Shown here: piece after piece, positions 1 through 64,000 of the stretch
How positions within the stretch are numbered: position 1 is the first letter of the stretch
Layout: each line of letters begins with the position of its first letter
From: Sistotremastrum niveocremeum HHB9708
Lineage: Eukaryota; Basidiomycota; Agaricomycetes; Sistotremastrales; Sistotremastraceae
NCBI GenBank assembly: GCA_001630475.1
Contig: KV419410.1
Span: forward strand, 124,001-188,000
DNA: 64,000 nucleotides
Direction of reading: 5' to 3'
Program-made: the position numbers and the translations under genes
Notes under the pieces: generated by a model
The model's database searches: none
What the model was told of the DNA's origin: nothing
The model's input: the letters and a program-made list of their open reading frames with translations, nothing else

Positions 1-1753
1 GCTGCATCCCTGGGTACATCTGTTTCGGGATCGCGCCATTCGGAAATGGAGGTTGCTGAGGTTGCGACGCAGCTGGAGGAAACTGACCCGGCTGTGGTCG
101 ATTCTGAAGCGTGGGAATGCCCTGGGGTCGTTGCATCGGAGATGTTCGACGAAGCATGGCATTATATTGCTGCAGGCTTGCGGCATTGTTGTTCATTCCT
201 GCACCAGGAAAGCCAGCTTGACCAGCGCCAGCAGCATTAGCCCACGGCGTAAGTCCGTTTGTTTGTCCAGGCACGTTGCCTGCGGCACCACCCGGAGGCG
301 GGTTCCTGTGTAATGTGGGTGGTGAATTAGTAGTTCCGTGACAAAGTAAGGATGTACGTACCCATTGGTTCCCTCTCCGTTTGAGCCATCAGATGGACGT
401 TCCTGACCACCGGGCCATTGATTTCTCTGCAACATGCTTTCGAGAAGCGAAAGCCACTGCTTGTTCTTTTGCAGATCCGCCCGCAGTGCACTGATCGTTG
501 ACATATTATCGGCGTCGACCCTGGTATTCGACAAGTTATGAAGGTGGTGCTCCTTCTGCTGTATCACACCTCGAAGTTGGGTGATCCGCTGAATACAATC
601 GGCGGCGTTGCGAGGAATAGCGAGTGGAGGCGGCGCGGGTCCTCCTCCATTCATTGCCTGCCCGTTCTGCATTGCGTAAGCCATATTCATCTGGTTAAGA
701 TTGGCGGTTTGATTCGATAAACTCTGCGCCATCTGCGAACTTAACAGCTGCTGCTGCTGTTGTTGCGAAAGAGGCTGCTGAGGCTGGGCATGTTGGGGTT
801 GGGAGGGAGTAGGTTGTCGGGGAAGAGACGACTGTTGGGCTTGCTGCTGAACGGGCTGCTGCGGCTGACCTGATGCCTGCTGTTGCATTTGCTGCAGAGA
901 TGGCCCGCCCTCTGGAGCACCTGGAACTGGCTGGACACCGACCCTATTCTCGAGCAACCGAAGTTGGCGGGAAATATTGGGATCGGAAGATTGATTTGCT
1001 CCCATCCGAGCACGCATGGCGGCATTGTTCAAGAGCGCTGGGTTCGCCTGGCGCGCCCTCAGCAGCTGCAGCTGTTGTTCGGCAGTGAAGCCGGGAGGAG
1101 GCTGCCCCTGCAATTGGGCAAGAGAGGGGTTATGGTTCATGGGCATCATCTGGGGGTGCGGCTGGCCCTGCATCTGCTGGGCTTGGTTCTGTTGCTGAGC
1201 CTGCTGTTGCTGATGTTGCAGAAACTGGCTATTCTGCTGCTGCTGCTGCTGTTGAAGCCGGAAGAATTCCATCATCTGGGTCTGAGATGTATTGTCAGAA
1301 AAACTTTTCTCTTATAATGATAGCATAGCTCGGAGGAAGACAATGGAGGCTCATGAGAGTCTCACACGTAATCAAGAAGAAATATTAATCAGAAGGAGAG
1401 ATGCAAGACTCATGAGGGGTGTGGCACGTGGGGACGCCGACCGACCGCCACACAAGACTTGCATGAACGAAGAGGGGTGAAGGGAGACAAAAGGCGATGA
1501 ATCTCACCTGATTCGTCTGCTGGCTTATCCCAGGCATGTTTCCATCAGCCTGAGCACGAAAGTATTGGCTCATTTGGGATTGGGACAATTGCCGTCCTTT
1601 CTCCGCATCCGACACAGAGATTTGAAACGATTGGGGCTGCTGGGCGAGCTGAGGATGAGACTGGAGCCCCTGGAGCGACTGCTGGTGCTGAGGCGGTTGG
1701 GAGAGAGCGAAGTTTTGGGGGATGGTGAAGTGCGATGACTGAGGATCGGCCAT
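1..1753 (-). CDS. Q-rich transcription regulator-like protein (3' end beyond window)
   Basis: Three exons read on the minus strand: 1753-1508, 1281-362 and 305-1, the last still open at the window edge, so the C-terminus is missing. The start is the ATG at 1753 (MADPQSSHF). The protein is dominated by Gln, with long Q runs just after the first intron and Pro/Gln/Asn-rich stretches later. One ordered segment stands out, a helical stretch around ALRADLQKNKQWLSLLESM with Trp and Leu at heptad-like spacing. This composition is typical of fungal co-activator or SWI/SNF-type subunits (for example the N-terminal part of ARID/SWI1 proteins), but no ARID domain lies inside the window, so that assignment is inference. 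The first intron is 226 nt, long for this region. The second has a clear TACTAAT-like branch site and a canonical GTACGT donor. Confidence 0.75.
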
Positions 1754-3503
1754 TGCCTTGAAGAGAGCCAAACAACAAATATCGCGGAGGTGGCCCGCGG
1801 TGGGAGTCGACGTCCGGGGACGGACTGGAGTGTTGGCGACGACGACGAAGGGGTCGGGGGGCGGGAGAGCGTCGGTCGCTGGTGGCTGGTGGGGAGCGTG
1901 GTGGGAGTCGGAAGCCAAGGGGTAACGGGCGTGATGACAGCGTCCACCAAATTGGTCGGACGGTGGGCGGAGCTCGGAATCAAATATCTGCACTCGGATG
2001 TTGCCCTCCTATGCCCTAATCGGGTCATCACGCCCTCCGTCGTCCTGCCATGAAATCTCCTGGCAGACACAACAAGTCCTCTAGGCAACACCCGCAACGA
2101 CAACGATGTGAGCTACCCATCTCAAATTCTCTGCTGTGTCTGTGCTATATTATTTAATCTCCATTTCCGTACGCTGGCGGCAATGCAGGCGCTCCAGCAG
2201 TCCGAGACATGACCAGCAGAGCGTCTAAACATTGTACTATATTTTTACTGCAGTGCATTTACTAGAACATCAGATGTTCGCAAATAGCAGCTGTGGCCGC
2301 ATTGAGGGTGCATTGTACCGGCAATGGTTGCATTCCAAGGGAATTCGGATGCGGCGTGCGCGTCGGGCTCATGGGGACGGTTCATTAGTTGATGCACGCT
2401 GGGACCCAGCCGGGGTGGGACATGGAGTGCGTGCAAGTCTCAAAACTGTCTGAGCACAGCGACAAACAGACGTCGCTGCTGAAAGGAGTAAAATCGGCGA
2501 AGAGACGAGAGCTTGTGTGCAAAATACTTGAACAGGAAAATGACAGGACATGTGTGTGTATTCGTAGAACAAGATCAGTCCACTGGCATTTCAAGTCGCT
2601 GCAGGGACAGGGAGGCGAGCGTTGATAAATGAATGCTGAAACAGGTTTTAGTGTGCACAGGTCGTTGCCTACAGTTGCGGACAAATTTGAGCTCCGCCGA
2701 CCTAGTTGGCCGCAACCCGGTCCAGATCAGGAGGAGAGACAGATGCTAGACCAGATTGACGTCTGTTGTCGCATATACGAAAGCAGACGTAGCCTGTGTC
2801 TCTAAAATTTTCAGTATCTCTGTTTGTCCGAAAGCAGAATAATGCCAGTGAACTGAGCCGATCACGAAAGTGAGGATGACTCGGATAGATAAGAAAACAA
2901 GCCGAGTCAGAGCGCTGATGGCACTAGTCGACTAGACTGAGAAATACTGCTGGCTGAGTAGCGCGTAGAGTGCAGAATGACGAGCAGTGGTCGGCAGACG
3001 AGGAATGGCTCGCAGCCAGATATAGGCATAGCAGGAAGAGAGGCAGATCCCGGGACGAGCACGTGTCGATCTGAAAATCTTTGGTGAGAGACGTACAAGC
3101 TACCCTGTCCATAGTTTCGCCGACAGCCACCGGTGTACTTGTATTTTTTGCTGCATTTTTAGTGCAGTTGGATGGAGACTCCGTTCCGAAGTCTGCACGT
3201 TCAGCTCGATAGACGCGATTGGCCGGCGTCATGGCCCCACCTGCCCACGAATGTGCCTCGCATGTTGGGCAACAGGAAAGCAGCGCAGATAGACAGGATG
3301 TGGCCTAGAAATCAGCATGAATATTGTAGCTGAATATTCTTGAGAATTAGATGCGCTGTCGTGTGGGAGCAAGATGGGAATAAACGATGGGACGATGGTT
3401 GCGTTGGCGTGCTGACTAAGCGCCTGATTAAACTCGCCGAGTCGAACGATTACATGTTTGCCATCCGCGTATCCCCGCTGCTCCTCTCTCTCTGCACGGA
3501 GAC
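1754..3503. other. Intergenic region between divergent genes (1.75 kb)
   Basis: This lies between the starts of the Q-rich gene (minus) and the VTT gene (plus), so it should hold both promoters. I see no reading frame with conserved motifs or consistent splice sites; the open frames present are short and low in plausibility. Confidence 0.5.
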
Positions 3504-4948
3504 ATGTCCTATCCTCAAGACCGCTCTCCTCGTCGTCGCCCAGAGCCACTGCAATCAGACACTGCCTCTGCCTACACCCTGCGCACCGTCAACACCCCAC
3601 TCCTCTCACCGCACACGCCGTCCTATGGCTCGTTGCCTACGGAAATGCCCCGCAGTCCGGGCGTGCCGTCAAAACGACTGCTCCTCAACGCTGCGCTCAA
3701 ATGTGCTGCTATCTTCATCATCAGCTCTGCTTTACTAGGGGGGACTCTATGGCTGGCCCTACCCACCCTCGACGAGTCAGTATATCGACCGTGAGACCAT
3801 TGTCGCCCCTCTGACCTCATGTTTCAGGGAAGACCGTCCTCTCCTGCACATCCCTAAATCCTTTGCTCAGCTCCAAGAATTAAATGGTCTCCTCAAGAAA
3901 TACAGAGACATCTACCCTTTCCGCATCGTCGTTTGCTACGTCGTCGTCTACCTCTTGTCAGTCCACTCTCGTCCCGTGTCCTTTGTCGGGACCCTGAGGC
4001 CGAACCGTAACTAATCGGATCTTACGCACAGTCTGCAAGCGTTTTCATTGCCTGGCTCAATGTACCTCTCTATCCTGGGAGGTGCGGTATGGGGTATGGC
4101 TCGAGCTATCCCCCTCGCTTGTTCTGTAAGCCTGTCATCCTTCTTTCCTTTTTCGGTGAAATTCACGCATATCCCAGTGCGTGGCTACCGGCGCGACCCT
4201 CTGCTACTTGCTCTCCGCAGCCTTTGGTCCAGCTCTTCTGACCCTCCCCAAGTGGCGCGCAAGACTAGACGGATGGTCGGATCGTGTAGAGGCCCAGCGC
4301 TCCAACATTATCTCTTTTTTGGTCATCCTCAGGTTGGGCGCTTCTCATCCTTCTCAGACCCTACTAGCTAACGAAAATTCTCTGTCTTCAGGATTGCCCC
4401 ATTGCCCCCTCATTGGGTCGTCAATGTTCTCTGTCCCCATTTGAGAATAGGAATCGTCCCATTCTGGATCAGCACCTTCCTGGGCATCATGGGCGTGACC
4501 ATCATACACACGGCTATTGGCGGTTAGTCTCCATCACGACTCGGCCACGTTCGTGCGCTCATCACTTGCTATACCTACAGGTGGACTTGATGAAATGACG
4601 TCGGCCGACGACTTCAATCTCATCTCCTGGCGCAACTTCTTTTTCCTTGCCGCCATCGTCTTTGCCGTGCTGATCCCTGTCGGCTTGAGACATGTGTTCT
4701 CATCAAGTATACCTCCACCGATGCCACCCACGCCCACTCCATCAACATTAGAGATTGACGACACCGATAGACTAAGTATTGAAAGTGACGAACTCGACGC
4801 ACCACTGAAAACCGACAGCACGGGCAAGCTTGTGTTTTTAGTAGGCGAAGACGATGACGACGATGACGAACGTAGAGTGCGGAGAGATGGGAGCCCAGAT
4901 TCAGACCGAATCTTGGCGACCGGTGGACCTGCAGAGTCGAAGCCTTGA
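3504..4948 (+). CDS. VTT-domain membrane protein, TMEM41-like
   Basis: Six exons (3504-3790, 3828-3956, 4032-4125, 4178-4332, 4392-4522, 4581-4948) give 387 residues. The N-terminal 60 residues are Pro/Ser/Arg-rich and presumably cytosolic. A first membrane helix follows at about residues 62-80, then the VTT (SNARE-associated / DedA-type) domain. Its hallmark is visible across the second splice as YLFLQAFSLPGSMYLSILGG, matching the TMEM41 signature Y-x-F-L-Q-x-F-x-x-P-G. More helices and the re-entrant PFWISTFLGIMGVT segment follow. The C-terminal tail is very acidic with a run of Asp. In the family, TMEM41B/VMP1 proteins are ER phospholipid scramblases needed for autophagosome formation; that role here is inferred from homology. 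The first intron is only 37 nt. TVP38-type Golgi proteins are the alternative, but the motif fits TMEM41 better. Confidence 0.88.
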
Positions 4949-5326
4949 CACGGACAACGAGATCACCATTTATGAGCCATGTGTTGTGATCTTTCATGCT
5001 TTCATCCCTTGCTCTCCTTTACACCATTTCCATTTCTATTCCGACCTCTTTCGCTCTCTCTCCATCTGTATCCCAAGATGTTCCTCCTCCATCTCACGCC
5101 ACATAATTAATGTATAAAATGGTACTACAATGTAATTTGACTCGCTCACTACACTGTATACGCCATTCCAAGGAAATTCTGGAAACTTGTCTATCGTACG
5201 CGCTTACGCTTACTCAGCCGTGCGGCATCGGCAGTGCCTTTCGGCAAGTCGTACCCGATCGCCGAAACGCGGATAGATCTCGACTTTGCAAACCCAGGGT
5301 CCTTGCTCTGACTACTGTGAATCGCA
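4949..5326. other. Intergenic spacer
   Basis: This spacer holds the 3' end of the VTT gene and the promoter of the SH3 gene. It has a pyrimidine-rich stretch near 5010-5080. No other gene is seen. Confidence 0.5.
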
Positions 5327-6461
5327 ATGCCGCCAGCCAACGCCAGTGCTCTTCTTGCACATTTAACTGCTCGTGTTCGAAATGATATTGAATTTCTTGT
5401 CTCAGAAGGATACATCTCGCCTTCTGATGGACAACTCATTTATTCGAAATTACCGAGAGACGGCGCAGGCGCTGGGTCTTACGATGTCAACGATGCAACA
5501 AAGGCTCTTGCCAATACACGTTTGAACGACGGTCCCAGAGGTCCCCCGGGATCTCCGCCTAGAGATAATAATAATGGAAAGGTACTATGGCGAGCAAAAG
5601 CTATTTGGGGATACAATGAAGACAACTCGGTAAGCCAGCCCTCGTATTCGTGCTCAGTAAGCGAGCTGACTACGTTAACTGACTCATTATTTCCACCTTC
5701 TCTTCCGGCCGATCTTGTCTCGTCAATGACTCGTCCTATTTCCATGAATGGCGCTCTTCCCGTCCCGCTCTAGGATCCGAATGATCTTACCGTCCGAGCT
5801 GGACAGATCGTCGAGATCGTTGAAGAGGTTAATCCGGAATGGCTCAGAGGACGAGCGAATGGACGTGAAGGTTTATTACCAGCAACATACGTCGAAAAGA
5901 TCCAACAATCGCATGCACCTCCACCAGGCCCTCCACCTCTTTCAAATGGACCTCCATTGAGTCCATCAGGCGGCGGGCCCCCATCGTACTATTCCGACTC
6001 AGAACGAAATCCTAATATTCCAGGAGGGGGATATCCTATGCCCAAGTTCGGTGGAGGTCCCCCAGGTCCTTATCCTCCCCCGGGTGGTCCACCAGGTCCA
6101 CCAGGCGGTGGTGGTCGATTTATGGCCCCGTATCCCCCGCCCGGACAAGGCGGTTATGCGCCGCCACCTCTACCTCCGCCTCAACAAAATCAAGTTGGTC
6201 AGTGGGGCCCTCCACCTGGACCGCCCGCTGGATATAATCCTGGGCCCCCACAACAACCGCCACCGCCTGCTGCTCCTCAAGCTCCCGCTGACCCGAAGAA
6301 ATCCAAGCTGAACAAGTATGGGAGTATTGCGGGCCAGAGTGCCGCTGCTGGTGTTGGATTCGGTGCTGGTGCGTATTCTCGTCGTTTTCTAGAAATTTCG
6401 TTTGTTGAGCTTGGGTTTAGGTTCTGCCATCGGAAGCGGGATCATCAACTCCATTTTCTGA
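5327..6461 (+). CDS. Lsb-type SH3 domain protein (actin regulation)
   Basis: Three exons (5327-5629, 5774-6368, 6421-6461) encode 312 residues. The first 60 residues form a helical N-terminal module (ARVRNDIEFLVSEGYIS). An SH3 domain spans about residues 90-150 and is recognisable by WGYNED, DPNDLTVRAGQIVEIVEE and the terminal GREGLLPATYVEKI. The remainder is a Pro/Gly-rich linker and a short conserved tail (GVGFGAG then GSGIINSIF) typical of yeast Lsb1/Pin3 proteins, which bind the WASP homologue Las17 and control actin nucleation at endocytic sites. The tail is only recovered by splicing the last 52-nt intron; read without it, the frame runs on into unrelated sequence. In the SH3 domain the usual ALYDY start is replaced by AIWGY, keeping one aromatic ligand-binding position and changing another. 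Confidence 0.88.
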
Positions 6462-6801
6462 GGGCTATTTTTGGGCTTTGGGTTGTACTCATTTGTAGTT
6501 GATATCTTGTAAATCTTTCCTGTACTTCATACTGTTCACAACAAGCTGTATTCAAATGTTGTAATGCGTCCGATGAGACAAGTGCTTGAAATAGAAAGTC
6601 AAAGTTCCCACGAATAGACGTGAATAACCGCTCGTAATAGTGCTGACGTGTGAAAGTCGACACGAAAGCTTTCTCTGCTGCTTACACATGCTCACTAAGC
6701 TTTCTCTCTCTACGAATCGCGTCTGACATGTTTCGTCAGGCAACGATAATGTCGTGGCATAATACTCAATTACTATCGCTCTTGTTCTCTCCTGCTATAA
6801 G
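6462..6801. other. Intergenic spacer
   Basis: Spacer between two co-directional genes, about 340 bp. No gene is seen. It contains the 3' UTR of the SH3 gene and the presumed promoter of the nitroreductase gene. Confidence 0.5.
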
Positions 6802-7632
6802 ATGCGAGGGCTGGCAGCCATAGCCTGCATCCTCCTCAGGCTTACAAACTCGTACATTCGTACCCCAGCTGCACTCTCAAGCCTTTGCTCTCCCACTCAA
6901 CAAAGCTTTAGAACAATGTCCACTTCACCATCTGCTCCTTTCCTCGACGCCGTTGCCACCCGTCGAACCATCTACACCATCTCTAACGAAACTACTATTC
7001 CCGACTCCAAGATCGTAGAGGTAAGTGTTGATTCCGTCACTTATCCGAATAAATACCAATCATTTTCCTGCAGATCGTCCAGCATGCCGTCAAGCATGTT
7101 CCCTCATCATTTAACTCCCAGTCTTCCCGTGCCGTCGTCCTCTTCGGCGATGCCCACACAAAAGTCTGGGACATAACCCTCGACATTCTCAAAGCGCGTC
7201 TCCCAGCCGATATGTACGCCTACACCGAAGGAAAGAACAAAGGCTTCCGTGCAGGCTACGGAACCGTTCTTTTCTTCGAAGATCAGACCTCGGTCAAGGG
7301 AATGCAAGAGAAATTCCCTGCGTACGCTGCTGCTTTCCCTGTGTTCAGCCAGCACACCAGTGGAATGGTCCAGTTTGTTGTCTGGACTGCACTTGAGAAG
7401 GAGGGCCTTGGTGCATCGTTACAGGTATGTTCCTAATTTACTCTTTACTCCAATGTCTGACGCGCCTTTATAGCACTACAACCCTTTGATCGATGAGGAG
7501 ATTCGCAAGGCCTTCGACGTCCCCGAGTCCTGGCAACTCGTGTCTCAAATGCCCTTCGGAAAGCCCACCGCAGACGCTGGAGAAAAGACCTTCGCCCCCA
7601 TTGACGAGCGTGTTAAAGTTATCACGGCATAA
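6802..7632 (+). CDS. Nitroreductase family protein (HBN1/FRM2-like)
   Basis: Three exons (6802 or 6916 to 7020, 7074-7424, 7474-7632). Translation from the ATG at 6916 gives 204 residues starting MSTSPSAPFLDAVATRRTIY, the normal start of fungal nitroreductases. Family marks are the early RRT motif, the central YGTVLFFED segment, FPVFSQHTSGM with a flavin-binding region, ALEKEGLGASLQHYN, and the C-terminal FGKP. These are FMN-dependent NAD(P)H oxidoreductases of the yeast Hbn1/Frm2 type, implicated in lipid and nitrosative stress responses. An upstream in-frame ATG at 6802 adds 38 residues that are Arg-containing, hydrophobic and devoid of Asp/Glu, resembling a mitochondrial presequence. Alternative starts could give two locations; which start is used cannot be decided from sequence. 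Confidence 0.88.
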
Positions 7633-7985
7633 ATATCTCATGGATCTTTTCATCAGTTTGTACGATACCCGTTAGATTTCTGGTAGATTTCATATCTGGG
7701 ATATATATTACATCGTTGCATCTAAATGCTACATTATTGTCGGTCATGGGAATGGTTCGGGAATCGTTAGCGTGCAAAGCGGGAAGCAAGAAAGAGGAAC
7801 AAGGCGATAAAGTGTGAAAGGGACAAAAAAGGTATAAGGAGTTAATGTTCGGCACAACCTCGACACAAGAACCCATACAAAAAGAAAGGAGATCAAGCAA
7901 GAAGGAAAGCGAAAGAGCGACAGGAAGAGAGAGGTCCATGGATCCAGGAAGGCAAAGGACTATTTTTGTGATCGATGGTCAATCA
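7633..7985. other. 3' intergenic spacer between convergent genes
   Basis: Both flanking genes end here. It is A-rich on the plus strand around 7790-7930 and should hold both 3' UTRs. No gene is seen. Confidence 0.5.
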
Positions 7986-9632
7986 CTACGGCATTCGGTC
8001 CCCATAGGCTGGAGGGATCTCAACCACTGCACCACCATCCCTGTGCTGAACGATCTCTGGTTCAGGCTCTGGAGGGAGTTTAGAAGGGACAATGGGCGCG
8101 CCTGCACCTCTCGGTAATCTGCTCGAGCCCGCGGCGGTAGAAGCGTACGCGACCGATGAAGGAGGCCCAATAGGGGGACTCAATTGTCCAAATTGTGAGG
8201 GCTGATTGTGCGCGTAGTACACAGATTGGGGAGGAGTCTTGACTGTGCTATCTGTCCTCCCCGACACAGAGGCGGATGAAGTCGCAGCATAGGGATCGTA
8301 CGCGGCCGCAGGGACATACTGCAGCGTAACAGATGGTCCAGCACCGCTGTACATCGATGTTGTCCCATCAGGGCCATTGATGATGTACTGATTCACAGGA
8401 CCACTGTTCCTTGTCTCGGGTTCGGGACGATGTCCGAAGGATTCGTCGACTGTAGCTCCTGCGTTCCTCGTGGGCACGGCCCAATAATCAACTGACTTCT
8501 TTTGCTTGCGCCGGCGAATAAAGAACCATGCAAAGAGAACCATGAGTCCAAGCAGAACCGCACCGCCACCTGCCGCGCCGCCGGCGATCGCTCCAACGTT
8601 GGATTTCTTCTTGGGAGGCTTTGGAGGTGCAACGCCTTGTTGTTGACCACTCTTAGAGTTGGCATTGTTGCATGTGATATCGGTTGGCCCTGACAAAGCA
8701 ATCAAGCCTGTCCCTTTCGCGTATTTCCCTGTGCTGAGAACAAAAAAAGGGGTCAGGCGACATGACTTTTTTTGGGAGATGAGCGGTGTTCTACTGACGC
8801 ATCACTAACGGTCGCTACAATTCATTTCAGTATGATAGCACATTGATAGTGACAGCGCTGCATACCTAACAGACTCGAGCCTGGAGTTCCCCGATTAATC
8901 CACGTATACTGATTGTCTTCAGGGCCAAGAGTAACGTTGGTGACGACGGGTGCATTTGTGGCGACCAAGGAGATGGTGTAAGGAGTCTGACCGCCGCCGA
9001 GATTAAGGACCAGCGGATCACAAGTGGTCAGTGCAGTAACATCTGTGGATAGTGTGACGTCCGTGTCCTCTTTTGACGGATGGCAGTTTGTCGAGGTCCC
9101 GTCTAGATCAGTGTTTCAGCGGGCGGTAATGAGTTGCAGTCGCTTTGAAGCACATACCCACGACAGGGTACGGTTGTGGCCCCACGCCGCCCGTGTTTCC
9201 TAACGAATCTGCTATGTCCAGTAGTAGCTGCGCCCCTGCGAACGACTTAGGGCCTGACCGACGGTTGAAAACAGTTGACTGACCTGACTTGTAAGGAACT
9301 GTCCATTGCAGGTTGTTATTGACCGCTCCAATAGGGCTTGAGGTAGCGATGCCGCCCACTTCGTAGGCCATCATGTAGTAAGGAGGTTTCGCGACTACAC
9401 TGCTGCCATTTATTGGAGCGTCGCTCACAAACAGACCGATTGTGCCGCATTCTGTGAGCGTAGTCGACTGAAACGATATCAGATCATTATAACGAAAGAT
9501 AAGAGTCGCGCTCACTCCAGCGAATCCCCAAACGAAACTATGAGTCTGAGCGGAAGCAAATTGAGCAGACAGAACAAGAGTTGCGAATACAAGACGGGCG
9601 CGCCGTCGTCGTCGTTGAAGATTTCGTGACAT
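7986..9632 (-). CDS. Secreted-ectodomain, single-pass membrane protein
   Basis: Six exons on the minus strand (9632-9516, 9467-9284, 9235-9158, 9102-8866, 8814-8799, 8733-7986) give 459 residues; the exon sum is a whole number of codons. The chosen start (MSRNLQRRRRRARLVFATLV) gives a basic n-region and an h-region ending near FASAQ, a good signal peptide. The ectodomain of about 230 residues has several Cys and repeated Thr/Val-rich strands. A poly-Lys/Pro stalk precedes one membrane helix (GAVLLGLMVLFAWFF) followed by RRRKQKK, so the C-terminus is cytosolic: about 180 disordered Pro/Ser/Tyr-rich residues. This architecture is common in basidiomycete surface proteins of unknown function, loosely resembling wall sensors. 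Exon 5 is only 16 nt. No catalytic motif was seen. Confidence 0.8.
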
Positions 9633-10454
9633 AAGAGATAGAAGAGAGTCGTTGATGATCCCCAGGTGAGAAGAGAAGATGAGGATAACACGCACTTGAG
9701 GCTGTGTGAGGCCTCGAGCCAAAGACAGGCGGTCTTGTACTTTTTAACTCCGTCCTCTTTTAGCCTTGTTCCTGAGCACGGCCACCAATTGAATAGCCGC
9801 TCACGTGACAGCGCTACTAATGTTTGGCAATGTTGTCATCTCAACCACGGCCACGCATCCCCAAAAGGAAAGCTCCTGAGGCATTGCTCTGCCTCCAACC
9901 TGTGGACGTGCAGTGCCACGCATTTCGCATCTCTTCTTGACTCACAATGAATCACATTTGACGGTACCTATTCTTTATCGTGATGCCAAGAAATCCAGAC
10001 CCTTTTCTAATCGAATCCATGATCTTCACAATTCGCAATATCCAAACTAACAAATGAGCCTCAAGACGAGCAACTCAACCAATGTCATGTGAGGTTGCTC
10101 ATTCCTTATAATAACAAGCCCAGCACAATTGCTGAGCGAGAGATCCAGGGAAAAACAGATCGATCCCCCGAGTGGCCACGCCTTTGCAACGAGCTGCTTG
10201 TTCTCTGACTCGGCCCAGACTCTTTCCTGACAAATTTAGTGCAGGTTCTCCGATCTCAATGCTGCGAGCCCCGCGATGCGTGCAACAAGACACCAGGACA
10301 CAGACACTTCCGTATGGCTGGGTTTGTTGAGCGAAAAAGTCGAATATTCCAAGGTTACGAGCTTGAAGATGGCGTCATTGAACATCCGTACAGCCCTAAT
10401 GTTCACGATTTGACAAGGATGACATTTCAAGAAATTTCGAGGCAAGGTGTAATG
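9633..10454. other. Intergenic region (0.8 kb)
   Basis: Upstream of the surface-protein gene and downstream of the next minus-strand gene. No supported coding region is seen. Confidence 0.45.
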
Positions 10455-11756
10455 TCATGTGTTACGAGGCTCGAAGTGCACATGTAGTTGTTTGATTTCA
10501 TGGCCTCCGTCGAATTCAAACTTCTCTGGATACTCGTCAACTGACTAGATTGACGCGAAAAATTGTCAGTACAGTTTGCAAGTAAGTCCACTCTCGTACC
10601 TTCATATAACACTCTAGCCATTCGTCTAACTGTCGGTCTATGTTTCGCCATTTAGATAAGACAGCATGCAAGAACAGGAGGACTGCGCATATCAGGCACC
10701 CTCCAAAGACAATGCCAATGCCAATGTTCGAATGCAAATTCGCAAGGACAAACGCGCCGCCGCCCGATAGAAAGGTTCCTAACCAACGCAAAGCGAACGG
10801 CAAGGTGATGCCGATTTTATACAGACATCTCTGGGTAGGTGTTATCGATGCAGTGGTAAAGAGTTCCCAGGTCTCTTCGTTCACGGGCCCTATCGTTCGC
10901 AAGAACTGGCCGTACAAAGCGACTGCCAGTCCGATGATTGTGAGCACTTGCGCCACTCCATGAAGTCCTTGGTTGGGAGTCTTCTCGGGAGCAATGAACC
11001 CGGCCACACATAGCGCGCCACCCTGGAATATCCCCTAAAAGACCGGTCAACAAGGAGCTGATCAAAAATATGCCGCGCACAAAGACCAGAAGTTCCCCAG
11101 AATCCTAAGGTTCACGAGCTTTGTCAACTCAAACCGTCTTCGTCAACATATGGCTCTCACCTCGGGATCCAGGCTTGAAGTCTGAGGTTCTTGCCCTGTA
11201 TCTTCTACACTCGCTATATCCGAATTGGTTGAGGCGGCGCTTTGTGAGCTAGAAGAAGCTGAAGAAGTAGAGCCAGAGCTATCTGAAGAAGAAACAGATT
11301 CTACACCGATGTGAATTTGATCCGCTCTGTATGTAGCGACGGGTAACTTGCCTTGAGACTCTGTGCGAACTCGCTGTTTATGCTTATGCTCAACCTGTTT
11401 GTGTTCCTGATGGGCCGCACGATCGTCGTTTTCTACCTTGGAGTTAAGCAAGGAAACGAGACACTGTATGCAAGCTCCTGACCAGATGTCTGGGGTTGAA
11501 AAGGTTTAGCGTAGTATGGCCAGACTTGCTGGGAGTTGGGCTCTTCATCATTTGCTCCAGGACTCCTCACATGCGCTCGGTTATGTGGATTTCGACCTGC
11601 TTTCTGCAGCGATGAGGCACGGTTGGACGATGGCGGACCCTTTGCCTCGATGGCGCTTGGACTTGAATTCTGACTGAAGGGTACTCTGATTATATCGCTG
11701 TCGTTTGCATAACGGTGAGAGCCTTGTGCCATGCCGCCATGTTTATGAGTGTTCAT
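10455..11756 (-). CDS. Membrane protein with disordered N-terminus (divergent pair, left)
   Basis: Four exons on the minus strand (11756-11483, 11432-11161, 11034-10600, 10544-10455) sum to 356 codons plus stop. The first half is disordered, with a Ser-rich acidic stretch (VESVSSSDSSGSTSSASSSS). The second half has four hydrophobic segments: GIFQGGALCVAGFIA, then VLTIIGLAVALYGQFL, then a segment around FALRWLGTFLSGGGAFVL, and GIVFGGCLICAVLLFLHAVL. After the last helix comes a short hydrophilic tail (WRNIDRQLDEWLE). I do not recognise the family. It starts 173 bp from the divergently oriented gene at 11929, which also encodes a disordered N-terminus followed by about four helices; the two may share a promoter and may be distant duplicates. 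The last intron has two possible acceptors, so the final 30 residues are less certain. Confidence 0.65.
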
Positions 11757-11928
11757 GCTGATACGAGCGAGTTTCGTGCCGCAGCAGCCTACTGACCCTG
11801 AAAAACGGAAGTAAATTCGACCTGGCGGAGCGGCATCCGGATGCAACAGCTATCTAATCGGGAAACTGATCCCGTTTCTTTCTTCAACCCTAGTGCCCAC
11901 AGCCCACCCTCCAGTACAATAATCCCAA
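11757..11928. promoter_or_regulatory. Short bidirectional promoter region
   Basis: Only 172 bp separate the two divergent start codons. By position it must serve both membrane-protein genes. No specific operator is recognised. Confidence 0.5.
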
Positions 11929-12917
11929 ATGCCTCCAAAGACCTCGGATCGAACTCGACAAGGCCACATAACAGCCTTTCCTGGAGCTCTCGTGCTCTCT
12001 AATGGACAAGGCACTCCTGAGCCACAGCTGCCTCACACTTCTCCATCACCGTCTACCCAGCCTGAACCACCCAGGCCGTCCTACTCTGATGCAGTTTCTG
12101 GTATGTCTGCAAATACAGAGCAATCAACAAGACTAAGGTCCTTGATCTGTCTAGATCGCGTTTCTTTCCCGGCCAACGTCCAAGGGCATTCGACCGGTAC
12201 ACGTGCCCTTGGCAGCGAGCCACAGTTGCATACCCTTCCCGCTCAAAGACACACATGGAATTATCAGGAAAGTATTGAGGATGAGCGGTTCCAATCACCC
12301 CAAGAATTTCCAGCAATCACAAGTCAGAAGAAGAAGGCTACTAGCAGGAACAACAAGCGACAAACTAAGTCACTCATTAACGACATGCAAATGGACATCA
12401 AGCATATTGCTATCACGGCATGTCTTTCTCCGATCTCCACTCACTGCGGTTTACTTACCTTCGGCTTAAGACTTTTATTCATGCCACCGTAGTGTGCGCA
12501 AAAATCTACCCCCTGGCTCTCCCTGAAACCAACTCTGCCCCTTCGAATTTATTTCATACTTCCGAAATTCTTTGGAAGCTGGGGATAATGCTGTCACTCT
12601 TCGGCGTCATCATCAACCAATTCATCCCTGACATTGCCAAACAAGCCATTACCACCTTTCGATCGACACTCGTAACAAAGACCGTGATGGTAGCGCCGAA
12701 AAGCGTCCTCCACCTCGGTGCAATATTCACATTGAACTCGATCATCTTTCATCTTGCTGAGACACACAAAGCTTGGCTCATACTCCTTCTTTTGAATCCC
12801 GTTACACTCGCGTTTTGGATACTCGGAATCACACAAGACTGTTGTGCGGTCGGGAAGGCCGTCGCCCGGGCTAAACGCAGAGCCCAGCCCCAATCGCGCA
12901 AGCAAGGGCATGTTTAA
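11929..12917 (+). CDS. Membrane protein with disordered N-terminus (divergent pair, right)
   Basis: Three exons (11929-12100, 12155-12448, 12493-12917) give 296 residues. The N-terminal part is Pro/Ser/Thr-rich, then basic and Lys-rich (SQKKKATSRNNKRQTK). The C-terminal part holds four hydrophobic stretches, including LWKLGIMLSLFGVIINQFI, VLHLGAIFTLNSIIF and AWLILLLLNPVTLAFWIL, ending in a basic tail (ARAKRRAQPQSRKQ). No known domain is recognised. Exon joins are supported by phase. The last intron (12449-12492) is 44 nt, and reading through it hits a stop, so splicing there is required. Architecture and size resemble the neighbour on the opposite strand. Confidence 0.6.
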
Positions 12918-13267
12918 TCTCCGTTTATTGCGCCACCGTTCTCGTCATTCAGGCACTCAGCTTCCCTGTACCCTAGCTTTTGGTTCACGCTCAGCATATC
13001 TATTGTTCACTTCCTGTATCCAGCATCTTATTACTGAGGTACTTATCTGCATTTGAGCATTGATCATTTTCACCCTCTGAAAATATAATTTGGTTGTTGT
13101 TCGATTCTGTACATCTAAAATTAGTTCTTTACGGTCATGTGTAACATTATAATGGAACTATATAAGGCGTGTGATGGTATCAACTTGAAGGCCGTTGTCC
13201 GTCTGATAATTACTCTAAAATATCCTGCAAAGCACTAGCACACATAGCACACATATAATTGATCACA
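12918..13267. other. 3' intergenic spacer between convergent genes
   Basis: AT-rich stretch between the stops of the membrane-protein and hydrolase genes. No gene is seen. Confidence 0.5.
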
Positions 13268-14726
13268 TCACAATCTTGCAACAGCGTTGCTGGTCATAGA
13301 CGAGCCGTCGTGCCTGAGGGCCTGTACGAGTAACTCTGTGGAGTGCTCGGGTTCAGACTGGAAGAACTGAGATATCGTTAGCCGGGTTCAAGTTTTTTCT
13401 GATCCATAGAATCAAGTTTTGACTCACTGTATGACCACCTCTAACGGGATGTGCAGTTGTGGGCCGGAAACCTTTGCACGACAGAGTTTTAGGTAGCAGT
13501 CCGATCCTCGGTTCAGCAGCTCTGAACAATTTGGTGAGAATAAATTTACGATGTACTGTCAAGCTTGGAGACGTACGGTGGGTCTGGACGGTCGACGTAT
13601 AGAAAATGTACTGGAGTTTTGCTAGCATACATTGCGGCCATCAACTCGTAAAGATCGGGGTCTTGAGCGACTGATATGTGAATAGACTGATTACGTAGGT
13701 CGCGGTCAGAATGATCTTCATCTTTGTAAATGGAGACCAATCTCACAGATTGATGTTCTCTGCTGCACGCTAGCGTGACACCTCGGAACGTAAATGGAGC
13801 TGGTAATGATCGAGCGGGATGGTCCACCAAGGCATATTTCTGCTATTTCATTAGACCTCAGGTTTTCGGAGAAAATGGAAACACCACGTACGACGAAGAG
13901 ATCTATCGCCTCCGGAGACCAAGTTTTGGTAACGCCATGATTCGCAAAATATTGTTTAGCCTGTTCACGACTCGGCCACACATCTTGTCGACATATACAA
14001 ATATCCGACATGATCTTGCGACACATGTATAGCTCTGGACAGCGAGGACCCATGATCGGGTCTCCTAAGATTATTGAATGGATATTGATTTTGGGTTCCA
14101 TGTGAGCCAGAAACGGGCTGGTAGGGTATGAGGATGGGCGTGAAGTGTCTGTTATGGCAACGTACATGATAACACCACCATCTGAATATCCGACAAGGAC
14201 AATCTTCTTTCTGGAGAGATCATGACCACCTGGTCTCGCTTTCAAGAATGTATACGCCGCGTCCCCATATTCTCTGAATGACCCTGGGAAGGACATGTTT
14301 GAGAAAGATAATAAAATAAATTACATAACACTTGCATGGTCCAGTAGACTCTCTGCGAATGTCTTCTGCATTCAGAATAGCGCTTTCTCCGTGGTTAGGA
14401 CATTCTATTGAGATGTCAAGACTCTAAAAAATCTGCTCAGAATAGAAATGGGTTGCCAACATACCTATGGACCACGCTTCCTCTAGGATCAGATTTTCCC
14501 CAGAGTCGGAATGAATTGTGGGATATCTTTGGAAGAGTAATTCGATGATTGGCTCGAAACATTCTTTGAACAGGTTGGTGCCATGCAAGAATACCAGAGA
14601 TAGACGACGTTCGGGGGCATAATATTCAGAATTCGTGTCCGCCACAGGCGTGTATCTGTTTCCCACCACTTGGAAACGGTACGACGGTCTTTGATCGACG
14701 ACAAAGGTTTCGCGAGTCCAATGCAT
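13268..14726 (-). CDS. Alpha/beta-hydrolase with possible peroxisomal signal
   Basis: Six exons on the minus strand (14726-14465, 14404-14336, 14283-13892, 13842-13577, 13521-13428, 13366-13268) sum to 394 codons (393 residues). Fold marks in order: LVFLHGTN (oxyanion HG), ECPNHGESA across the first splice, then the nucleophile elbow VLVGYSDGG (G-Y-S-D-G). Near the end a segment rich in Asp/His (HFLYVDRPD and VRGGHT) can supply the acid and catalytic His. It resembles the fungal group of alpha/beta-hydrolases often linked to secondary metabolism or detoxification; the substrate is unknown. The protein ends in Ala-Arg-Leu, a PTS1-like tripeptide, which would place it in peroxisomes. The second intron uses a GCAAGT donor: only this join gives the in-frame Trp codon and continuity into SFREYGDAAYTFL. 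Confidence 0.85.
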
Positions 14727-15286
14727 TGCGAGGGGTATGGTGGAGAAGTGTAAGGGTTCAAGCTTTCAATGCTGATTGAGGAAGACCTTTAAGCTTTGCT
14801 CGAGACGAAGTTGAACCTATACAGCGAAGAAACACTGTTTCATGATCCCGTAGAAGCTTGAACACAGCCAGATTCTCTGTTTGACCAATCCTGATGAGGC
14901 CCAATCAAACACAACTCGGGTTGAACAAGACTGGATTTCTCGATTTCATTTTGATCTGCTAGACTCCGGCTTGATCCATTTTTGGTTCCGATTGGACGAG
15001 TTCTAGTGGAAGACACTGACGGAAGCAAAGCTCGGGTCCCGTAGGAAGTCGATCGAAAGTGATCGAGGGGTCGCCCTGGCCGCTCGGAGCGAGCTACGAA
15101 GCGATTCCGAGTTTATCCGGCGCTCCCAGTCCCACAGATCAAAACTACGAACCCCGACGCTGACCGTTCATCAATAAATTCAAATCCATAGTCCTGAGAA
15201 CATTGAATATTGTGATGTTATATATACTCAAGCTTGTCATTTGTGCCCTGCTGCTGCTCAAATAATAGAGAGTTCCACTACCCACA
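14727..15286. other. Intergenic region
   Basis: Upstream of the hydrolase and downstream of the kinase gene, about 560 bp. A GC-rich stretch lies near 15060-15140. No gene is seen. Confidence 0.45.
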
Positions 15287-17544
15287 TCAGACACTACACG
15301 CATCAAGGCACTCACGGAGAATCCGGAGGACATTCGAATATTCTTCCTCCACGCTGTACAGATCGTGCGTCACGAAGTATTTGGCCCATCGTTCGATAAT
15401 ATCACGGTACAACTCTGATGTGGAATCATAAAAGCGCCAGTAACCGGTAATGTCTTGCATCCAATTCAACAAACCCAGCTTTTGCGTTCCAAATAAGCTT
15501 TTTCCAGGAAGGCTTTGCTTTGGGAAAAGTGCAATCTTGATAGTATGCTCGATCGATTCATTCCACGACTCAGGAGCGGGGTCAGGATCAGGGAGCCAGA
15601 AGGCGGTACAAACGAGGACCCAGAAAAAAGACTCCAAGTTATCTTTAACAACAGACCGTCGGTGTGTAAGGGGCGTTAGCTTCTGATACCCCAGATATTG
15701 CATGGATCCCTACATTGCCGTGTTTTCAAGTTGGCGTTCTACACCCGGCGGCTGATTGATTGCGTACCAATGCATCTCCCCCAGCGCTTTCGAGAAGGCG
15801 ACCATCAGCTTGAATCTCATTTGTAGGCCGCGACATATCGAGATCGTTCAGAAATCCATGACATTGGGAGTTCAGAGGCGAGACGGGGAGTCTGGTATCG
15901 TGCATTAGTCATCGAAAGGTATCCGTCTCAGGAATGCTGACTGTGAAGAATTGTGATAGTAGGATGCAGAAATCGGATCCTCCAACACGAGAATATTCCC
16001 GTAGCTCACATCATTATGTGAGTATCCGGCAGTGTACAGGCCCCAGTGACCTGTTTGTTATCTTTGTTAAACAAAGACCGAGAGGAGAACTTGAAAACTT
16101 GCCTAGGATGGCATCATGTATAGCTGTCAAAACTTTACGTGGATTTGATCTGTACGTGAGCAAATGATTGCCCACCGTCCTCACAAGCATGCGAGAATGA
16201 ATCCTTTGCTCTCTGCTTAGATGGTCCCCTTCTGAGAAGATGGGGCAGAGGGCCAGATCGCTCCCAAGAAGCGCCGTTACTTGTTGAGACTCTTCAGAAG
16301 TGACGGTCCAGTGATGCACATACTGCGGTAGGCCAAACAGCCCGGAAACCTGGCGCAGTATGTTTCCTTCATCGGGACCCTCCGCATGTCTCCACCAATC
16401 CTTGAGAATTAGAGCTATATCTGGCAGCTTGATGTCGTAAGTTAGGAATACTCGGGAGCAACGACCTTTGATGAGCCCAGTGTCATGTAAAGTCTTCTCG
16501 AGTATGAGATGACCTTCAAACTCCTTCGTAGAAGGGCCTGAGACAGCGGCAATCCCGCCGGGCGTTACAGAGATGGTCGAATCTCGAGCAGACATCGTCC
16601 ATTTGACATAACCCATAATCAGCGTGATGAATCGGTGCGGTTCTTTATTCATGTGGACCGGAGGTATACTGACGGCGCCAGCTTTGTCAAAATGAACGAA
16701 GTAAGCCAATTCTTCCGCAACGACTACTGCAGGGAATAAGGTGAGGTCGAGCCTAGATGCGAATACGCGTTTCGCTGCGAAGCCACATGTGTACAACATC
16801 TTGGGCATGGTTTCGCTTGCGTAGGCATAAATGAAGGGATTGATCTCGCTCGATAGATGCTCTCCTGCTTCCTTGGAGCTGAAGGTCTTAGCATCTAGGA
16901 TGAAAATGGAATTCGACTGTCCGTCTAACATCGCGACGTGCGAAGCGATTTCTAGTAGAAATGCAAGCATCGATGCTCCATCGCCCTCTGGCCAATTTTT
17001 CCATCGTGAGAGGATAGGATCATAATACTGATCGAGCAACGTTTGGATGTGAGGGGTTGTAAGCCGAGCCATGTTCGATACGGTGGTCAAAAGTGCTTCT
17101 GAACGAGCCACAGAACCCCACAGTTCATTCCGCACTTGCGTCAGCTCACTATTGAGACACAAGTCATCTCGAGTTGAAGTTGAGAACCAGTCTTCCAAAA
17201 GATCCACGCTGCTCGAAGGAGGGGTATCCATGCGAAGAGACAGGACACCTGAGAGGGTCTCGGGCTCCGCAACGTAGGCAGCTTCGCAATGGTTCACTCC
17301 CAGGCCCTTAAGGCCTGCATACTGCTTGGTCTTGGATGCTATAGCTCAAGCTGTCCTCAATCTTGCATAGGAAGTAGACACGTATCTTTGTTACAGTATT
17401 ACATCTGAAAATGTGGCTGTCGATAATCGATAATTCGCTGCTCACTGGCAAACACTCTCTCACAACTTCGTCTGGGATCAGTCTCGAGATCTCGTGGTCT
17501 GCTATCATAGTACTAGTCGTGTAATATTTCGTCGTCTGGTCCAA
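15287..17544 (-). CDS. FunK1-type fungal protein kinase (splicing partly unresolved)
   Basis: FunK1 kinases are a divergent protein-kinase family expanded in mushroom-forming fungi. Here the N-terminal exon (from about 17544) has the family opening (IPDEVVRECLP). A long exon ending at 16103 carries the N-lobe region and ends TAIHDAILG. The next exon has the catalytic loop HNDVSYGNIL (family form HRDxSxGN; the HRD Arg is Asn here), then GFLNDLDMS, the counterpart of DFG. The last exon is GSMQYLGY ... DNLESFFWVLV, the family's activation-segment and DDLES motifs. The intron after TAIHDAILG starts GCAAGT, a GC-AG intron. I could not find a splice that joins the catalytic loop (about 15960) to the LNDLD exon without a stop, so the gene may be damaged there or use an unusual site. 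The N-terminal splice near 17340-17400 is also uncertain. Confidence 0.7.
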
Positions 17545-17806
17545 TGGAGAACATCGATTCCCTCTGAATTTTCAAATAATGAGATAGTGATCAAGTGGAT
17601 TGATGCCGAGAAGCGGAAGATGACAACCAACTTGTGGCTGTGCCCTGCGCTCACTGCTTAGCGCAGTTCGTTCCTCGCCTCAACCCCAACCCAATCACTT
17701 GAATTGCCAACCTCGACGACGACTACGCCTTTATATTGTCGAAGCCACACTATATCTACCACGAGGACGATTTTGACGCGTCTATACTTCTTCATCACGA
17801 ACCGTA

Positions 17807-19164
17807 ATGTCACTCTTGGACACTGTCAAGGACGGCTTCCAGAAATTTCTCCCTCAACGAAAAGGATCACTACCGCCGCCAACGCATGGGATGGGGATAG
17901 GAAACGGCGCGAGACCGTTTGACGATGATGTAGGTCTTTCTGCATTATTGCATACATTTCGTCGCCTAATGCCAGGAACCAGATGATCGTGTCGAAACCA
18001 TCGATTGTCTTCCATGCTTCCCAAACTTTCTTCACATTCCTTGCATTATGCTGCTTTGCCAGCGTCGCCTCTTTCCAGGCACAATATAAAGTTGGACCTT
18101 GTAAGACTCTTTCACGCGTTCGTGGATCAATCATGTTGACTCAACGTGTACGCGATTCAGCTGGCCTGTCCGGATTCGCCATATTTCTGGCTGTCATGCT
18201 TATCGTGTTATCAATGTTCATGCTTCTTGTGCCGGTCATCTATGAGAAATACAACAAGATGGTTCGCCTTGCCAGAGCGTTGAAGGAGGACAGAGTTGCG
18301 TTTATACTCACAGGAACCGGGCTTTCGTGTATCACTCTCATCAGGTCCGTTGACCAGTTTTCTTAAATGCCCAGAGCATGCTCTGACAGTGCGCAACTAT
18401 AGCCTGATAACTACCATCTCAGGTATCTTCGTCTTTCTTATGTCCGTTGAGCCACACTGACAAGAACCTTCCCACAGCATGGACAGAGCCTGGATGCAAA
18501 GACCCGACCAAGGACCCGAGTGCGGGTGAACATAAAGATGACGGTTTTGTATCAGGATTATCAGGATGGTGTACGACCAAAAAAGCAGGCGCTGTGTTCT
18601 TCTGGCTCGCAACAAGTGCGTGTTAATCCCAGTCTGACATTAACTTGCCAACTGACATTCTTCCCAGTATTCTGGATATGCACGTCTGTTCAGGTCATTC
18701 TTGAATGGCGCTCCGGGAAGACCATTCGTCCCCGAGACCCTCCATTTGCTCACCCCGAAGACGCAGAAGGCTATGCGGAGTCGGTCACAACTCGAAACAC
18801 AGGCCGCGAAGAGGAAGAGGAAGAAGAAATCCAACAACCATCTTATGCACCCGTGGCAGCTCGTCCGCCTCAGTTATCTCCGATCAGAGGACCTGGAGAG
18901 TCACTTTCATTCCCCACTCCATCTCCCTTCTCAGATGAACACCGATATGTTCCTCCCGAACCGCAACCCAGAGCGAGCATGGATACGTACGGTGCATTCA
19001 ACGATCCATTACCTTCGGGCTATGGACCTGCTGCTGTCCAACCCCCCGTGGTTTCGCCTGGTGTCAGTCGTACTATGCAGTACGCTGATCCATATGCCGC
19101 CGTTAGAGCGTCTGTGGCCCAACCACCTGCAGTAAGCCCTCCATCCTATACGGGCTACCGGTGA
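17807..19164 (+). CDS. Four-helix membrane protein, MARVEL-like topology
   Basis: Six exons (17807-17929, 17983-18100, 18161-18344, 18403-18422, 18478-18615, 18668-19164) sum to 360 codons (359 residues). A 41-residue N-terminus is followed by four hydrophobic segments: SQTFFTFLALCCFASVASF, GFAIFLAVMLIVLSMFMLLV, VAFILTGTGLSCITLISLI, and FFWLATIFWICTSVQVIL. The loop before the last helix has Cys residues (EPGCK, GWCTT) that could form a disulphide. The C-terminal 140 residues are cytosolic, acidic (a run of Glu) and Pro-rich. The topology is that of MARVEL/Sur7-like plasma-membrane proteins seen in fungi; the function is unknown. Exon 4 is 20 nt and lies inside the third helix. Confidence 0.82.
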
Positions 19165-19357
19165 TAGATGAAGAAAAGTGGAAGACGAAGGGGTGTCATA
19201 TAGCATATATTTAAGACTTCTTTCCCGTGCCCGCTTCTCTCTTTTCTCTTTCGCTGTCATATGATTTCGAATGGACGATTTCTCTATCATGTCGTGTGCT
19301 GTTGTCAGAGGATGACTTTACATCAGGAATGTAAGAATGATCTATGGACTCTAGTAA

Positions 19358-20748
19358 CTATCCTACGCCACCAAGATCTTCACTGGACTCGACGAGATGC
19401 CAGTCTTCTTCAGCAATGGCCGTTTCTCGTTTCTTCAAGTCACTCTTCTGTGCTGCTGCAGCTAGTTTGCGAGCCTGAGAACGTGAAGGAGGGTTGGTCG
19501 TGGTAGCCTGCAAAAGCTGCGAAAAATCTAACGAGAAGGAGGGTGGGGTCGGGGGAGAAAGAAGATGGGCTCCAGAGTTGTGTGACCGTTTCCCCAGTTC
19601 AGTACTGCAACAAACAGCCCACAAATTTCGGAGTACTTCGCCCGATTGAGCCAGTGTTACTTCAATTCCTTGTGTATGAGCGAGATACGCGACGTTGTAA
19701 AGGAGCATCGTGAATCCTGTAATGAAATTCTGTTGGGCTTCTTTTGCTGATGTTGAACTGGATGACGAGGATGAAAATGAAGACGAGGGGGTAGGAAGAT
19801 GAAGAGGATATTTGCCGGGCCACTTGGCCCAGCCACCGCTTTCTCCGCCTTTCGTGGCGGATATGAATGCTTGCCCAACGGTGGGGGCGTTCCCGTTCCA
19901 CGTTATCTCAAATGGGAGCTTCACGCCAAGGTAAAACGTGAGGAGGCTTAGGAAATGAATCGTGTGTTGCACAGTTGCGTTAATTTGTTCAGGCTGGTGA
20001 CCTGGCTCATGGATATTAGGGTCGACAACCATTGCGCAGATCAAAATGGCGTACGGTTGATATCTCCCGGAACCGGGAGCTCCGATCCTGCTATGCTCCA
20101 TTGGCCCTTGGCCCCAACTATTCGTCCCCAAGATGGCCTGCCTCCAACTTCCACGACATGAAAAACCTCAACGAGTTCCTGGACCAACCCTGATCGAGCC
20201 CTCGCAAGAGCTGAAGTCATATCCAAAGATGCCCTTCGCAAGGTTTCTACAGACGGGTGCTTTTGGGTTTGAGGGACAAATTGTTCGGCTTGCTTGAGTG
20301 ACTGTCGTCGCGTCCCTAATCCAGCTTGCAACTGTGCCAGCCTTTGTCTAGCTAACCGAGTTGATTCCAAGAGAAAGTGGACCATCGATCAGTATCATTC
20401 AAAGTGAAATGAAGTGATTGCATTACTTTGATCATTTGCTTCTCGCAACCGCCCAAGCTGTTCCTGCAACTCAGCCACACTCTTCTCCAGAGAGGCCACC
20501 TCCGCACGCCGTTTCCTCGCCGGTTCCATGCGTTCCAACGCCCGTGAAGCCTTTTCTATATGTTGGCTCTTTTCCGTGGATACATAGTCATTCGCATTGC
20601 GGTAATCACGCTGGCTGAACGTGTAGGCATGAGATTAGATTCCGGGTCGATCGCCGCAAGGGGTGTATAGGGTTGGGACTTACTGGTTTCGCAAGCAATT
20701 CTCACAATAAAACTTGAACTTTGTTAGTTCACAATTTCGACATTCCAT
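19358..20748 (-). CDS. ATG14: ATG14, autophagy subunit of PI3-kinase complex I
   Basis: Four exons on the minus strand (20748-20684, 20614-20427, 20351-20055, 20001-19358) sum to 398 codons (397 residues). The protein opens MECRNCELTKFKFYCENC, the paired CxxC zinc-binding motif of the ATG14/UVRAG family, followed by a coiled coil (about residues 25-110, e.g. VASLEKSVAELQEQLGRLR). Then come the family motifs SGLVQELVEVFHVVE, IAGSELPVPGDINR and INATVQHTIHFLSLLTFYL. The C-terminal part has a Ser-rich insert and VAYLAHTQGIEV. In autophagy Atg14 recruits the Vps34-Vps15-Vps30 complex to the phagophore assembly site. The catalytic subunit VPS34 lies about 8 kb away in this window. Vps38/UVRAG is the alternative, but the N-terminal zinc motif and short length favour ATG14. 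Confidence 0.85.
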
Positions 20749-21014
20749 GACCGTGAATGTGGGTTGTTCATGGGGGACCAAGCAATTACGTCTCCCCGAG
20801 CATGCAGTAGCTCAGCGCGGAGTTTGATGTTAGCCAGTAAACAGCGGCTGACGAACCGAAATGGGTGGCACGGTATTGTTGTACACAGGAAAATCTGACA
20901 TTACAACTACTACACATCACATCATAGTGATAGCGAAAGGTTTACAAATTATTACTACACACAGAATCGCGGAAAGCAAGAAGCGAAAACAAGATTCAAG
21001 ACTCTTTTTTTTTA
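20749..21014. other. Intergenic spacer
   Basis: About 270 bp upstream of ATG14 and just downstream of the next minus-strand gene, with a poly-T tract at about 21006-21014. No gene is seen. Confidence 0.5.
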
Positions 21015-24000
21015 CTAAGGTCGCCTCGCCGAGCGACCTCTTTGCAGGTCCGAGTCACGATGTTCGGGAACAGCACCCTCAACATAACCCTCACCCATAA
21101 ATACAGGTGGACCTCCGCCGCCTCCATGTGCTAGAAATCCGTGTTCTTTGGATCGGGTTCCAACTCCAAAATATAAACCACTTTCAAAATCATCCTCTGA
21201 GCGAGCTTTTTCGACTGCTCGAAGTAATTCCATGTCCAGGGTTCTCCGACGCGCAGCGTCTGATGTGCGTCTAGTTTGTGTCGACGAGCCTGCTTCATCG
21301 ACGTGTCCGTGAGAGACGAGAAAGGGATCTTCATCCGGTTGTTCAGACCTCCGGCGATCAATGGTTCCGTCACTTCGGGTACTGGATTGGGCTCTTGACT
21401 GGGATGGCCGACCTGGAGGCTTTGGTTTCTTTGTAGTTGTGGGGACGATCGGAGAGGAGGGTAGCCGACGCGAAAAGGGGTCATCGGCGTCAGCAGTGCG
21501 CGGTCGAGTCGGCCGTTCAGGCATCTGAGGTTGCACTCGTGCAGGATCTCGGATCACTTGAGTTCCTCCCCCTTTTCGCGATATTTCCTTCACTGGAAGC
21601 AATGGGGGTGTACTAGGCGCTCGATCTCGATCTTCGTCGCGCTCTGCCTCGTTGTCCGAGCATAGAGATGGAGTGGGTATGTTCAGTGGATGTTCTTGAA
21701 CAGACATGCTCGTGGAATACCTCATAGACGATGAGGTTTCCGTGGAGCCGTGTCTATCCTGAGACGCATCTCGCCCTTGTGTGACAGTGCTCAATTTGCT
21801 GGATTGTCGGACTTGAGAAGTCGACCTTAATGAACCTCCAGGACCCAAGAACTGACGCTTCGGACCTAAGCGAACCGTTCAATTCACTCTTAGCGACGCA
21901 AGGTATGCACTGACGCTGTTCCGTTGACTCAGGATCTGAGCTTTTCCCATCAAATGAACTCCTCTTCCGCTTCATACCGATAAATCTATCCCCCACACTC
22001 CAACTTTGATTTCCGACATCACGATCTTCCTGCGAGCCAGATGAACGCGCAACGAAGGTCTGATTTGCTCCCCCACTACCAGGACGCATGTCGTTACCGC
22101 TTTTGACCTTTCGAAGCCTCACGGTCTTCAGTTCGTTCAGGAACTCTGCCATTTTATCAGCCGGTACCGTCGGAAGGGCTATATTGCGGTTTGCCATCAT
22201 TGAGCTAACGATGGGGTGCTCAATTGGCCCTTGCGTTTGCTTCAATATCTGGTCAACTTCGTTATCAGCAGAGACACGTGCAAAGTACCTTTAGGGATGC
22301 ACGAGCAAGCGCGTAGGGTTTATCTCCAAATGTAGGCGCGCGGATAGCAGCACCAGAAGGTGGTTGAGGTGGGGGTGGTGGCGGCGGAGGCGGCGTGTTA
22401 GATGCAATCGAGGAGCTCGCAGGTCGCCTCGCCAACTAAACTGCTTGAGTATTTGCGTCCACAGGAAACGCAAGTAACTTTACCTCGTCCCGCAAACGTT
22501 GTATTTCCTCTTCTAGACGTTGAATACGGAGCTTGTCCTCGTTCTTTTCCGTCTCCGAATAAATACTCTGAGGGGTGTCGTCTCTTGGGCGTGGGTGTCT
22601 GGTGATCGAAGTAGACGCTATCGACTCTGGAGGTGGTGAAGCCGGGGAGGGGCTTCGGGATCGCCTTGACTTAGGGTTCTCTGACGAATACGTCCTATGA
22701 CGTGCACGGGGAGATGCTTCTAGATCAATAACTTCTTTCGCTTTGCCTTTACCCTTTTCCTCAGCGGACCAGGTAGAATACCTGACAGGAGGCAGTTGAT
22801 CGGAAGGCTCATTTCTTCGCCCTAAAGCAGGTTCGCGATCCTCGGATTGTTCAGCGACACGCATTGAATGGTGACTTTGAGAGCGCCTTGAAAAGGAGGA
22901 ATCTGAAGAAGAGCGTGGGGTCGAGGCATGTTGAGACATGCGTGTCTCTTCAGCGTATGGGTCTTCCTCCTCAGACTGGCGACCTTCGGTTTCCTTCGAC
23001 GGAAAACGGCCTCGAGTCGAGCCAATATCCGGCTCGGCTAAAGGAACCTTATATTCGACGTAACGCGATGCTTTGGGAGGACGGGGCTTTGGCGTGAAAT
23101 GGACCCGTTTCGACGTGTCAGAAGTATCTTCAGGCGGTGGAGAAGCGGCGAGTGAGAAAAGCCCGCCTGGCATAGCTGTAGATTCCCTAGCTGGTCCGTT
23201 CGACTTGGTAGATAGGCTGCTTCGTCGGGAGGAAAGAGACGTCGATCTTGCATCTGGCTCACGCCGTGTTTCCAGGTCCTCTCGTACTATGGTGAGGATC
23301 AAAACTTGAGTTCTTGAATAACAAGGCATTTGACTCACGACTACGAAGACTCTTCATCTCCGGCTCGCGGTGGATGCTAAGATTCGCTGCATCATGAAAA
23401 TCAGTTAGTCAATAAAGTTCTTGAATGGAGGCCTTACGATGGTCGTTTGAACTTGAGATCTTGTCGCGCTTTTTGTATGGCTTGTCGCGCGCTCTTAGTT
23501 TAACTGTTTCGCGTGTCCGGGACGACGAGGGTCTGGCCGTTCTCTCTGGCCGCTCTTCGTTAGAGGACAGGGGGTAAGGTGGCTCTTCGTTTTCAACTTC
23601 ATCCTAGGTCGCATAGGGTCAATATTCACAATGTCGCGACGAGCAGAGTGTGAAACCTGCTAACCTCTTCTTGACCCCCTGTAGCTGAAACCACGAATGA
23701 CCTCACTTCTCGCGACACATAGTTGAAGATATTGCTGATGATTCCTGTCGAATGCTCTTCTTCTGGTGATGGCTCACGAGCAAGTGGGCGACGAGCGCGA
23801 GACGTGCTCCGGCTACGTGCTCCGGACATGGAAAAGCATCGAGTGTGTTCAACCGCCGCCGCGACCTTCCCGTTGCCGAAGGCACCCATCCTCTGAAGAC
23901 CACTATTCTCGCTGATGCTTCGTGCTCTTCTTGAACCAGATTTCGTGTGTGGGAGTCTCAAACAAGCTCGTATAGCCGGTGTCTTGCCCCATTTTTTGCT

Positions 24001-24088
24001 GTTGTCTTGAATTTTTGGGTGTATTCACCGAGGCTCGACTGGGCCTCTCACTACTGCAGGCTGCAGGACTCTGGGTGTGTGGTGGCAT
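21015..24088 (-). CDS. Long disordered protein with coiled coil, polyproline run and WH2-like motif
   Basis: About eight exons can be joined in phase on the minus strand. The start used is the ATG at 24088 (MPPHTQSPAACSSERPS); the first splice (near 23970) is tentative. Most of the protein is Ser/Arg/Glu/Pro-rich and disordered. Three features are ordered: a coiled coil (EDKLRIQRLEEEIQRLRDE, coded near 22490-22560), a run of nine prolines followed by APTFGDKPYALARASLK (about 22320-22400), and MAEFLNELKTVRLRKV (about 22110-22160). The last resembles a WH2 actin-binding motif (hydrophobic helix then LRKV), and with the polyproline run it suggests an actin- or profilin-linked scaffold. That is inference only; no named family is recognised. 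The C-terminal 280 residues after the WH2-like stretch are Arg/Asp/Ser-rich. Confidence 0.65.
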
Positions 24089-24647
24089 AAAAATTACAAT
24101 GTCCCGAACTGATTGATTCTGGTAACTGTTGCATTACAGTTTCTACTTTGCAACTGTATGCAAAGTCGGACGCGCTACCCGAATTTGTTATTATGGGAAG
24201 CCTCTCGAAAAACTTTTGCCACGCTTTCAAATCATCAAGCGACATCTGGGTCACGGTTGATTGCTTGGGACTTGCACTATGGCAGCCTCGATTTCATTAC
24301 TGCGTCTTGTGCTGTAATACTCTGGGAATTCGAGTTCCTGCCTGAGATCGGAACTTTCCTTTCATGGCCCAGGGTCACATTCATACGCAGTGATGGTATC
24401 AGAAGAGATCGACTTTTCTCGATGCTGCATGGTTGAGGCCATCGTGGAGCATCGTCGTGCAGTTTTCTCCCGGCCCAAGGTTGAGGGTTTTTGGCAACTA
24501 TACGCAGGCAGGACGAATTATGTCAATTGTCAAGTCACCACGCGATAGCCGCATTGCAGACTCCTTTTTTCCGTGACTCCGCCCTTATAATGCAGCCACC
24601 TCTTGCGACTGTACACCACAGTACATCTCGATATCCCTCTTAACTCG
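24089..24647. promoter_or_regulatory. Divergent promoter region
   Basis: It lies between the starts of the disordered-protein gene (minus) and the zinc-finger gene (plus). A short minus-strand frame (24254-24051) beginning MTQMSLDDLKAWQKFFERL could be an extra upstream exon of the minus-strand gene, but no clean splice was found. Confidence 0.45.
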
Positions 24648-25764
24648 ATGAATATGTCCTCTCGTAACGTCGAGAGTTCCTCTGTTGGAACAACACCGCA
24701 GCCAACAGAAAAGCAACTGAGAGACGCAATCGCCCTCATCTTACGTTCCCTTCAACGTGGCCCGTCAGCTCTTATCGGGCTACCCGATTTCAAACAGCTT
24801 GTTGCAATTGTCGCCAACGTCCCTTCCTCTCAGGTCGGTCCATACAACAAATCGAACGCAGTGGCTTTGAATCGGACCCAGGCAACGCCGTCGTGTGTCG
24901 AATGTGGCCAGTGTGGGGAGATGTTTGTCAACGCTAACGATCATGATAAGGCAAGTACATTTCTCCAATACAACTGTTGAACCATGCTGACCAATCTCAC
25001 GCAGCATGTTCGCGAGGCGCATTTTGTGATCCCCAAAGGGCATCTCTGCAACATTTGCCAAAAGTATTTCAATACCGCGGCGAACTTGCATCTAGTAACT
25101 CCATTCTATACTGTCCATGGGATCGGTAACTCATGGGAAGTGCGCAGCACAGAACCCAAGAGCATTCTGCGCTTTCTTCCATCAAATTCTGCCCCTTTTG
25201 CCATCTTGAGGTTCTTGAGTCAATCCACACTGTCAGTTCTGAGTGTCGCTACCATGAACTTACTCACGGTACCCCACAGCACAACAAGGAGCATCACACA
25301 AATGCGTGTCTTGCGTGCAAGACGGACTTTCAGTCTGCACAAGAAAGAGCACTTGTAAGTCACCGGCATCAGCCTACTCCGAGTATTCCTCAGTCAATGA
25401 GTCAGCACGACGGAGCTGTGCATAAGCGCAAATTCACTTGTCATACTTGCTGGAGAACTTTCACAGAAAAAACACATCTGACTCAGGTATGTCCCCGATC
25501 CTCTTCCGCCGTTTAACTGTGATACTGCTCTGACCATTTCGCAGCATCAAACTGATAGCCATAAGGTTGTCTGTCGTAAATGCGGACCTGAGAAGCAGTT
25601 CACCAGCATGCAAGCGTATGAAGCGGTAACATATTCTCTTTCACATTCTCTGTCCGTGTTCATGACTGGTCTGATACTAGCATTGCAACGTCAAACACAG
25701 CCGACCCGACTCCGGCACTCGACCATCCCCTACACCAGCGGATCTGCGCATTCGCTCCTTCTGA
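24648..25764 (+). CDS. Six-finger C2H2 zinc-finger protein
   Basis: Six exons (24648-24950, 25005-25094, 25148-25354, 25406-25486, 25545-25625, 25681-25764), every intron in phase 0, sum to 282 codons (281 residues). After an N-terminal helix-rich 85 residues (KQLRDAIALILRSLQRGPSA) there are six C2H2-like units: CGQCGEMF...HVREAH; CNICQKYF...HRTQEH; CPFCHLEV...HELTH; CLACKTDF...HDGAVH; CHTCWRTF...HQTDSH; CRKCGPEK...HCNVKH. Several introns fall between the Cys pair and the His pair of a finger, so each finger is only complete after splicing; this confirms the exon joins. The first intron uses a GCAAGT donor. It is probably a nucleic-acid-binding protein or transcription factor; the target is unknown. 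The whole protein is compact with almost no linker. Confidence 0.82.
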
Positions 25765-26140
25765 ACCAATGCTGTGGCCTCGTTGTCTCATTATCTTCGC
25801 TTTCTGATGCCAGTTTTATGAGTTCATGTCGATGTTGCCAGGTGCTCGTATCATGTCGATGAGACACATCATGTACCAATGATATACCTATTGTGGGATC
25901 CCAATAAACAGTTGCGTTGACTGATCTTATTCTCCTCGGCATGAATACCTTGTCGTAACTTGAGGCTGGCTACGTTGCGCTTTCAAATAATGACCAGTTT
26001 ATACCGTGATAATATACGGATGAGATCTTTCGTCGGCCTTCGGATAGGCATTCCGCTATCATATCTCCGCTTATGTCCTTCCCCAAAAAATGTTAGACAT
26101 TTAAAAGCTTTGACGATTGAGAGGCTTCAGATCTTGTCTT
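25765..26140. other. Intergenic spacer
   Basis: About 375 bp between co-directional genes, holding the presumed promoter of the biotin gene. No gene is seen. Confidence 0.5.
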
Positions 26141-28759
26141 ATGGCACAACTATTCAAACATCTCAAGGTCCACCAAATATTTGGAGCCAACACGGATGTG
26201 GGAAAGACCATCCTGACAACGGGGCTGCTCCGTGCATCTGCTTCACGCAAGAGGCGCGTATTTTATCTCAAACCCGTCAGCACTGGGCCGCTCGAGGAAG
26301 CCGATGATAGGTGTGTCCAGAATCACGAGGCTTCTTTCATAACGTTCTGAAAACACTTAGGTTTGTGCGGCGACACCTGAAAGATTTGGCCGGTCAACTT
26401 TCCGAAGCATGTTTGTTTCGCTATGATCAACCTGTCAGTCCTCACCTTGCCGTGCAATTGTCAAAAGACAAGGGTTTAGATGTGAGAGCCTTTTACGACA
26501 CCGAATATTACTTGACGCATTGCGTTATCAGTATGGAACTCCAGATGACGCAGAGTTCGTCCTAAGCGTTTCCGAGCATATACAGCGGTCAGCTCATGCT
26601 GCCGTGGAGGAGCTGTCGGACATGTATGTGGAAACCGCTGGAGGTATTAACTCTATTCTTTTGTTTGTCCATGATCTGAAATGTCAACAAGGCGTTCACA
26701 GTCCCACACTTTCGGGGACGTCGCAAGCTGATGCATACCGCCCCTTGTTTCTCCCTACGATACTTGTAGGAGATGCTAAGCTAGGAGGGATCTCATCAAC
26801 GATATCTGCCTATGAATCTCTTTTGATTCGGGGATTCGCCGTCGATGCTATCGTGATGTTCCGGGATTCGTATTATCGCAATTGGGAATATCTCTCTGAA
26901 TATTTCGCCGACCGTGGAGTGAAATGCTTCTCCGTCGACCCACCACCTCCTAAAGATTCAGACATCGCAAAGGATACCTCAGCACTTTCTGACTACTATT
27001 CTGGAGTCATCGCGCCGGACTCGCCTTCCAACTTGCAAGCACTTGTATCGGAACTTGATTCTCGTCATTACGATAGGTTGACACAGCTGGAATCAATGTC
27101 TACAAGAGCCATGGAAACTATATGGTGGCCCTTCGTACAGCATGGCTTGGTGAAAGGTCCACAGGATGTTATGACGGTTGATAGTGCATGGGGTGATTTC
27201 TTCAGTACCTATGAGTCAAACATAGGCTCCTCCGGAGGGAATGCAGAGCTTCATCATGCTCACGATACCCTTCTTTCTCCGCAACTGGACGGCTCTGCTT
27301 CGTGGTGGACACAAGCTCTTGGGCATTCCAGTCCAGCACTCACTCTAGCTGCAGCATCGGCTGCGGGTAGATATGGACATGTAATGTTTCCTCAAGCAGT
27401 TCATAAACCTGCTCTTCAACTTGCCGAACACCTTGTACACGACGGTCCGGGAAAAGGCTGGGCATCCCGTGCTTTCTTTTCCGACGATGGATCCACTGGT
27501 ATGGAGATTGCTCTGAAGATGGCGTTGAGGGCGTTTGCAAAACGCCGTAATATTTCCGATCCGAGCGAACGCAAGAAATTGGGTATTCTTGGGCTCAAAG
27601 GCAGCTATCATGGTGATACCATAGGTTCCATGGACGCATGCGAAGAAGGCGTCTTCACCTGCGAATGGCACAATGCCAAAGGTTATTGGCTCGATCCGCC
27701 TGCTGTCAGCTTGCGCCAGGGCACTCCCACGCTGTCTTTCCCAGACTCAATGGGCGAATATTGTTCATCGGAACCAACACAATACGAGTCCATTGCAGAC
27801 CTATACGACATCTCATCGCGACTGTCTTCCAGTCTTGCCTCCCAGTATACGAAATATATCGAGGAGAAACTTGATCGCATCGAAACTATGGGTCATACTC
27901 GAATCGCTGCACTGGTTATGGAACCGCTTGTCATGGGCGTCGCTGGCATGGTCTTCGTCGACCCCCTGTTTCAGCGAATACTTGTCGATGTCGTGAGAGC
28001 TCGCGAGCCAAGTACGATATCGGCCGGAGATTGGTCCGGACTTCCCGTCATTTTTGACGAAGTCTTCGTCGGGATGTATCGTTTGGGAATGGAGTCTTGT
28101 GCACCAGTGCTTGGGGTGACACCCGACATTTCGGTTTACGCTAAAATTTTGACAGGAGGCTTGATTCCATTAGCCGTCACTCTCGCGAATAACTCGATAT
28201 TCCAAGCTTTCCTGAGCGAACGCAAGGAAGATGCGCTTCTTCATGGCCATAGTTATACCGCACACCCTGTCGGATGCGAAGTCGCCAACGAGACATTCAA
28301 ACAAATCGCTATTCTTGCCAAAAGTCCCCTATGGCAAGATGCGAAAACCAGCTGGGCTACACCAAGTAAAGTAGGCCAACGAGAATCAGCGATCTGGAGC
28401 TTCTGGGGTTATGACTTTATTTCCCAATTGTCTACCCTGGACGTAGTTCAGGACGTGATGGCAATGGGTACGGTGCTGGCGGTCACAATTCGGGACGATG
28501 CCGGAGGTGTGTAGTTTGACTCAGTCGGATATCAAACCATTTACAGGATTATACAGGCTACGCGTCTTTCCGAGCTCAAAACCTTCTAGCACCCTTGAAG
28601 ACGCTCTCCCAGGATAATACAGGACCTGGTGGACTTCCTTCTCGAATCCATTTCCGGACACTAGGCAATGTCGCCTACTTCATGTCAAACTTGAACACTC
28701 CCGAAACAGTTCTGAGATCTACCGAAAAGAGGATATGGGAGAGTCTGTCCCAACCCTAA
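26141..28759 (+). CDS. bioDA: Bifunctional dethiobiotin synthetase / DAPA aminotransferase (BioD-BioA fusion)
   Basis: Four exons (26141-26310, 26361-26481, 26532 to about 28506, about 28557-28759) give about 822-826 residues. The N-terminal domain is dethiobiotin synthetase: P-loop FGANTDVGKT, then KPVSTGP, VETAGGINS, and PTILVGDAKLGGI. The C-terminal domain is the PLP-dependent DAPA aminotransferase: WWPFVQHG, SWWTQALGHS, FFSDDGSTGMEIALKMALR, GLKGSYHGDTIGSMD, the PLP-contact VIFDEVFVGMYR, and the Schiff-base lysine in YAKILTGG. Together they carry out the two steps that turn KAPA into dethiobiotin in biotin synthesis. Plants and many fungi have this fusion, usually called BIO3-BIO1 or bioDA. 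All catalytic motifs look intact. The last intron has two in-phase solutions differing by a few residues. The gene ends 42 bp from the convergent VPS34 stop. Confidence 0.93.
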
Positions 28760-28801
28760 TCCAGAATGCCGTTATCAATGATCGGCAACGCGTGTCGTAC
28801 A

Positions 28802-31800
28802 TCATGACCGCCAACCCTGGGCGATGGTATGAATGTGATCGAATACTACAGTGATGTATGATGTCTCGTTGAGGACGGTCTCGAAGTGTTTGATGGCCTG
28901 TTCCTCAGTGAGATCCAATCTAAATTTATCTTGAAGCTGTTCATGGACGTCGCGATGTTTGATGTCTGGAATATTGGCATCCACCATGAGGGCAACAAGA
29001 TTGAGGATGAGATTTGCGCTCTTCCGCAGGATAGTGAATGCAGTGAAACAGTAGTTTTGGAAACGGGCATAATGTTGGGAATGTGGACCACCCATACCAT
29101 CAACCATTTCCTTGCTAACTTTGACAGGAGGCGGGAAGGGCTTGGGGTCTCTTCCGAGTATGTAGCCAAAGTCCACTGCGCAAATCGCTTAGTAAAATGA
29201 AGAGCAGCTGTTCATCGACATACCATGAAAGAAGTGCCCTTGAAAACTCGTACATGAATATTAACGCAACACAATATAAAATCAGACTGCCTACCGTCAG
29301 GGGCTACGAGAAGATTGTCGAGATGCCGATCACCTACTCCCAAGAGGTAAGTCACCACGCTGTATCCAGCTATCAAAAATATGAGTTGAGTCATTTTAAC
29401 ACAGCAACCATTATGACATACCGCAGCTACGGACAAAGGTGTCCAAGACCGCCGGGCTGACGCCATAAGTGCCGACACTGCCTTCATCAGGAAAACTTGC
29501 TCTGAAATAATTTAGAATGGTCCCATGGTCGCTGACGACAGTCGCAACTGTTTTGCTAGGAATGAACTGGGCCATCCCTTCCATCATACTCGTAGCTAGT
29601 ACGTCATACGGAGAGAGCTTCAAGTCGAGATTTTCTTTTCGGAGCAGTCGGTCCATCAGCGTAAAGAGTTGGATCACCAACTGATCCTGTCTCATGTCGT
29701 CCCCATTCTTGAATATCACAGGAAATTCTGTGGAATCCGTGCATTTGAAATATAGGAGCAAAGGGAAAAGATTTGATTTGAAGACCGAGCATTTCTCCGG
29801 TACGATACCCGTAACTTCTTTACGAGCATCAAGAGGGAGTGGGAGTGGAACCATGCTGCTTAGGCCATTCTTAGAATCTGCAATGAAAGACTGCAGTTTC
29901 GAAATTTTGGTGGGGCGAGGATCCTTGCTGGCTCGAAGTTCTTTGGCCTTCTTCGACAATGCTGCAATCATTTCCCCTTGTCGACCCATCAATTGTCTCC
30001 GCTCGTTCCCCTTCTCGGTCTAAAGTGCTATTAGCGGCATGTATTGAGCGTGTCACTTGAGAAAACATACCTCGCTTATCTTCTGTTGAAAACGGAAATC
30101 GACTTTTGCATACATCTTTGCCGAGACCTTATCATCTGACTGCACTTCTACCATGAGATACCAATGGAATCTGTTTCCCAATATTGGATTTTGGACCCCG
30201 CGTTCGATCAAGAAGTCCGCGAGTCCGCTGTCGTCGTGAGATATTGCGCTGGTCGCAGATCTAGATGATCTCTGATCGCTGGCGGTACTTTCGAACTTCA
30301 ATGCTTGTACCAATTGGAGCAGATACAATATCAGATCCTGCGCCCCGATGGATCAATGCGATAAGTGAGAGCCAAATAGACCTTACCTCATCATCCGCTT
30401 TGGAGAGTTGCTTCACTGCAAAATTCCTCACTCTTGAATCGATGGTGCCAGGGCCCAGTAACTCCAGTGCATCATCGGTGTCAATGTCGGTCCACATCGG
30501 CAACAGAACTTCAACGGCTTGTTTAACTTCGCTTGCATCGCGCCAAGTGACCGATTTCAGAAATTTCGTAAGACCACGTTTATCACGGGTGAGATAGAAT
30601 CGGAATTTCCAGATCAGATCCTTCTCTTCGCTCGATAATGGGTGAGTAGGCGCGTAAGTCAAAACATCCTGGCGGAACGATAAGTTTAGTCACTTCATCC
30701 TGCTACATGAAGCGTACATTGAGTTCGTCACGGGTTTTCGGGTCAGGCTTGAGTTCGCGATCGAACGGGCCACTACGGTGACTTCGGACGAGACGTCTGT
30801 GCTTGTCCTCCACGGGGTTTTCTCTGGCGATCTCCGGGTCAACGATGCTCCATAAATTGGGATCGCCGGCGAGGTTCAAGCCTGGAGTGAGACTATGAGA
30901 AAGAGACGTTGTTGCAGGTCCAGGCGTGGGCGATTCAGATACGCCGAATTCCTGGGACGGGTATGAGATACTCTTTGCCGTAAGGGACGTATGTATCTCT
31001 CACCGGTTCATTGAAGACAACGGGGAAGTCAAATCGAGGGAGATCGATGTATAGGAACAGTTTCCCTGACTTTTCAGACTCTGCCTGACGTGGTCTGATT
31101 TAATATGAACAACTGCAAAGAAATGTGGCATACCGCATATACTTCTTCGATTCTCCTGAAAGCAAGCTTATCCAGCCAGTCATTCTTCGGCATATCCCCT
31201 CTCTCCCATTTTTTGAGGAGCTGTGAAGTATCTTGAGGAACTGATCGTGGCCACAAAGTGTGTTCGCACCTTCTCCAGTCTCCCCATCTCATCATTTATC
31301 GCTATCTTGCTTGGAGTCCTCGTTTCCACCGAGCCATCCGCTTCTTGGTCTGGCCACAAAAGAAGCCGATGTTTCCCTCTGCGCAAAGTACTGAGCCAGA
31401 CCCACGATGAGATCAATGCAGAGTTTTGCCTCCAATACATACCATTTCTTGCCAAAAAGCCTAAAGGTAGAGCCACCAACAGGTACAGCTTTCCGAGGGC
31501 CTTCAATGTCCCATACTGTGAAGGTTATTTGCGAATTGAGTGGGAGGTCACAATATTTGATCGGAAGCGTGATCCATTCGTTCCATCTGCAAGGCGATTA
31601 TATGGTGATGCAGGCAGCTTTGCATGCGACATACGTATAATCCGCCTTGAATGATTTATGTGCAGTGCGGAAGGGTATCGTGAGGGGTTTGTTGTCCGCA
31701 ATCAGTTGACAAGTAACATAGAGATCTGAAGGCGTTCTGTCGTGTAACACGATGAGGTTTTGGACTTTGGTCGACATCGAAGCTGGATACGCACGGTGAC

Positions 31801-32001
31801 TGCAGTCCGGAAAATCGGAGCTCTGGTTTCTCTAGTAATTCGGTATACCGTCTTGGTTCTCGTTTCCCTTGTAATTGCGATCTTCATATGTATATCAATT
31901 GCAGGCACGTTGTCCGCATGAAAGATAAATTACATTCGGAATGTGACTGTCAATGGAAGTTTGAGGTCGCTCAGTCTTGCAAATGAAAAGTCCCTGTCCA
32001 T
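28802..32001 (-). CDS. VPS34: Class III phosphatidylinositol 3-kinase VPS34
   Basis: About 13 exons on the minus strand, from the ATG at 32001 ([19 protein letters not shown]) to the stop at 28802. It makes PI3P in endosomal sorting and autophagy. The C2 domain is seen in [62 protein letters not shown] and [19 protein letters not shown]. The helical (PIK) domain follows from [16 protein letters not shown] to [20 protein letters not shown]. Kinase domain: [25 protein letters not shown], catalytic loop [11 protein letters not shown], then [18 protein letters not shown]. The GHFFHVDFG motif is assembled across a 15-nt exon at 29224-29238, and all catalytic residues are present. The C-terminal helix ends HTIAQGWRS, similar to the membrane-binding tail of the family. 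Its partner ATG14 is encoded nearby. Confidence 0.94.
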
Positions 32002-33138
32002 CAGCGACAGATGAAGAGAACCTCGCAGGAGCGTACGCTCTACTGCGACCAGACCAGACTGGGTGGCTTGGGCGGTTGTTCTTGTTGTGACATGTGATTT
32101 ACGCGACGATTTGGATACTCAGACTAAGAAGTACTAGTAGAGCTCAACCGTCGATAGCAGCAAAATAATTTCCGAGGTAATGATATTGCAATAAGGATTA
32201 TGGCTTGTAGCAAGCGTACAATATGCTGCACCATCCCAGGAAACCACGACCAACTTGAAGTATAACTGACGCTACAGGAGCGTTTACACCTAATTGGGCC
32301 AACCCTCTCCAGTACAAGCCAAACGAAAGGCATTGAGCGTTTGGAAGCGGACATCATATCAGATAGAAAAGGGTCCTGGCGTGTGATGATTGACCTAATA
32401 AATGCCTACCATGGAGCAAAAATCCGTCTGGGAAAGTATCTACCTGTCGTGAGTCGTGTTCCAGTGAAGTCTTGCGATCCAATAATTCAAGGCAGTCGTG
32501 GGCCCCAATCTCGCGAAAGTCACAGACACCAACCAGAGAAGTACGGATCAAGCAAGAACCCCCGAGCAGAGCCTAAGGAAACCAGTACAGGATTCTTTGG
32601 ATCGCGCTCCTGTGGAAGGTTTGAATGTTGAGCGAAACCTTGTTTCTTCAGTAGAAGCCGCCATTCTGTCACAGAACAGCCAACAAGCAGCCACTTGCAC
32701 ATCATTCGTCCGGAGCTGGCCTGAGAAGCCACCTAAAATTTGACGAAGCTCAATTCCCTGCACCGATAGACGCTACCGAGATACAGCGTCGCAAGATGCC
32801 CATGTCATTCAACTTTGGTTTCACGCGAAGAAATCGGGAAACCTTGGTGCAGCGGTAGCCGAAGAAGGTCCCAGTCAGTTCTGTCGAGAAGATGTCCGGT
32901 GAATGGAGCGAGCGACGCCAATTGCCTTCCTGTTCAGATTATGCTTCTTGCTTGACAAGATAAATTCGTCGCTTGTAGACCACAAAGAGTTATGCGAGGG
33001 CAGTGGGCTGCTTGAACCGCCGAACGTTGTCAGCCTTCTCCAGCTGATTGCGCAGAAGAGAGTATGTCACGTCACGGTCACCCGCGCTTACTCCTCCCAT
33101 TGACTCCTCCTTACGAACCCTGACGAGCAGAGCCAGCC
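32002..33138. other. Intergenic region between divergent genes (1.1 kb)
   Basis: Between the starts of VPS34 (minus) and the Serinc gene (plus). Short open frames exist on both strands but show no family motif or consistent splicing. I see no gene. Confidence 0.5.
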
Positions 33139-35095
33139 ATGGGCCTGTTAATGTCATTACCGCTCCTTGGAGGGCTCTCGACGATAGCAACATCATGCCT
33201 GTCTGGATTAGCCTTCTGTTTTGGCTCAACAGCAGGTGAGTGACGACCAGAACGACGCGGAGCTCGTTCTCATCAGCGACCGGCCCGCAGCTTCGATGTT
33301 CTTCAAGTCTTGTAACTGCAACAGTTCTATTGCTACACGTATTGGATTCGCCGTGCGCACCTTCCTATCCGCATAACACTACTCTGCTGAGATTCGACAT
33401 GTTTTGTAGTTCATCTTCATCCTTAACTCCACTCTCGCTTGGATCATGAAGTCAAGAGTAGCGATAGACCTTATTGAGAAATGGAGCATGGATTACATCA
33501 AGATGGACTGTGAAAGTGGAAAGTGTTACGGGGTTCTCGCGGTACGCACTTCCGTTCCTTCCCCGGTTCTGTCAGAATATTCATAGCGTCTCAGGTGCAC
33601 CGCATTTGTTTTGCTCTATCTCTCTTCCATGCCATTCTGAGTTTCGCTCTCGTCGGGGTGAATGATACCAGAAACAAGCGAGCTTCAATTCAAAACGGGT
33701 GAGTGATCTTCGGGGCAATCTAAACTCTTTGTTCATTCGACGTAGCTGGTGGGGCCCTAAAGTTCTACTTTGGATTATCCTGATCGTCGTATCCTTCTTC
33801 ATTCCAAATGGGTTTTTCATATTCTGGGGCAATTACGTCTCCTTGATTGGAGCATGCGTATTCATCCTGCTCGGCCTCGTTCTCCTCATTGACTTTGCGC
33901 ATTCATGGTCCGAGACGTGCCTGGACAATTGGGAAAATTCCAATTCCAATCTATGGCAATTCATCCTCATTGGTTCAACTGCCGGTATGTATGCTGGAGC
34001 CATTGCACTGACTGGCGTCATGTATGGTTTCTTCGCTGCCGAGACTTGCACCCTGAACCGCTTTTTCATCTCTTTCAACTTGGCCCTATGTATCGTGATC
34101 ACCATTCTATGCATTCATCCTGCCATCCAGGCATCCAATCCTCGATCGGGCCTTGCACAAGCCAGTATGGTAGCAGTTTATTGCTCATACCTCATAATGT
34201 CTGCATTGGCCAACCACTCTGACGTCAACAACGTGTGCAATCCCCTCCGTCGTGTTTCAGGCACTCGCACGACAACGGTTGTTCTCGGAGCTTTGTTTAC
34301 GTTCTTAGCCATCGCGTATTCTACCAGTCGTGCTGCTACACAGAGCAAAGCATTGGTTGGACGGGGCAAGCGGCCCGGTAATATCAGTCTGGGAGATGAT
34401 GACGACCACAGTCACCATGGGCTCGTCACCACTCAGCCGTCACGCACCGATTCGCCTCGTTATCAGGCACTTCTAGCCGCCGTCGAAGCTGGGTACGAAT
34501 ATTCACTTTCAGCTTGATGCATGTTCTGATAAGACGGCCGGACTTAGTGCGATTCCGGCCTCCGCTCTTGAAGAACATGAGAATGAAGACGACGACGAAC
34601 CCAAAGGTGATGAGAGAGACGACGAAAGAACTGGTACCAGATATAATGTGTGTTTTTTCCCCTTCCGTTTCATCTCGCATGCTAAGGATCGGTATCAGTA
34701 CACATGGTTCCACATCATTTTCGTTCTAGGTGCAATGTATGTCGGCATGTTGTTGACAGATTGGTACGTGTCCTGAATCTCGCTTTTTATGGATCTCCGT
34801 TCCAACTGTAATACCGTTGTGTCCAGGCAATTCGCTTCAACTACACAACCGGCGGAAGCCTCGGGCGAGCAAGGCATCTACATTGGACGGTCAGTGTCTG
34901 CGATGTGGATGCGAGTGGTCTCGAGCTGGCTTTGCATGTTGCTCTACATCTGGAGTCTCGTAGCCCCTGTCCTTTTTCCCGATCGGTGAGTAAAGTCCAA
35001 GATTTTATCGGCCCTCTGATCCCGAGATTACCGGGGAATTGATCCCGAAGCTGATTTTCCGCATGATTACTTTTTGCAGGTTCGGCGACGATTAA
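33139..35095 (+). CDS. TMS1: TMS1/Serinc family membrane protein
   Basis: Nine exons (33139-33235, 33291-33352, 33410-33541, 33595-33698, 33746-34492, 34548-34647, 34699-34763, 34827-34985, 35080-35095) sum to 494 codons (493 residues). Family signatures: the opening MGLLMSLPLLGGLSTIATSC, the Cys-rich KSCNCNSSIATRIGFA, EKWSMDYIKMDCESGKCYG, then about ten membrane helices (for example VLLWIILIVVSFFIP). The conserved end is YTWFHIIFVLGAMYVGML, YIGRSVSAMWMRVVSSW and LFPDR. An acidic, Ser/Pro-rich loop lies between the ninth and tenth helices. The family was named for serine incorporation into lipids; recent work sees Serinc proteins as lipid-handling membrane proteins. The final exon is 16 nt. 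Confidence 0.93.
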
Positions 35096-35966
35096 TGACA
35101 TGGCATGCCCTGTTCGCCACGCGGCTGCAGAGCGACGCAAGTGCTATTTTCATCAAAGCCACAATCCCGGGATGTGAACACTGCGCGTCTCCAGCCGGCT
35201 TCGTATCTCATGATAACTATTCCCTTCGAGTATTCCGAGACCTTACCTGTATATCCTATACGAGTGTCTAGAACGTGATTTAATATATATAATTGAATAG
35301 CAGTCGCTTTGAGTTTGCTTTGTTTGTTTACTCGAAACTCGTGTTCGGATCTTTTTTTTTTCAGAGTCCGGCCACTACGAAAGAGATAGTGACTGGGTTT
35401 GAAACAGCTCGGCCCATCTCCAGATCCAGCCGTTTTGTCAGCCGGAAGCGTAGAGTCGACGAATCGCCGTGAGCTCTTCGGACCACTCTAGAGTGCGGTG
35501 GAGGCCTCGAGCTGGAGCTGGACAACCCAAGAAAAATTTCACAGAAGTAGACGCCTGTGCACAGCTTGGTTATGTATGCTGGAAGAACTCTCTGACCGTC
35601 TCCAGGTCTCGGCACAGCTCTACACCGACTAGACCGAGTACGGAAAAAGACGTCTTAGCGAGGGGAAGGGGACCGGTGAGGGGTGAGTGTGTGATGAAGT
35701 GGGAGGTGGGAGGGCCCAAAGATCGTGTGTAGAAAATGTTAAACGCTATCGACATCAAGATACCATATTGAACCCATCCTTCGATTGCATTTGCTCCGAA
35801 ATGACATTTTTCTGCGTTTGGGCGGGCGAACTCCTGACATATGAGCGCCTGTCGTGGAAAAGAGACGCGTACGCCACCAACGTGATCTCCTGCCAATTGC
35901 GAACTGCAAACCATGTAGACTAAGAGTACGTACTCCGACCGACCACCTGTGATAGAATACCCCCAT
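35096..35966. other. 3' intergenic region
   Basis: Between the convergent ends of the Serinc gene and SDS22, about 870 bp. No conserved reading frame is seen; it probably holds two 3' UTRs and unassigned sequence. Confidence 0.45.
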
Positions 35967-37465
35967 TCACGGCGCCTTGACATGACTAACATCGGGAAAT
36001 TGCGATAGGGACATGTCATGATTTGTTTTCTGAGAGAGATAGCAGAGACACACACGTACGTTGCGTCTACTTGGGTCACCTGTGGCAAAGCCAAGATCAC
36101 TTTTCTTCTGTATCCCGCCATATCCAGTTTCTGACAAGGATTCCCTTCGAGGTATATCGTATCCAGACTTGCGGTCTTGGCCAGCTGCGAGTCCAGATCA
36201 TGTAAATTAGGAATCTGATTGTCGCTTGCCTGGAAAAAGGGGGAAGTGTATGAGCGTCGAAGTTGAATGTGAAGAGGAAGTAGAAATACCCAAAATTCCT
36301 CGAGTTTTTCGAGGTGTGAGATGTTCTCTATCTTCGATATCCTGTTACTGCCAACATCAAGGGTCCGAAGTTCGAGCTGAAGTTAAGCAAAGGGATTAGC
36401 CGGTGTGAAAAGTTGGAAAAGAGAGAGTGGAGGAAGCCGAACGTTGGAGTCCAAGCCTTCGATTCTCTCGATGCCGTTATGGCTGACGTATAATTCTCTC
36501 AGGCTGGTCAGGGCTTGAAGGCCTTCTAGTTTGATGAGTCGATTGGATTGTATAGATAAGATTTTGAGTTTGGACAGGGTATGCAGGTTCTGATCAGCGT
36601 GGATCGAATTAGCAGTGTGACCGTTTGGTATGGGAGGTCATGGGACGTACTTCCAATTTTGCGATCTTGTTCTTGCCAAGCCAGAGCTCCTCTAGGTTGA
36701 CCAAGGCGTCAAGGTTTTCGATTTTCTGTACGGAGACAGTTGGATCAGAGCGAAAGGGAAGTAGAGCGTGCATTGGGCCTCACGCGGAGTCTATTCCCAC
36801 CGAGCTCGAGACTCGTGAGAGTAGCGCCTAGATTACCGAGACCGTCGATATGAGAGATTTTGTTTTGGACGAAATAGAGAGTGGTGAGGTGAGTAAGAGT
36901 CGAGATCCCCTTTGGTATGCTGCGGAGGAGATTGAAAGAGAGGTCTAGGGATCTGTAGGGTCATCAGATGATGGTCGAGATGATGGGTTGATTACGACTT
37001 GCGTGAGGGGGAGGTTGTCGAGGGCATCGTCAATATCCTTGAGTTTATTGTCGTACAAGTCGAGGTCCTGGAGAGCGTGTAGTGGGCTGAATACGGATGG
37101 CTGGAGATGTGTGATTAAATTCTGACGGAGGCAGAGCTGGTTTAGGGAAAGAGCGAAACGTGGGAGATCCAAGTTGAGCAGAGAATCGGAAGAAAGTCGC
37201 GCGTTGATGAGTTCGATAGACTGGCGGTGAATAAAATGAATAAGGCTGCAGGATATACGGGGATGGCGCATACGTCGGACTCATCTGGCAGACCCTGGAG
37301 CAAGTCGTGGTCGGCAGGCGCGGCAGAGGGGTCGTCGGGATCGGCGTCGTCATCGTCCGAGAGGTCGTGCTCGTCGTCACGCGTCGGGGGGAATATTTCT
37401 TCACGGACGAGGCGGACGGTGCGCGAGGGAGTCTGGACGGTAGCTGGGTCGTCGGATGCAGTCAT
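35967..37465 (-). CDS. SDS22: SDS22-like protein phosphatase 1 regulatory subunit (LRR)
   Basis: Several exons on the minus strand, starting at the ATG at 37465 (MTASDDPATVQTPSRTVRL). The N-terminus is acidic (DLSDDDDADPDDPSA). It is followed by 22-residue leucine-rich repeats, e.g. LRQNLITHLQPSVFSPLHAL and LQDLDLYDNKLKDID, and the repeats continue through short exons between 36950 and 36180. The C-terminal cap is diagnostic: LDTIYLEGNPCQKLDM, YRRKVILALPQVTQVDATY, closely like Sds22. The last intron (after DATY) ends near 35976 and gives the short terminus Ala-Pro. Sds22 binds the PP1 catalytic subunit and acts in mitosis and PP1 maturation. The frame stays open about 147 codons upstream of the chosen start, to 37906, but that part is low complexity, so it is treated as 5' leader. 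Confidence 0.88.
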
Positions 37466-38923
37466 AGCGGAGGGGAACAAACAAGGGACAATAGCGCAAG
37501 ACCGGCAGAGAATGCCGGGAGCCGCGGCGGAGCGGAGAAAGAAAAGAATGCCGAGAGGAACAGAAGATGGGCGTCTGTGCCGGGCAGGAATGATTCGCGA
37601 GCGCCACAGCTCGGATGAGGATAGATAGAGAATAACGAAATTAGGGATATTCTGTGCCTTTTTCGAGAATCCAGGTTGCGGTGTGATCGGATCTTCGGAG
37701 TTCTCACGAGCCGAGTGTGCCTCGGACCCTGGGGTCGATCGGCGGCCGCGATCACGAGTCTCTGTGATCAGCCAGAGAGAGTCGATGCAGATGCAGCAGC
37801 GAGCGTGCCGGAAAGGGAAATGGTCGGTGCGCACAATGCTGCATGTATTTCGGGAAGCGGGTGAGTGAGCCGTCAGAGGTGCGGATCGGCGATGGAAGAA
37901 GGGCAAAGAGGGAATACCGAGCCGGGCGGTTCTCGGTCTTTCAGCAAGGGCCAGGACGCGAAGACGAGTGAATGAGCAGATGAGCAGAATTTGTGTGAGA
38001 TCTGGAATGGAAGATGCCGACGGGCGAGAAGAGCGACGAGAAGAGCGACGAAAAGACGCTCCGGGAGCAAGCTAGCCATTGACGCAGAGTACATGAGACA
38101 CTCGATATGACGAATATAAATAATGAATATGTTGTCTAATCTGATCAGAATCGCAAAAGAAGCGAAGAGGGAATGTTTGGAGTTGTGTGGATCGAGACCG
38201 CCACCCGCCGATCGGTTCTGCGGACCCGATTGCGATACCCTTGAATCAAATCTCTGTCTCCTCCATCTGCTCTTCACCACCACCTCTCCAGTCTTTATTC
38301 CCTCCCGCCCTCGCCCTCATCGTTGCCGACGCTCGACCCGACAACACGTGACTGCGCCCCCCCCGCCGTCGCCGTCATCGCCGACGCCAGCAACGCCCCG
38401 GCTGCTGCTTAGGAGCCTTGTTGAGCAGACAGTGGTGGCGAGTCCCAGCCAGCCACGCCGCCATCCATCCCCTTGTTTCACTCTCTCACTTGTCTCTGCA
38501 CGTCTCCTCGTGTCGTTGCCCAACCCTCGCGGCTCCTGTCCCGGTCGTCGTCCCGACCCGCCGCCGCCGCCGCCTGCTCGCTCGCTGCTCTGCCCAATAG
38601 ACGTGCCGTCTTCTATCTCGCATTCTACTTCTATCTCCGTCTTATATTCTCCTCTTCCCGCCCATCCGAGCCCATCCAGACACATTCGACCTCCCATCGT
38701 CGTCTGTCTCGGACCCAAACGCTCTCGCCTGCTTCCGACACATTCCCAGTCACAAAAAGGTTAGCATCATCTCTTCTCGCGCCCCTCGCTCCCTGACCCC
38801 CTCTCTCTTCTCCATCCAACCGTGCGCTCTCGTTCCCGCCGTCCCGTATCTAATCGCCTTTATCTTCTCGCTTGTTCTCCGTCCGCAATCGCATCTCTTG
38901 TCCTCACCGCCATCTTGCTCGTC
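37466..38923. promoter_or_regulatory. Divergent promoter and long pyrimidine-rich leader upstream of WC-2
   Basis: 1.46 kb between SDS22 (minus) and WC-2 (plus). From about 38230 to 38920 the plus strand is strongly C/T-rich, with CCG/TCG repeats near 38360-38400 and 38555-38580, and is likely transcribed as a long 5' leader of WC-2. It contains several upstream ATGs. Confidence 0.5.
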
Positions 38924-41735
38924 ATGTCGTCGACCAACTCCTGCCTTGGCCTCTCATTCAACTCGTCTCGAAACGCTCTCCCTGACTCTCCTCTCCTAAC
39001 AAAACCATTCACTCCGCATTTTGCCGCTTCGACTTCCCAGCTACCAAATTACGCAATGGCCGCCCAGCATCCCCAGATCCCAAAAATCGGCCAGACAAGA
39101 TGCTGTATGTCCCCCCATCTCTTTATGCGTTCCAGCATCGTCTCTAACACGTCTCTTCTTCAGATTGGTCCATCCTAGATCCAGAATTAAATTTTATTTA
39201 TTGCGATCCGGTCCTATCATCGCATTTACAGGACCAGGCAAACCTCATCGTCGGCAGGAACCTCTTGGACTTTGTCCATCCTGACGAAAAGGCATCTGCA
39301 CAAAAAGATCTAGGCGGTGTCCTCCAGTCTCGTACCCTCCATGGCAGCGTCACTCGGTACGCTCACCCCTTGTTTTACGTCGTATTCACAAAGGTGTCTT
39401 ATCCAGACCTCCCCTCAGCGTCAGATACTCCCGTCTCTCCCGCGTTCGACAACGTCTCGGCTTTCGTGGCTCCCCTGTCCTCTTCCCAGAGGTAGACAAG
39501 ATAGCGATAGACGAACATTACATGGCATGCGAAATCGTCATCAACTGGGCTGCGGACGGCATCGTCCTCTGCTTCATACATGCCGCAACAGACATCAACA
39601 CACCGGCTGACAATGATGAACGAAACAAGACAGGCTGGACCAACTGGTGCGGCACGCCCTTTCTGGACCCCGAGGTACGGCATATACGTTCCGCCACTAC
39701 TCTGTTTTAATTGATATCGTCCTTGTCGACATGTATTTTTGATTTCCTATTGACCACGTTGACAGCATGCGGCCCTGCTCATTAATCGCCTGCATACCGC
39801 GCCTTCCTCTGCGCCCTCCAACCATCCGTCGCCCCCTAGTCGCATATTTCAGATCATAAGCAATACCCCAGACAGGCGCATTATTGTCTCCTGGCCTCCG
39901 TCAGCCCCTCATCAGGAATTCGGTCGCCTCGCGATGGACGTTCACGGAAGCCCTTCTTCCAGCGGAAGCAACAGTGCGAAAACAGGCTGTCAACGCCGTT
40001 TCAAGTCACATCAGGAGATGGAAACCAAGGAAGTCGAATCCATCTTCATTCCTCATGGCGCCGTCATTTTTGCATGTCACTCTGTCGAAGATATTGACCC
40101 TCAGACCCATCGCCGGAGGTACACTCCTCCTTCGGCCGTCAATCCTTCGACCTATTATGGCAATGAAAACAATGGCAACGGCAACGGCAATAGCTATTAC
40201 GATGCCCCGACTTACGACTATCCTCCTAATCCAAGATATAGCCAGCCGAATTCGATGAACGGATCCAGTTATACTCTTTCCGGAGGGTCTGGAGGAACGC
40301 CACCTCCACCGCCTCAACTTGGCCCTAATCCTCATTTCTCTCAAATACCGCACAGACCCGGCCCCGAATGGTCCGCACCTTCGCACCACCACCAGCAGGT
40401 TTCACCAACCACGTCTTCTCATCCTGACGCACCTTTTGCATGGGGCAATGCCCCTTCGCCCCCAAACCATGAGATGGGCCTTCATACAGCTCCCAGTTCT
40501 CAATCTCTCACCTCTTCCAATTCTCCCACCTACAATTGGGGTGGTCCGCAACAAACTGCTCCTGCATCGCCACCCATGGTCAACGACGTTCCACCTCCTG
40601 CTCGAACCCGTGGTGGGAAGCCTTCGAGTAGTATTCGCGGATTAACTCAAGAACATCACCATCATTACACGCCTGATGGGACGGCCGCACATATCATTCG
40701 ATCGACTCCTTCTGCGATGAGCGGCAGGACCGGTGGACATCCGCCCCTCGGCGTCAATAAATGCGCTAGCTGTGGCACTACGATGAGTCCAGAGTGGCGG
40801 AAGGGACCCAGCGGTAAGAAGGATTTGTGTAATGCGTGAGTAGCTTTTTTTTTCTTCCTTCCTTCTTTGCGGATCCGTCCTTTTTTTGTTTGAAAAAAAA
40901 TCGGATGGAATGGATGTATGCTGATTCGTTCTCTATCTGATTTAGATGTGGTCTACGATACGCGAGATCCCGGGCGAAGAAAGAGGGTCACCAGGTACAG
41001 AAGAGAAGAAAGGACGAGAAAGATCCGGCGCTCACTATGAAACCGTCTTCAAGTCTTTCGACATCAGCACCCCGTGGACAACATATCCCGCACGAGCGTT
41101 TATCTAAACGTGGAGGAACCGACGATGGAGCATTATCGAGTCCAGACGCGTACAGCTCTCATCTTTCCAACGTCGACATGAGGCAGACGCCTAGCCCTCC
41201 CACCCCACATCACTTATCGGGGACGGTGTTCGGGCACAATCAAGGCATGGGAGAAAGCTACGGAAGAGGAGACGATGGAGGATATACGCATGGCTCAGGA
41301 TCGAGCGGATATTACAGCCCTGGGACGAACCTCAGTATGGGCGGATCCGCACCTCTATTACATCAGCCCGCACCTCACTCTGGACTGACACATTCCCACC
41401 CTCAATCATTGGGAATGTATTCACAACACCATCATAGTCATTCTCACGAGATGACCTTACCGAGGATCAAACCAGAGCCGATGGCTCCATTCGGCAACGT
41501 TGGACGAGGGCCGACACCACATGGCAATGGAAATTCAGGGAACAACGAGGGTGGTGGATTGGGGGGACATTCGCTGGGACTGGGAGCACCGTCGTCATTC
41601 GAGCGGGGCAACGGAATGGGGCTGCCACCGCTCCCCATGATGCCCTCGAGCAATACGGGAATGTCTCGGATGCCTCTTGGCCATGGAGCGGATTCTGGAC
41701 ACGTCCAGGGCAAGTCGACGTTTGTGTCTCCGTGA
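38924..41735 (+). CDS. wc-2: White collar-2 type PAS/GATA transcription factor
   Basis: Five exons (38924-39104, 39164-39356, 39419-39674, 39766-40835, 40946-41735) sum to 830 codons (829 residues). A PAS domain lies at about residues 60-210: YWSILDPELNFIYCDP, NLIVGRNLLDFVHPDEK, RYSRLSRVR, and MACEIVINWAADGIVLCFIH. A disordered Pro/Ser/His-rich middle follows. The GATA zinc finger (CASCGTTMSPEWRKG ... DLCNACGLRYARSRAKK) has Cys-x2-Cys, 18-residue loop, Cys-x2-Cys, the spacing of WC-2. A basic stretch (HQVQKRRK) comes next, then a low-complexity Gly/His-rich tail. WC-2 has no flavin LOV domain itself; it pairs with the blue-light receptor WC-1 to switch on light genes. An intron splits the finger between Asn-Ala and Cys. 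Confidence 0.92.
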
Positions 41736-43264
41736 GGAGCGGGTTTCAGATTGATTGGCGTGCTGTGCAGCGTTGATTCGGGACCTTGAACGGTTCTGGA
41801 TGGTTGGAATTTATTTTAATGGCCTCGGGTTCGCTGGTATTGTTGATGATCGTCGTTTATCTGGTCTCCTGTCGTCCCATGAAGCCCCTATCGATATCTA
41901 TGTATCTACACTCTAGTCTTGCCTGTTCCCCCACTGTAGCGAACATATTTACGAGTTCGACAACAAAAAACAAGGACCGTGTTCAGAGAAGGTTCGGAAG
42001 ACTAGAACGCGAGATTTGGATCTGTCATCTTGATGGCCCCGCACAGGGTATGATCTCTAAGCTTGTCGATCATTTCCTTTTCAGGACGAGAACGCTTATG
42101 TCAGCAGTTTTGAGATCAAAGCTTTTGTGGCGTTGAATTGATTAGTAAGCACTATCCTGGGAGAGAACGAGAGGAAGAGGCAACTCGGTAAGACATAGGG
42201 AGGCCATCAACACTAACGAAGCACCTCGATCTCAATCTTGCACTCTACATGTAATAGAGCCAGATCTGAGTCGCCCTGGTCGTGAGCCAGGTCCGATCAC
42301 GCGGAATCGAATTAGAGGCCGTGTATGCGGTCAAAGCGGGTCTGTTGCAAGTGCCGCCACTCGAGCTGAACATGATCTTGACGCGAAATCTGGAGATGAG
42401 CGGCGAGTCGCTAGCGAGCAAACCATGATCGAGATTCCGATCCAACCAGATAGTTGGAACGCCGGGAATCAAGCAGTGATCGACGAGAACACGCTATGGC
42501 CGCCAAACGTAAACGATGCCATGCATCTCGGTCCTGAGAGACTCAAGATCGATCATCAATCCCGCCCCCTCGGCGATTATCTGCTTGAATGAGCGCGAGG
42601 GTTAGAGTTTGCTGACCCCGGCGACTAGCCCGACTTGGCAGTCCGTGGGTCCGTTCACGGTAAGAACGGTCGGCGACTATTCATTCTACTGTGATCGAGC
42701 GACCGCCGCTGCAGAACAACAAGCTCGCTGCGTTCTATTCAGGTCCCAGGCACTGCCGTTCGATCACTTGTCTTCGAGTCGGATCCGGGGCCGAAAGTTG
42801 TTCCCTGGTCGCGCCTTGGTTGCCCTGTGGGCGGTCGTTGTGCCAGTCCCTGATCTTGTCCGCCTCTTTAGGAGATTTTCGAGGGATAAAACGTTGTTCC
42901 GCCCCAAGTGAAATCGCCGTGATCGAAGTAGGGCATCGTCGCCCGCTACAGTCTGATGGAATACAGAGATCTCCAGATTCATCGTAGCCGTCCAGATTAT
43001 CTGTAAGCAGCAGCAAGCACGAGATCTGTGAGTCGATCTGGACAAAAAGTAAGCGTATCGCTCCCGTTCCTGTAAAAAGTCAGAATGTTCTGTTGATAAT
43101 GATGAAGAAATAGTAACAAAAACCTACATTTGCTAACGATATCGGCAGCATGCACCAGCAACACCTATTTCTCCAGTTTGACCGATTTTCTGTCGTCGAA
43201 GCTGGGGAAAGGCATTCAAACTCCGCCATTTCCTAATCGGAAAACTTCACCTCCAGCCTCGACG
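41736..43264. other. Intergenic region (1.5 kb)
   Basis: 3' UTR of WC-2 and the upstream region of the ankyrin gene. No conserved reading frame, tRNA or repeat was recognised. Confidence 0.45.
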
Positions 43265-44348
43265 ATGCCTGTGCCTGCTCGAACTGTCAACGCCAAAAAT
43301 ATATGGGTCGCCGCTGGCGATGGAGACCTTGATCGTGTTCAGGTTTGTCTTCTTGATTGCAAGTTTGCTTCCGGAATGAAAATGTACTGACCTTGCTGGT
43401 GGCATTGGAAAGTAGGAGCTTGTGGAACATCAAGGTAGATCACCCTCTTATCGACCCGTGCGCCGTCTGTATAATGTTGCTGAGACTATTTCCAGGGATC
43501 TCCCCGAATCAGGCTGATGAAAATACCTATACACCAATGTGCATGCCTTCTCTTGATAAGCTTAGCCTTCAGCTGATGTTGTACCGTCTGCCAGGCATGC
43601 CGCTGCTTCGTATGGTCACATTGACATCTTGGAGTATCTTGTGTCCCGAGGTTGCTTTTTTTCACCGAAATGAAAAGCTTCCGCGCTCATCTTCCCCACG
43701 CTTCATTTTTCACAGGAGGAGACGTCAACATCACAGACGAAGACGGAGAGACGCCAATATATACCGTAGAGAGCGTGGAAGTTGCACACTGGCTCATCGA
43801 TCACAACGCGCGTTTGGATATTAGAAATTCGGAAGGTCTTCGGGTAAGGCCATCTATATTCAAAGTCCTCCCTGCCTGGTCTCATTTTTCTGCTCTCTTT
43901 CGTGGAGCCAGACGAGCATCTCGCTGAAGAGTTTCCCGAAGTATCAGCTTACCTGACGACACGACTTTCGCCGACCTCCAATGACGCTACCGCTCAAGCC
44001 ACTGTTACCGTTTCAGATTCGGTATCGCCTACGACGACGACGACTTCCCCGCCTTCCCAATATGCACAAGATCAGAGCGCTAACGTCCTGACTTCACACC
44101 TGATGGAGCAAGTGAATGGCGTCATGGAACGCGCAGAAGCAGAGGGACGAGATCCTGAGGAGGAATTACGTGAGGTCGTGGGCACGACTGTGCTCGAGGG
44201 AATACTCAGGGGTGTGAGACTGGGGCAAGAGACTTCTGACGAGCAGCAAAACTCCGAGAATGCAAGTCACGGAAACGGGAATGGATTCGGCCACGGAGCG
44301 GGAGACGAAGGCGGCGGAAAAAGAAAGCGGACAGACGAGGCCCGCTGA
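43265..44348 (+). CDS. Small ankyrin-repeat protein
   Basis: Six exons (43265-43342, 43416-43434, 43496-43538, 43595-43650, 43716-43843, 43908-44348) sum to 255 codons (254 residues). The N-terminal half carries ankyrin repeats assembled across short exons: NIWVAAGDGDLDRVQELVEH, then NTYTPMHAAASYGHIDILEY (TPMHAAA is the hallmark TPLHxAA), and DEDGETPIYTVESVEVAHW. The C-terminal half is acidic and Thr/Ser-rich with a helix (SHLMEQVNGVMERAEAEGRD) and a basic tail (GGGKRKRTDEA) that could be a nuclear signal. Size and layout recall small fungal ankyrin proteins such as Yar1-like chaperones, but that is a guess. Exon 2 is 19 nt; without it the first repeat is broken, so it is well supported. Confidence 0.83.
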
Positions 44349-44692
44349 GTTGAACGTAAGTGAAGAGTTTGGCTCGAGATGGTTTAGGCTGTTGACTCTG
44401 GATGTTCTAGGGATATACCATTACTCAGACATGCGATAAGGATGGGGATAGGCGACTAGTTCTGGTCGAGCACACGAGGATTGCTTTGTTCTTATCATCA
44501 CGATCTAACATGAGGTGGCCGAGTAGCCCAGGCTGGCGGACCGAAATTGCCTAATAATTGAGTTGAAAGAGCCCTCTGCCCGGCTCTTTCGAATATAAAT
44601 ATGACGAAACGGTCGAGTCTGTACCTGCTAATACGAATGTTCGCCTCGTTCACTGAGCGGAGTTGTAATCACGAGCTTTCGCTTTACATATA
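44349..44692. other. Intergenic spacer
   Basis: About 340 bp between co-directional genes. A tRNA-like TGGCCGAGT string occurs near 44516 but no cloverleaf can be formed. No gene is seen. Confidence 0.5.
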
Positions 44693-44977
44693 ATGCCTCA
44701 CGCCATCTCTGTATCTCTTCTCTACTTTGCGGGTGCCTTCTCCGCCATTGGCAGAGCGTCCGAATCTCTGACGCTCACCGTCAAAGACGCCGAACGTGGC
44801 TTTCCCCTCAGCGACCTCGCTGCCGTCATTCTCGAGCGACATCCCGGAAATAACCTCGACAAAGTATTGGAAACGAGTCAATGGAGCGTCGACGCAGAGA
44901 TGGTCGATGACCCCAACGACGTCTACTTGAAAGGCGGCGAAGAAGTCGCCGTCATTCCTCCCGTGTCCGGGGGTTGA
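44693..44977 (+). CDS. MOCS2A: Molybdopterin synthase sulfur-carrier subunit (MoaD/MOCS2A)
   Basis: A single exon of 94 residues. It is a beta-grasp (ubiquitin-like) protein ending in EEVAVIPPVSGG; the C-terminal Gly-Gly is the site that is adenylated and thiocarboxylated before sulfur transfer in molybdenum-cofactor synthesis. Other family marks are ISVSLLYFAGA near the start and DVYLKGGEEVAVIPP. The partner would be the large subunit MOCS2B, and the activating enzyme an MOCS3/CnxF-like protein; ne either is in this window. Urm1 is the closest alternative, but Urm1 proteins end differently (usually INGGxxLxxGG without the VAVIPPxSGG form), so MOCS2A is preferred. Confidence 0.92.
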   Translation: MPHAISVSLLYFAGAFSAIGRASESLTLTVKDAERGFPLSDLAAVILERHPGNNLDKVLETSQWSVDAEMVDDPNDVYLKGGEEVAVIPPVSGG

Positions 44978-45301
44978 GCTTACGGTAAGCAGTCGCGCGA
45001 CGGACGCCGAGCTCAAACTTGACTCAAAGACATTCCAGATACATCACTTATCACTTAATATTCTTTCTCGGCAATGCAGACCAGTGCGGGACACGACGAC
45101 GACGCCCAGCACGCACAAAAGGACAGAAAATTGTCCTGAGAAAGAGTTCCCAAAGCTGTCTTGATGCCATATCGAGTTTATCAATCGCGTGACGTCTCAC
45201 CACATCACTCTGCTCCCTTTCCCGTTCCCCGCATTGTCTATTTCTCCAACAAAAGTCGGCTGCGAACTCTCATCGCACCGATCGGCAGCTCATCCACCGC
45301 G
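44978..45301. other. Intergenic spacer
   Basis: About 320 bp. The reading frame of the next gene is open upstream to 45161 with another ATG, so part may be coding leader. Otherwise nothing is seen. Confidence 0.45.
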
Positions 45302-46377
45302 ATGTCGTCCTGGCAATTTGCTCAACCTCCCACAACTTGTTTTACCGTCTCGCGCCTCACCAACACGGTCTTCAAGATCGTCGAGGATGATATGTATCGC
45401 GAGCTCCCATTCATCTATGTAAAAGTCTATCCTCATTCTATCCTAATCCTCGACACCGGATGTGGAGGCGCAGCTCGCGATCCCACCGTTCATCTCAAAT
45501 CACTCAGGCAGTTCATTGAAACATGGCCTATCATCGATAATGCTGGCAAGCCTATCAACGAGAGAGGTCGTAAACCATACGTCGTCGTACAGAGCCATTT
45601 GCACTACGTATGTCCTTTGCTCCCCTTTTGGCGTGTCTGATCCTAAATCTGTCCACTGCTCCTTCATACAGGATCACATCTGTGCGTCGGATCATAGCTT
45701 CTCTCTCGGATCTTGGACGTGTACTGATCAATACTTCAGGTGCGATGGAGCAATTCACAGGGTCGACAATAGTAGCTTCGTCATATTCAAAGCTATTCGT
45801 CACGAGCGATCTTGCTACACACTCTCTTTGCCGATCGCTTGGCATCCGAACGCCGAATTATCAGATTACAAAATGGGCAGGAGACTGCGATTTCCTGACA
45901 CACAACAACTTTGATCTCAAAATTCAGGTGCTGCATACACCTGGCCACACACCCGATTCACTGGCTCTATGGGACGAGGAAGAAAATATGCTCTACGTTG
46001 GCGATACGCTTTACGAATGGGCACCGACGATATTCCCCAATGAAGGTGATATTGTCGATTGGTTGGGAAGCATGGACAAACTTTACGCGTTTGTCAAAGA
46101 AAAAACGACATTCTTAATCCAGGAACAGTCGTCCAATACAGAGGTCTATATCAATTGTGGACACGTCACATCATATGGACCTGCATTGGAGATCCTGGGC
46201 CAGATGAACGAGTTCATGTTGGCGATCTTACGCGGAAGCGTTCCAATCATGGGAGAGTCGATCAAAAGAGGCGAGAGGAATGTAGTGTATGGGAGACAAG
46301 GGACAGATAGGTTTGTAGTTCTGTGTCCGGAACGACTCATCCTGGAAGCACGGGACAAGTTGGAGATCGTTGTATGA
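45302..46377 (+). CDS. Metallo-beta-lactamase-fold hydrolase
   Basis: Three exons (45302-45607, 45672-45681, 45740-46377) sum to 318 codons (317 residues). The metal-binding signature HxHxDH (SHLHYDHI) is split: HLHY ends exon 1 and DHI is carried by a 10-nt exon. Further marks are ILILDTGCGG before it, HTPGHTPDSLALWDE and VGDTLYEW (second and third metal clusters), and YINCGH. Both domains of the fold look complete. Relatives include glyoxalase II-like and LACTB2-like enzymes, and many basidiomycete members have no known substrate, so the reaction is left open. The start MSSWQFAQPP was preferred because the in-frame upstream extension from 45161 is rich in basic and Pro residues and not family-like. 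Confidence 0.82.
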
Positions 46378-47122
46378 TTCCCGTTTGTTCTGTTGCTTGG
46401 CTTTACTGCGTCTATGATAGGTTTCCATATTTTGTACATGTATACATCTCACCGCTCGCTCTGTTAGTTATCGTACTTTTCTGCATATGCTCTGCCGAAC
46501 ACGACTCACTTCTTGTTGCTTCCGTCCTGGCAGTGATGGATCATCGATCAACCGCAGACTTGTCGGGAATATTGATTTTCTGCAATTTCTTCCCACAACC
46601 TGTCGTAGGACTGGTCGACGACTCGACGGTGTTCTCGGCTATCGCCGTCAACATCTGCTTTGGCCCACAACCCATGAAAAAGACGAGGTATGGATACAAT
46701 GTTTAGAATTTGACTGTCTTTTCATAGATCTGTTTTCTCCCAGGCATCTGGTATCGCAGGGAGGCCGCGAGGTCCGATTGTCTGTTCAGCTTTCGGAGTC
46801 AGGCGCCTATTGCCGCAATTTCTGCTATTACCGGGTGCACTGGGTCCAGATTCATTGATGATCACCACGTTTTCTTACTCGTCTACTGCTCTGGGGCCGG
46901 GAACTGGCATAATATTGCCTCAAATGCTAAAACACCGGATTGGAACCGCTGTCAAGTCTGTCGGTTAACCTTGACAGAGGCAGGAACGAAGCTTAATGAG
47001 GCGTTTGGGCTCCCTGTACCTGGGGATTTACCCATGACCATACCGATCGACTGTCATGCAGAGTATAAAGTCTCCCTCAACTCGTTACCATACCAAGTTA
47101 CCCCATCATTTCGACGATCGGC
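46378..47122. other. Region upstream of the opsin array (0.75 kb)
   Basis: No supported gene. It includes the promoter of opsin copy 1. Some short frames are present but none resembles the opsins or their flanking genes. Confidence 0.45.
47064..47070 (+). promoter_or_regulatory. TATA-like element of opsin copy 1
   Basis: TATAAAG, 59 bp before the ATG of copy 1. All six array members have a TATA-like element in this window. Confidence 0.5.
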
Positions 47123-48292
47123 ATGTCTACTACGGCTAGCCCGGGCCCTATCATCCTCACTAACAGTATGCATGATCTACTCTTCGAACTTTGGACTATC
47201 TCAGCCGACGACCTTCATAGATAAGAGTGGCGAGATAACCCTCTGGGTCACCTTTGTCATCTTTTTCCTATCGCCTCTTTTCTTCATCCTCGTCGGCCTC
47301 CAAGTTCATACCCGGAAACGGTCATTCCACTATATCAATGCGACCATAGCCATAATCAGCGCGGTAAGCTCAAAAACAAACATCCTAACCAGACTGTCTT
47401 ATAGATGCTTGCTAGCTCAACTACTATAAAATGGCTTCAGGAGGAGGATGGAAACTCGTTTCACAGGGGGATAAACTCGTTAATGGAGAAGTACACGAGA
47501 TATTCCGACAAGTCTATTACGAACATTACGTCAACTGGTCAATGTGCACCCCTCTCACGATATTCCAAACTGCTATTCTTTCGGGGATGTCATGGAAGGA
47601 TGTAGCGATTTTCGTTCTGGCTACGGAAGGGCTGATTCAGACTGGTTGGGTGGGGGCTCTTGAGGAGAATGTCACGTACGTATATTATGATTTTGATATG
47701 GTGCGTGACGTGTATCCGATTTGCGGTTTAGGAATAAGTTTGTTTGGTGGGGATTTTCGATCTTGTTCTTGATTTGGGTTGTGTATAGTATGTTGTGGAT
47801 TGGGGGTCAAGGTGCGTTGCCTCTTCTTCATTTTTTGGAAGAATTCACCATGTTGTCTAGCTGTCAAACTACAACACTATCGTGTCAACTGGTTATATAT
47901 TGTTGTTGTCGGAGGCGGTGCTGCTCTCATGATCGCATATCCTGTTCTTTTCTTGCTAGGCGAAGGTTTCGGAGTCGTCAGGTGAGTTGTACCCGCGTTC
48001 CAAAATATGTCGGGGATGCATTAACGGCTGGTAGTGTTGGAACTGAACAAATCATTTATTCGATCCTCGACATTCTCGCGCGAGTTCCCTTAGGATTCCT
48101 CCTCATCTATGTCAATGAATTCACCGGGGACAATTTCCACCTTGATTTATTACCTGAAAGTTTGACTGAGTTACGAAGCTCTGCGAAGAGAGGACCGGTA
48201 TATCTGGAGGTGAGCATTTCGTCACTGACATCTGGTAAGGGAAGTCGCCTTTAACTAACGTGACATCGGTGCAGGGACAGGAACAGGTCTGA
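47123..48292 (+). CDS. Opsin-family 7-helix protein, copy 1 (Asn/Arg class, no retinal lysine)
   Basis: Seven exons sum to 280 codons (279 residues). The bacteriorhodopsin (BR) fold is shown by helix B/C ISALNYYKMASGGG, helix C EHYVNWSMCTPLTIFQ, helix E KFVWWGFSIL (BR RFVWWAIS), helix F MIAYPVLFLLGEGFG and helix G EQIIYSILDILARVPLGF. Aligned to BR, D85 is Asn (N102, codon 47533-47535), K216 is Arg (R232, CGA at 48081-48083), R82 is His and D96 is Gln, while D212 is kept. Without the lysine it cannot form the retinal Schiff base, so it is most likely an opsin-related protein like yeast Hsp30/Yro2 (membrane stress proteins). The glutamates of GEG and TEQ, matching BR E194 and E204, remain. The C-terminus is GQEQV. 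Confidence 0.88.
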
Positions 48293-49628
48293 GGATCATA
48301 GTATCTCCGGGGTCATACTGGAAGTGTTTTGCACTCATCTCGTACTACTTTCTATGCCATGTAATAACACATGTTCTCTGACGGTATGCATGTTCATCTC
48401 AGTTCCAATCCTGAGTCCCTAGACTATGCCGGAATTGAAAGGGACAGAGGGCTGTAATCCGTCCCGATAGGCACCCATAGTCTGACAAATAGTTGAGTTC
48501 AGTGGCATGACCTCTCCTAATTCTTTGAAGGGCCTTGGGCGTCAAGCATCGCAAGTTTGAACACTTTGTTATAATTACTTTGAGAGCAGGATGCTATTCG
48601 CGGCCATGAGACATCCGGTGTTTTGCCATGGTTCTTTATCAATAAGTTTGTTAGCACTGGCACAGATAGATTTCATGTAAGTGAGACGAGTAGGTTCTGT
48701 CCTGTCCGATTGGCTTGGTCTGACGGCCATCAGAGTCGGCCATTAATAGTAAAGGGTTTCAAGGCGAAAACTTGACAGACTGACGCCGATGGTATCATTC
48801 GGAACAATCACTAGACTGAAGTTGTACTGGTTCTTGGCAAGTCTTCATAGCTTCATGATAGTTATACCTCTCGGATCGTCTTTCCGACGAGCGCTCGACG
48901 CTCCTCAGCAATACAACAGTACAAGTGGCTTTTGCCGATCCGAATCAGCTGCTGCATTGAGCATTGCGCAAGTCGAAACCGGAAATTTATTGACAAGCCG
49001 TGAACAGCATTCGCAAATGCTGGAACAAGTTAGGGACCGGGCGGTCACTGGAAGGGATTTCTGACCTTCGAAGGTGATGCGTACGTACGAACTGAGTCTT
49101 CGAAGTGCGCCAGGATGCCTTCCAAACGCCTACCGTCACCGTTCAGTGATTTGATGGTCAATTGTCCCTTTGACTAATAACTTTGCTGATAAGGGGGCAG
49201 GTCACGTTTGTATGGCACGACTCTTGCACAACTCTTGAATGTACTCATAGCGCCCACAGGAGCCAAACGAGGCGGGGTCGCTCCGAGTACTCGGCGGAAC
49301 ATGAACAGGCGCGGCTTCCTATTCCGGCGATGATCCTTGTTGTTTGTTGACTGGTTCGGAATATTCAGGATGCGCGCCAAGTTTCATTGGAAGGTGCTTC
49401 TTTGATCCTGGAGTCGTCAACCTTCTCTTTTGATCCCTTGTGACTCACGAATCATGACCCTCGCATGAAACGCTTTTCTTGGATTTGGCGGACCAATTTT
49501 GCTCCAGTTTTGGAGCGGGCCATACTCCAACCAGCGGCATGAAGCGCTCAAGGGCCGGTATTTTTCTTGATGCGTCTTCGAAATGTGAATAAAATATTGC
49601 TCGACTCTGCGAAGTGATGTCTATCGTT

Positions 49629-49658
49629 AGCGAAAATTGGCGAAAATTGGCGAAAATA
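49629..49658. repeat. Three-unit 10-bp tandem repeat
   Basis: Unit CGAAAATTGG, two exact copies and one partial copy in a row. It lies about 200 bp upstream of opsin copy 2. It is not seen upstream of the other copies. Confidence 0.6.
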
Positions 49659-49804
49659 ACCCCTGACCGTAGGTTGTATTTAATTACATCTCGAGTCGTC
49701 GGCAACTTACTTGAACCGCGCGTTGTAGGGTAACAAAAACGGGGAGAAGCCAGTAAACTTTGATTTATTGCGAAGTATCAAACCCGATTTCGCAGGAGCA
49801 CTGG

Positions 49805-49811
49805 TATATAA
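49805..49811 (+). promoter_or_regulatory. TATA-like element of opsin copy 2
   Basis: TATATAA, 38 bp before the ATG of copy 2. Confidence 0.5.
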
Positions 49812-49842
49812 ACTCCCCCGCGCCCTCCAAAGCCTCACAAAC

Positions 49843-50970
49843 ATGGAAAGCCCCAATCCCCTCATCCTCACAAACAGTAAGCTCACTCTCTTCCTCCCTT
49901 GAGCGTCTCTAATGTCTCCCAAGACCATAGCGGACAGGTCGCCTTGTGGACCGCCACCGCCCTCTTCGCCATCTGTCCTCCCACCTTCATATGGCTCGGC
50001 CTCAAAGTACATCCCAAGAAACGTACATTCCACTATATCAACACTTTTATCACCATCATCAGTGTCGTGCGTCTGCCCTCTGGCTCTCTTACAATATTCG
50101 CTTACGTCTCTGGGGCAGCTCGACTATTACAGAATGGCCTCGGGAGAAGGACATCGACCACTTTTCCAAGGGATTGAGACGATTGACGGAGACAGTCGAG
50201 CAATTTACCGAGACGTCTACTATCAGCACTACGCCAACTGGTCCCTGTGCACTCCTGTGACGATGTTCCAGACTGCCCTCCTCTCTGGAATGTCTTGGAA
50301 GGACGTCGCCATCTTCGTCTTCGCCAATGAGGCTCTCATCCAGACAGGCTGGGTCGCTGCGCTGAATGAAGATTTCACGTACGTAACCCTTGCATTCTCC
50401 TTAGGACGTATCTGACCTCTATATATGCTACAGCCGCAAGTTCGTATGGTGGGGATTCTCTATCATCGCTTTGCTCTACATCATCTACAGCATGTTCGCC
50501 ATCGGCGGCAAAGGTCAATCCCTTTCATATAAATCGAGACAAAAGACTCAAAATATTGTATAGCGGCGACGCTTCAACACCCCCGAGTGGCCTTCCTCTA
50601 TTATATAGTCATCGGCGGAGGCGTCTTCCTCATGGTTGCGTATCCCATCAACTTCCTCCTCGGCGAAGGATTCGGACTCGTCAGGTAGGTCGAACTCACC
50701 CACTCCGACACTCCCTGCTCATCACACATCATACTCAATAGCGTCGGCACCGAACAAATCATCTATTCCATCCTCGACATCCTCGTCAGAATACCCCTAG
50801 GATTCATGCTCATCTTCGTCGACAAACTCACCGATAACAACTTCCACCTCGGAGAACTGCCTGAGATCGTGGTCGAGGAGAGAAGCAATGAAAAGGCAGG
50901 CAGAGTATATCTTGAGGTGAGGCTATATGCTGACGCCTTCCCGTGGATCTTTCTGACAGACGAATAGTAG
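49843..50970 (+). CDS. Opsin-family 7-helix protein, copy 2 (Asn/Arg class, no retinal lysine)
   Basis: Seven exons with the same intron positions as copy 1; about 270 residues, start MESPNPLILTN. Helix C is QHYANWSLCTPVTMFQ and helix G EQIIYSILDILVRIPLGF; helix E is RKFVWWGFSI. Aligned to BR, D85 is Asn (N99, codon 50236-50238), K216 is Arg (R229, AGA at 50788-50790; one base from a lysine codon), R82 is His, D96 is Gln, and Y185/P186 (AYP) and D212 are kept. It is therefore predicted not to bind retinal covalently. The last splice is ambiguous: one acceptor gives an immediate stop after VYLE (50970), another adds about 20 residues. Relatives of the N/R class here are copies 1 and 5. Confidence 0.87.
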
Positions 50971-51502
50971 GAACCTGGATCGTTCTGATAAGCTTGCGAC
51001 TTGTCAACTGTTGGGAAAAGCCGACTAAGCGCCCCTTCCCCTAATTATTTCCCCTCGGAGGTCTCTCAGTTCTTTTTCCACTTGATATTTAACTGCTCGA
51101 CCCGGATAGCATAGCATACATACCGCGTGTTCATAGTATTTTTCCCGTACCTTGTCCTGTAAGTTTTCTGTTACTAGTTCTCTTTATGTTCGAAATATGG
51201 ATAATTGTTAGTAATATTATATTCTCCAGTTGAGTTAATCCCTGGCAAGGTACCAGCTCCGGCAACCGGTCGCGAAATGAGTGGCTCAGCCACACAGGCA
51301 CAACGGCACGCCGGGATCAAATTGAGCGGAAGTATATTCTTCCTTGCGCAGAAGCGCTCGTCGTTACCCCTGACATGGCTGACGATCATTATGAGTCTGA
51401 CCACGGAGCGCTCTCAACGGACACATGGTCCGATCAAGGCCGCAGTATTGGGACGTATAAAAACCAGCTTGACTCGCAACGCAGTCCTCCACCGCCCACA
51501 AC
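50971..51502. other. Spacer between opsin copies 2 and 3
   Basis: About 530 bp holding the promoter of copy 3. A palindrome GAGCGCTC lies at 51406-51413. No gene is seen. Confidence 0.5.
51456..51462 (+). promoter_or_regulatory. TATA-like element of opsin copy 3
   Basis: TATAAAA, 47 bp before the ATG of copy 3. Confidence 0.55.
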
Positions 51503-52651
51503 ATGGATATTCTTCCCACTGTTCTCAGAATCAGTAAGTCAACAGGTCTTGTATCCACTCACTTTCTCAAATTGTTGCGTTTTAGACCATGCAGGCAAAG
51601 TTGCGCTCTGGATTGGTTTTGGCGTGTTCACTGCCGTGTCCATTCTCCTGTTCGCATTGAGTCTCACCGTCCCAGCACAAAAGCGCACTTTCTTCTACTT
51701 TGGCCTACTCATCAATGTCATGGGCGCGGTCAGTCTTTCTCTCTACCCACCCCGCTCGCCGTCAATCCGCTCAAACAACTTCTTTAGCTCAATTATTACA
51801 AAATGGCGTCTGGCGACGGCTCAGTCTTGGTACTTCAAGGAGAGCGCCATGCGTCTGGGAACTCTGAACATATTTTCGTCGTTCGGGAGGTTTTCCGACA
51901 ACACTATATTGACTGGGCTGTCGTCGCGACGCTGAATATGTTCCAAATGGGCCTTTTGGCTGGGATGTCATGGGTCAATATTGGATTCCTTCTCCTCACT
52001 AATGAAGCTGTGGTGCAAACTGGCTGGGTCGCTGCTTTGGAATCCAATCAGACGTGAGTTTTGCCTTGCTCGTCCGGAAATTCATTTGAATATGTGCTTA
52101 GTCGTAAATTCGTATGGTGGGGGTTCTCGTGGATCTTTGTGGCTGCCGTTGCATACATTGTCCTCATCATCGGGAGAAGAGGTATTTATTGCATCTGTTT
52201 ATTAGTCTGCTCATCGTTGAACACCCTATAGATGTCAAAGCACAAGCACCTCGCGTTGGCATACTTTACAACCTCCTCGCATTGGGCGCTACTGTCTTAT
52301 TAGCCGCCTATCCCGTTAACCTACTCTTTGCCGAAGGACTCGGATTATCCAGGTCGGTTCACCATCCGACGACACCTGTATATCAACTCACAATTGAACT
52401 TCAGCGTCGGCACCGAGCAAATTGCTTACACGATATTCGACATACTGGCCAAGGCTGGCTTTGGAATAACGCTTGCTTTTGTTGACAGGTTGACCGATGG
52501 AGAATATACCCTCGCTGATTTGCCCGAAAGCTGGGTCCAACCTAGAAGTAAAATTGCTGCTGTGCAATTGCCCGTAAGCATCTCTTTATTAATATTATCC
52601 TTTCTTTTATGTTGCATACTGACGATCAAGTAGGGCCCCGACAACCTATAA
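51503..52651 (+). CDS. Opsin, copy 3 (Asp/Lys class, retinal lysine present)
   Basis: Seven exons, 275 residues, start MDILPTVLRI, end GPDNL. Helix C is QHYIDWAVVATLNMFQ, helix E RKFVWWGFSW, helix F LLAAYPVNLLFAEGLG and helix G EQIAYTIFDILAKAGFG. Aligned to BR, the counterion D85 is present (D100, codon 51911-51913), D212 is present (D226) and the Schiff-base lysine K216 is present (K230, AAG at 52451-52453). The spacing D100 to D226 is 126 residues against 127 in BR. R82 is His, D96 (proton donor) is Gln, W182 and W189 of the retinal pocket are Leu, and the helix-C Thr-Pro is lost. It should bind retinal; lacking the donor it is more likely a slow-cycling sensor than a proton pump. Confidence 0.9.
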
Positions 52652-53046
52652 AATACAATTCCGCCGCACTTGTGATCTTTGAGGATGGAGTCGCAGCTGA
52701 GTTTTGTTTATCACTGATAATCTTGTATATTATTGTGTGCAATTATTGAATTCATAAACGTGAGGGCGATATGTTCATTGAATCAACCAAACTGACAATG
52801 GAGCAATTTATATCGCAGAAGATGTATCAGGGTGCGCCGGTGCGGCACATCTTCGAGGTGCACAGATTCCAGCCGAAGTTCTGACGCATATAGGGACAAT
52901 GTAGTAAAATGACCAAGAAACAAGAAATATACAGGATCGCTATGCGCTAGATGATACAGTATGTAGATAAGTTAAGTGCTATGTCACCCCAAATGGTAAG
53001 CTTTCAAGAATGATACATCCGAGTCAGTCGCACTCCGAAAGGCTGG
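52652..53046. other. 3' spacer between convergent genes
   Basis: AT-rich, about 395 bp between the stop of opsin copy 3 and the stop of the CCDC174-like gene. No gene is seen. Confidence 0.5.
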
Positions 53047-54436
53047 CTAACGTTTGCTGAGAAGGTCGCGCTCGAGATTGGCAAGAAAGTCATCCGCATC
53101 CGTCGCTGCGGGCGGCGCAGGGCTGTGGGGCTTCTCGGAGTGCGCGGGCGGAGGATGAACAGATGACGGCGAAGACGATGAGGGTACAAAATCCGGCTCA
53201 GGAAGATGATGCGTCAACTTTCTCCTCTTAGCTTCAATCATCTTCCTCCTATCCTCAATATCCTTCTTCCTCTTCTCCATAGCCCGACTCCTACTAAGTC
53301 CTCCTTCCTCAGCATCCTTGACGTCCTCACTTTGCCCAGGAACAACATCAATGGCACCCGTCTCCGTTCGATTCTTCTGCGTTTCTTCTCTCGTCTTTTT
53401 GAGTTCTTCCATTTGTCGCTGACGTTCTTCTTCGTCTTTGGAGAATTGATAGAATGCTGCGCCTTTTGCGCGATTGTCTCCTGATGCGTCGTAGCGAGAG
53501 GCGAGGGGGTTGTTCTCTTCGGAATAGGTTTCTTTGATCTGGGCTAGGCGTTCGGCGGAGGGTTCGTAGACGGGGAAATGGTTTACGGGGTTTTCTAGAG
53601 GGAAATAGATTAGCGGGGGAAGGGGTGGAAGAGAAGGTGCATACTAATGAGATATGGACTGGAAGAAGTGTTAGAGATGTCATCGTCACGAAGAGATGAA
53701 AGACGTACTCGTATTCCTGTTCTACAGTTTCTTCTTTCGCGGCCATGAATTCACGTGGCACTTCACTCTTCCTGACAGTCCGTACTCGACCGAACTCATC
53801 TTCATACTCGACCATTGGATCCTGTGAGATGAACTTGTGAGATCCGGACCTTCACAAAGGACATTACAGAGAGGGACTGCTTACATCTGCGGGATCCACT
53901 GGAACAGTCAGAGATTCGTCCTCATCTTCGCTGTCCGACTCGAACGGCTCGTTATTTGCTTTCTCATCAAACTGAGATGATCCGTCAAGACTTGTGCTCT
54001 GGGGGTTGGAGAGAGAAAGACGCACATCGACCAGCAAAGCCTCGTATTGCTTTTCGGACAAGCCGCCTGACTTTCCCTTTCTCAGTTTTTCATAGATGGC
54101 AGCCTTTTTCTCGAGGGCTGCGCGGGTCGATTCGAGGGTAGGTTTGGAAAGGGCCTCCCATTCAACATCCCGTGATGCTCTTCCATGCACACCCTTGTTG
54201 GGCAGTTCCCACTTTGATGGCTTCTAAGTATAGAAATAGGGAACATCTGAGTACACAGCTAGGAACAAAAGCCTCAACAAGGGACTGACCTTGTCTGCAC
54301 GCTTGACCCCTCCTACAATCGCATTATTTCCTAGTGATTTCGCTTTGGAAAATGTCTCTTCTTGTTTCACGAGTTCCGATTTGAGATCCCAGAAGGAAGT
54401 GGCTGTTACACCTGCAGCTCTGGCTTTGGTGGCCAT
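53047..54436 (-). CDS. CCDC174-like nuclear coiled-coil protein
   Basis: Read on the minus strand in at least four exons (54436-54290, 54223-53885, 53821 to about 53708, about 53605-53047). The start MATKARAAGVTATSFWDLK matches the conserved opening of CCDC174 proteins (SSxxDLKxEL). Further marks are KPSKWELPNKGVHGRASRD, a helical region (STRAALEKKAAIYEKLRKGK), DPMVEYEDEFGRVRTVRKSE and PREFMAAKEE. The DUF4078-like AKGAAFYQFSKDEEERQRQM comes next, then a long charged coiled coil (AMEKRKKDIEDRRKMIEAKR) and an acidic tail. Human CCDC174 binds splicing/exon-junction factors; the same role here is inferred. Its position, reversed, in the middle of an otherwise one-strand opsin array is the notable point. 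The splice near 53610-53700 is not fully resolved. Confidence 0.84.
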
Positions 54437-54829
54437 GAGCTTGGTCAAGGAGTGCGCGCTTATGAAATCAAACTCCGCCTCGAGAGACGCGAAACGTGAT
54501 CCTGATCTGGTCTTTCGGTCGATTTCATTGGCCGTCGTCTTGGCCGTCGTTGCTCGAGGCTCACGGTTTCGTCCTGACGCTGAACTTATCGCAATGCAGT
54601 GTGAAGCTCAAGAGGCCAGAGTCGCCCTGAACTCTGATCCGGACTTTGTTCGTCTGCAGTGCTCGTCTTGTTATTCCCATGATTTTCAGGTACCGGAAGC
54701 AAATTACAGGAATTCTGTAATAGAGTCTAATCGTGTCTGTTCCGCAATCATCCGACTTTTCCTGGTCCAGTTCACATAAATATTCGTGGTTTCTCTCGTC
54801 GTTCCGCATTCAATCATCACTCGTTCAAC
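54437..54829. promoter_or_regulatory. Divergent promoter of CCDC174-like gene and opsin copy 4
   Basis: About 390 bp between the two start codons. A TATA-like ATAAATA lies at 54776-54782, 54 bp before the ATG of copy 4. Confidence 0.5.
54776..54782 (+). promoter_or_regulatory. TATA-like element of opsin copy 4
   Basis: ATAAATA, 54 bp before the ATG of copy 4; weaker than those of copies 1-3. Confidence 0.4.
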
Positions 54830-55967
54830 ATGGATCTCGCCCCCGTCGTCCTCACTATCAGTACGCTACCATTCGTCTTCACCCGTGCCCAGCTCTTTCT
54901 AACTCCTTCGTAGACCATGCAGGCAGCGTTGCTCTTTGGACCGGATTCGGTGTCTTCACCCTCAGCTCCGCCCTCCTCTTTGTTCTGAGCTTCAGGGCAC
55001 CAGCTCAGAGACGTACATTCTTCTACTTTGGTATGCTCATCAACGTTCTCGGTGCAGTATGTATTTATATGTTCTCTTAATACCCATCATTCATATCTTG
55101 TACAGCTCAACTATTACAAAATGGCCTCTGGCGATGGATCTGCTCTGGTCATCCAAGGATTACGCAAAGTCAGCGGACACCCCGAACCCGTTCTCGTCGT
55201 CAGAGAAGTCTTCCGTCAACATTACATCGATTGGTCATTGGCCACCGTCCTCAACATGTTCCAAATGGGTCTCCTCTCCGGAATGTCTTGGGTCAACATC
55301 GTTCTCCTTCTTCTCACCAATGAGGCTGTTGTTCAAACTGGCTGGGTTGCAGCCATGGAATCGAACCAGACGTGCCCTTTCTCCTTACCTTTTTTTTTCC
55401 CCTGAGTGACCTTATATGCAGTCGCAAATATGTTTGGTGGGCTTTCTCATGGCTTTTCCTCGCTGCCGTCGCATATCTCTTGCTTGTCGTTGGCAAGAAA
55501 GGTCAGTGGCATCCATCTGAATCACATTTCCTTCCTGAGTGACAGCATATAGATGTGAAATCCCAACCCATCCGTGTTGGCGCACTTTACAATTCACTCG
55601 CATTTGGGGCATTTATTCTCCTCGCCGCATACCCCATCAATCTATTCTTCGCCGAAGGACTGGGCATATCCAGGTTCGCCTCTTTGATTTTAAAGATGTA
55701 GCATATACTTATATGCGCATTAATCACAGTGTTGGCGTCGAACAAATTGCTTATTCCACCTTTGACATCCTCGCCAAAGCTGGATTTGGCATAATTCTCG
55801 CTGCTGTTGATACTTTGACTGATCACGAATATACTCTGGCGACTATGCCTGAGAGTTGGGTGGAACCTCGGAGCAAAACTGGAGCTGTGAGACTGCCGGT
55901 AATTATCATTCATTCTCAAGGCTCGAATACATCCTCACAAATGCGATAGGGTTCTGATAACCTCTAG
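54830..55967 (+). CDS. Opsin, copy 4 (Asp/Lys class, retinal lysine present)
   Basis: Seven exons, 275 residues, start MDLAPVVLTI, end GSDNL. It is the closest relative of copy 3 in the array: same length, shared RQHYIDW and ILAKAGFG. BR sites: D85 present (D100, codon 55229-55231), D212 present (D226), K216 present (K230, AAA at 55776-55778), R82 His, D96 Gln, Y185/P186 kept in LLAAYPINLFFAEGLG, W182 and W189 absent. Helix E reads RKYVWWAFSWL. The helix F-G glutamates of AEG and VEQ are kept. It is expected to bind retinal. Copies 3 and 4 lie on the two sides of the CCDC174-like gene, which suggests a duplication across or an insertion between them. Confidence 0.9.
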
Positions 55968-56937
55968 TTATTCGAGAGATCAAGGACTCCCTAATATTGT
56001 TATAGCATGCTTTTTTCTGTTCCTGTTTTGTTAATTACTGCTGATTCATAATCGACATCCTGCCTTCAATGAAACCCAATAGTCTTTCAAAGTTGGACTA
56101 CTCGTGTTTCAAAGAATCGTTCAGTCCATCAAGTCTTTTTGACATGTGATAATTATCCTTCAACGCTCGGAAAACGTAACGTGAGACTGGTATTGGATAT
56201 TCCGCCCCAGGTTTGAGTTCCCCTGACAAAATGGTTGATATTACTTGCTAAAGAAGAACTTCCACGACGTCGGGCCGACGCTCCGCAAATTGAAGCCGCC
56301 CACTCCAAACTTCTTGAAGTGACGCGGAACACCCCCGATCTTCTTATGAGCTCATTACAATCTGCATTCCTTGATATACGATACGATGACAACACGGCGG
56401 TGCGGATGAGTTTGCGAAGCATTTGAGCACATCAAGAAGGGGCGCCACTCGATTTGTGGCGCATGATCGGAGTTTGAATGATGTTTGTCTTCTCGTTCAG
56501 GGACGGTGAGTCGATATTAAGTCTTTTCATTATCGGGTTTGATTTGAGGTTCTCTGAATTCCACCGTCGTTTAGATCTTGAACAGATAAAGGATATTTTA
56601 GGCTCAATTTGACACATACTTTGTTGCAATTGGTTCTGGGAGGGAGTCCACTCTACATGTACATGTCGGAGAGTGTGAATATAGGAGATTGGAGCTGATA
56701 TTGTGCAACTGCGACTCCAAGGTATGAGATGATGAGCGCTCTCGATTTTTCACACTCTTTCGTGATCAAACCTTAAGGTTGGAGTGACTGTGAGAGACCC
56801 AAGGACGGAGACGCTGCAGTAACGAGCGCAGCGCTGTACATCTTGTACTTCCGAAGACTCCACCGATTGGAGCTGTCTGATGCATAAGTAGCCTTGAATT
56901 CAAGGATATGAGTGTAAGTTCAAGTCGTACCATTCCC
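55968..56937. other. Spacer between opsin copies 4 and 5 (0.97 kb)
   Basis: No supported gene. It holds a palindrome GAGCGCTC at 56734-56741 and a weak TATA-like CATAAGTA at 56883-56890. A 63-codon frame at 56235-56426 has no recognisable relatives. Confidence 0.45.
56883..56890 (+). promoter_or_regulatory. Weak TATA-like element of opsin copy 5
   Basis: CATAAGTA, 55 bp before the first ATG of copy 5. It is the least convincing of the six. Confidence 0.3.
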
Positions 56938-58115
56938 ATGATGAGTGATCCCGCGAATCTCGAAGATACCCTTTCCCCTACGATTCTAACTATCGGTTCG
57001 TTTATGATAACGACCTATCAGGCAAGCTGAATTCTCATGAGAATTCAGATCGAAGTGGAAAAACCGTGCTATGGGTTACCACAATACTGTTCGCTTTGTC
57101 TTCCCTCCTCTTTGTCTTACTCGCATCCCGGGTCCATCCGCGGAAACGAACATTCCACTATCTCAATGCCCTCATAACTATCATCAGTGTCGTGAGTTAC
57201 TAACACCAATGTTATATGTTCACTCAACTGATAGGAACGGTCCCATTCAGCTGAACTATTATAAAATGGCTTCTGGCGAGGGATATCATTTAATTCCCCA
57301 ACCATACCGGACCGTAAATGGACAACGTCAAGGAGTCATCCGACAAGTCTTCGACGAGCATTATCTGAACTGGTCGATGTGCACGCCTACCACGATGTTC
57401 CAGACGGCTCTGGTCTCCGGCATGTCTTGGAAGGACATCGTCATTTTTGTTTTGGCGAATGAGGGACTTATACAGACTGGATGGGTGGCGGCACTCGAGA
57501 CGAACCAGACGTAAGTCTTCTGATGATTTGTTAGTATGTTTGTCTTTGATGGGTGCATCAGGAGGAAATTCGTATGGTGGGGGTTTTCAATCGCGTTCTT
57601 GATCTATATACTATACAGCATGATCTGGATCGGCGGAAAAGGTCAGTCGTTGTATCATAATTAAGAAACTTAACGAGATTTAATCTTGCGAGACAGCGGC
57701 AAGGCAGCAACCTCATCGTGTTCATACCTTGTACGAAGTGGTCGTCATGATTGGCGGCACAGCTCTCATGGTCACATATACGGCCAACTTCCTGATCAGT
57801 GAAGGACTGAATATTGTCAGGTGAATTGAGCTCCACCTGGTCACTTTCTTTCCGACTAACGTTAGGCAGTGTTGGGACCGAGCAAACTATTTATTGCGTC
57901 CTGGATGTCTTGGCGAGAATACCTTTGGGTTTGATACTAATTTTCATCGATGAGCTGACCGATCATGAGTTCCGTCTCGGAGAGCTTCCCGAGAGCTGGG
58001 TCGAGATGAGAAGTTCTGCCAAGAATTGCAGAGTGTTCCTAGACGTGAGTTCAACTTCACGTATACGGTGAGATAATTGCTCACAAGTGATTTATAGGGA
58101 CCCGAGAACCCCTGA
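56938..58115 (+). CDS. Opsin-family 7-helix protein, copy 5 (Asn/Arg class, no retinal lysine)
   Basis: Seven exons with the array's intron positions; start at two consecutive ATGs (MMSDPANLEDTLSPTILTI), end GPENP. Helix C is DEHYLNWSMCTPTTMFQ; helix E RKFVWWGFSI; helix G EQTIYCVLDVLARIPLGL. BR sites: D85 is Asn (N107, codon 57368-57370), K216 is Arg (R238, AGA at 57916-57918, one base from a lysine codon), R82 His, D96 Gln, D212 kept (D234). Uniquely in the array, helix F has lost the conserved proline: MVTYTANFLISEG in place of AYP, so the BR Y185-P186 pair becomes Tyr-Thr. That proline hinges helix F in light-activated opsins, so its loss fits a copy released from photocycle constraint. 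It is otherwise an intact gene. Confidence 0.88.
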
Positions 58116-59309
58116 AGGACTTCTCATAGACGATTCACAGGACAGCTAAAGTCAATGCACCTCACCCGAATCAGAAATGTAAATTATATTCTCGGAATCG
58201 GATTGTCTTCATTTCTTGGAAAATTTTGGACCCTTAGGTCATATAAATCCTTGACATCGCTAGCGTTTCGATCAGGACCTATAAGAGAGTGCTTGTAAGA
58301 CGACATTTGGGACATCTCCAATGAGAAACAAACATTAGAAGACCCATGTGATATTGAGCCCGCGCTAGCACTGGCAGGGTGGCGGTACTGGCAGTGTTGC
58401 ATCAGCCTTCGTTCTCCGGAGAAATAAGATGCTTTGGGATTGTTCTCTGATCGACTCTCGGTAACCAAAGGGAAGAGCAGATAGGGTAGGTGCGATCTCG
58501 AAGTCTGCTGTTAGGAACAAAGCTAAATTTAGATTGGCGCGCTCGGCATATTCCATTCGGCATCAAACCCAGCGTCTAATTCACACTGCTATCGTTCACG
58601 ACCAGTTCACGACCTCGCTATCCACAAGAGCGTATAATTATTCTCGGTATGCATCGAAAGCAAAGGGTTGACTAACAAAACCGAATTTTTCAGGTATCAT
58701 AATATATCTACTACATGTAGAGCCTGGGCAACATCTGGCATCCATCCGGGGATGGACAGGACAACTCTTGAAGGTCATAGAGACGACCCTATGGGCCCAA
58801 CTCATCATAGCGACAGTGGCCGGCTGAAGCCCGTGCATCTGCATAGTCCCCGAAAAGCGCCGCAGGGAACATACCTGTACTACGCCTTTTACATCAAGCT
58901 CAAGCTCTGTGGTTGCCGTTCACCTAGCGATGAACACGGAGCGCTAAACATGAATCATGATGTCAAAACAATCAAGTCATGAACCTCTTCGTGACAGAAT
59001 GGAATCTGAGAGCCTCGTATAAATGTCGATGATGGTGAATTCTTGGCTGCTTATTCTGAACTGTTTATTCGAGCGAACTCTCTGGCTTGGACTGCTCTGG
59101 ATTAAACTGGTTTAAAAATAACTTCGAACGGAGAGTATTTGAACTCCTTGCATTTCTCTATGGAGAGTGTCGAGATGCGCCCGGTGACAAGGCGGAACTG
59201 TTGGTCTGATAGAATCTTCTGCCCGTGCTAGGGATCCAGGAGCCCTGTCGGGAATGATTATAAGTACTACGGGATCTCTCCTGCTCTTCAGCTACAATCG
59301 CCCCCGCAA
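58116..59309. other. Spacer between opsin copies 5 and 6 (1.2 kb)
   Basis: No supported gene. CACGGAGCGCT at 58935-58945 repeats an 11-bp string found upstream of copy 3. It also holds the promoter of copy 6. Confidence 0.45.
59259..59264 (+). promoter_or_regulatory. TATA-like element of opsin copy 6
   Basis: TATAAG, 51 bp before the ATG of copy 6. Confidence 0.4.
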
Positions 59310-60473
59310 ATGTCATCCCAAACTAGCAGCGAGGGATCTCATGTGCCTCCCGTCGTTTTACTCATTGGTTCTTAGTCCCACTTACTAGTATGTCAAATAA
59401 CGTGCTCATATGGCCTCTCAGACCACAGGGGGCAATCTTCATTCTGGATAGCTTTCTGGATCTTCGTCATATCCAGCATTCTGTTTGCTGGGCTCAGCCG
59501 TCGTGTCGCTGTCAGAGCGAGGCTTTTCTACTACATTGGCGCACTAATCGCTATCATTGGTGCTGTGAGTTCAGTATCCGATCACATTCCGTCAAGGTCA
59601 ATTGACTCTCGTAGATGAATTACTATAGGATGGCATCGAGGGAGGGCTACGCTCTTGTGCCCCAGGGTATTAAGACCATTGATGGAGTGGACTCTTCCAT
59701 CATCCGACAAGTGTACTCACAACACTACACCGACTGGTCCATTGGAACAATCCTGACTCTCTTTCAATTGAGTCTGTTGTCTGGCATGTCGTGGCTCCAT
59801 ACTGCACTGCTGTTGATTGCCACCGAAGGCCAAATACAAACTGCATCAATCGCCGCACTCCAGGGCGACCATACGTATGGGTACACCACGTTCCATCAAT
59901 ATCCCGCTGATTGTATTTCTCCAGTCGAAAGATGGTCTGGTGGGGGTTCTCTCTATTGTTTACGGCCTACAGCATATACAATGTGTCCGTGCATGGAAGA
60001 AAAGGTAGGTTTAAAAAGTTCAGCACGTCGGATACACGTCAGGTCTGACGATGGGTTTAGCTGCTCATCTACAACATACCCGAGTTTACATATTGTATAG
60101 CGTTGTTCTTTTCGGAACTGATTTGCTTCTCATCGCCTATCCACTGAATTTCCTATTTGGAGAAGGCCTTGGAATCACCAGGTTGGCATCAAGCGACTGC
60201 AAAATTCATGCGTGCGCTGACTTTTTGGCAGTGTCGGGACCGAACAAGTCATTTACTCGATACTTGACATTTTCGTGAAAACTGGATTCGGTCTTATTCT
60301 TGCGTTTGTGGACCTGCTGACTGATCACGAATATACCTTGAATATCCTTCCCGAGAGCTGGGTTGAACCCCGAAGCAAAACTCGCGCTCTGCAGCTTCTG
60401 GTGAGACACTTCTACACTTTCATACGCGCAATTTTCAACGAATATAAAATAGGGCCCCGATACCTTATCATAG
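59310..60473 (+). CDS. Opsin, copy 6 (Asp/Lys class, retinal lysine present)
   Basis: Seven exons, 283 residues, start MSSQTSSEGSHVPPVVLLID, end GPDTLS. Helix C is SQHYTDWSIGTILTLFQ, helix E RKMVWWGFSLLF, helix F LLIAYPLNFLFGEGLG and helix G EQVIYSILDIFVKTGFG. BR sites: D85 present (D107, codon 59732-59734), D212 present (D233), K216 present (K237, AAA at 60278-60280), R82 His, D96 Gln. It is the most divergent of the Asp/Lys class: helix C lacks the MFQMGLL wording of copies 3 and 4, and the conserved QTGWVAAL becomes QTASIAAL, removing a Trp. Helix G wording (IIYSILDI-like) is mixed between the two classes, so it may keep an ancestral state. It is predicted to bind retinal. Confidence 0.88.
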
Positions 60474-60671
60474 CGCACACTAGTGATCGTCGAGAATGCT
60501 CATCACTGTTTGGCAGCTTTGGCTGCCCAATTCCTGGCTATTTCTTGTCTATCTATAACCTATAAATTATGAAATAAAAAGCGTTAGCTCAGTCACACTC
60601 GCCCTGTTGAATTCCAATATCAGTATTATAACTTTCCGCAAGTCTAGTGTGCGACGCTAGCGCTTAGAAAC

Positions 60672-63183
60672 ATGCTTCACGGTAATGCCGCTTCTGAGTT
60701 GAAATTCGGAAAGGAAGCAGTAGCAGTAGACGCCATGAGGCAATTTTACCGTGCTACTCGTGCTCCGGCAAGTCACCGGGGTCCCTCACTCACCAATCAT
60801 GCCACCTTTGCTTGTGCATTTATTAGCGATCCCCAACATGATCGCCTGACAGCCCATTGGTTCTGTTCCTTGTTTTCCTGATGCTCGAAAAGACCCTCGA
60901 ACAAGATCTTTCTGAAGCTTCTGGCTGGAAAGAAATCGCGAATGTGATTTGCACACACAATCGGATTAGTGAGATGGCTTGTGCTTGAGCAAGTCGTCGG
61001 CCTGATGCTGATCCCGTGCTCAGATCTTAACAGTCGTTATGGATTTAAACAGGTTCACCGAAATTTCTCTGCCACTCTGTCTCGATTGGAACGGTGCTGG
61101 GAGATGTATGAGGGGAACGCCTCAGTCATGGGTGGCATTGTAACGATCTATGGGAAGATGGCGGACGATAAGCTTCTGCGCCATCAGCTCTATACTTCAG
61201 GTCAAGTGCATTGGCTCAAGACTTCCCAAGTTTACAACTGATAATATAACAGGTGGATTCTTAACGAAAGTTCTCATTGCAACCAAGGATCCGTCGACGC
61301 GGTCTGCTGCTAGACACGCTTCACACAGTTACTCACCACGGTGGAGCAAAGCTGAAGGAGGCCATCGCTATCAAGTTCGCTCCTATCCTCGCTCATTTCC
61401 TCGAGAGCTCGCTCAGCGACGACGAAGTCGCTGGCCACTGCATCTCGGTCTTTTCCCACACATTCCCAATCGTGCTGCTGGGTATCGAAGACTCCCCCGA
61501 TCTGGATTCTCCAACAATAATACGGATGAGCCAAGATCTCCAGGCTGCCAGGGTCGTGCGCTTGACACTGCAACGTCTTCGGATGAAAGGACTCGAAATC
61601 AAGTGGGTTGAGCTTACGCACGCCATCAATCTCATCACCAGCATCTCGTCGAGGGCCAGAGATGCATTTGAACACAATCCAAAAGCGGTCACTCTCATGG
61701 TCGCTTGTCTGAGAAGTCGATCGCTTGGGATCAGATGTCGAGGTCTGGTCGGATTGTACCGTCTAGAATACAAAGACGTCGCATGCGAAGAACAGAATAT
61801 CACTCCTCAAGTTCTCGAGAAAGCTAATGCTCAAGAGTTGCCTCAGGATATCAGCGACGCCATGACCTCATACGGCATCGAGAAGTGTATCATGAACACC
61901 GCGATACGCATCGAGTCAGCCATGCAAGTATCAGTATCCCAGTTTACTTCCGACGGGGATCTTGTGAAGTTTGGCAAGGCCCTTGCGCAGCATATTCTGG
62001 ATGCAGAAGTCACGGTTCCTTCTCCTTGTGGACACGAAGTCCACGAGGACGTCGACTTCGTGAAGGCCGGATTAACAGCCAGCGAATGGGGAGACCGATT
62101 GCAGGAATGCGCTCGAGCTCTACGCTCAGCTGATGAATTGGACATGGCAGATATTCTTGAACTCAAATACCTCATCACGAAACGACGGTGGGATGTTTTG
62201 GATCGAGTAGCTCGAAAAGCTATTGATCGCAACCCCACGAACGCCTATTTTTACTATGCTCTAACATCCAAGAGTGGCGAAGAGGTTTTCGGATGGGCGA
62301 AAGAGGGCTTGAAATGTGAGGGGATCCCTCCTCATATTCGATAGGCGCTTCTTTACGAAGCTGGACGACGAGCAATGGACTTGGCGTTCGGGACGTTGTG
62401 TCAAAACTCCATGCATGGACCTATGTGGGATAAAGGAGTTGCATGGCTCAAGAGCAGTTATTACGACTTGAAAGCTTTTGTTGCTGAAGCACCTCCGGAC
62501 CATCCGAGGATGCTCCCTGCCCTGAATCGTTTTATCATCGTCAGCATTATCACGAAAGGGCCTGAGATGGACCCAGATCTTCGCGAGATATCGGTAAAGT
62601 GGCCATCATAGACCTCACGAACTGAACCGTGCAAATCTAACTTAAGTCCTATTATTCAGGATATACTGCAAAAGCAGAAACTCGCCGAAGATGTCGATCA
62701 CTACTTCTGGGAAAGTAAAGCCTCTCCCCATACGCAAGTCAGCCGTGTAAGAACCATTCTCTGCAAGATGCTGCCAAAAGCTGCGTCGCAGTGGAATATT
62801 TTTGTCGAGAGAACGGCAAGGAAGGACCTCGACGATCCCGAGTCCGAATTCAATGATGATCCTTTGGCGGACACTTCGGTCACGATTGACCTGTACTCGG
62901 AAGTCATCCGTCACAGATACAAAGCGGTTGATGATCCAGTCACTATCACGGGTATCAATGACAAAAAGATCAAATTTTATTGCTGCTCCTATTGCGAATA
63001 TTCGACTGCCGCTTTGAGGAAATGCGGGCGTTGTGGAGTAGCTCGCTATTGCGACGCAGAGTGGTGCGTTATCGCTGCTCGAGATCTTTACGGTGCTCCG
63101 GCTGATATTGTCCATGCAGTCAACGAAAGGCCTGGAAAGACCATAAATTGGTCTGCAAATCTCCTGAGATCAAGTGCATCTAG
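60672..63183 (+). pseudogene. MYND-finger / armadillo-like protein, decayed host gene
   Basis: The family is common and multi-copy in mushroom-forming fungi: a long helical-repeat body and a C-terminal MYND zinc finger. Recognisable parts are RCWEMYEGNASVMGGIVTIY (about 61090-61150), DTLHTVTHHGGAKLKEAIA to EGIPPHIR (61310-62341), ALLYEAGRRAMDLAFGTL onward (62345-62610) and the finger CSYCEYSTAALRKCGRCGVA, RYCDAEC then RKAWKDHKLVC, completed by an intron (about 63067-63118). Breaks visible: several stops in the 5' part (about 60880-61080), a frame change near 61300-61320 between RSAARHA and LDTLHTV, and an in-frame TAG at 62342-62344 with the same frame and homology continuing directly after it. 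I therefore call it a pseudogene; the MYND finger itself still looks intact. Coordinates of the 5' end are approximate. Confidence 0.72.
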
Positions 63184-64000
63184 GCCTAGGATGAGAATAC
63201 TTTCACGAACTACTGGTGGCAACTGGATAGAAATCTTCTAGTACCGGGTCTGATTGGGAATGTCTTGTGTATTGATGATTTTTGGAAGTCAATGAAGTTT
63301 TAGGCCAAGAAGCGGCCCATCTTTTTTGTGTGGAAGTCATTGATCATTGCTGTTTTCGCTATATGCACTACATGTAGCTCCTAAGCCTGTATCATAATGT
63401 ATTGACATATACTTGTATTTCAGATATTTTTTTGTGATTGATACAATGGCTAATATCATAGCTGCGCGCTGTTCAGACAGTATGACTTTCAAGGATGCCA
63501 TCAATCGGGTCTGTTGGTTTTCTGACCGAAAAAAAAGAACGACACGCCTGACAGACTGGACTAAGACGGCCTTCTAAGCCACGACGCAATTTAACCTGGG
63601 TAATTGCGACTGAAGGTCGTCCCCGACGTACACTGGAGCTATGAGTGCAAATTTAAAACCGACAAGGTCGTTCGCTCTGTGAGGAGGCCGCTACCACTTG
63701 CGCAGGCGTAGCGAGGTTCCGTTCCGTCGCCCAAAGCAATGGAGCATGAAATTTGCATGAGATTTCACATAGGGCCAGCGTTAAGAGACGATCCAATAAT
63801 GCCTGTTGAGTATTAATTGTTGCTTCGCTTCCGGAAATGCCGCGCAAAGGCGCCGGCGACGAAGAGCTCGGGAAACTTTCGCACGGCAGGCGCCCATCTT
63901 ATCGGCTTTGATACGCTTTGCAGACGAGTGCAGGCGGCAGGTGTAAGGACTTGAGAGAGGCCTCAAGCGACGAACACGATTAGACAGGCCGAGCTTGTGG
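63184..64000. other. Right-edge intergenic region
   Basis: No supported gene, RNA or repeat is seen to the window end. Confidence 0.45.

Follow-up and report, generated by a model that had tools for sequence, protein, structure and literature searches.

Six opsin-related genes with and without the retinal lysine in a local array of Sistotremastrum niveocremeum

Gene models and family membership

An array of six intact genes of the microbial rhodopsin family, each of seven exons and all on the forward strand, occupies positions 47123-60473 of the window, by which is meant the whole 64-kb stretch of DNA analysed. Its bounds, the first ATG at 47123 and the last stop codon at 60473, agree with the coordinates given in a preliminary description of the locus. 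The gene models are predictions built by hand from the sequence, and their reading frames, all intact and 275-285 aa in length, encode opsin-like seven-transmembrane (7TM) proteins. The first gene, op1 (47123..48292, 279 aa), comprises exons 47123-47165, 47221-47363, 47416-47675, 47732-47811, 47861-47981, 48035-48209, and 48275-48292, and is followed by op2 (49843..50988, 276 aa), the last exon of which (50971-50988) was positioned by similarity to the other copies, and by op3 (51503..52651, 275 aa). Further downstream lie op4 (54830..55967, 275 aa), op5 (56938..58115, 285 aa), and op6 (59310..60473, 283 aa). Frames unrelated to the opsin family are found on the reverse strand inside the array (53047..54607), one of them (53047-53643) containing a DUF4078 domain and the other (54224-54607) having no Pfam match; we infer that the two form one gene. 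As they sit between copies 3 and 4, the array is one of 3 + 3 genes, a division missed in the preliminary description.

Intron positions and phases are identical across the six copies, and all 36 introns, of 47-65 nt, are bounded by GT-AG, with a CTNA branch-point-like motif in 30 and none in the other six. The identity between op3 and op4 is 65-72% in exons vs 34-43% in introns, a signal of coding. A tblastn search of the six proteins against the whole window revealed no seventh copy; 22 of its 131 matches fell outside the modelled exons, and the best of these, at 7659-7826 (E 0.031, 26% over 68 aa), was considered as an extra or broken copy and taken as chance. No STRE, HSE, TATA, GATC pair, or GATA element common to the six genes was seen in the 500 bases upstream of each, a scan run without a control.

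The preliminary description had claimed six same-strand, seven-exon bacteriorhodopsin-family genes in 13.4 kb and had named a Pfam PF01036 search as a check. Alongside the six intact models, all six proteins match PF01036 at 84.3-99.8 bits (op1 94.8, op2 99.8, op3 96.2, op4 99.1, op5 93.5, and op6 84.3) against a cut-off of 24.6, which upholds the claim. The closest solved relative is the Leptosphaeria rhodopsin 7bmh (E 1.4e-42). Judged by sequence, the predicted proteins belong to a locally expanded fungal family of opsin-related seven-helix membrane proteins, probably of basidiomycete type.

The lysine site and the retinal pocket

In bacteriorhodopsin (BR), K216 is the lysine that bears retinal. 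At the equivalent position, four residues past the helix-G Asp, the retinal lysine is present in op3 (AAG), op4 (AAA), and op6 (AAA), and is replaced by Arg in op1 (CGA), op2 (AGA), and op5 (AGA); these codons confirm the earlier assignment of Lys to copies 3, 4, and 6 and of Arg to copies 1, 2, and 5. The spacing from Asp/Asn85 to Asp212, given previously as 126-127 residues, is likewise confirmed, at 127 in op5 and 126 in each of the other five copies. K216 is accompanied by D85 and R216 by N85 in all six proteins, and Arg216 has been kept across a synonymous codon change (CGA vs AGA). A positive charge at 216 stands beside D212 in every copy, which suggests that the 216-212 ion pair has a role in the protein independent of light. 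Another Lys at the Schiff-base site of copies 1, 2, and 5, which the preliminary description had named as evidence that would count against it, was sought and is not there. Helix G of the Arg copies has no Lys, and their only lysines within hydrophobic peaks are op5 K24 and three in a GMSWK stretch located between helix C and helix D (op1 K123, op2 K120, and op5 K128); a substitute Schiff-base Lys is thus ruled out.

The residues lining retinal in light-sensing fungal rhodopsins canonically include W86, W182, W189, Y185, and R82. W86 and Y185 are retained in all six copies, as are Y57 and D212, while W182 is replaced by Leu or Met, W189 by Leu or Phe, and R82 by His, so that two of the three cage tryptophans are gone throughout and the canonical set is incomplete in every protein. 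The Lys copies retain K216, D85, D212, W86, Y185, and P186; op5 has Thr in place of P186. All six carry Q96 and none the D/E96 proton donor, and with D85 confined to op3, op4, and op6, the residues of a light-driven proton pump are complete in none of them. Inspection by eye also places Glu at the equivalents of BR E194 and E204 in every copy.

For comparison, a panel of 105 PF01036-matching loci was drawn from genomes (11 + 29 + 25 + 40 hand-picked), the hand-picked loci leaning to weak matches and the panel not being a random draw. A frame was obtained from 104 (L163 being missed), giving 101 distinct sequences, 92 with Lys and nine without; the pocket comparison set is prokaryotic with two eukaryotic structures, 7bmh being its sole fungal sequence. 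An earlier set (77 loci, 29 read) was dropped for the counts at 182 and 189 because its scan pattern itself contained those tryptophans; it also lacked L028 and L052 (read out of frame), L004 and L054 (too long), and L077 (stop). Position 182, which is Leu in all three Lys copies, is Trp in 88 and Phe in four of the 92 Lys-bearing prokaryotic rhodopsins, and position 189 (Leu, Leu, and Phe) is Trp in 72, Tyr in 15, Met in three, and Phe in two. Similarly, His at position 82 is set against Arg in 91/92, with one gap, and Thr, Val, and Ile at position 91 against Pro in 88 and Ser in four. N85 occurs in 6/92, and since D96 is present in just 35/92, Q96 alone says little. The BR G116 position is Glu in all six copies and in none of the 101 panel sequences.

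Two lineages and their duplication history

In a tree of 17 rows, the six copies group together with support of 100/100 and fall into an Arg clade (op5,(op1,op2)) and a Lys clade (op6,(op3,op4)), each supported at 97/94, with op6 being the most diverged Lys copy and having the longest branch of the six. The two clades rule out a random alternation of copies, and the association of D85 with K216 and of N85 with R216 amounts to one event on the tree rather than six. Of 720 possible gene orders, 16 are compatible with duplication of a block followed by a single tandem duplication of each gene, and R1 R2 K3 K4 R5 K6 is among them; this history was conceived after the tree had been seen. One ancestral gene would have given rise, long ago, to two lineages, the Lys lineage with K216, D85, and D212 and the Arg lineage with R216, N85, and D212; a neighbouring R-K pair would then have been copied as a block, and each gene of the upstream block duplicated once more, giving R1 R2 K3 | K4 R5 K6. 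The array is consequently "interleaved", as it had been called, on the map, although the tree and the gene order agree with duplication of the two lineages together, as an R-K block.

Codon models gave omega values of 0.051 for the Lys clade, 0.129 for the Arg clade, and 0.096 for all copies, which are rough because dS is saturated (8/15 pairs having no NG86 value) and the op6 branch reaches 7.0 in the fit of the Lys clade. The genes of both lineages are intact and seem to have been maintained by selection. That some copies might be decaying or misread genes, with the Lys/Arg difference reflecting drift, is very improbable: the loss of P186 in op5, the long branch of op6, and the six introns lacking a CTNA-like branch point would be in keeping with decay, but the six intact frames, the 36/36 GT-AG introns, the rough omega of 0.05-0.13, and the Arg kept through a synonymous codon change all speak against it.

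Function with and without retinal, and known relatives

The explanation towards which we lean, just on the probable side of even, is a locally expanded opsin-related family of two old lineages, in which the Arg proteins would be retinal-free and the Lys proteins at most non-pumping sensors, if not retinal-free as well. The Arg proteins would form no Schiff base with retinal and may work without light, as opsin-related proteins such as Hsp30, Yro2, and Mrh1 are thought to do. By its residues, the Lys lineage keeps the minimal Schiff-base triad K216, D85, and D212, and a Schiff base would still be chemically possible; the Lys proteins are nonetheless unlikely to pump because W182, W189, and R82 are replaced and there is no D/E96 donor, and they may at most serve as pigments of the sensor type, the pocket being opened, or else be retinal-free like their Arg sisters. 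With the pocket changed in all six, even the Lys copies may not be ordinary light sensors. The preliminary description had proposed light receptors and retinal-free relatives kept together in a locally expanded family; the expansion (a single clade at 100/100 with shared introns) and the three copies without a retinal lysine stand, whereas the Lys copies as light receptors are not established, given that positions 182, 189, 82, and 91 depart from Lys-bearing rhodopsins.

Two narrower readings, overlapping in probability with the favoured one, amount to two ways of settling the Lys copies. According to one, which is possible yet doubtful, the Lys copies genuinely bind retinal and act as light receptors, accompanied by the Arg copies as retinal-free kin in a mixed set, perhaps of hetero-oligomers in which the Arg proteins tune the Lys proteins. 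The retention of K216, D85, D212, W86, Y185, and P186 in op3, op4, and op6, the Glu residues (by eye) at the E194 and E204 places of all six, and the rough omega of 0.051 in the Lys lineage are consistent with this, as is the lysine-less bacterial rhodopsin, in tandem with proteorhodopsin, that has been proposed as its regulator (Yamauchi 2019, as cited in PMC10308929 and PMC7714340). Set against it are L182, H82, and T/V/I91 at sites nearly fixed in the 92 Lys-bearing rhodopsins, and L/F189 where these always have Trp, Tyr, Phe, or Met. The other, held just as tentatively, takes all six to be retinal-free, with Lys kept, like Arg, only as half of the 216-212 ion pair, in stress-linked membrane proteins or lipid scramblases. 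D212 with a positive residue 216 and the loss of W182, W189, and R82 in all six favour it, and the marine FArhodopsins likewise retain Lys, in a pocket that seems reduced according to AlphaFold, most of their freshwater relatives having Q, T, L, or R at the Lys site (PMC10308929); lipid scrambling is moreover described as independent of retinal in actinorhodopsin (PMC12805836) and of light in bacteriorhodopsin (PMC5572738). A plain ion pair, on the other hand, would not call for the pairing of D85 with K216 and of N85 with R216 in 6/6 copies, an objection weakened by the pairing being one event on the tree. Rather unlikely is a further proposal in which the Lys lineage would be a photoreceptor whose widened cage accommodates either retinal in a novel manner or a bulkier carotenoid-derived aldehyde, with the Arg lineage as chromophore-free partners and the locus as a tunable mixed-oligomer set. 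Returning to the favoured explanation, the preservation of K216, D85, and D212 in three old paralogues of the Lys lineage is an observation on the other side, since a genuine Schiff base would require these residues. Given that W182 and W189 are lost in both lineages, it is suggested that the cage was lost before the lysine.

Hsp30, Yro2, Mrh1, and ORP-1 belong to the rhodopsin family without the retinal Lys. By description, op1, op2, and op5 resemble them and fit the Rh-noK or opsin-related category (family members without that lysine), but op3, op4, and op6 do not, the array differing in that three sister copies retain Lys. The CarO-like ("auxiliary ORP-like") fungal rhodopsins, described as Lys-bearing proton pumps (PMC5796164), share with the array PF01036, Glu at BR G116 (6/6), and Lys with D85 (op3, op4, op6); the array differs in having Q96, in having lost W182 and W189, and in lacking Lys in three of six copies. 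The CarO-like mark, Trp or Glu at BR G116, is present in all six but is not clean in basidiomycetes: in Ustilago, Leu occupies the site in UmOps1, the closest to CarO, and Glu occupies it in the LR-like UmOps2, and the scheme may not apply to basidiomycetes (PMC6467936). Basidiomycete kin comprise Trametes versicolor FDD123 (O74631; PMC6358801) and the T. versicolor ORPs EIW60452 and EIW51701 (PMC4915679), for which the excerpts of these two sources describe no array. A basidiomycete increase in microbial-opsin genes is also reported in the Class 9 expansion of the Dacrymycetes, for which the excerpted text mentions neither an array nor the order of the genes or the number with Lys (PMC12842992).

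Amongst prokaryotes, the haloarchaeal group A ORPs share with op1, op2, and op5 the change of Lys to Arg, and all but one of 16 adjoin a chemotaxis transducer (Becker 2016, PMC4915679); in the panel, the two haloarchaeal sequences with Arg (L154 and L155) have R82 and Y86, in contrast to H82 and W86 of the array. FArhodopsins, in which Lys is present in a suspect pocket seemingly unfit for retinal and relatives have Arg and other residues at the site, are bacterial, flotillin-linked, and marked by retinal-clashing residues (PMC10308929), the array instead showing cage tryptophan loss; no flotillin was found among the 10 window frames scanned with Pfam. Nine lysine-less proteins among 42 opsins are described in the single genome of Guillardia (PMC7714340). 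The preliminary claim of novelty is partly borne out: no interleaved Lys/Arg fungal opsin array turned up in the literature searched, but a lysine-less gene beside a lysine-bearing one is already known in bacteria, from the published tandem of Rh-noK and proteorhodopsin (Yamauchi 2019, as cited in PMC10308929 and PMC7714340). As cited, that tandem is bacterial with one gene of each kind, whereas the array consists of six intron-bearing genes from local duplication.

For the question of what an opsin does without retinal, the locus offers a matched set of sister proteins: they belong to one family, share an intron map and a neighbourhood, and divide into three copies that have the lysine and three that lack it, with the cage altered in all six. 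Swaps between D85-K216 and N85-R216 sister pairs would separate the role of the lysine from that of the rest of the protein. With the six-protein alignment as the query, none of 48 pattern matches in viral contigs and none of 38 in genome contigs was confirmed as a relative; in a plasmid collection, op4 alone retrieved one distant Methylobacterium match of 25.6% identity.

Gene models and membership of the rhodopsin family

The models of six opsin-like genes, op1 to op6 in map order, were assembled by hand from the sequence of the region alone. Each comprises seven plus-strand exons, separated by introns of 47-65 nt that all follow the GT-AG rule, and encodes an intact product 275-285 aa long. 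The array runs from the op1 start codon at 47123 to the op6 stop codon at 60473; the last exon of op2 was positioned by likeness to the other copies. Intron phases and positions are identical across all six, and a branch-point-like CTNA occurs in 30 of the 36 introns. Together with the gene content, the shortness and density of the introns would point to a fungus, probably a basidiomycete. Exons are better conserved than introns between op3 and op4 (65-72% vs 34-43%) and between op1 and op2 (56-69% vs 33-48%). The contrast is less clean in op2/op5 and op4/op6, where the first exon, which encodes a variable tail, shows no advantage over introns (31% and 36%, respectively) and exon 2 of op4/op6, at 46%, merely equals the best intron. 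No further opsin copy was seen by tblastn across the window; a weak match at 7659-7826 (+), 26% identical to op1 residues 20-87 (E 0.031), was taken as chance.

Every copy matched PF01036 at 84.3-99.8 bits (cut-off 24.6). When a profile of the six proteins was compared with solved structures, 122 distinct sequences were retrieved at E <= 0.01, the best among the top 60 of these 122 matches being 7bmh, the Leptosphaeria rhodopsin (E 1.4e-42). At the site of K216, the retinal-carrying Lys of bacteriorhodopsin (BR), Arg is encoded in op1 (CGA), op2 (AGA), and op5 (AGA), and Lys in op3 (AAG), op4 (AAA), and op6 (AAA). Residue 85 is spaced 126 residues from D212 (127 in op5), and its D85/N85 state changes together with Lys/Arg at 216 in all six. 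The array was correctly observed in the preliminary description, which had placed six same-strand, seven-exon bacteriorhodopsin-family genes at these coordinates, with the same Lys and Arg copies and a spacing of 126-127.

Two lineages and the order of the genes

In a 17-row tree, the six copies group together at 100/100 on a long stem and join the two eukaryotic structures, 7bmh and 6gyh, at 92/97. They split into (op5,(op1,op2)) and (op6,(op3,op4)), at 97/94 each; the Arg and Lys copies being separate clades, their difference needs one change only. Lys is present in the outgroups, so that a loss by the Arg lineage would be the most economical direction, although Lys may instead have been regained from a lysine-less ancestor. 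At least nine losses of the opsin lysine were reported by Becker et al. (PMC4915679), whose lysine-less fungal opsins form two groups of 31 and eight sequences and include two proteins of Trametes versicolor. Elsewhere, nine of 42 Guillardia opsins are described as lysine-less (PMC7714340), a bacterial lysine-less gene stands in tandem with a proteorhodopsin (Yamauchi 2019, via citing papers), and a class 9 opsin expansion is claimed for Dacrymycetes (PMC12842992). Among the matches listed in searches of open-licence full texts, no title or displayed abstract described a fungal opsin array with Lys and Arg genes interleaved.

The map order, written by residue as R1 R2 K3 K4 R5 K6, resolves into the blocks [R1 R2 K3 K4] and [R5 K6], both R then K, and the tree cherries are neighbouring genes inside the first block. 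A single duplication of an R-K block would yield the present order if each gene of the first block was then duplicated once in tandem. Such a scheme is compatible with 16 of 720 gene orders, and was conceived after the tree was known. A history of two lineages and block duplication is an addition to the preliminary description. A DUF4078-domain frame within 53047-54607 (-) splits the array on the opposite strand between op3 and op4, the two closest Lys sisters. The frame may postdate the duplication of these two genes, having been inserted or carried in later; DUF4078 is also named the CCDC174 family.

Under codon models, omega was 0.096 over the six copies together, 0.051 within the Lys clade (with a saturated op6 branch, 7.0), and 0.129 within the Arg clade. 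NG86 values were obtained for seven of 15 pairs (0.04-0.30), the remainder being saturated, and YN00 gave no usable estimate for any of the 15. Arg216 was kept through a synonymous codon change. On these rough figures, both lineages look maintained rather than decaying.

The retinal pocket and proposed functions

Pocket positions, numbered on archaerhodopsin, were compared with a panel of 101 distinct prokaryotic PF01036 sequences (92 with Lys), 7bmh being the sole fungal sequence beside the six. All six keep Y57, Y83, W86, W138, S141, Y185, and D212, and share F20, H82, Q96, L/M at 182, and L/F at 189. Of the 92 Lys-bearing members, 88 carry W at position 182 and four carry F; position 189 holds W (72 members), Y (15), M (three), or F (two); R occurs at position 82 in 91 members, the other having a gap there; and position 91 holds P (88 members) or S (four). 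Among the Lys copies, op3, op4, and op6 all have L182 and H82, and they have L, L, and F at 189 and T, V, and I at 91, respectively; the Arg copies keep T90 and P91 and have M182 and F189 instead of W. The loss of two of the three cage tryptophans in all six is a further addition to the preliminary description; as W182 and W189 are absent from both lineages, they were lost in the common ancestor or separately in each. Less telling are D96 (only 35 of 92) and N85 (six of 92). The nine lysine-less panel members, all haloarchaeal, differ from the six in having G/A at 189, Y86, and R82 (9/9). Three weak actinobacterial PF01036 matches (21.6-25.0 bits) carry K216, E85, and S212, the states of heliorhodopsins.

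Glu occupies the place of BR G116 in all six copies and in none of the 101 panel members. Panzer et al., drawing on earlier papers, present Trp or Glu there as a mark of CarO-like rhodopsins, and in Ustilago the mark and kinship disagree (PMC6467936). Past helix G, at the end of exon 6, the six share a motif, approximately LTDHEYTLxxLPESWVExRS (e.g. op4, 55730-55898), which is weaker in op1 and op2, was not seen in the aligned part of 7bmh, and may be a partner-binding tail.

Family, intact frames, residue states, and tree are established by the analysis. Of the earlier interpretation, family expansion with lysine loss is upheld by the models, tree, and residues, and the light-receptor role is not established, the pocket being altered. 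In the Arg proteins, a Schiff base at 216 would be impossible and action would be without retinal. Candidate light-independent roles are a stress and H+-ATPase function, as named for Hsp30 in a cited title, and lipid scrambling, as shown for actinorhodopsin (PMC12805836) and bacteriorhodopsin (PMC5572738). The Lys proteins possess K216, D85, and D212, but two cage tryptophans are missing from them, as is a D/E96 donor; judged by these residues, their prospects as a working retinal pigment would be about even or slightly poorer, and they are unlikely to pump. Marine FArhodopsins are described as keeping Lys in a pocket maybe unfit for retinal (PMC10308929).

Other features of the window

A metallo-beta-lactamase superfamily frame (Pfam) lies a short distance upstream of the array at 45574-46377 (+). 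A 695-aa frame at 26427-28514 (+) contains a Pfam class-III aminotransferase domain behind a long N-terminal part, and has the appearance of a fused dethiobiotin synthetase-DAPA aminotransferase. The Cys-rich stretch CSYCEYSTAALRKCGRCGVARYCDAEWC at 62612-63241 (+) had no Pfam match at 0.001 and is similar in look to a MYND zinc finger.
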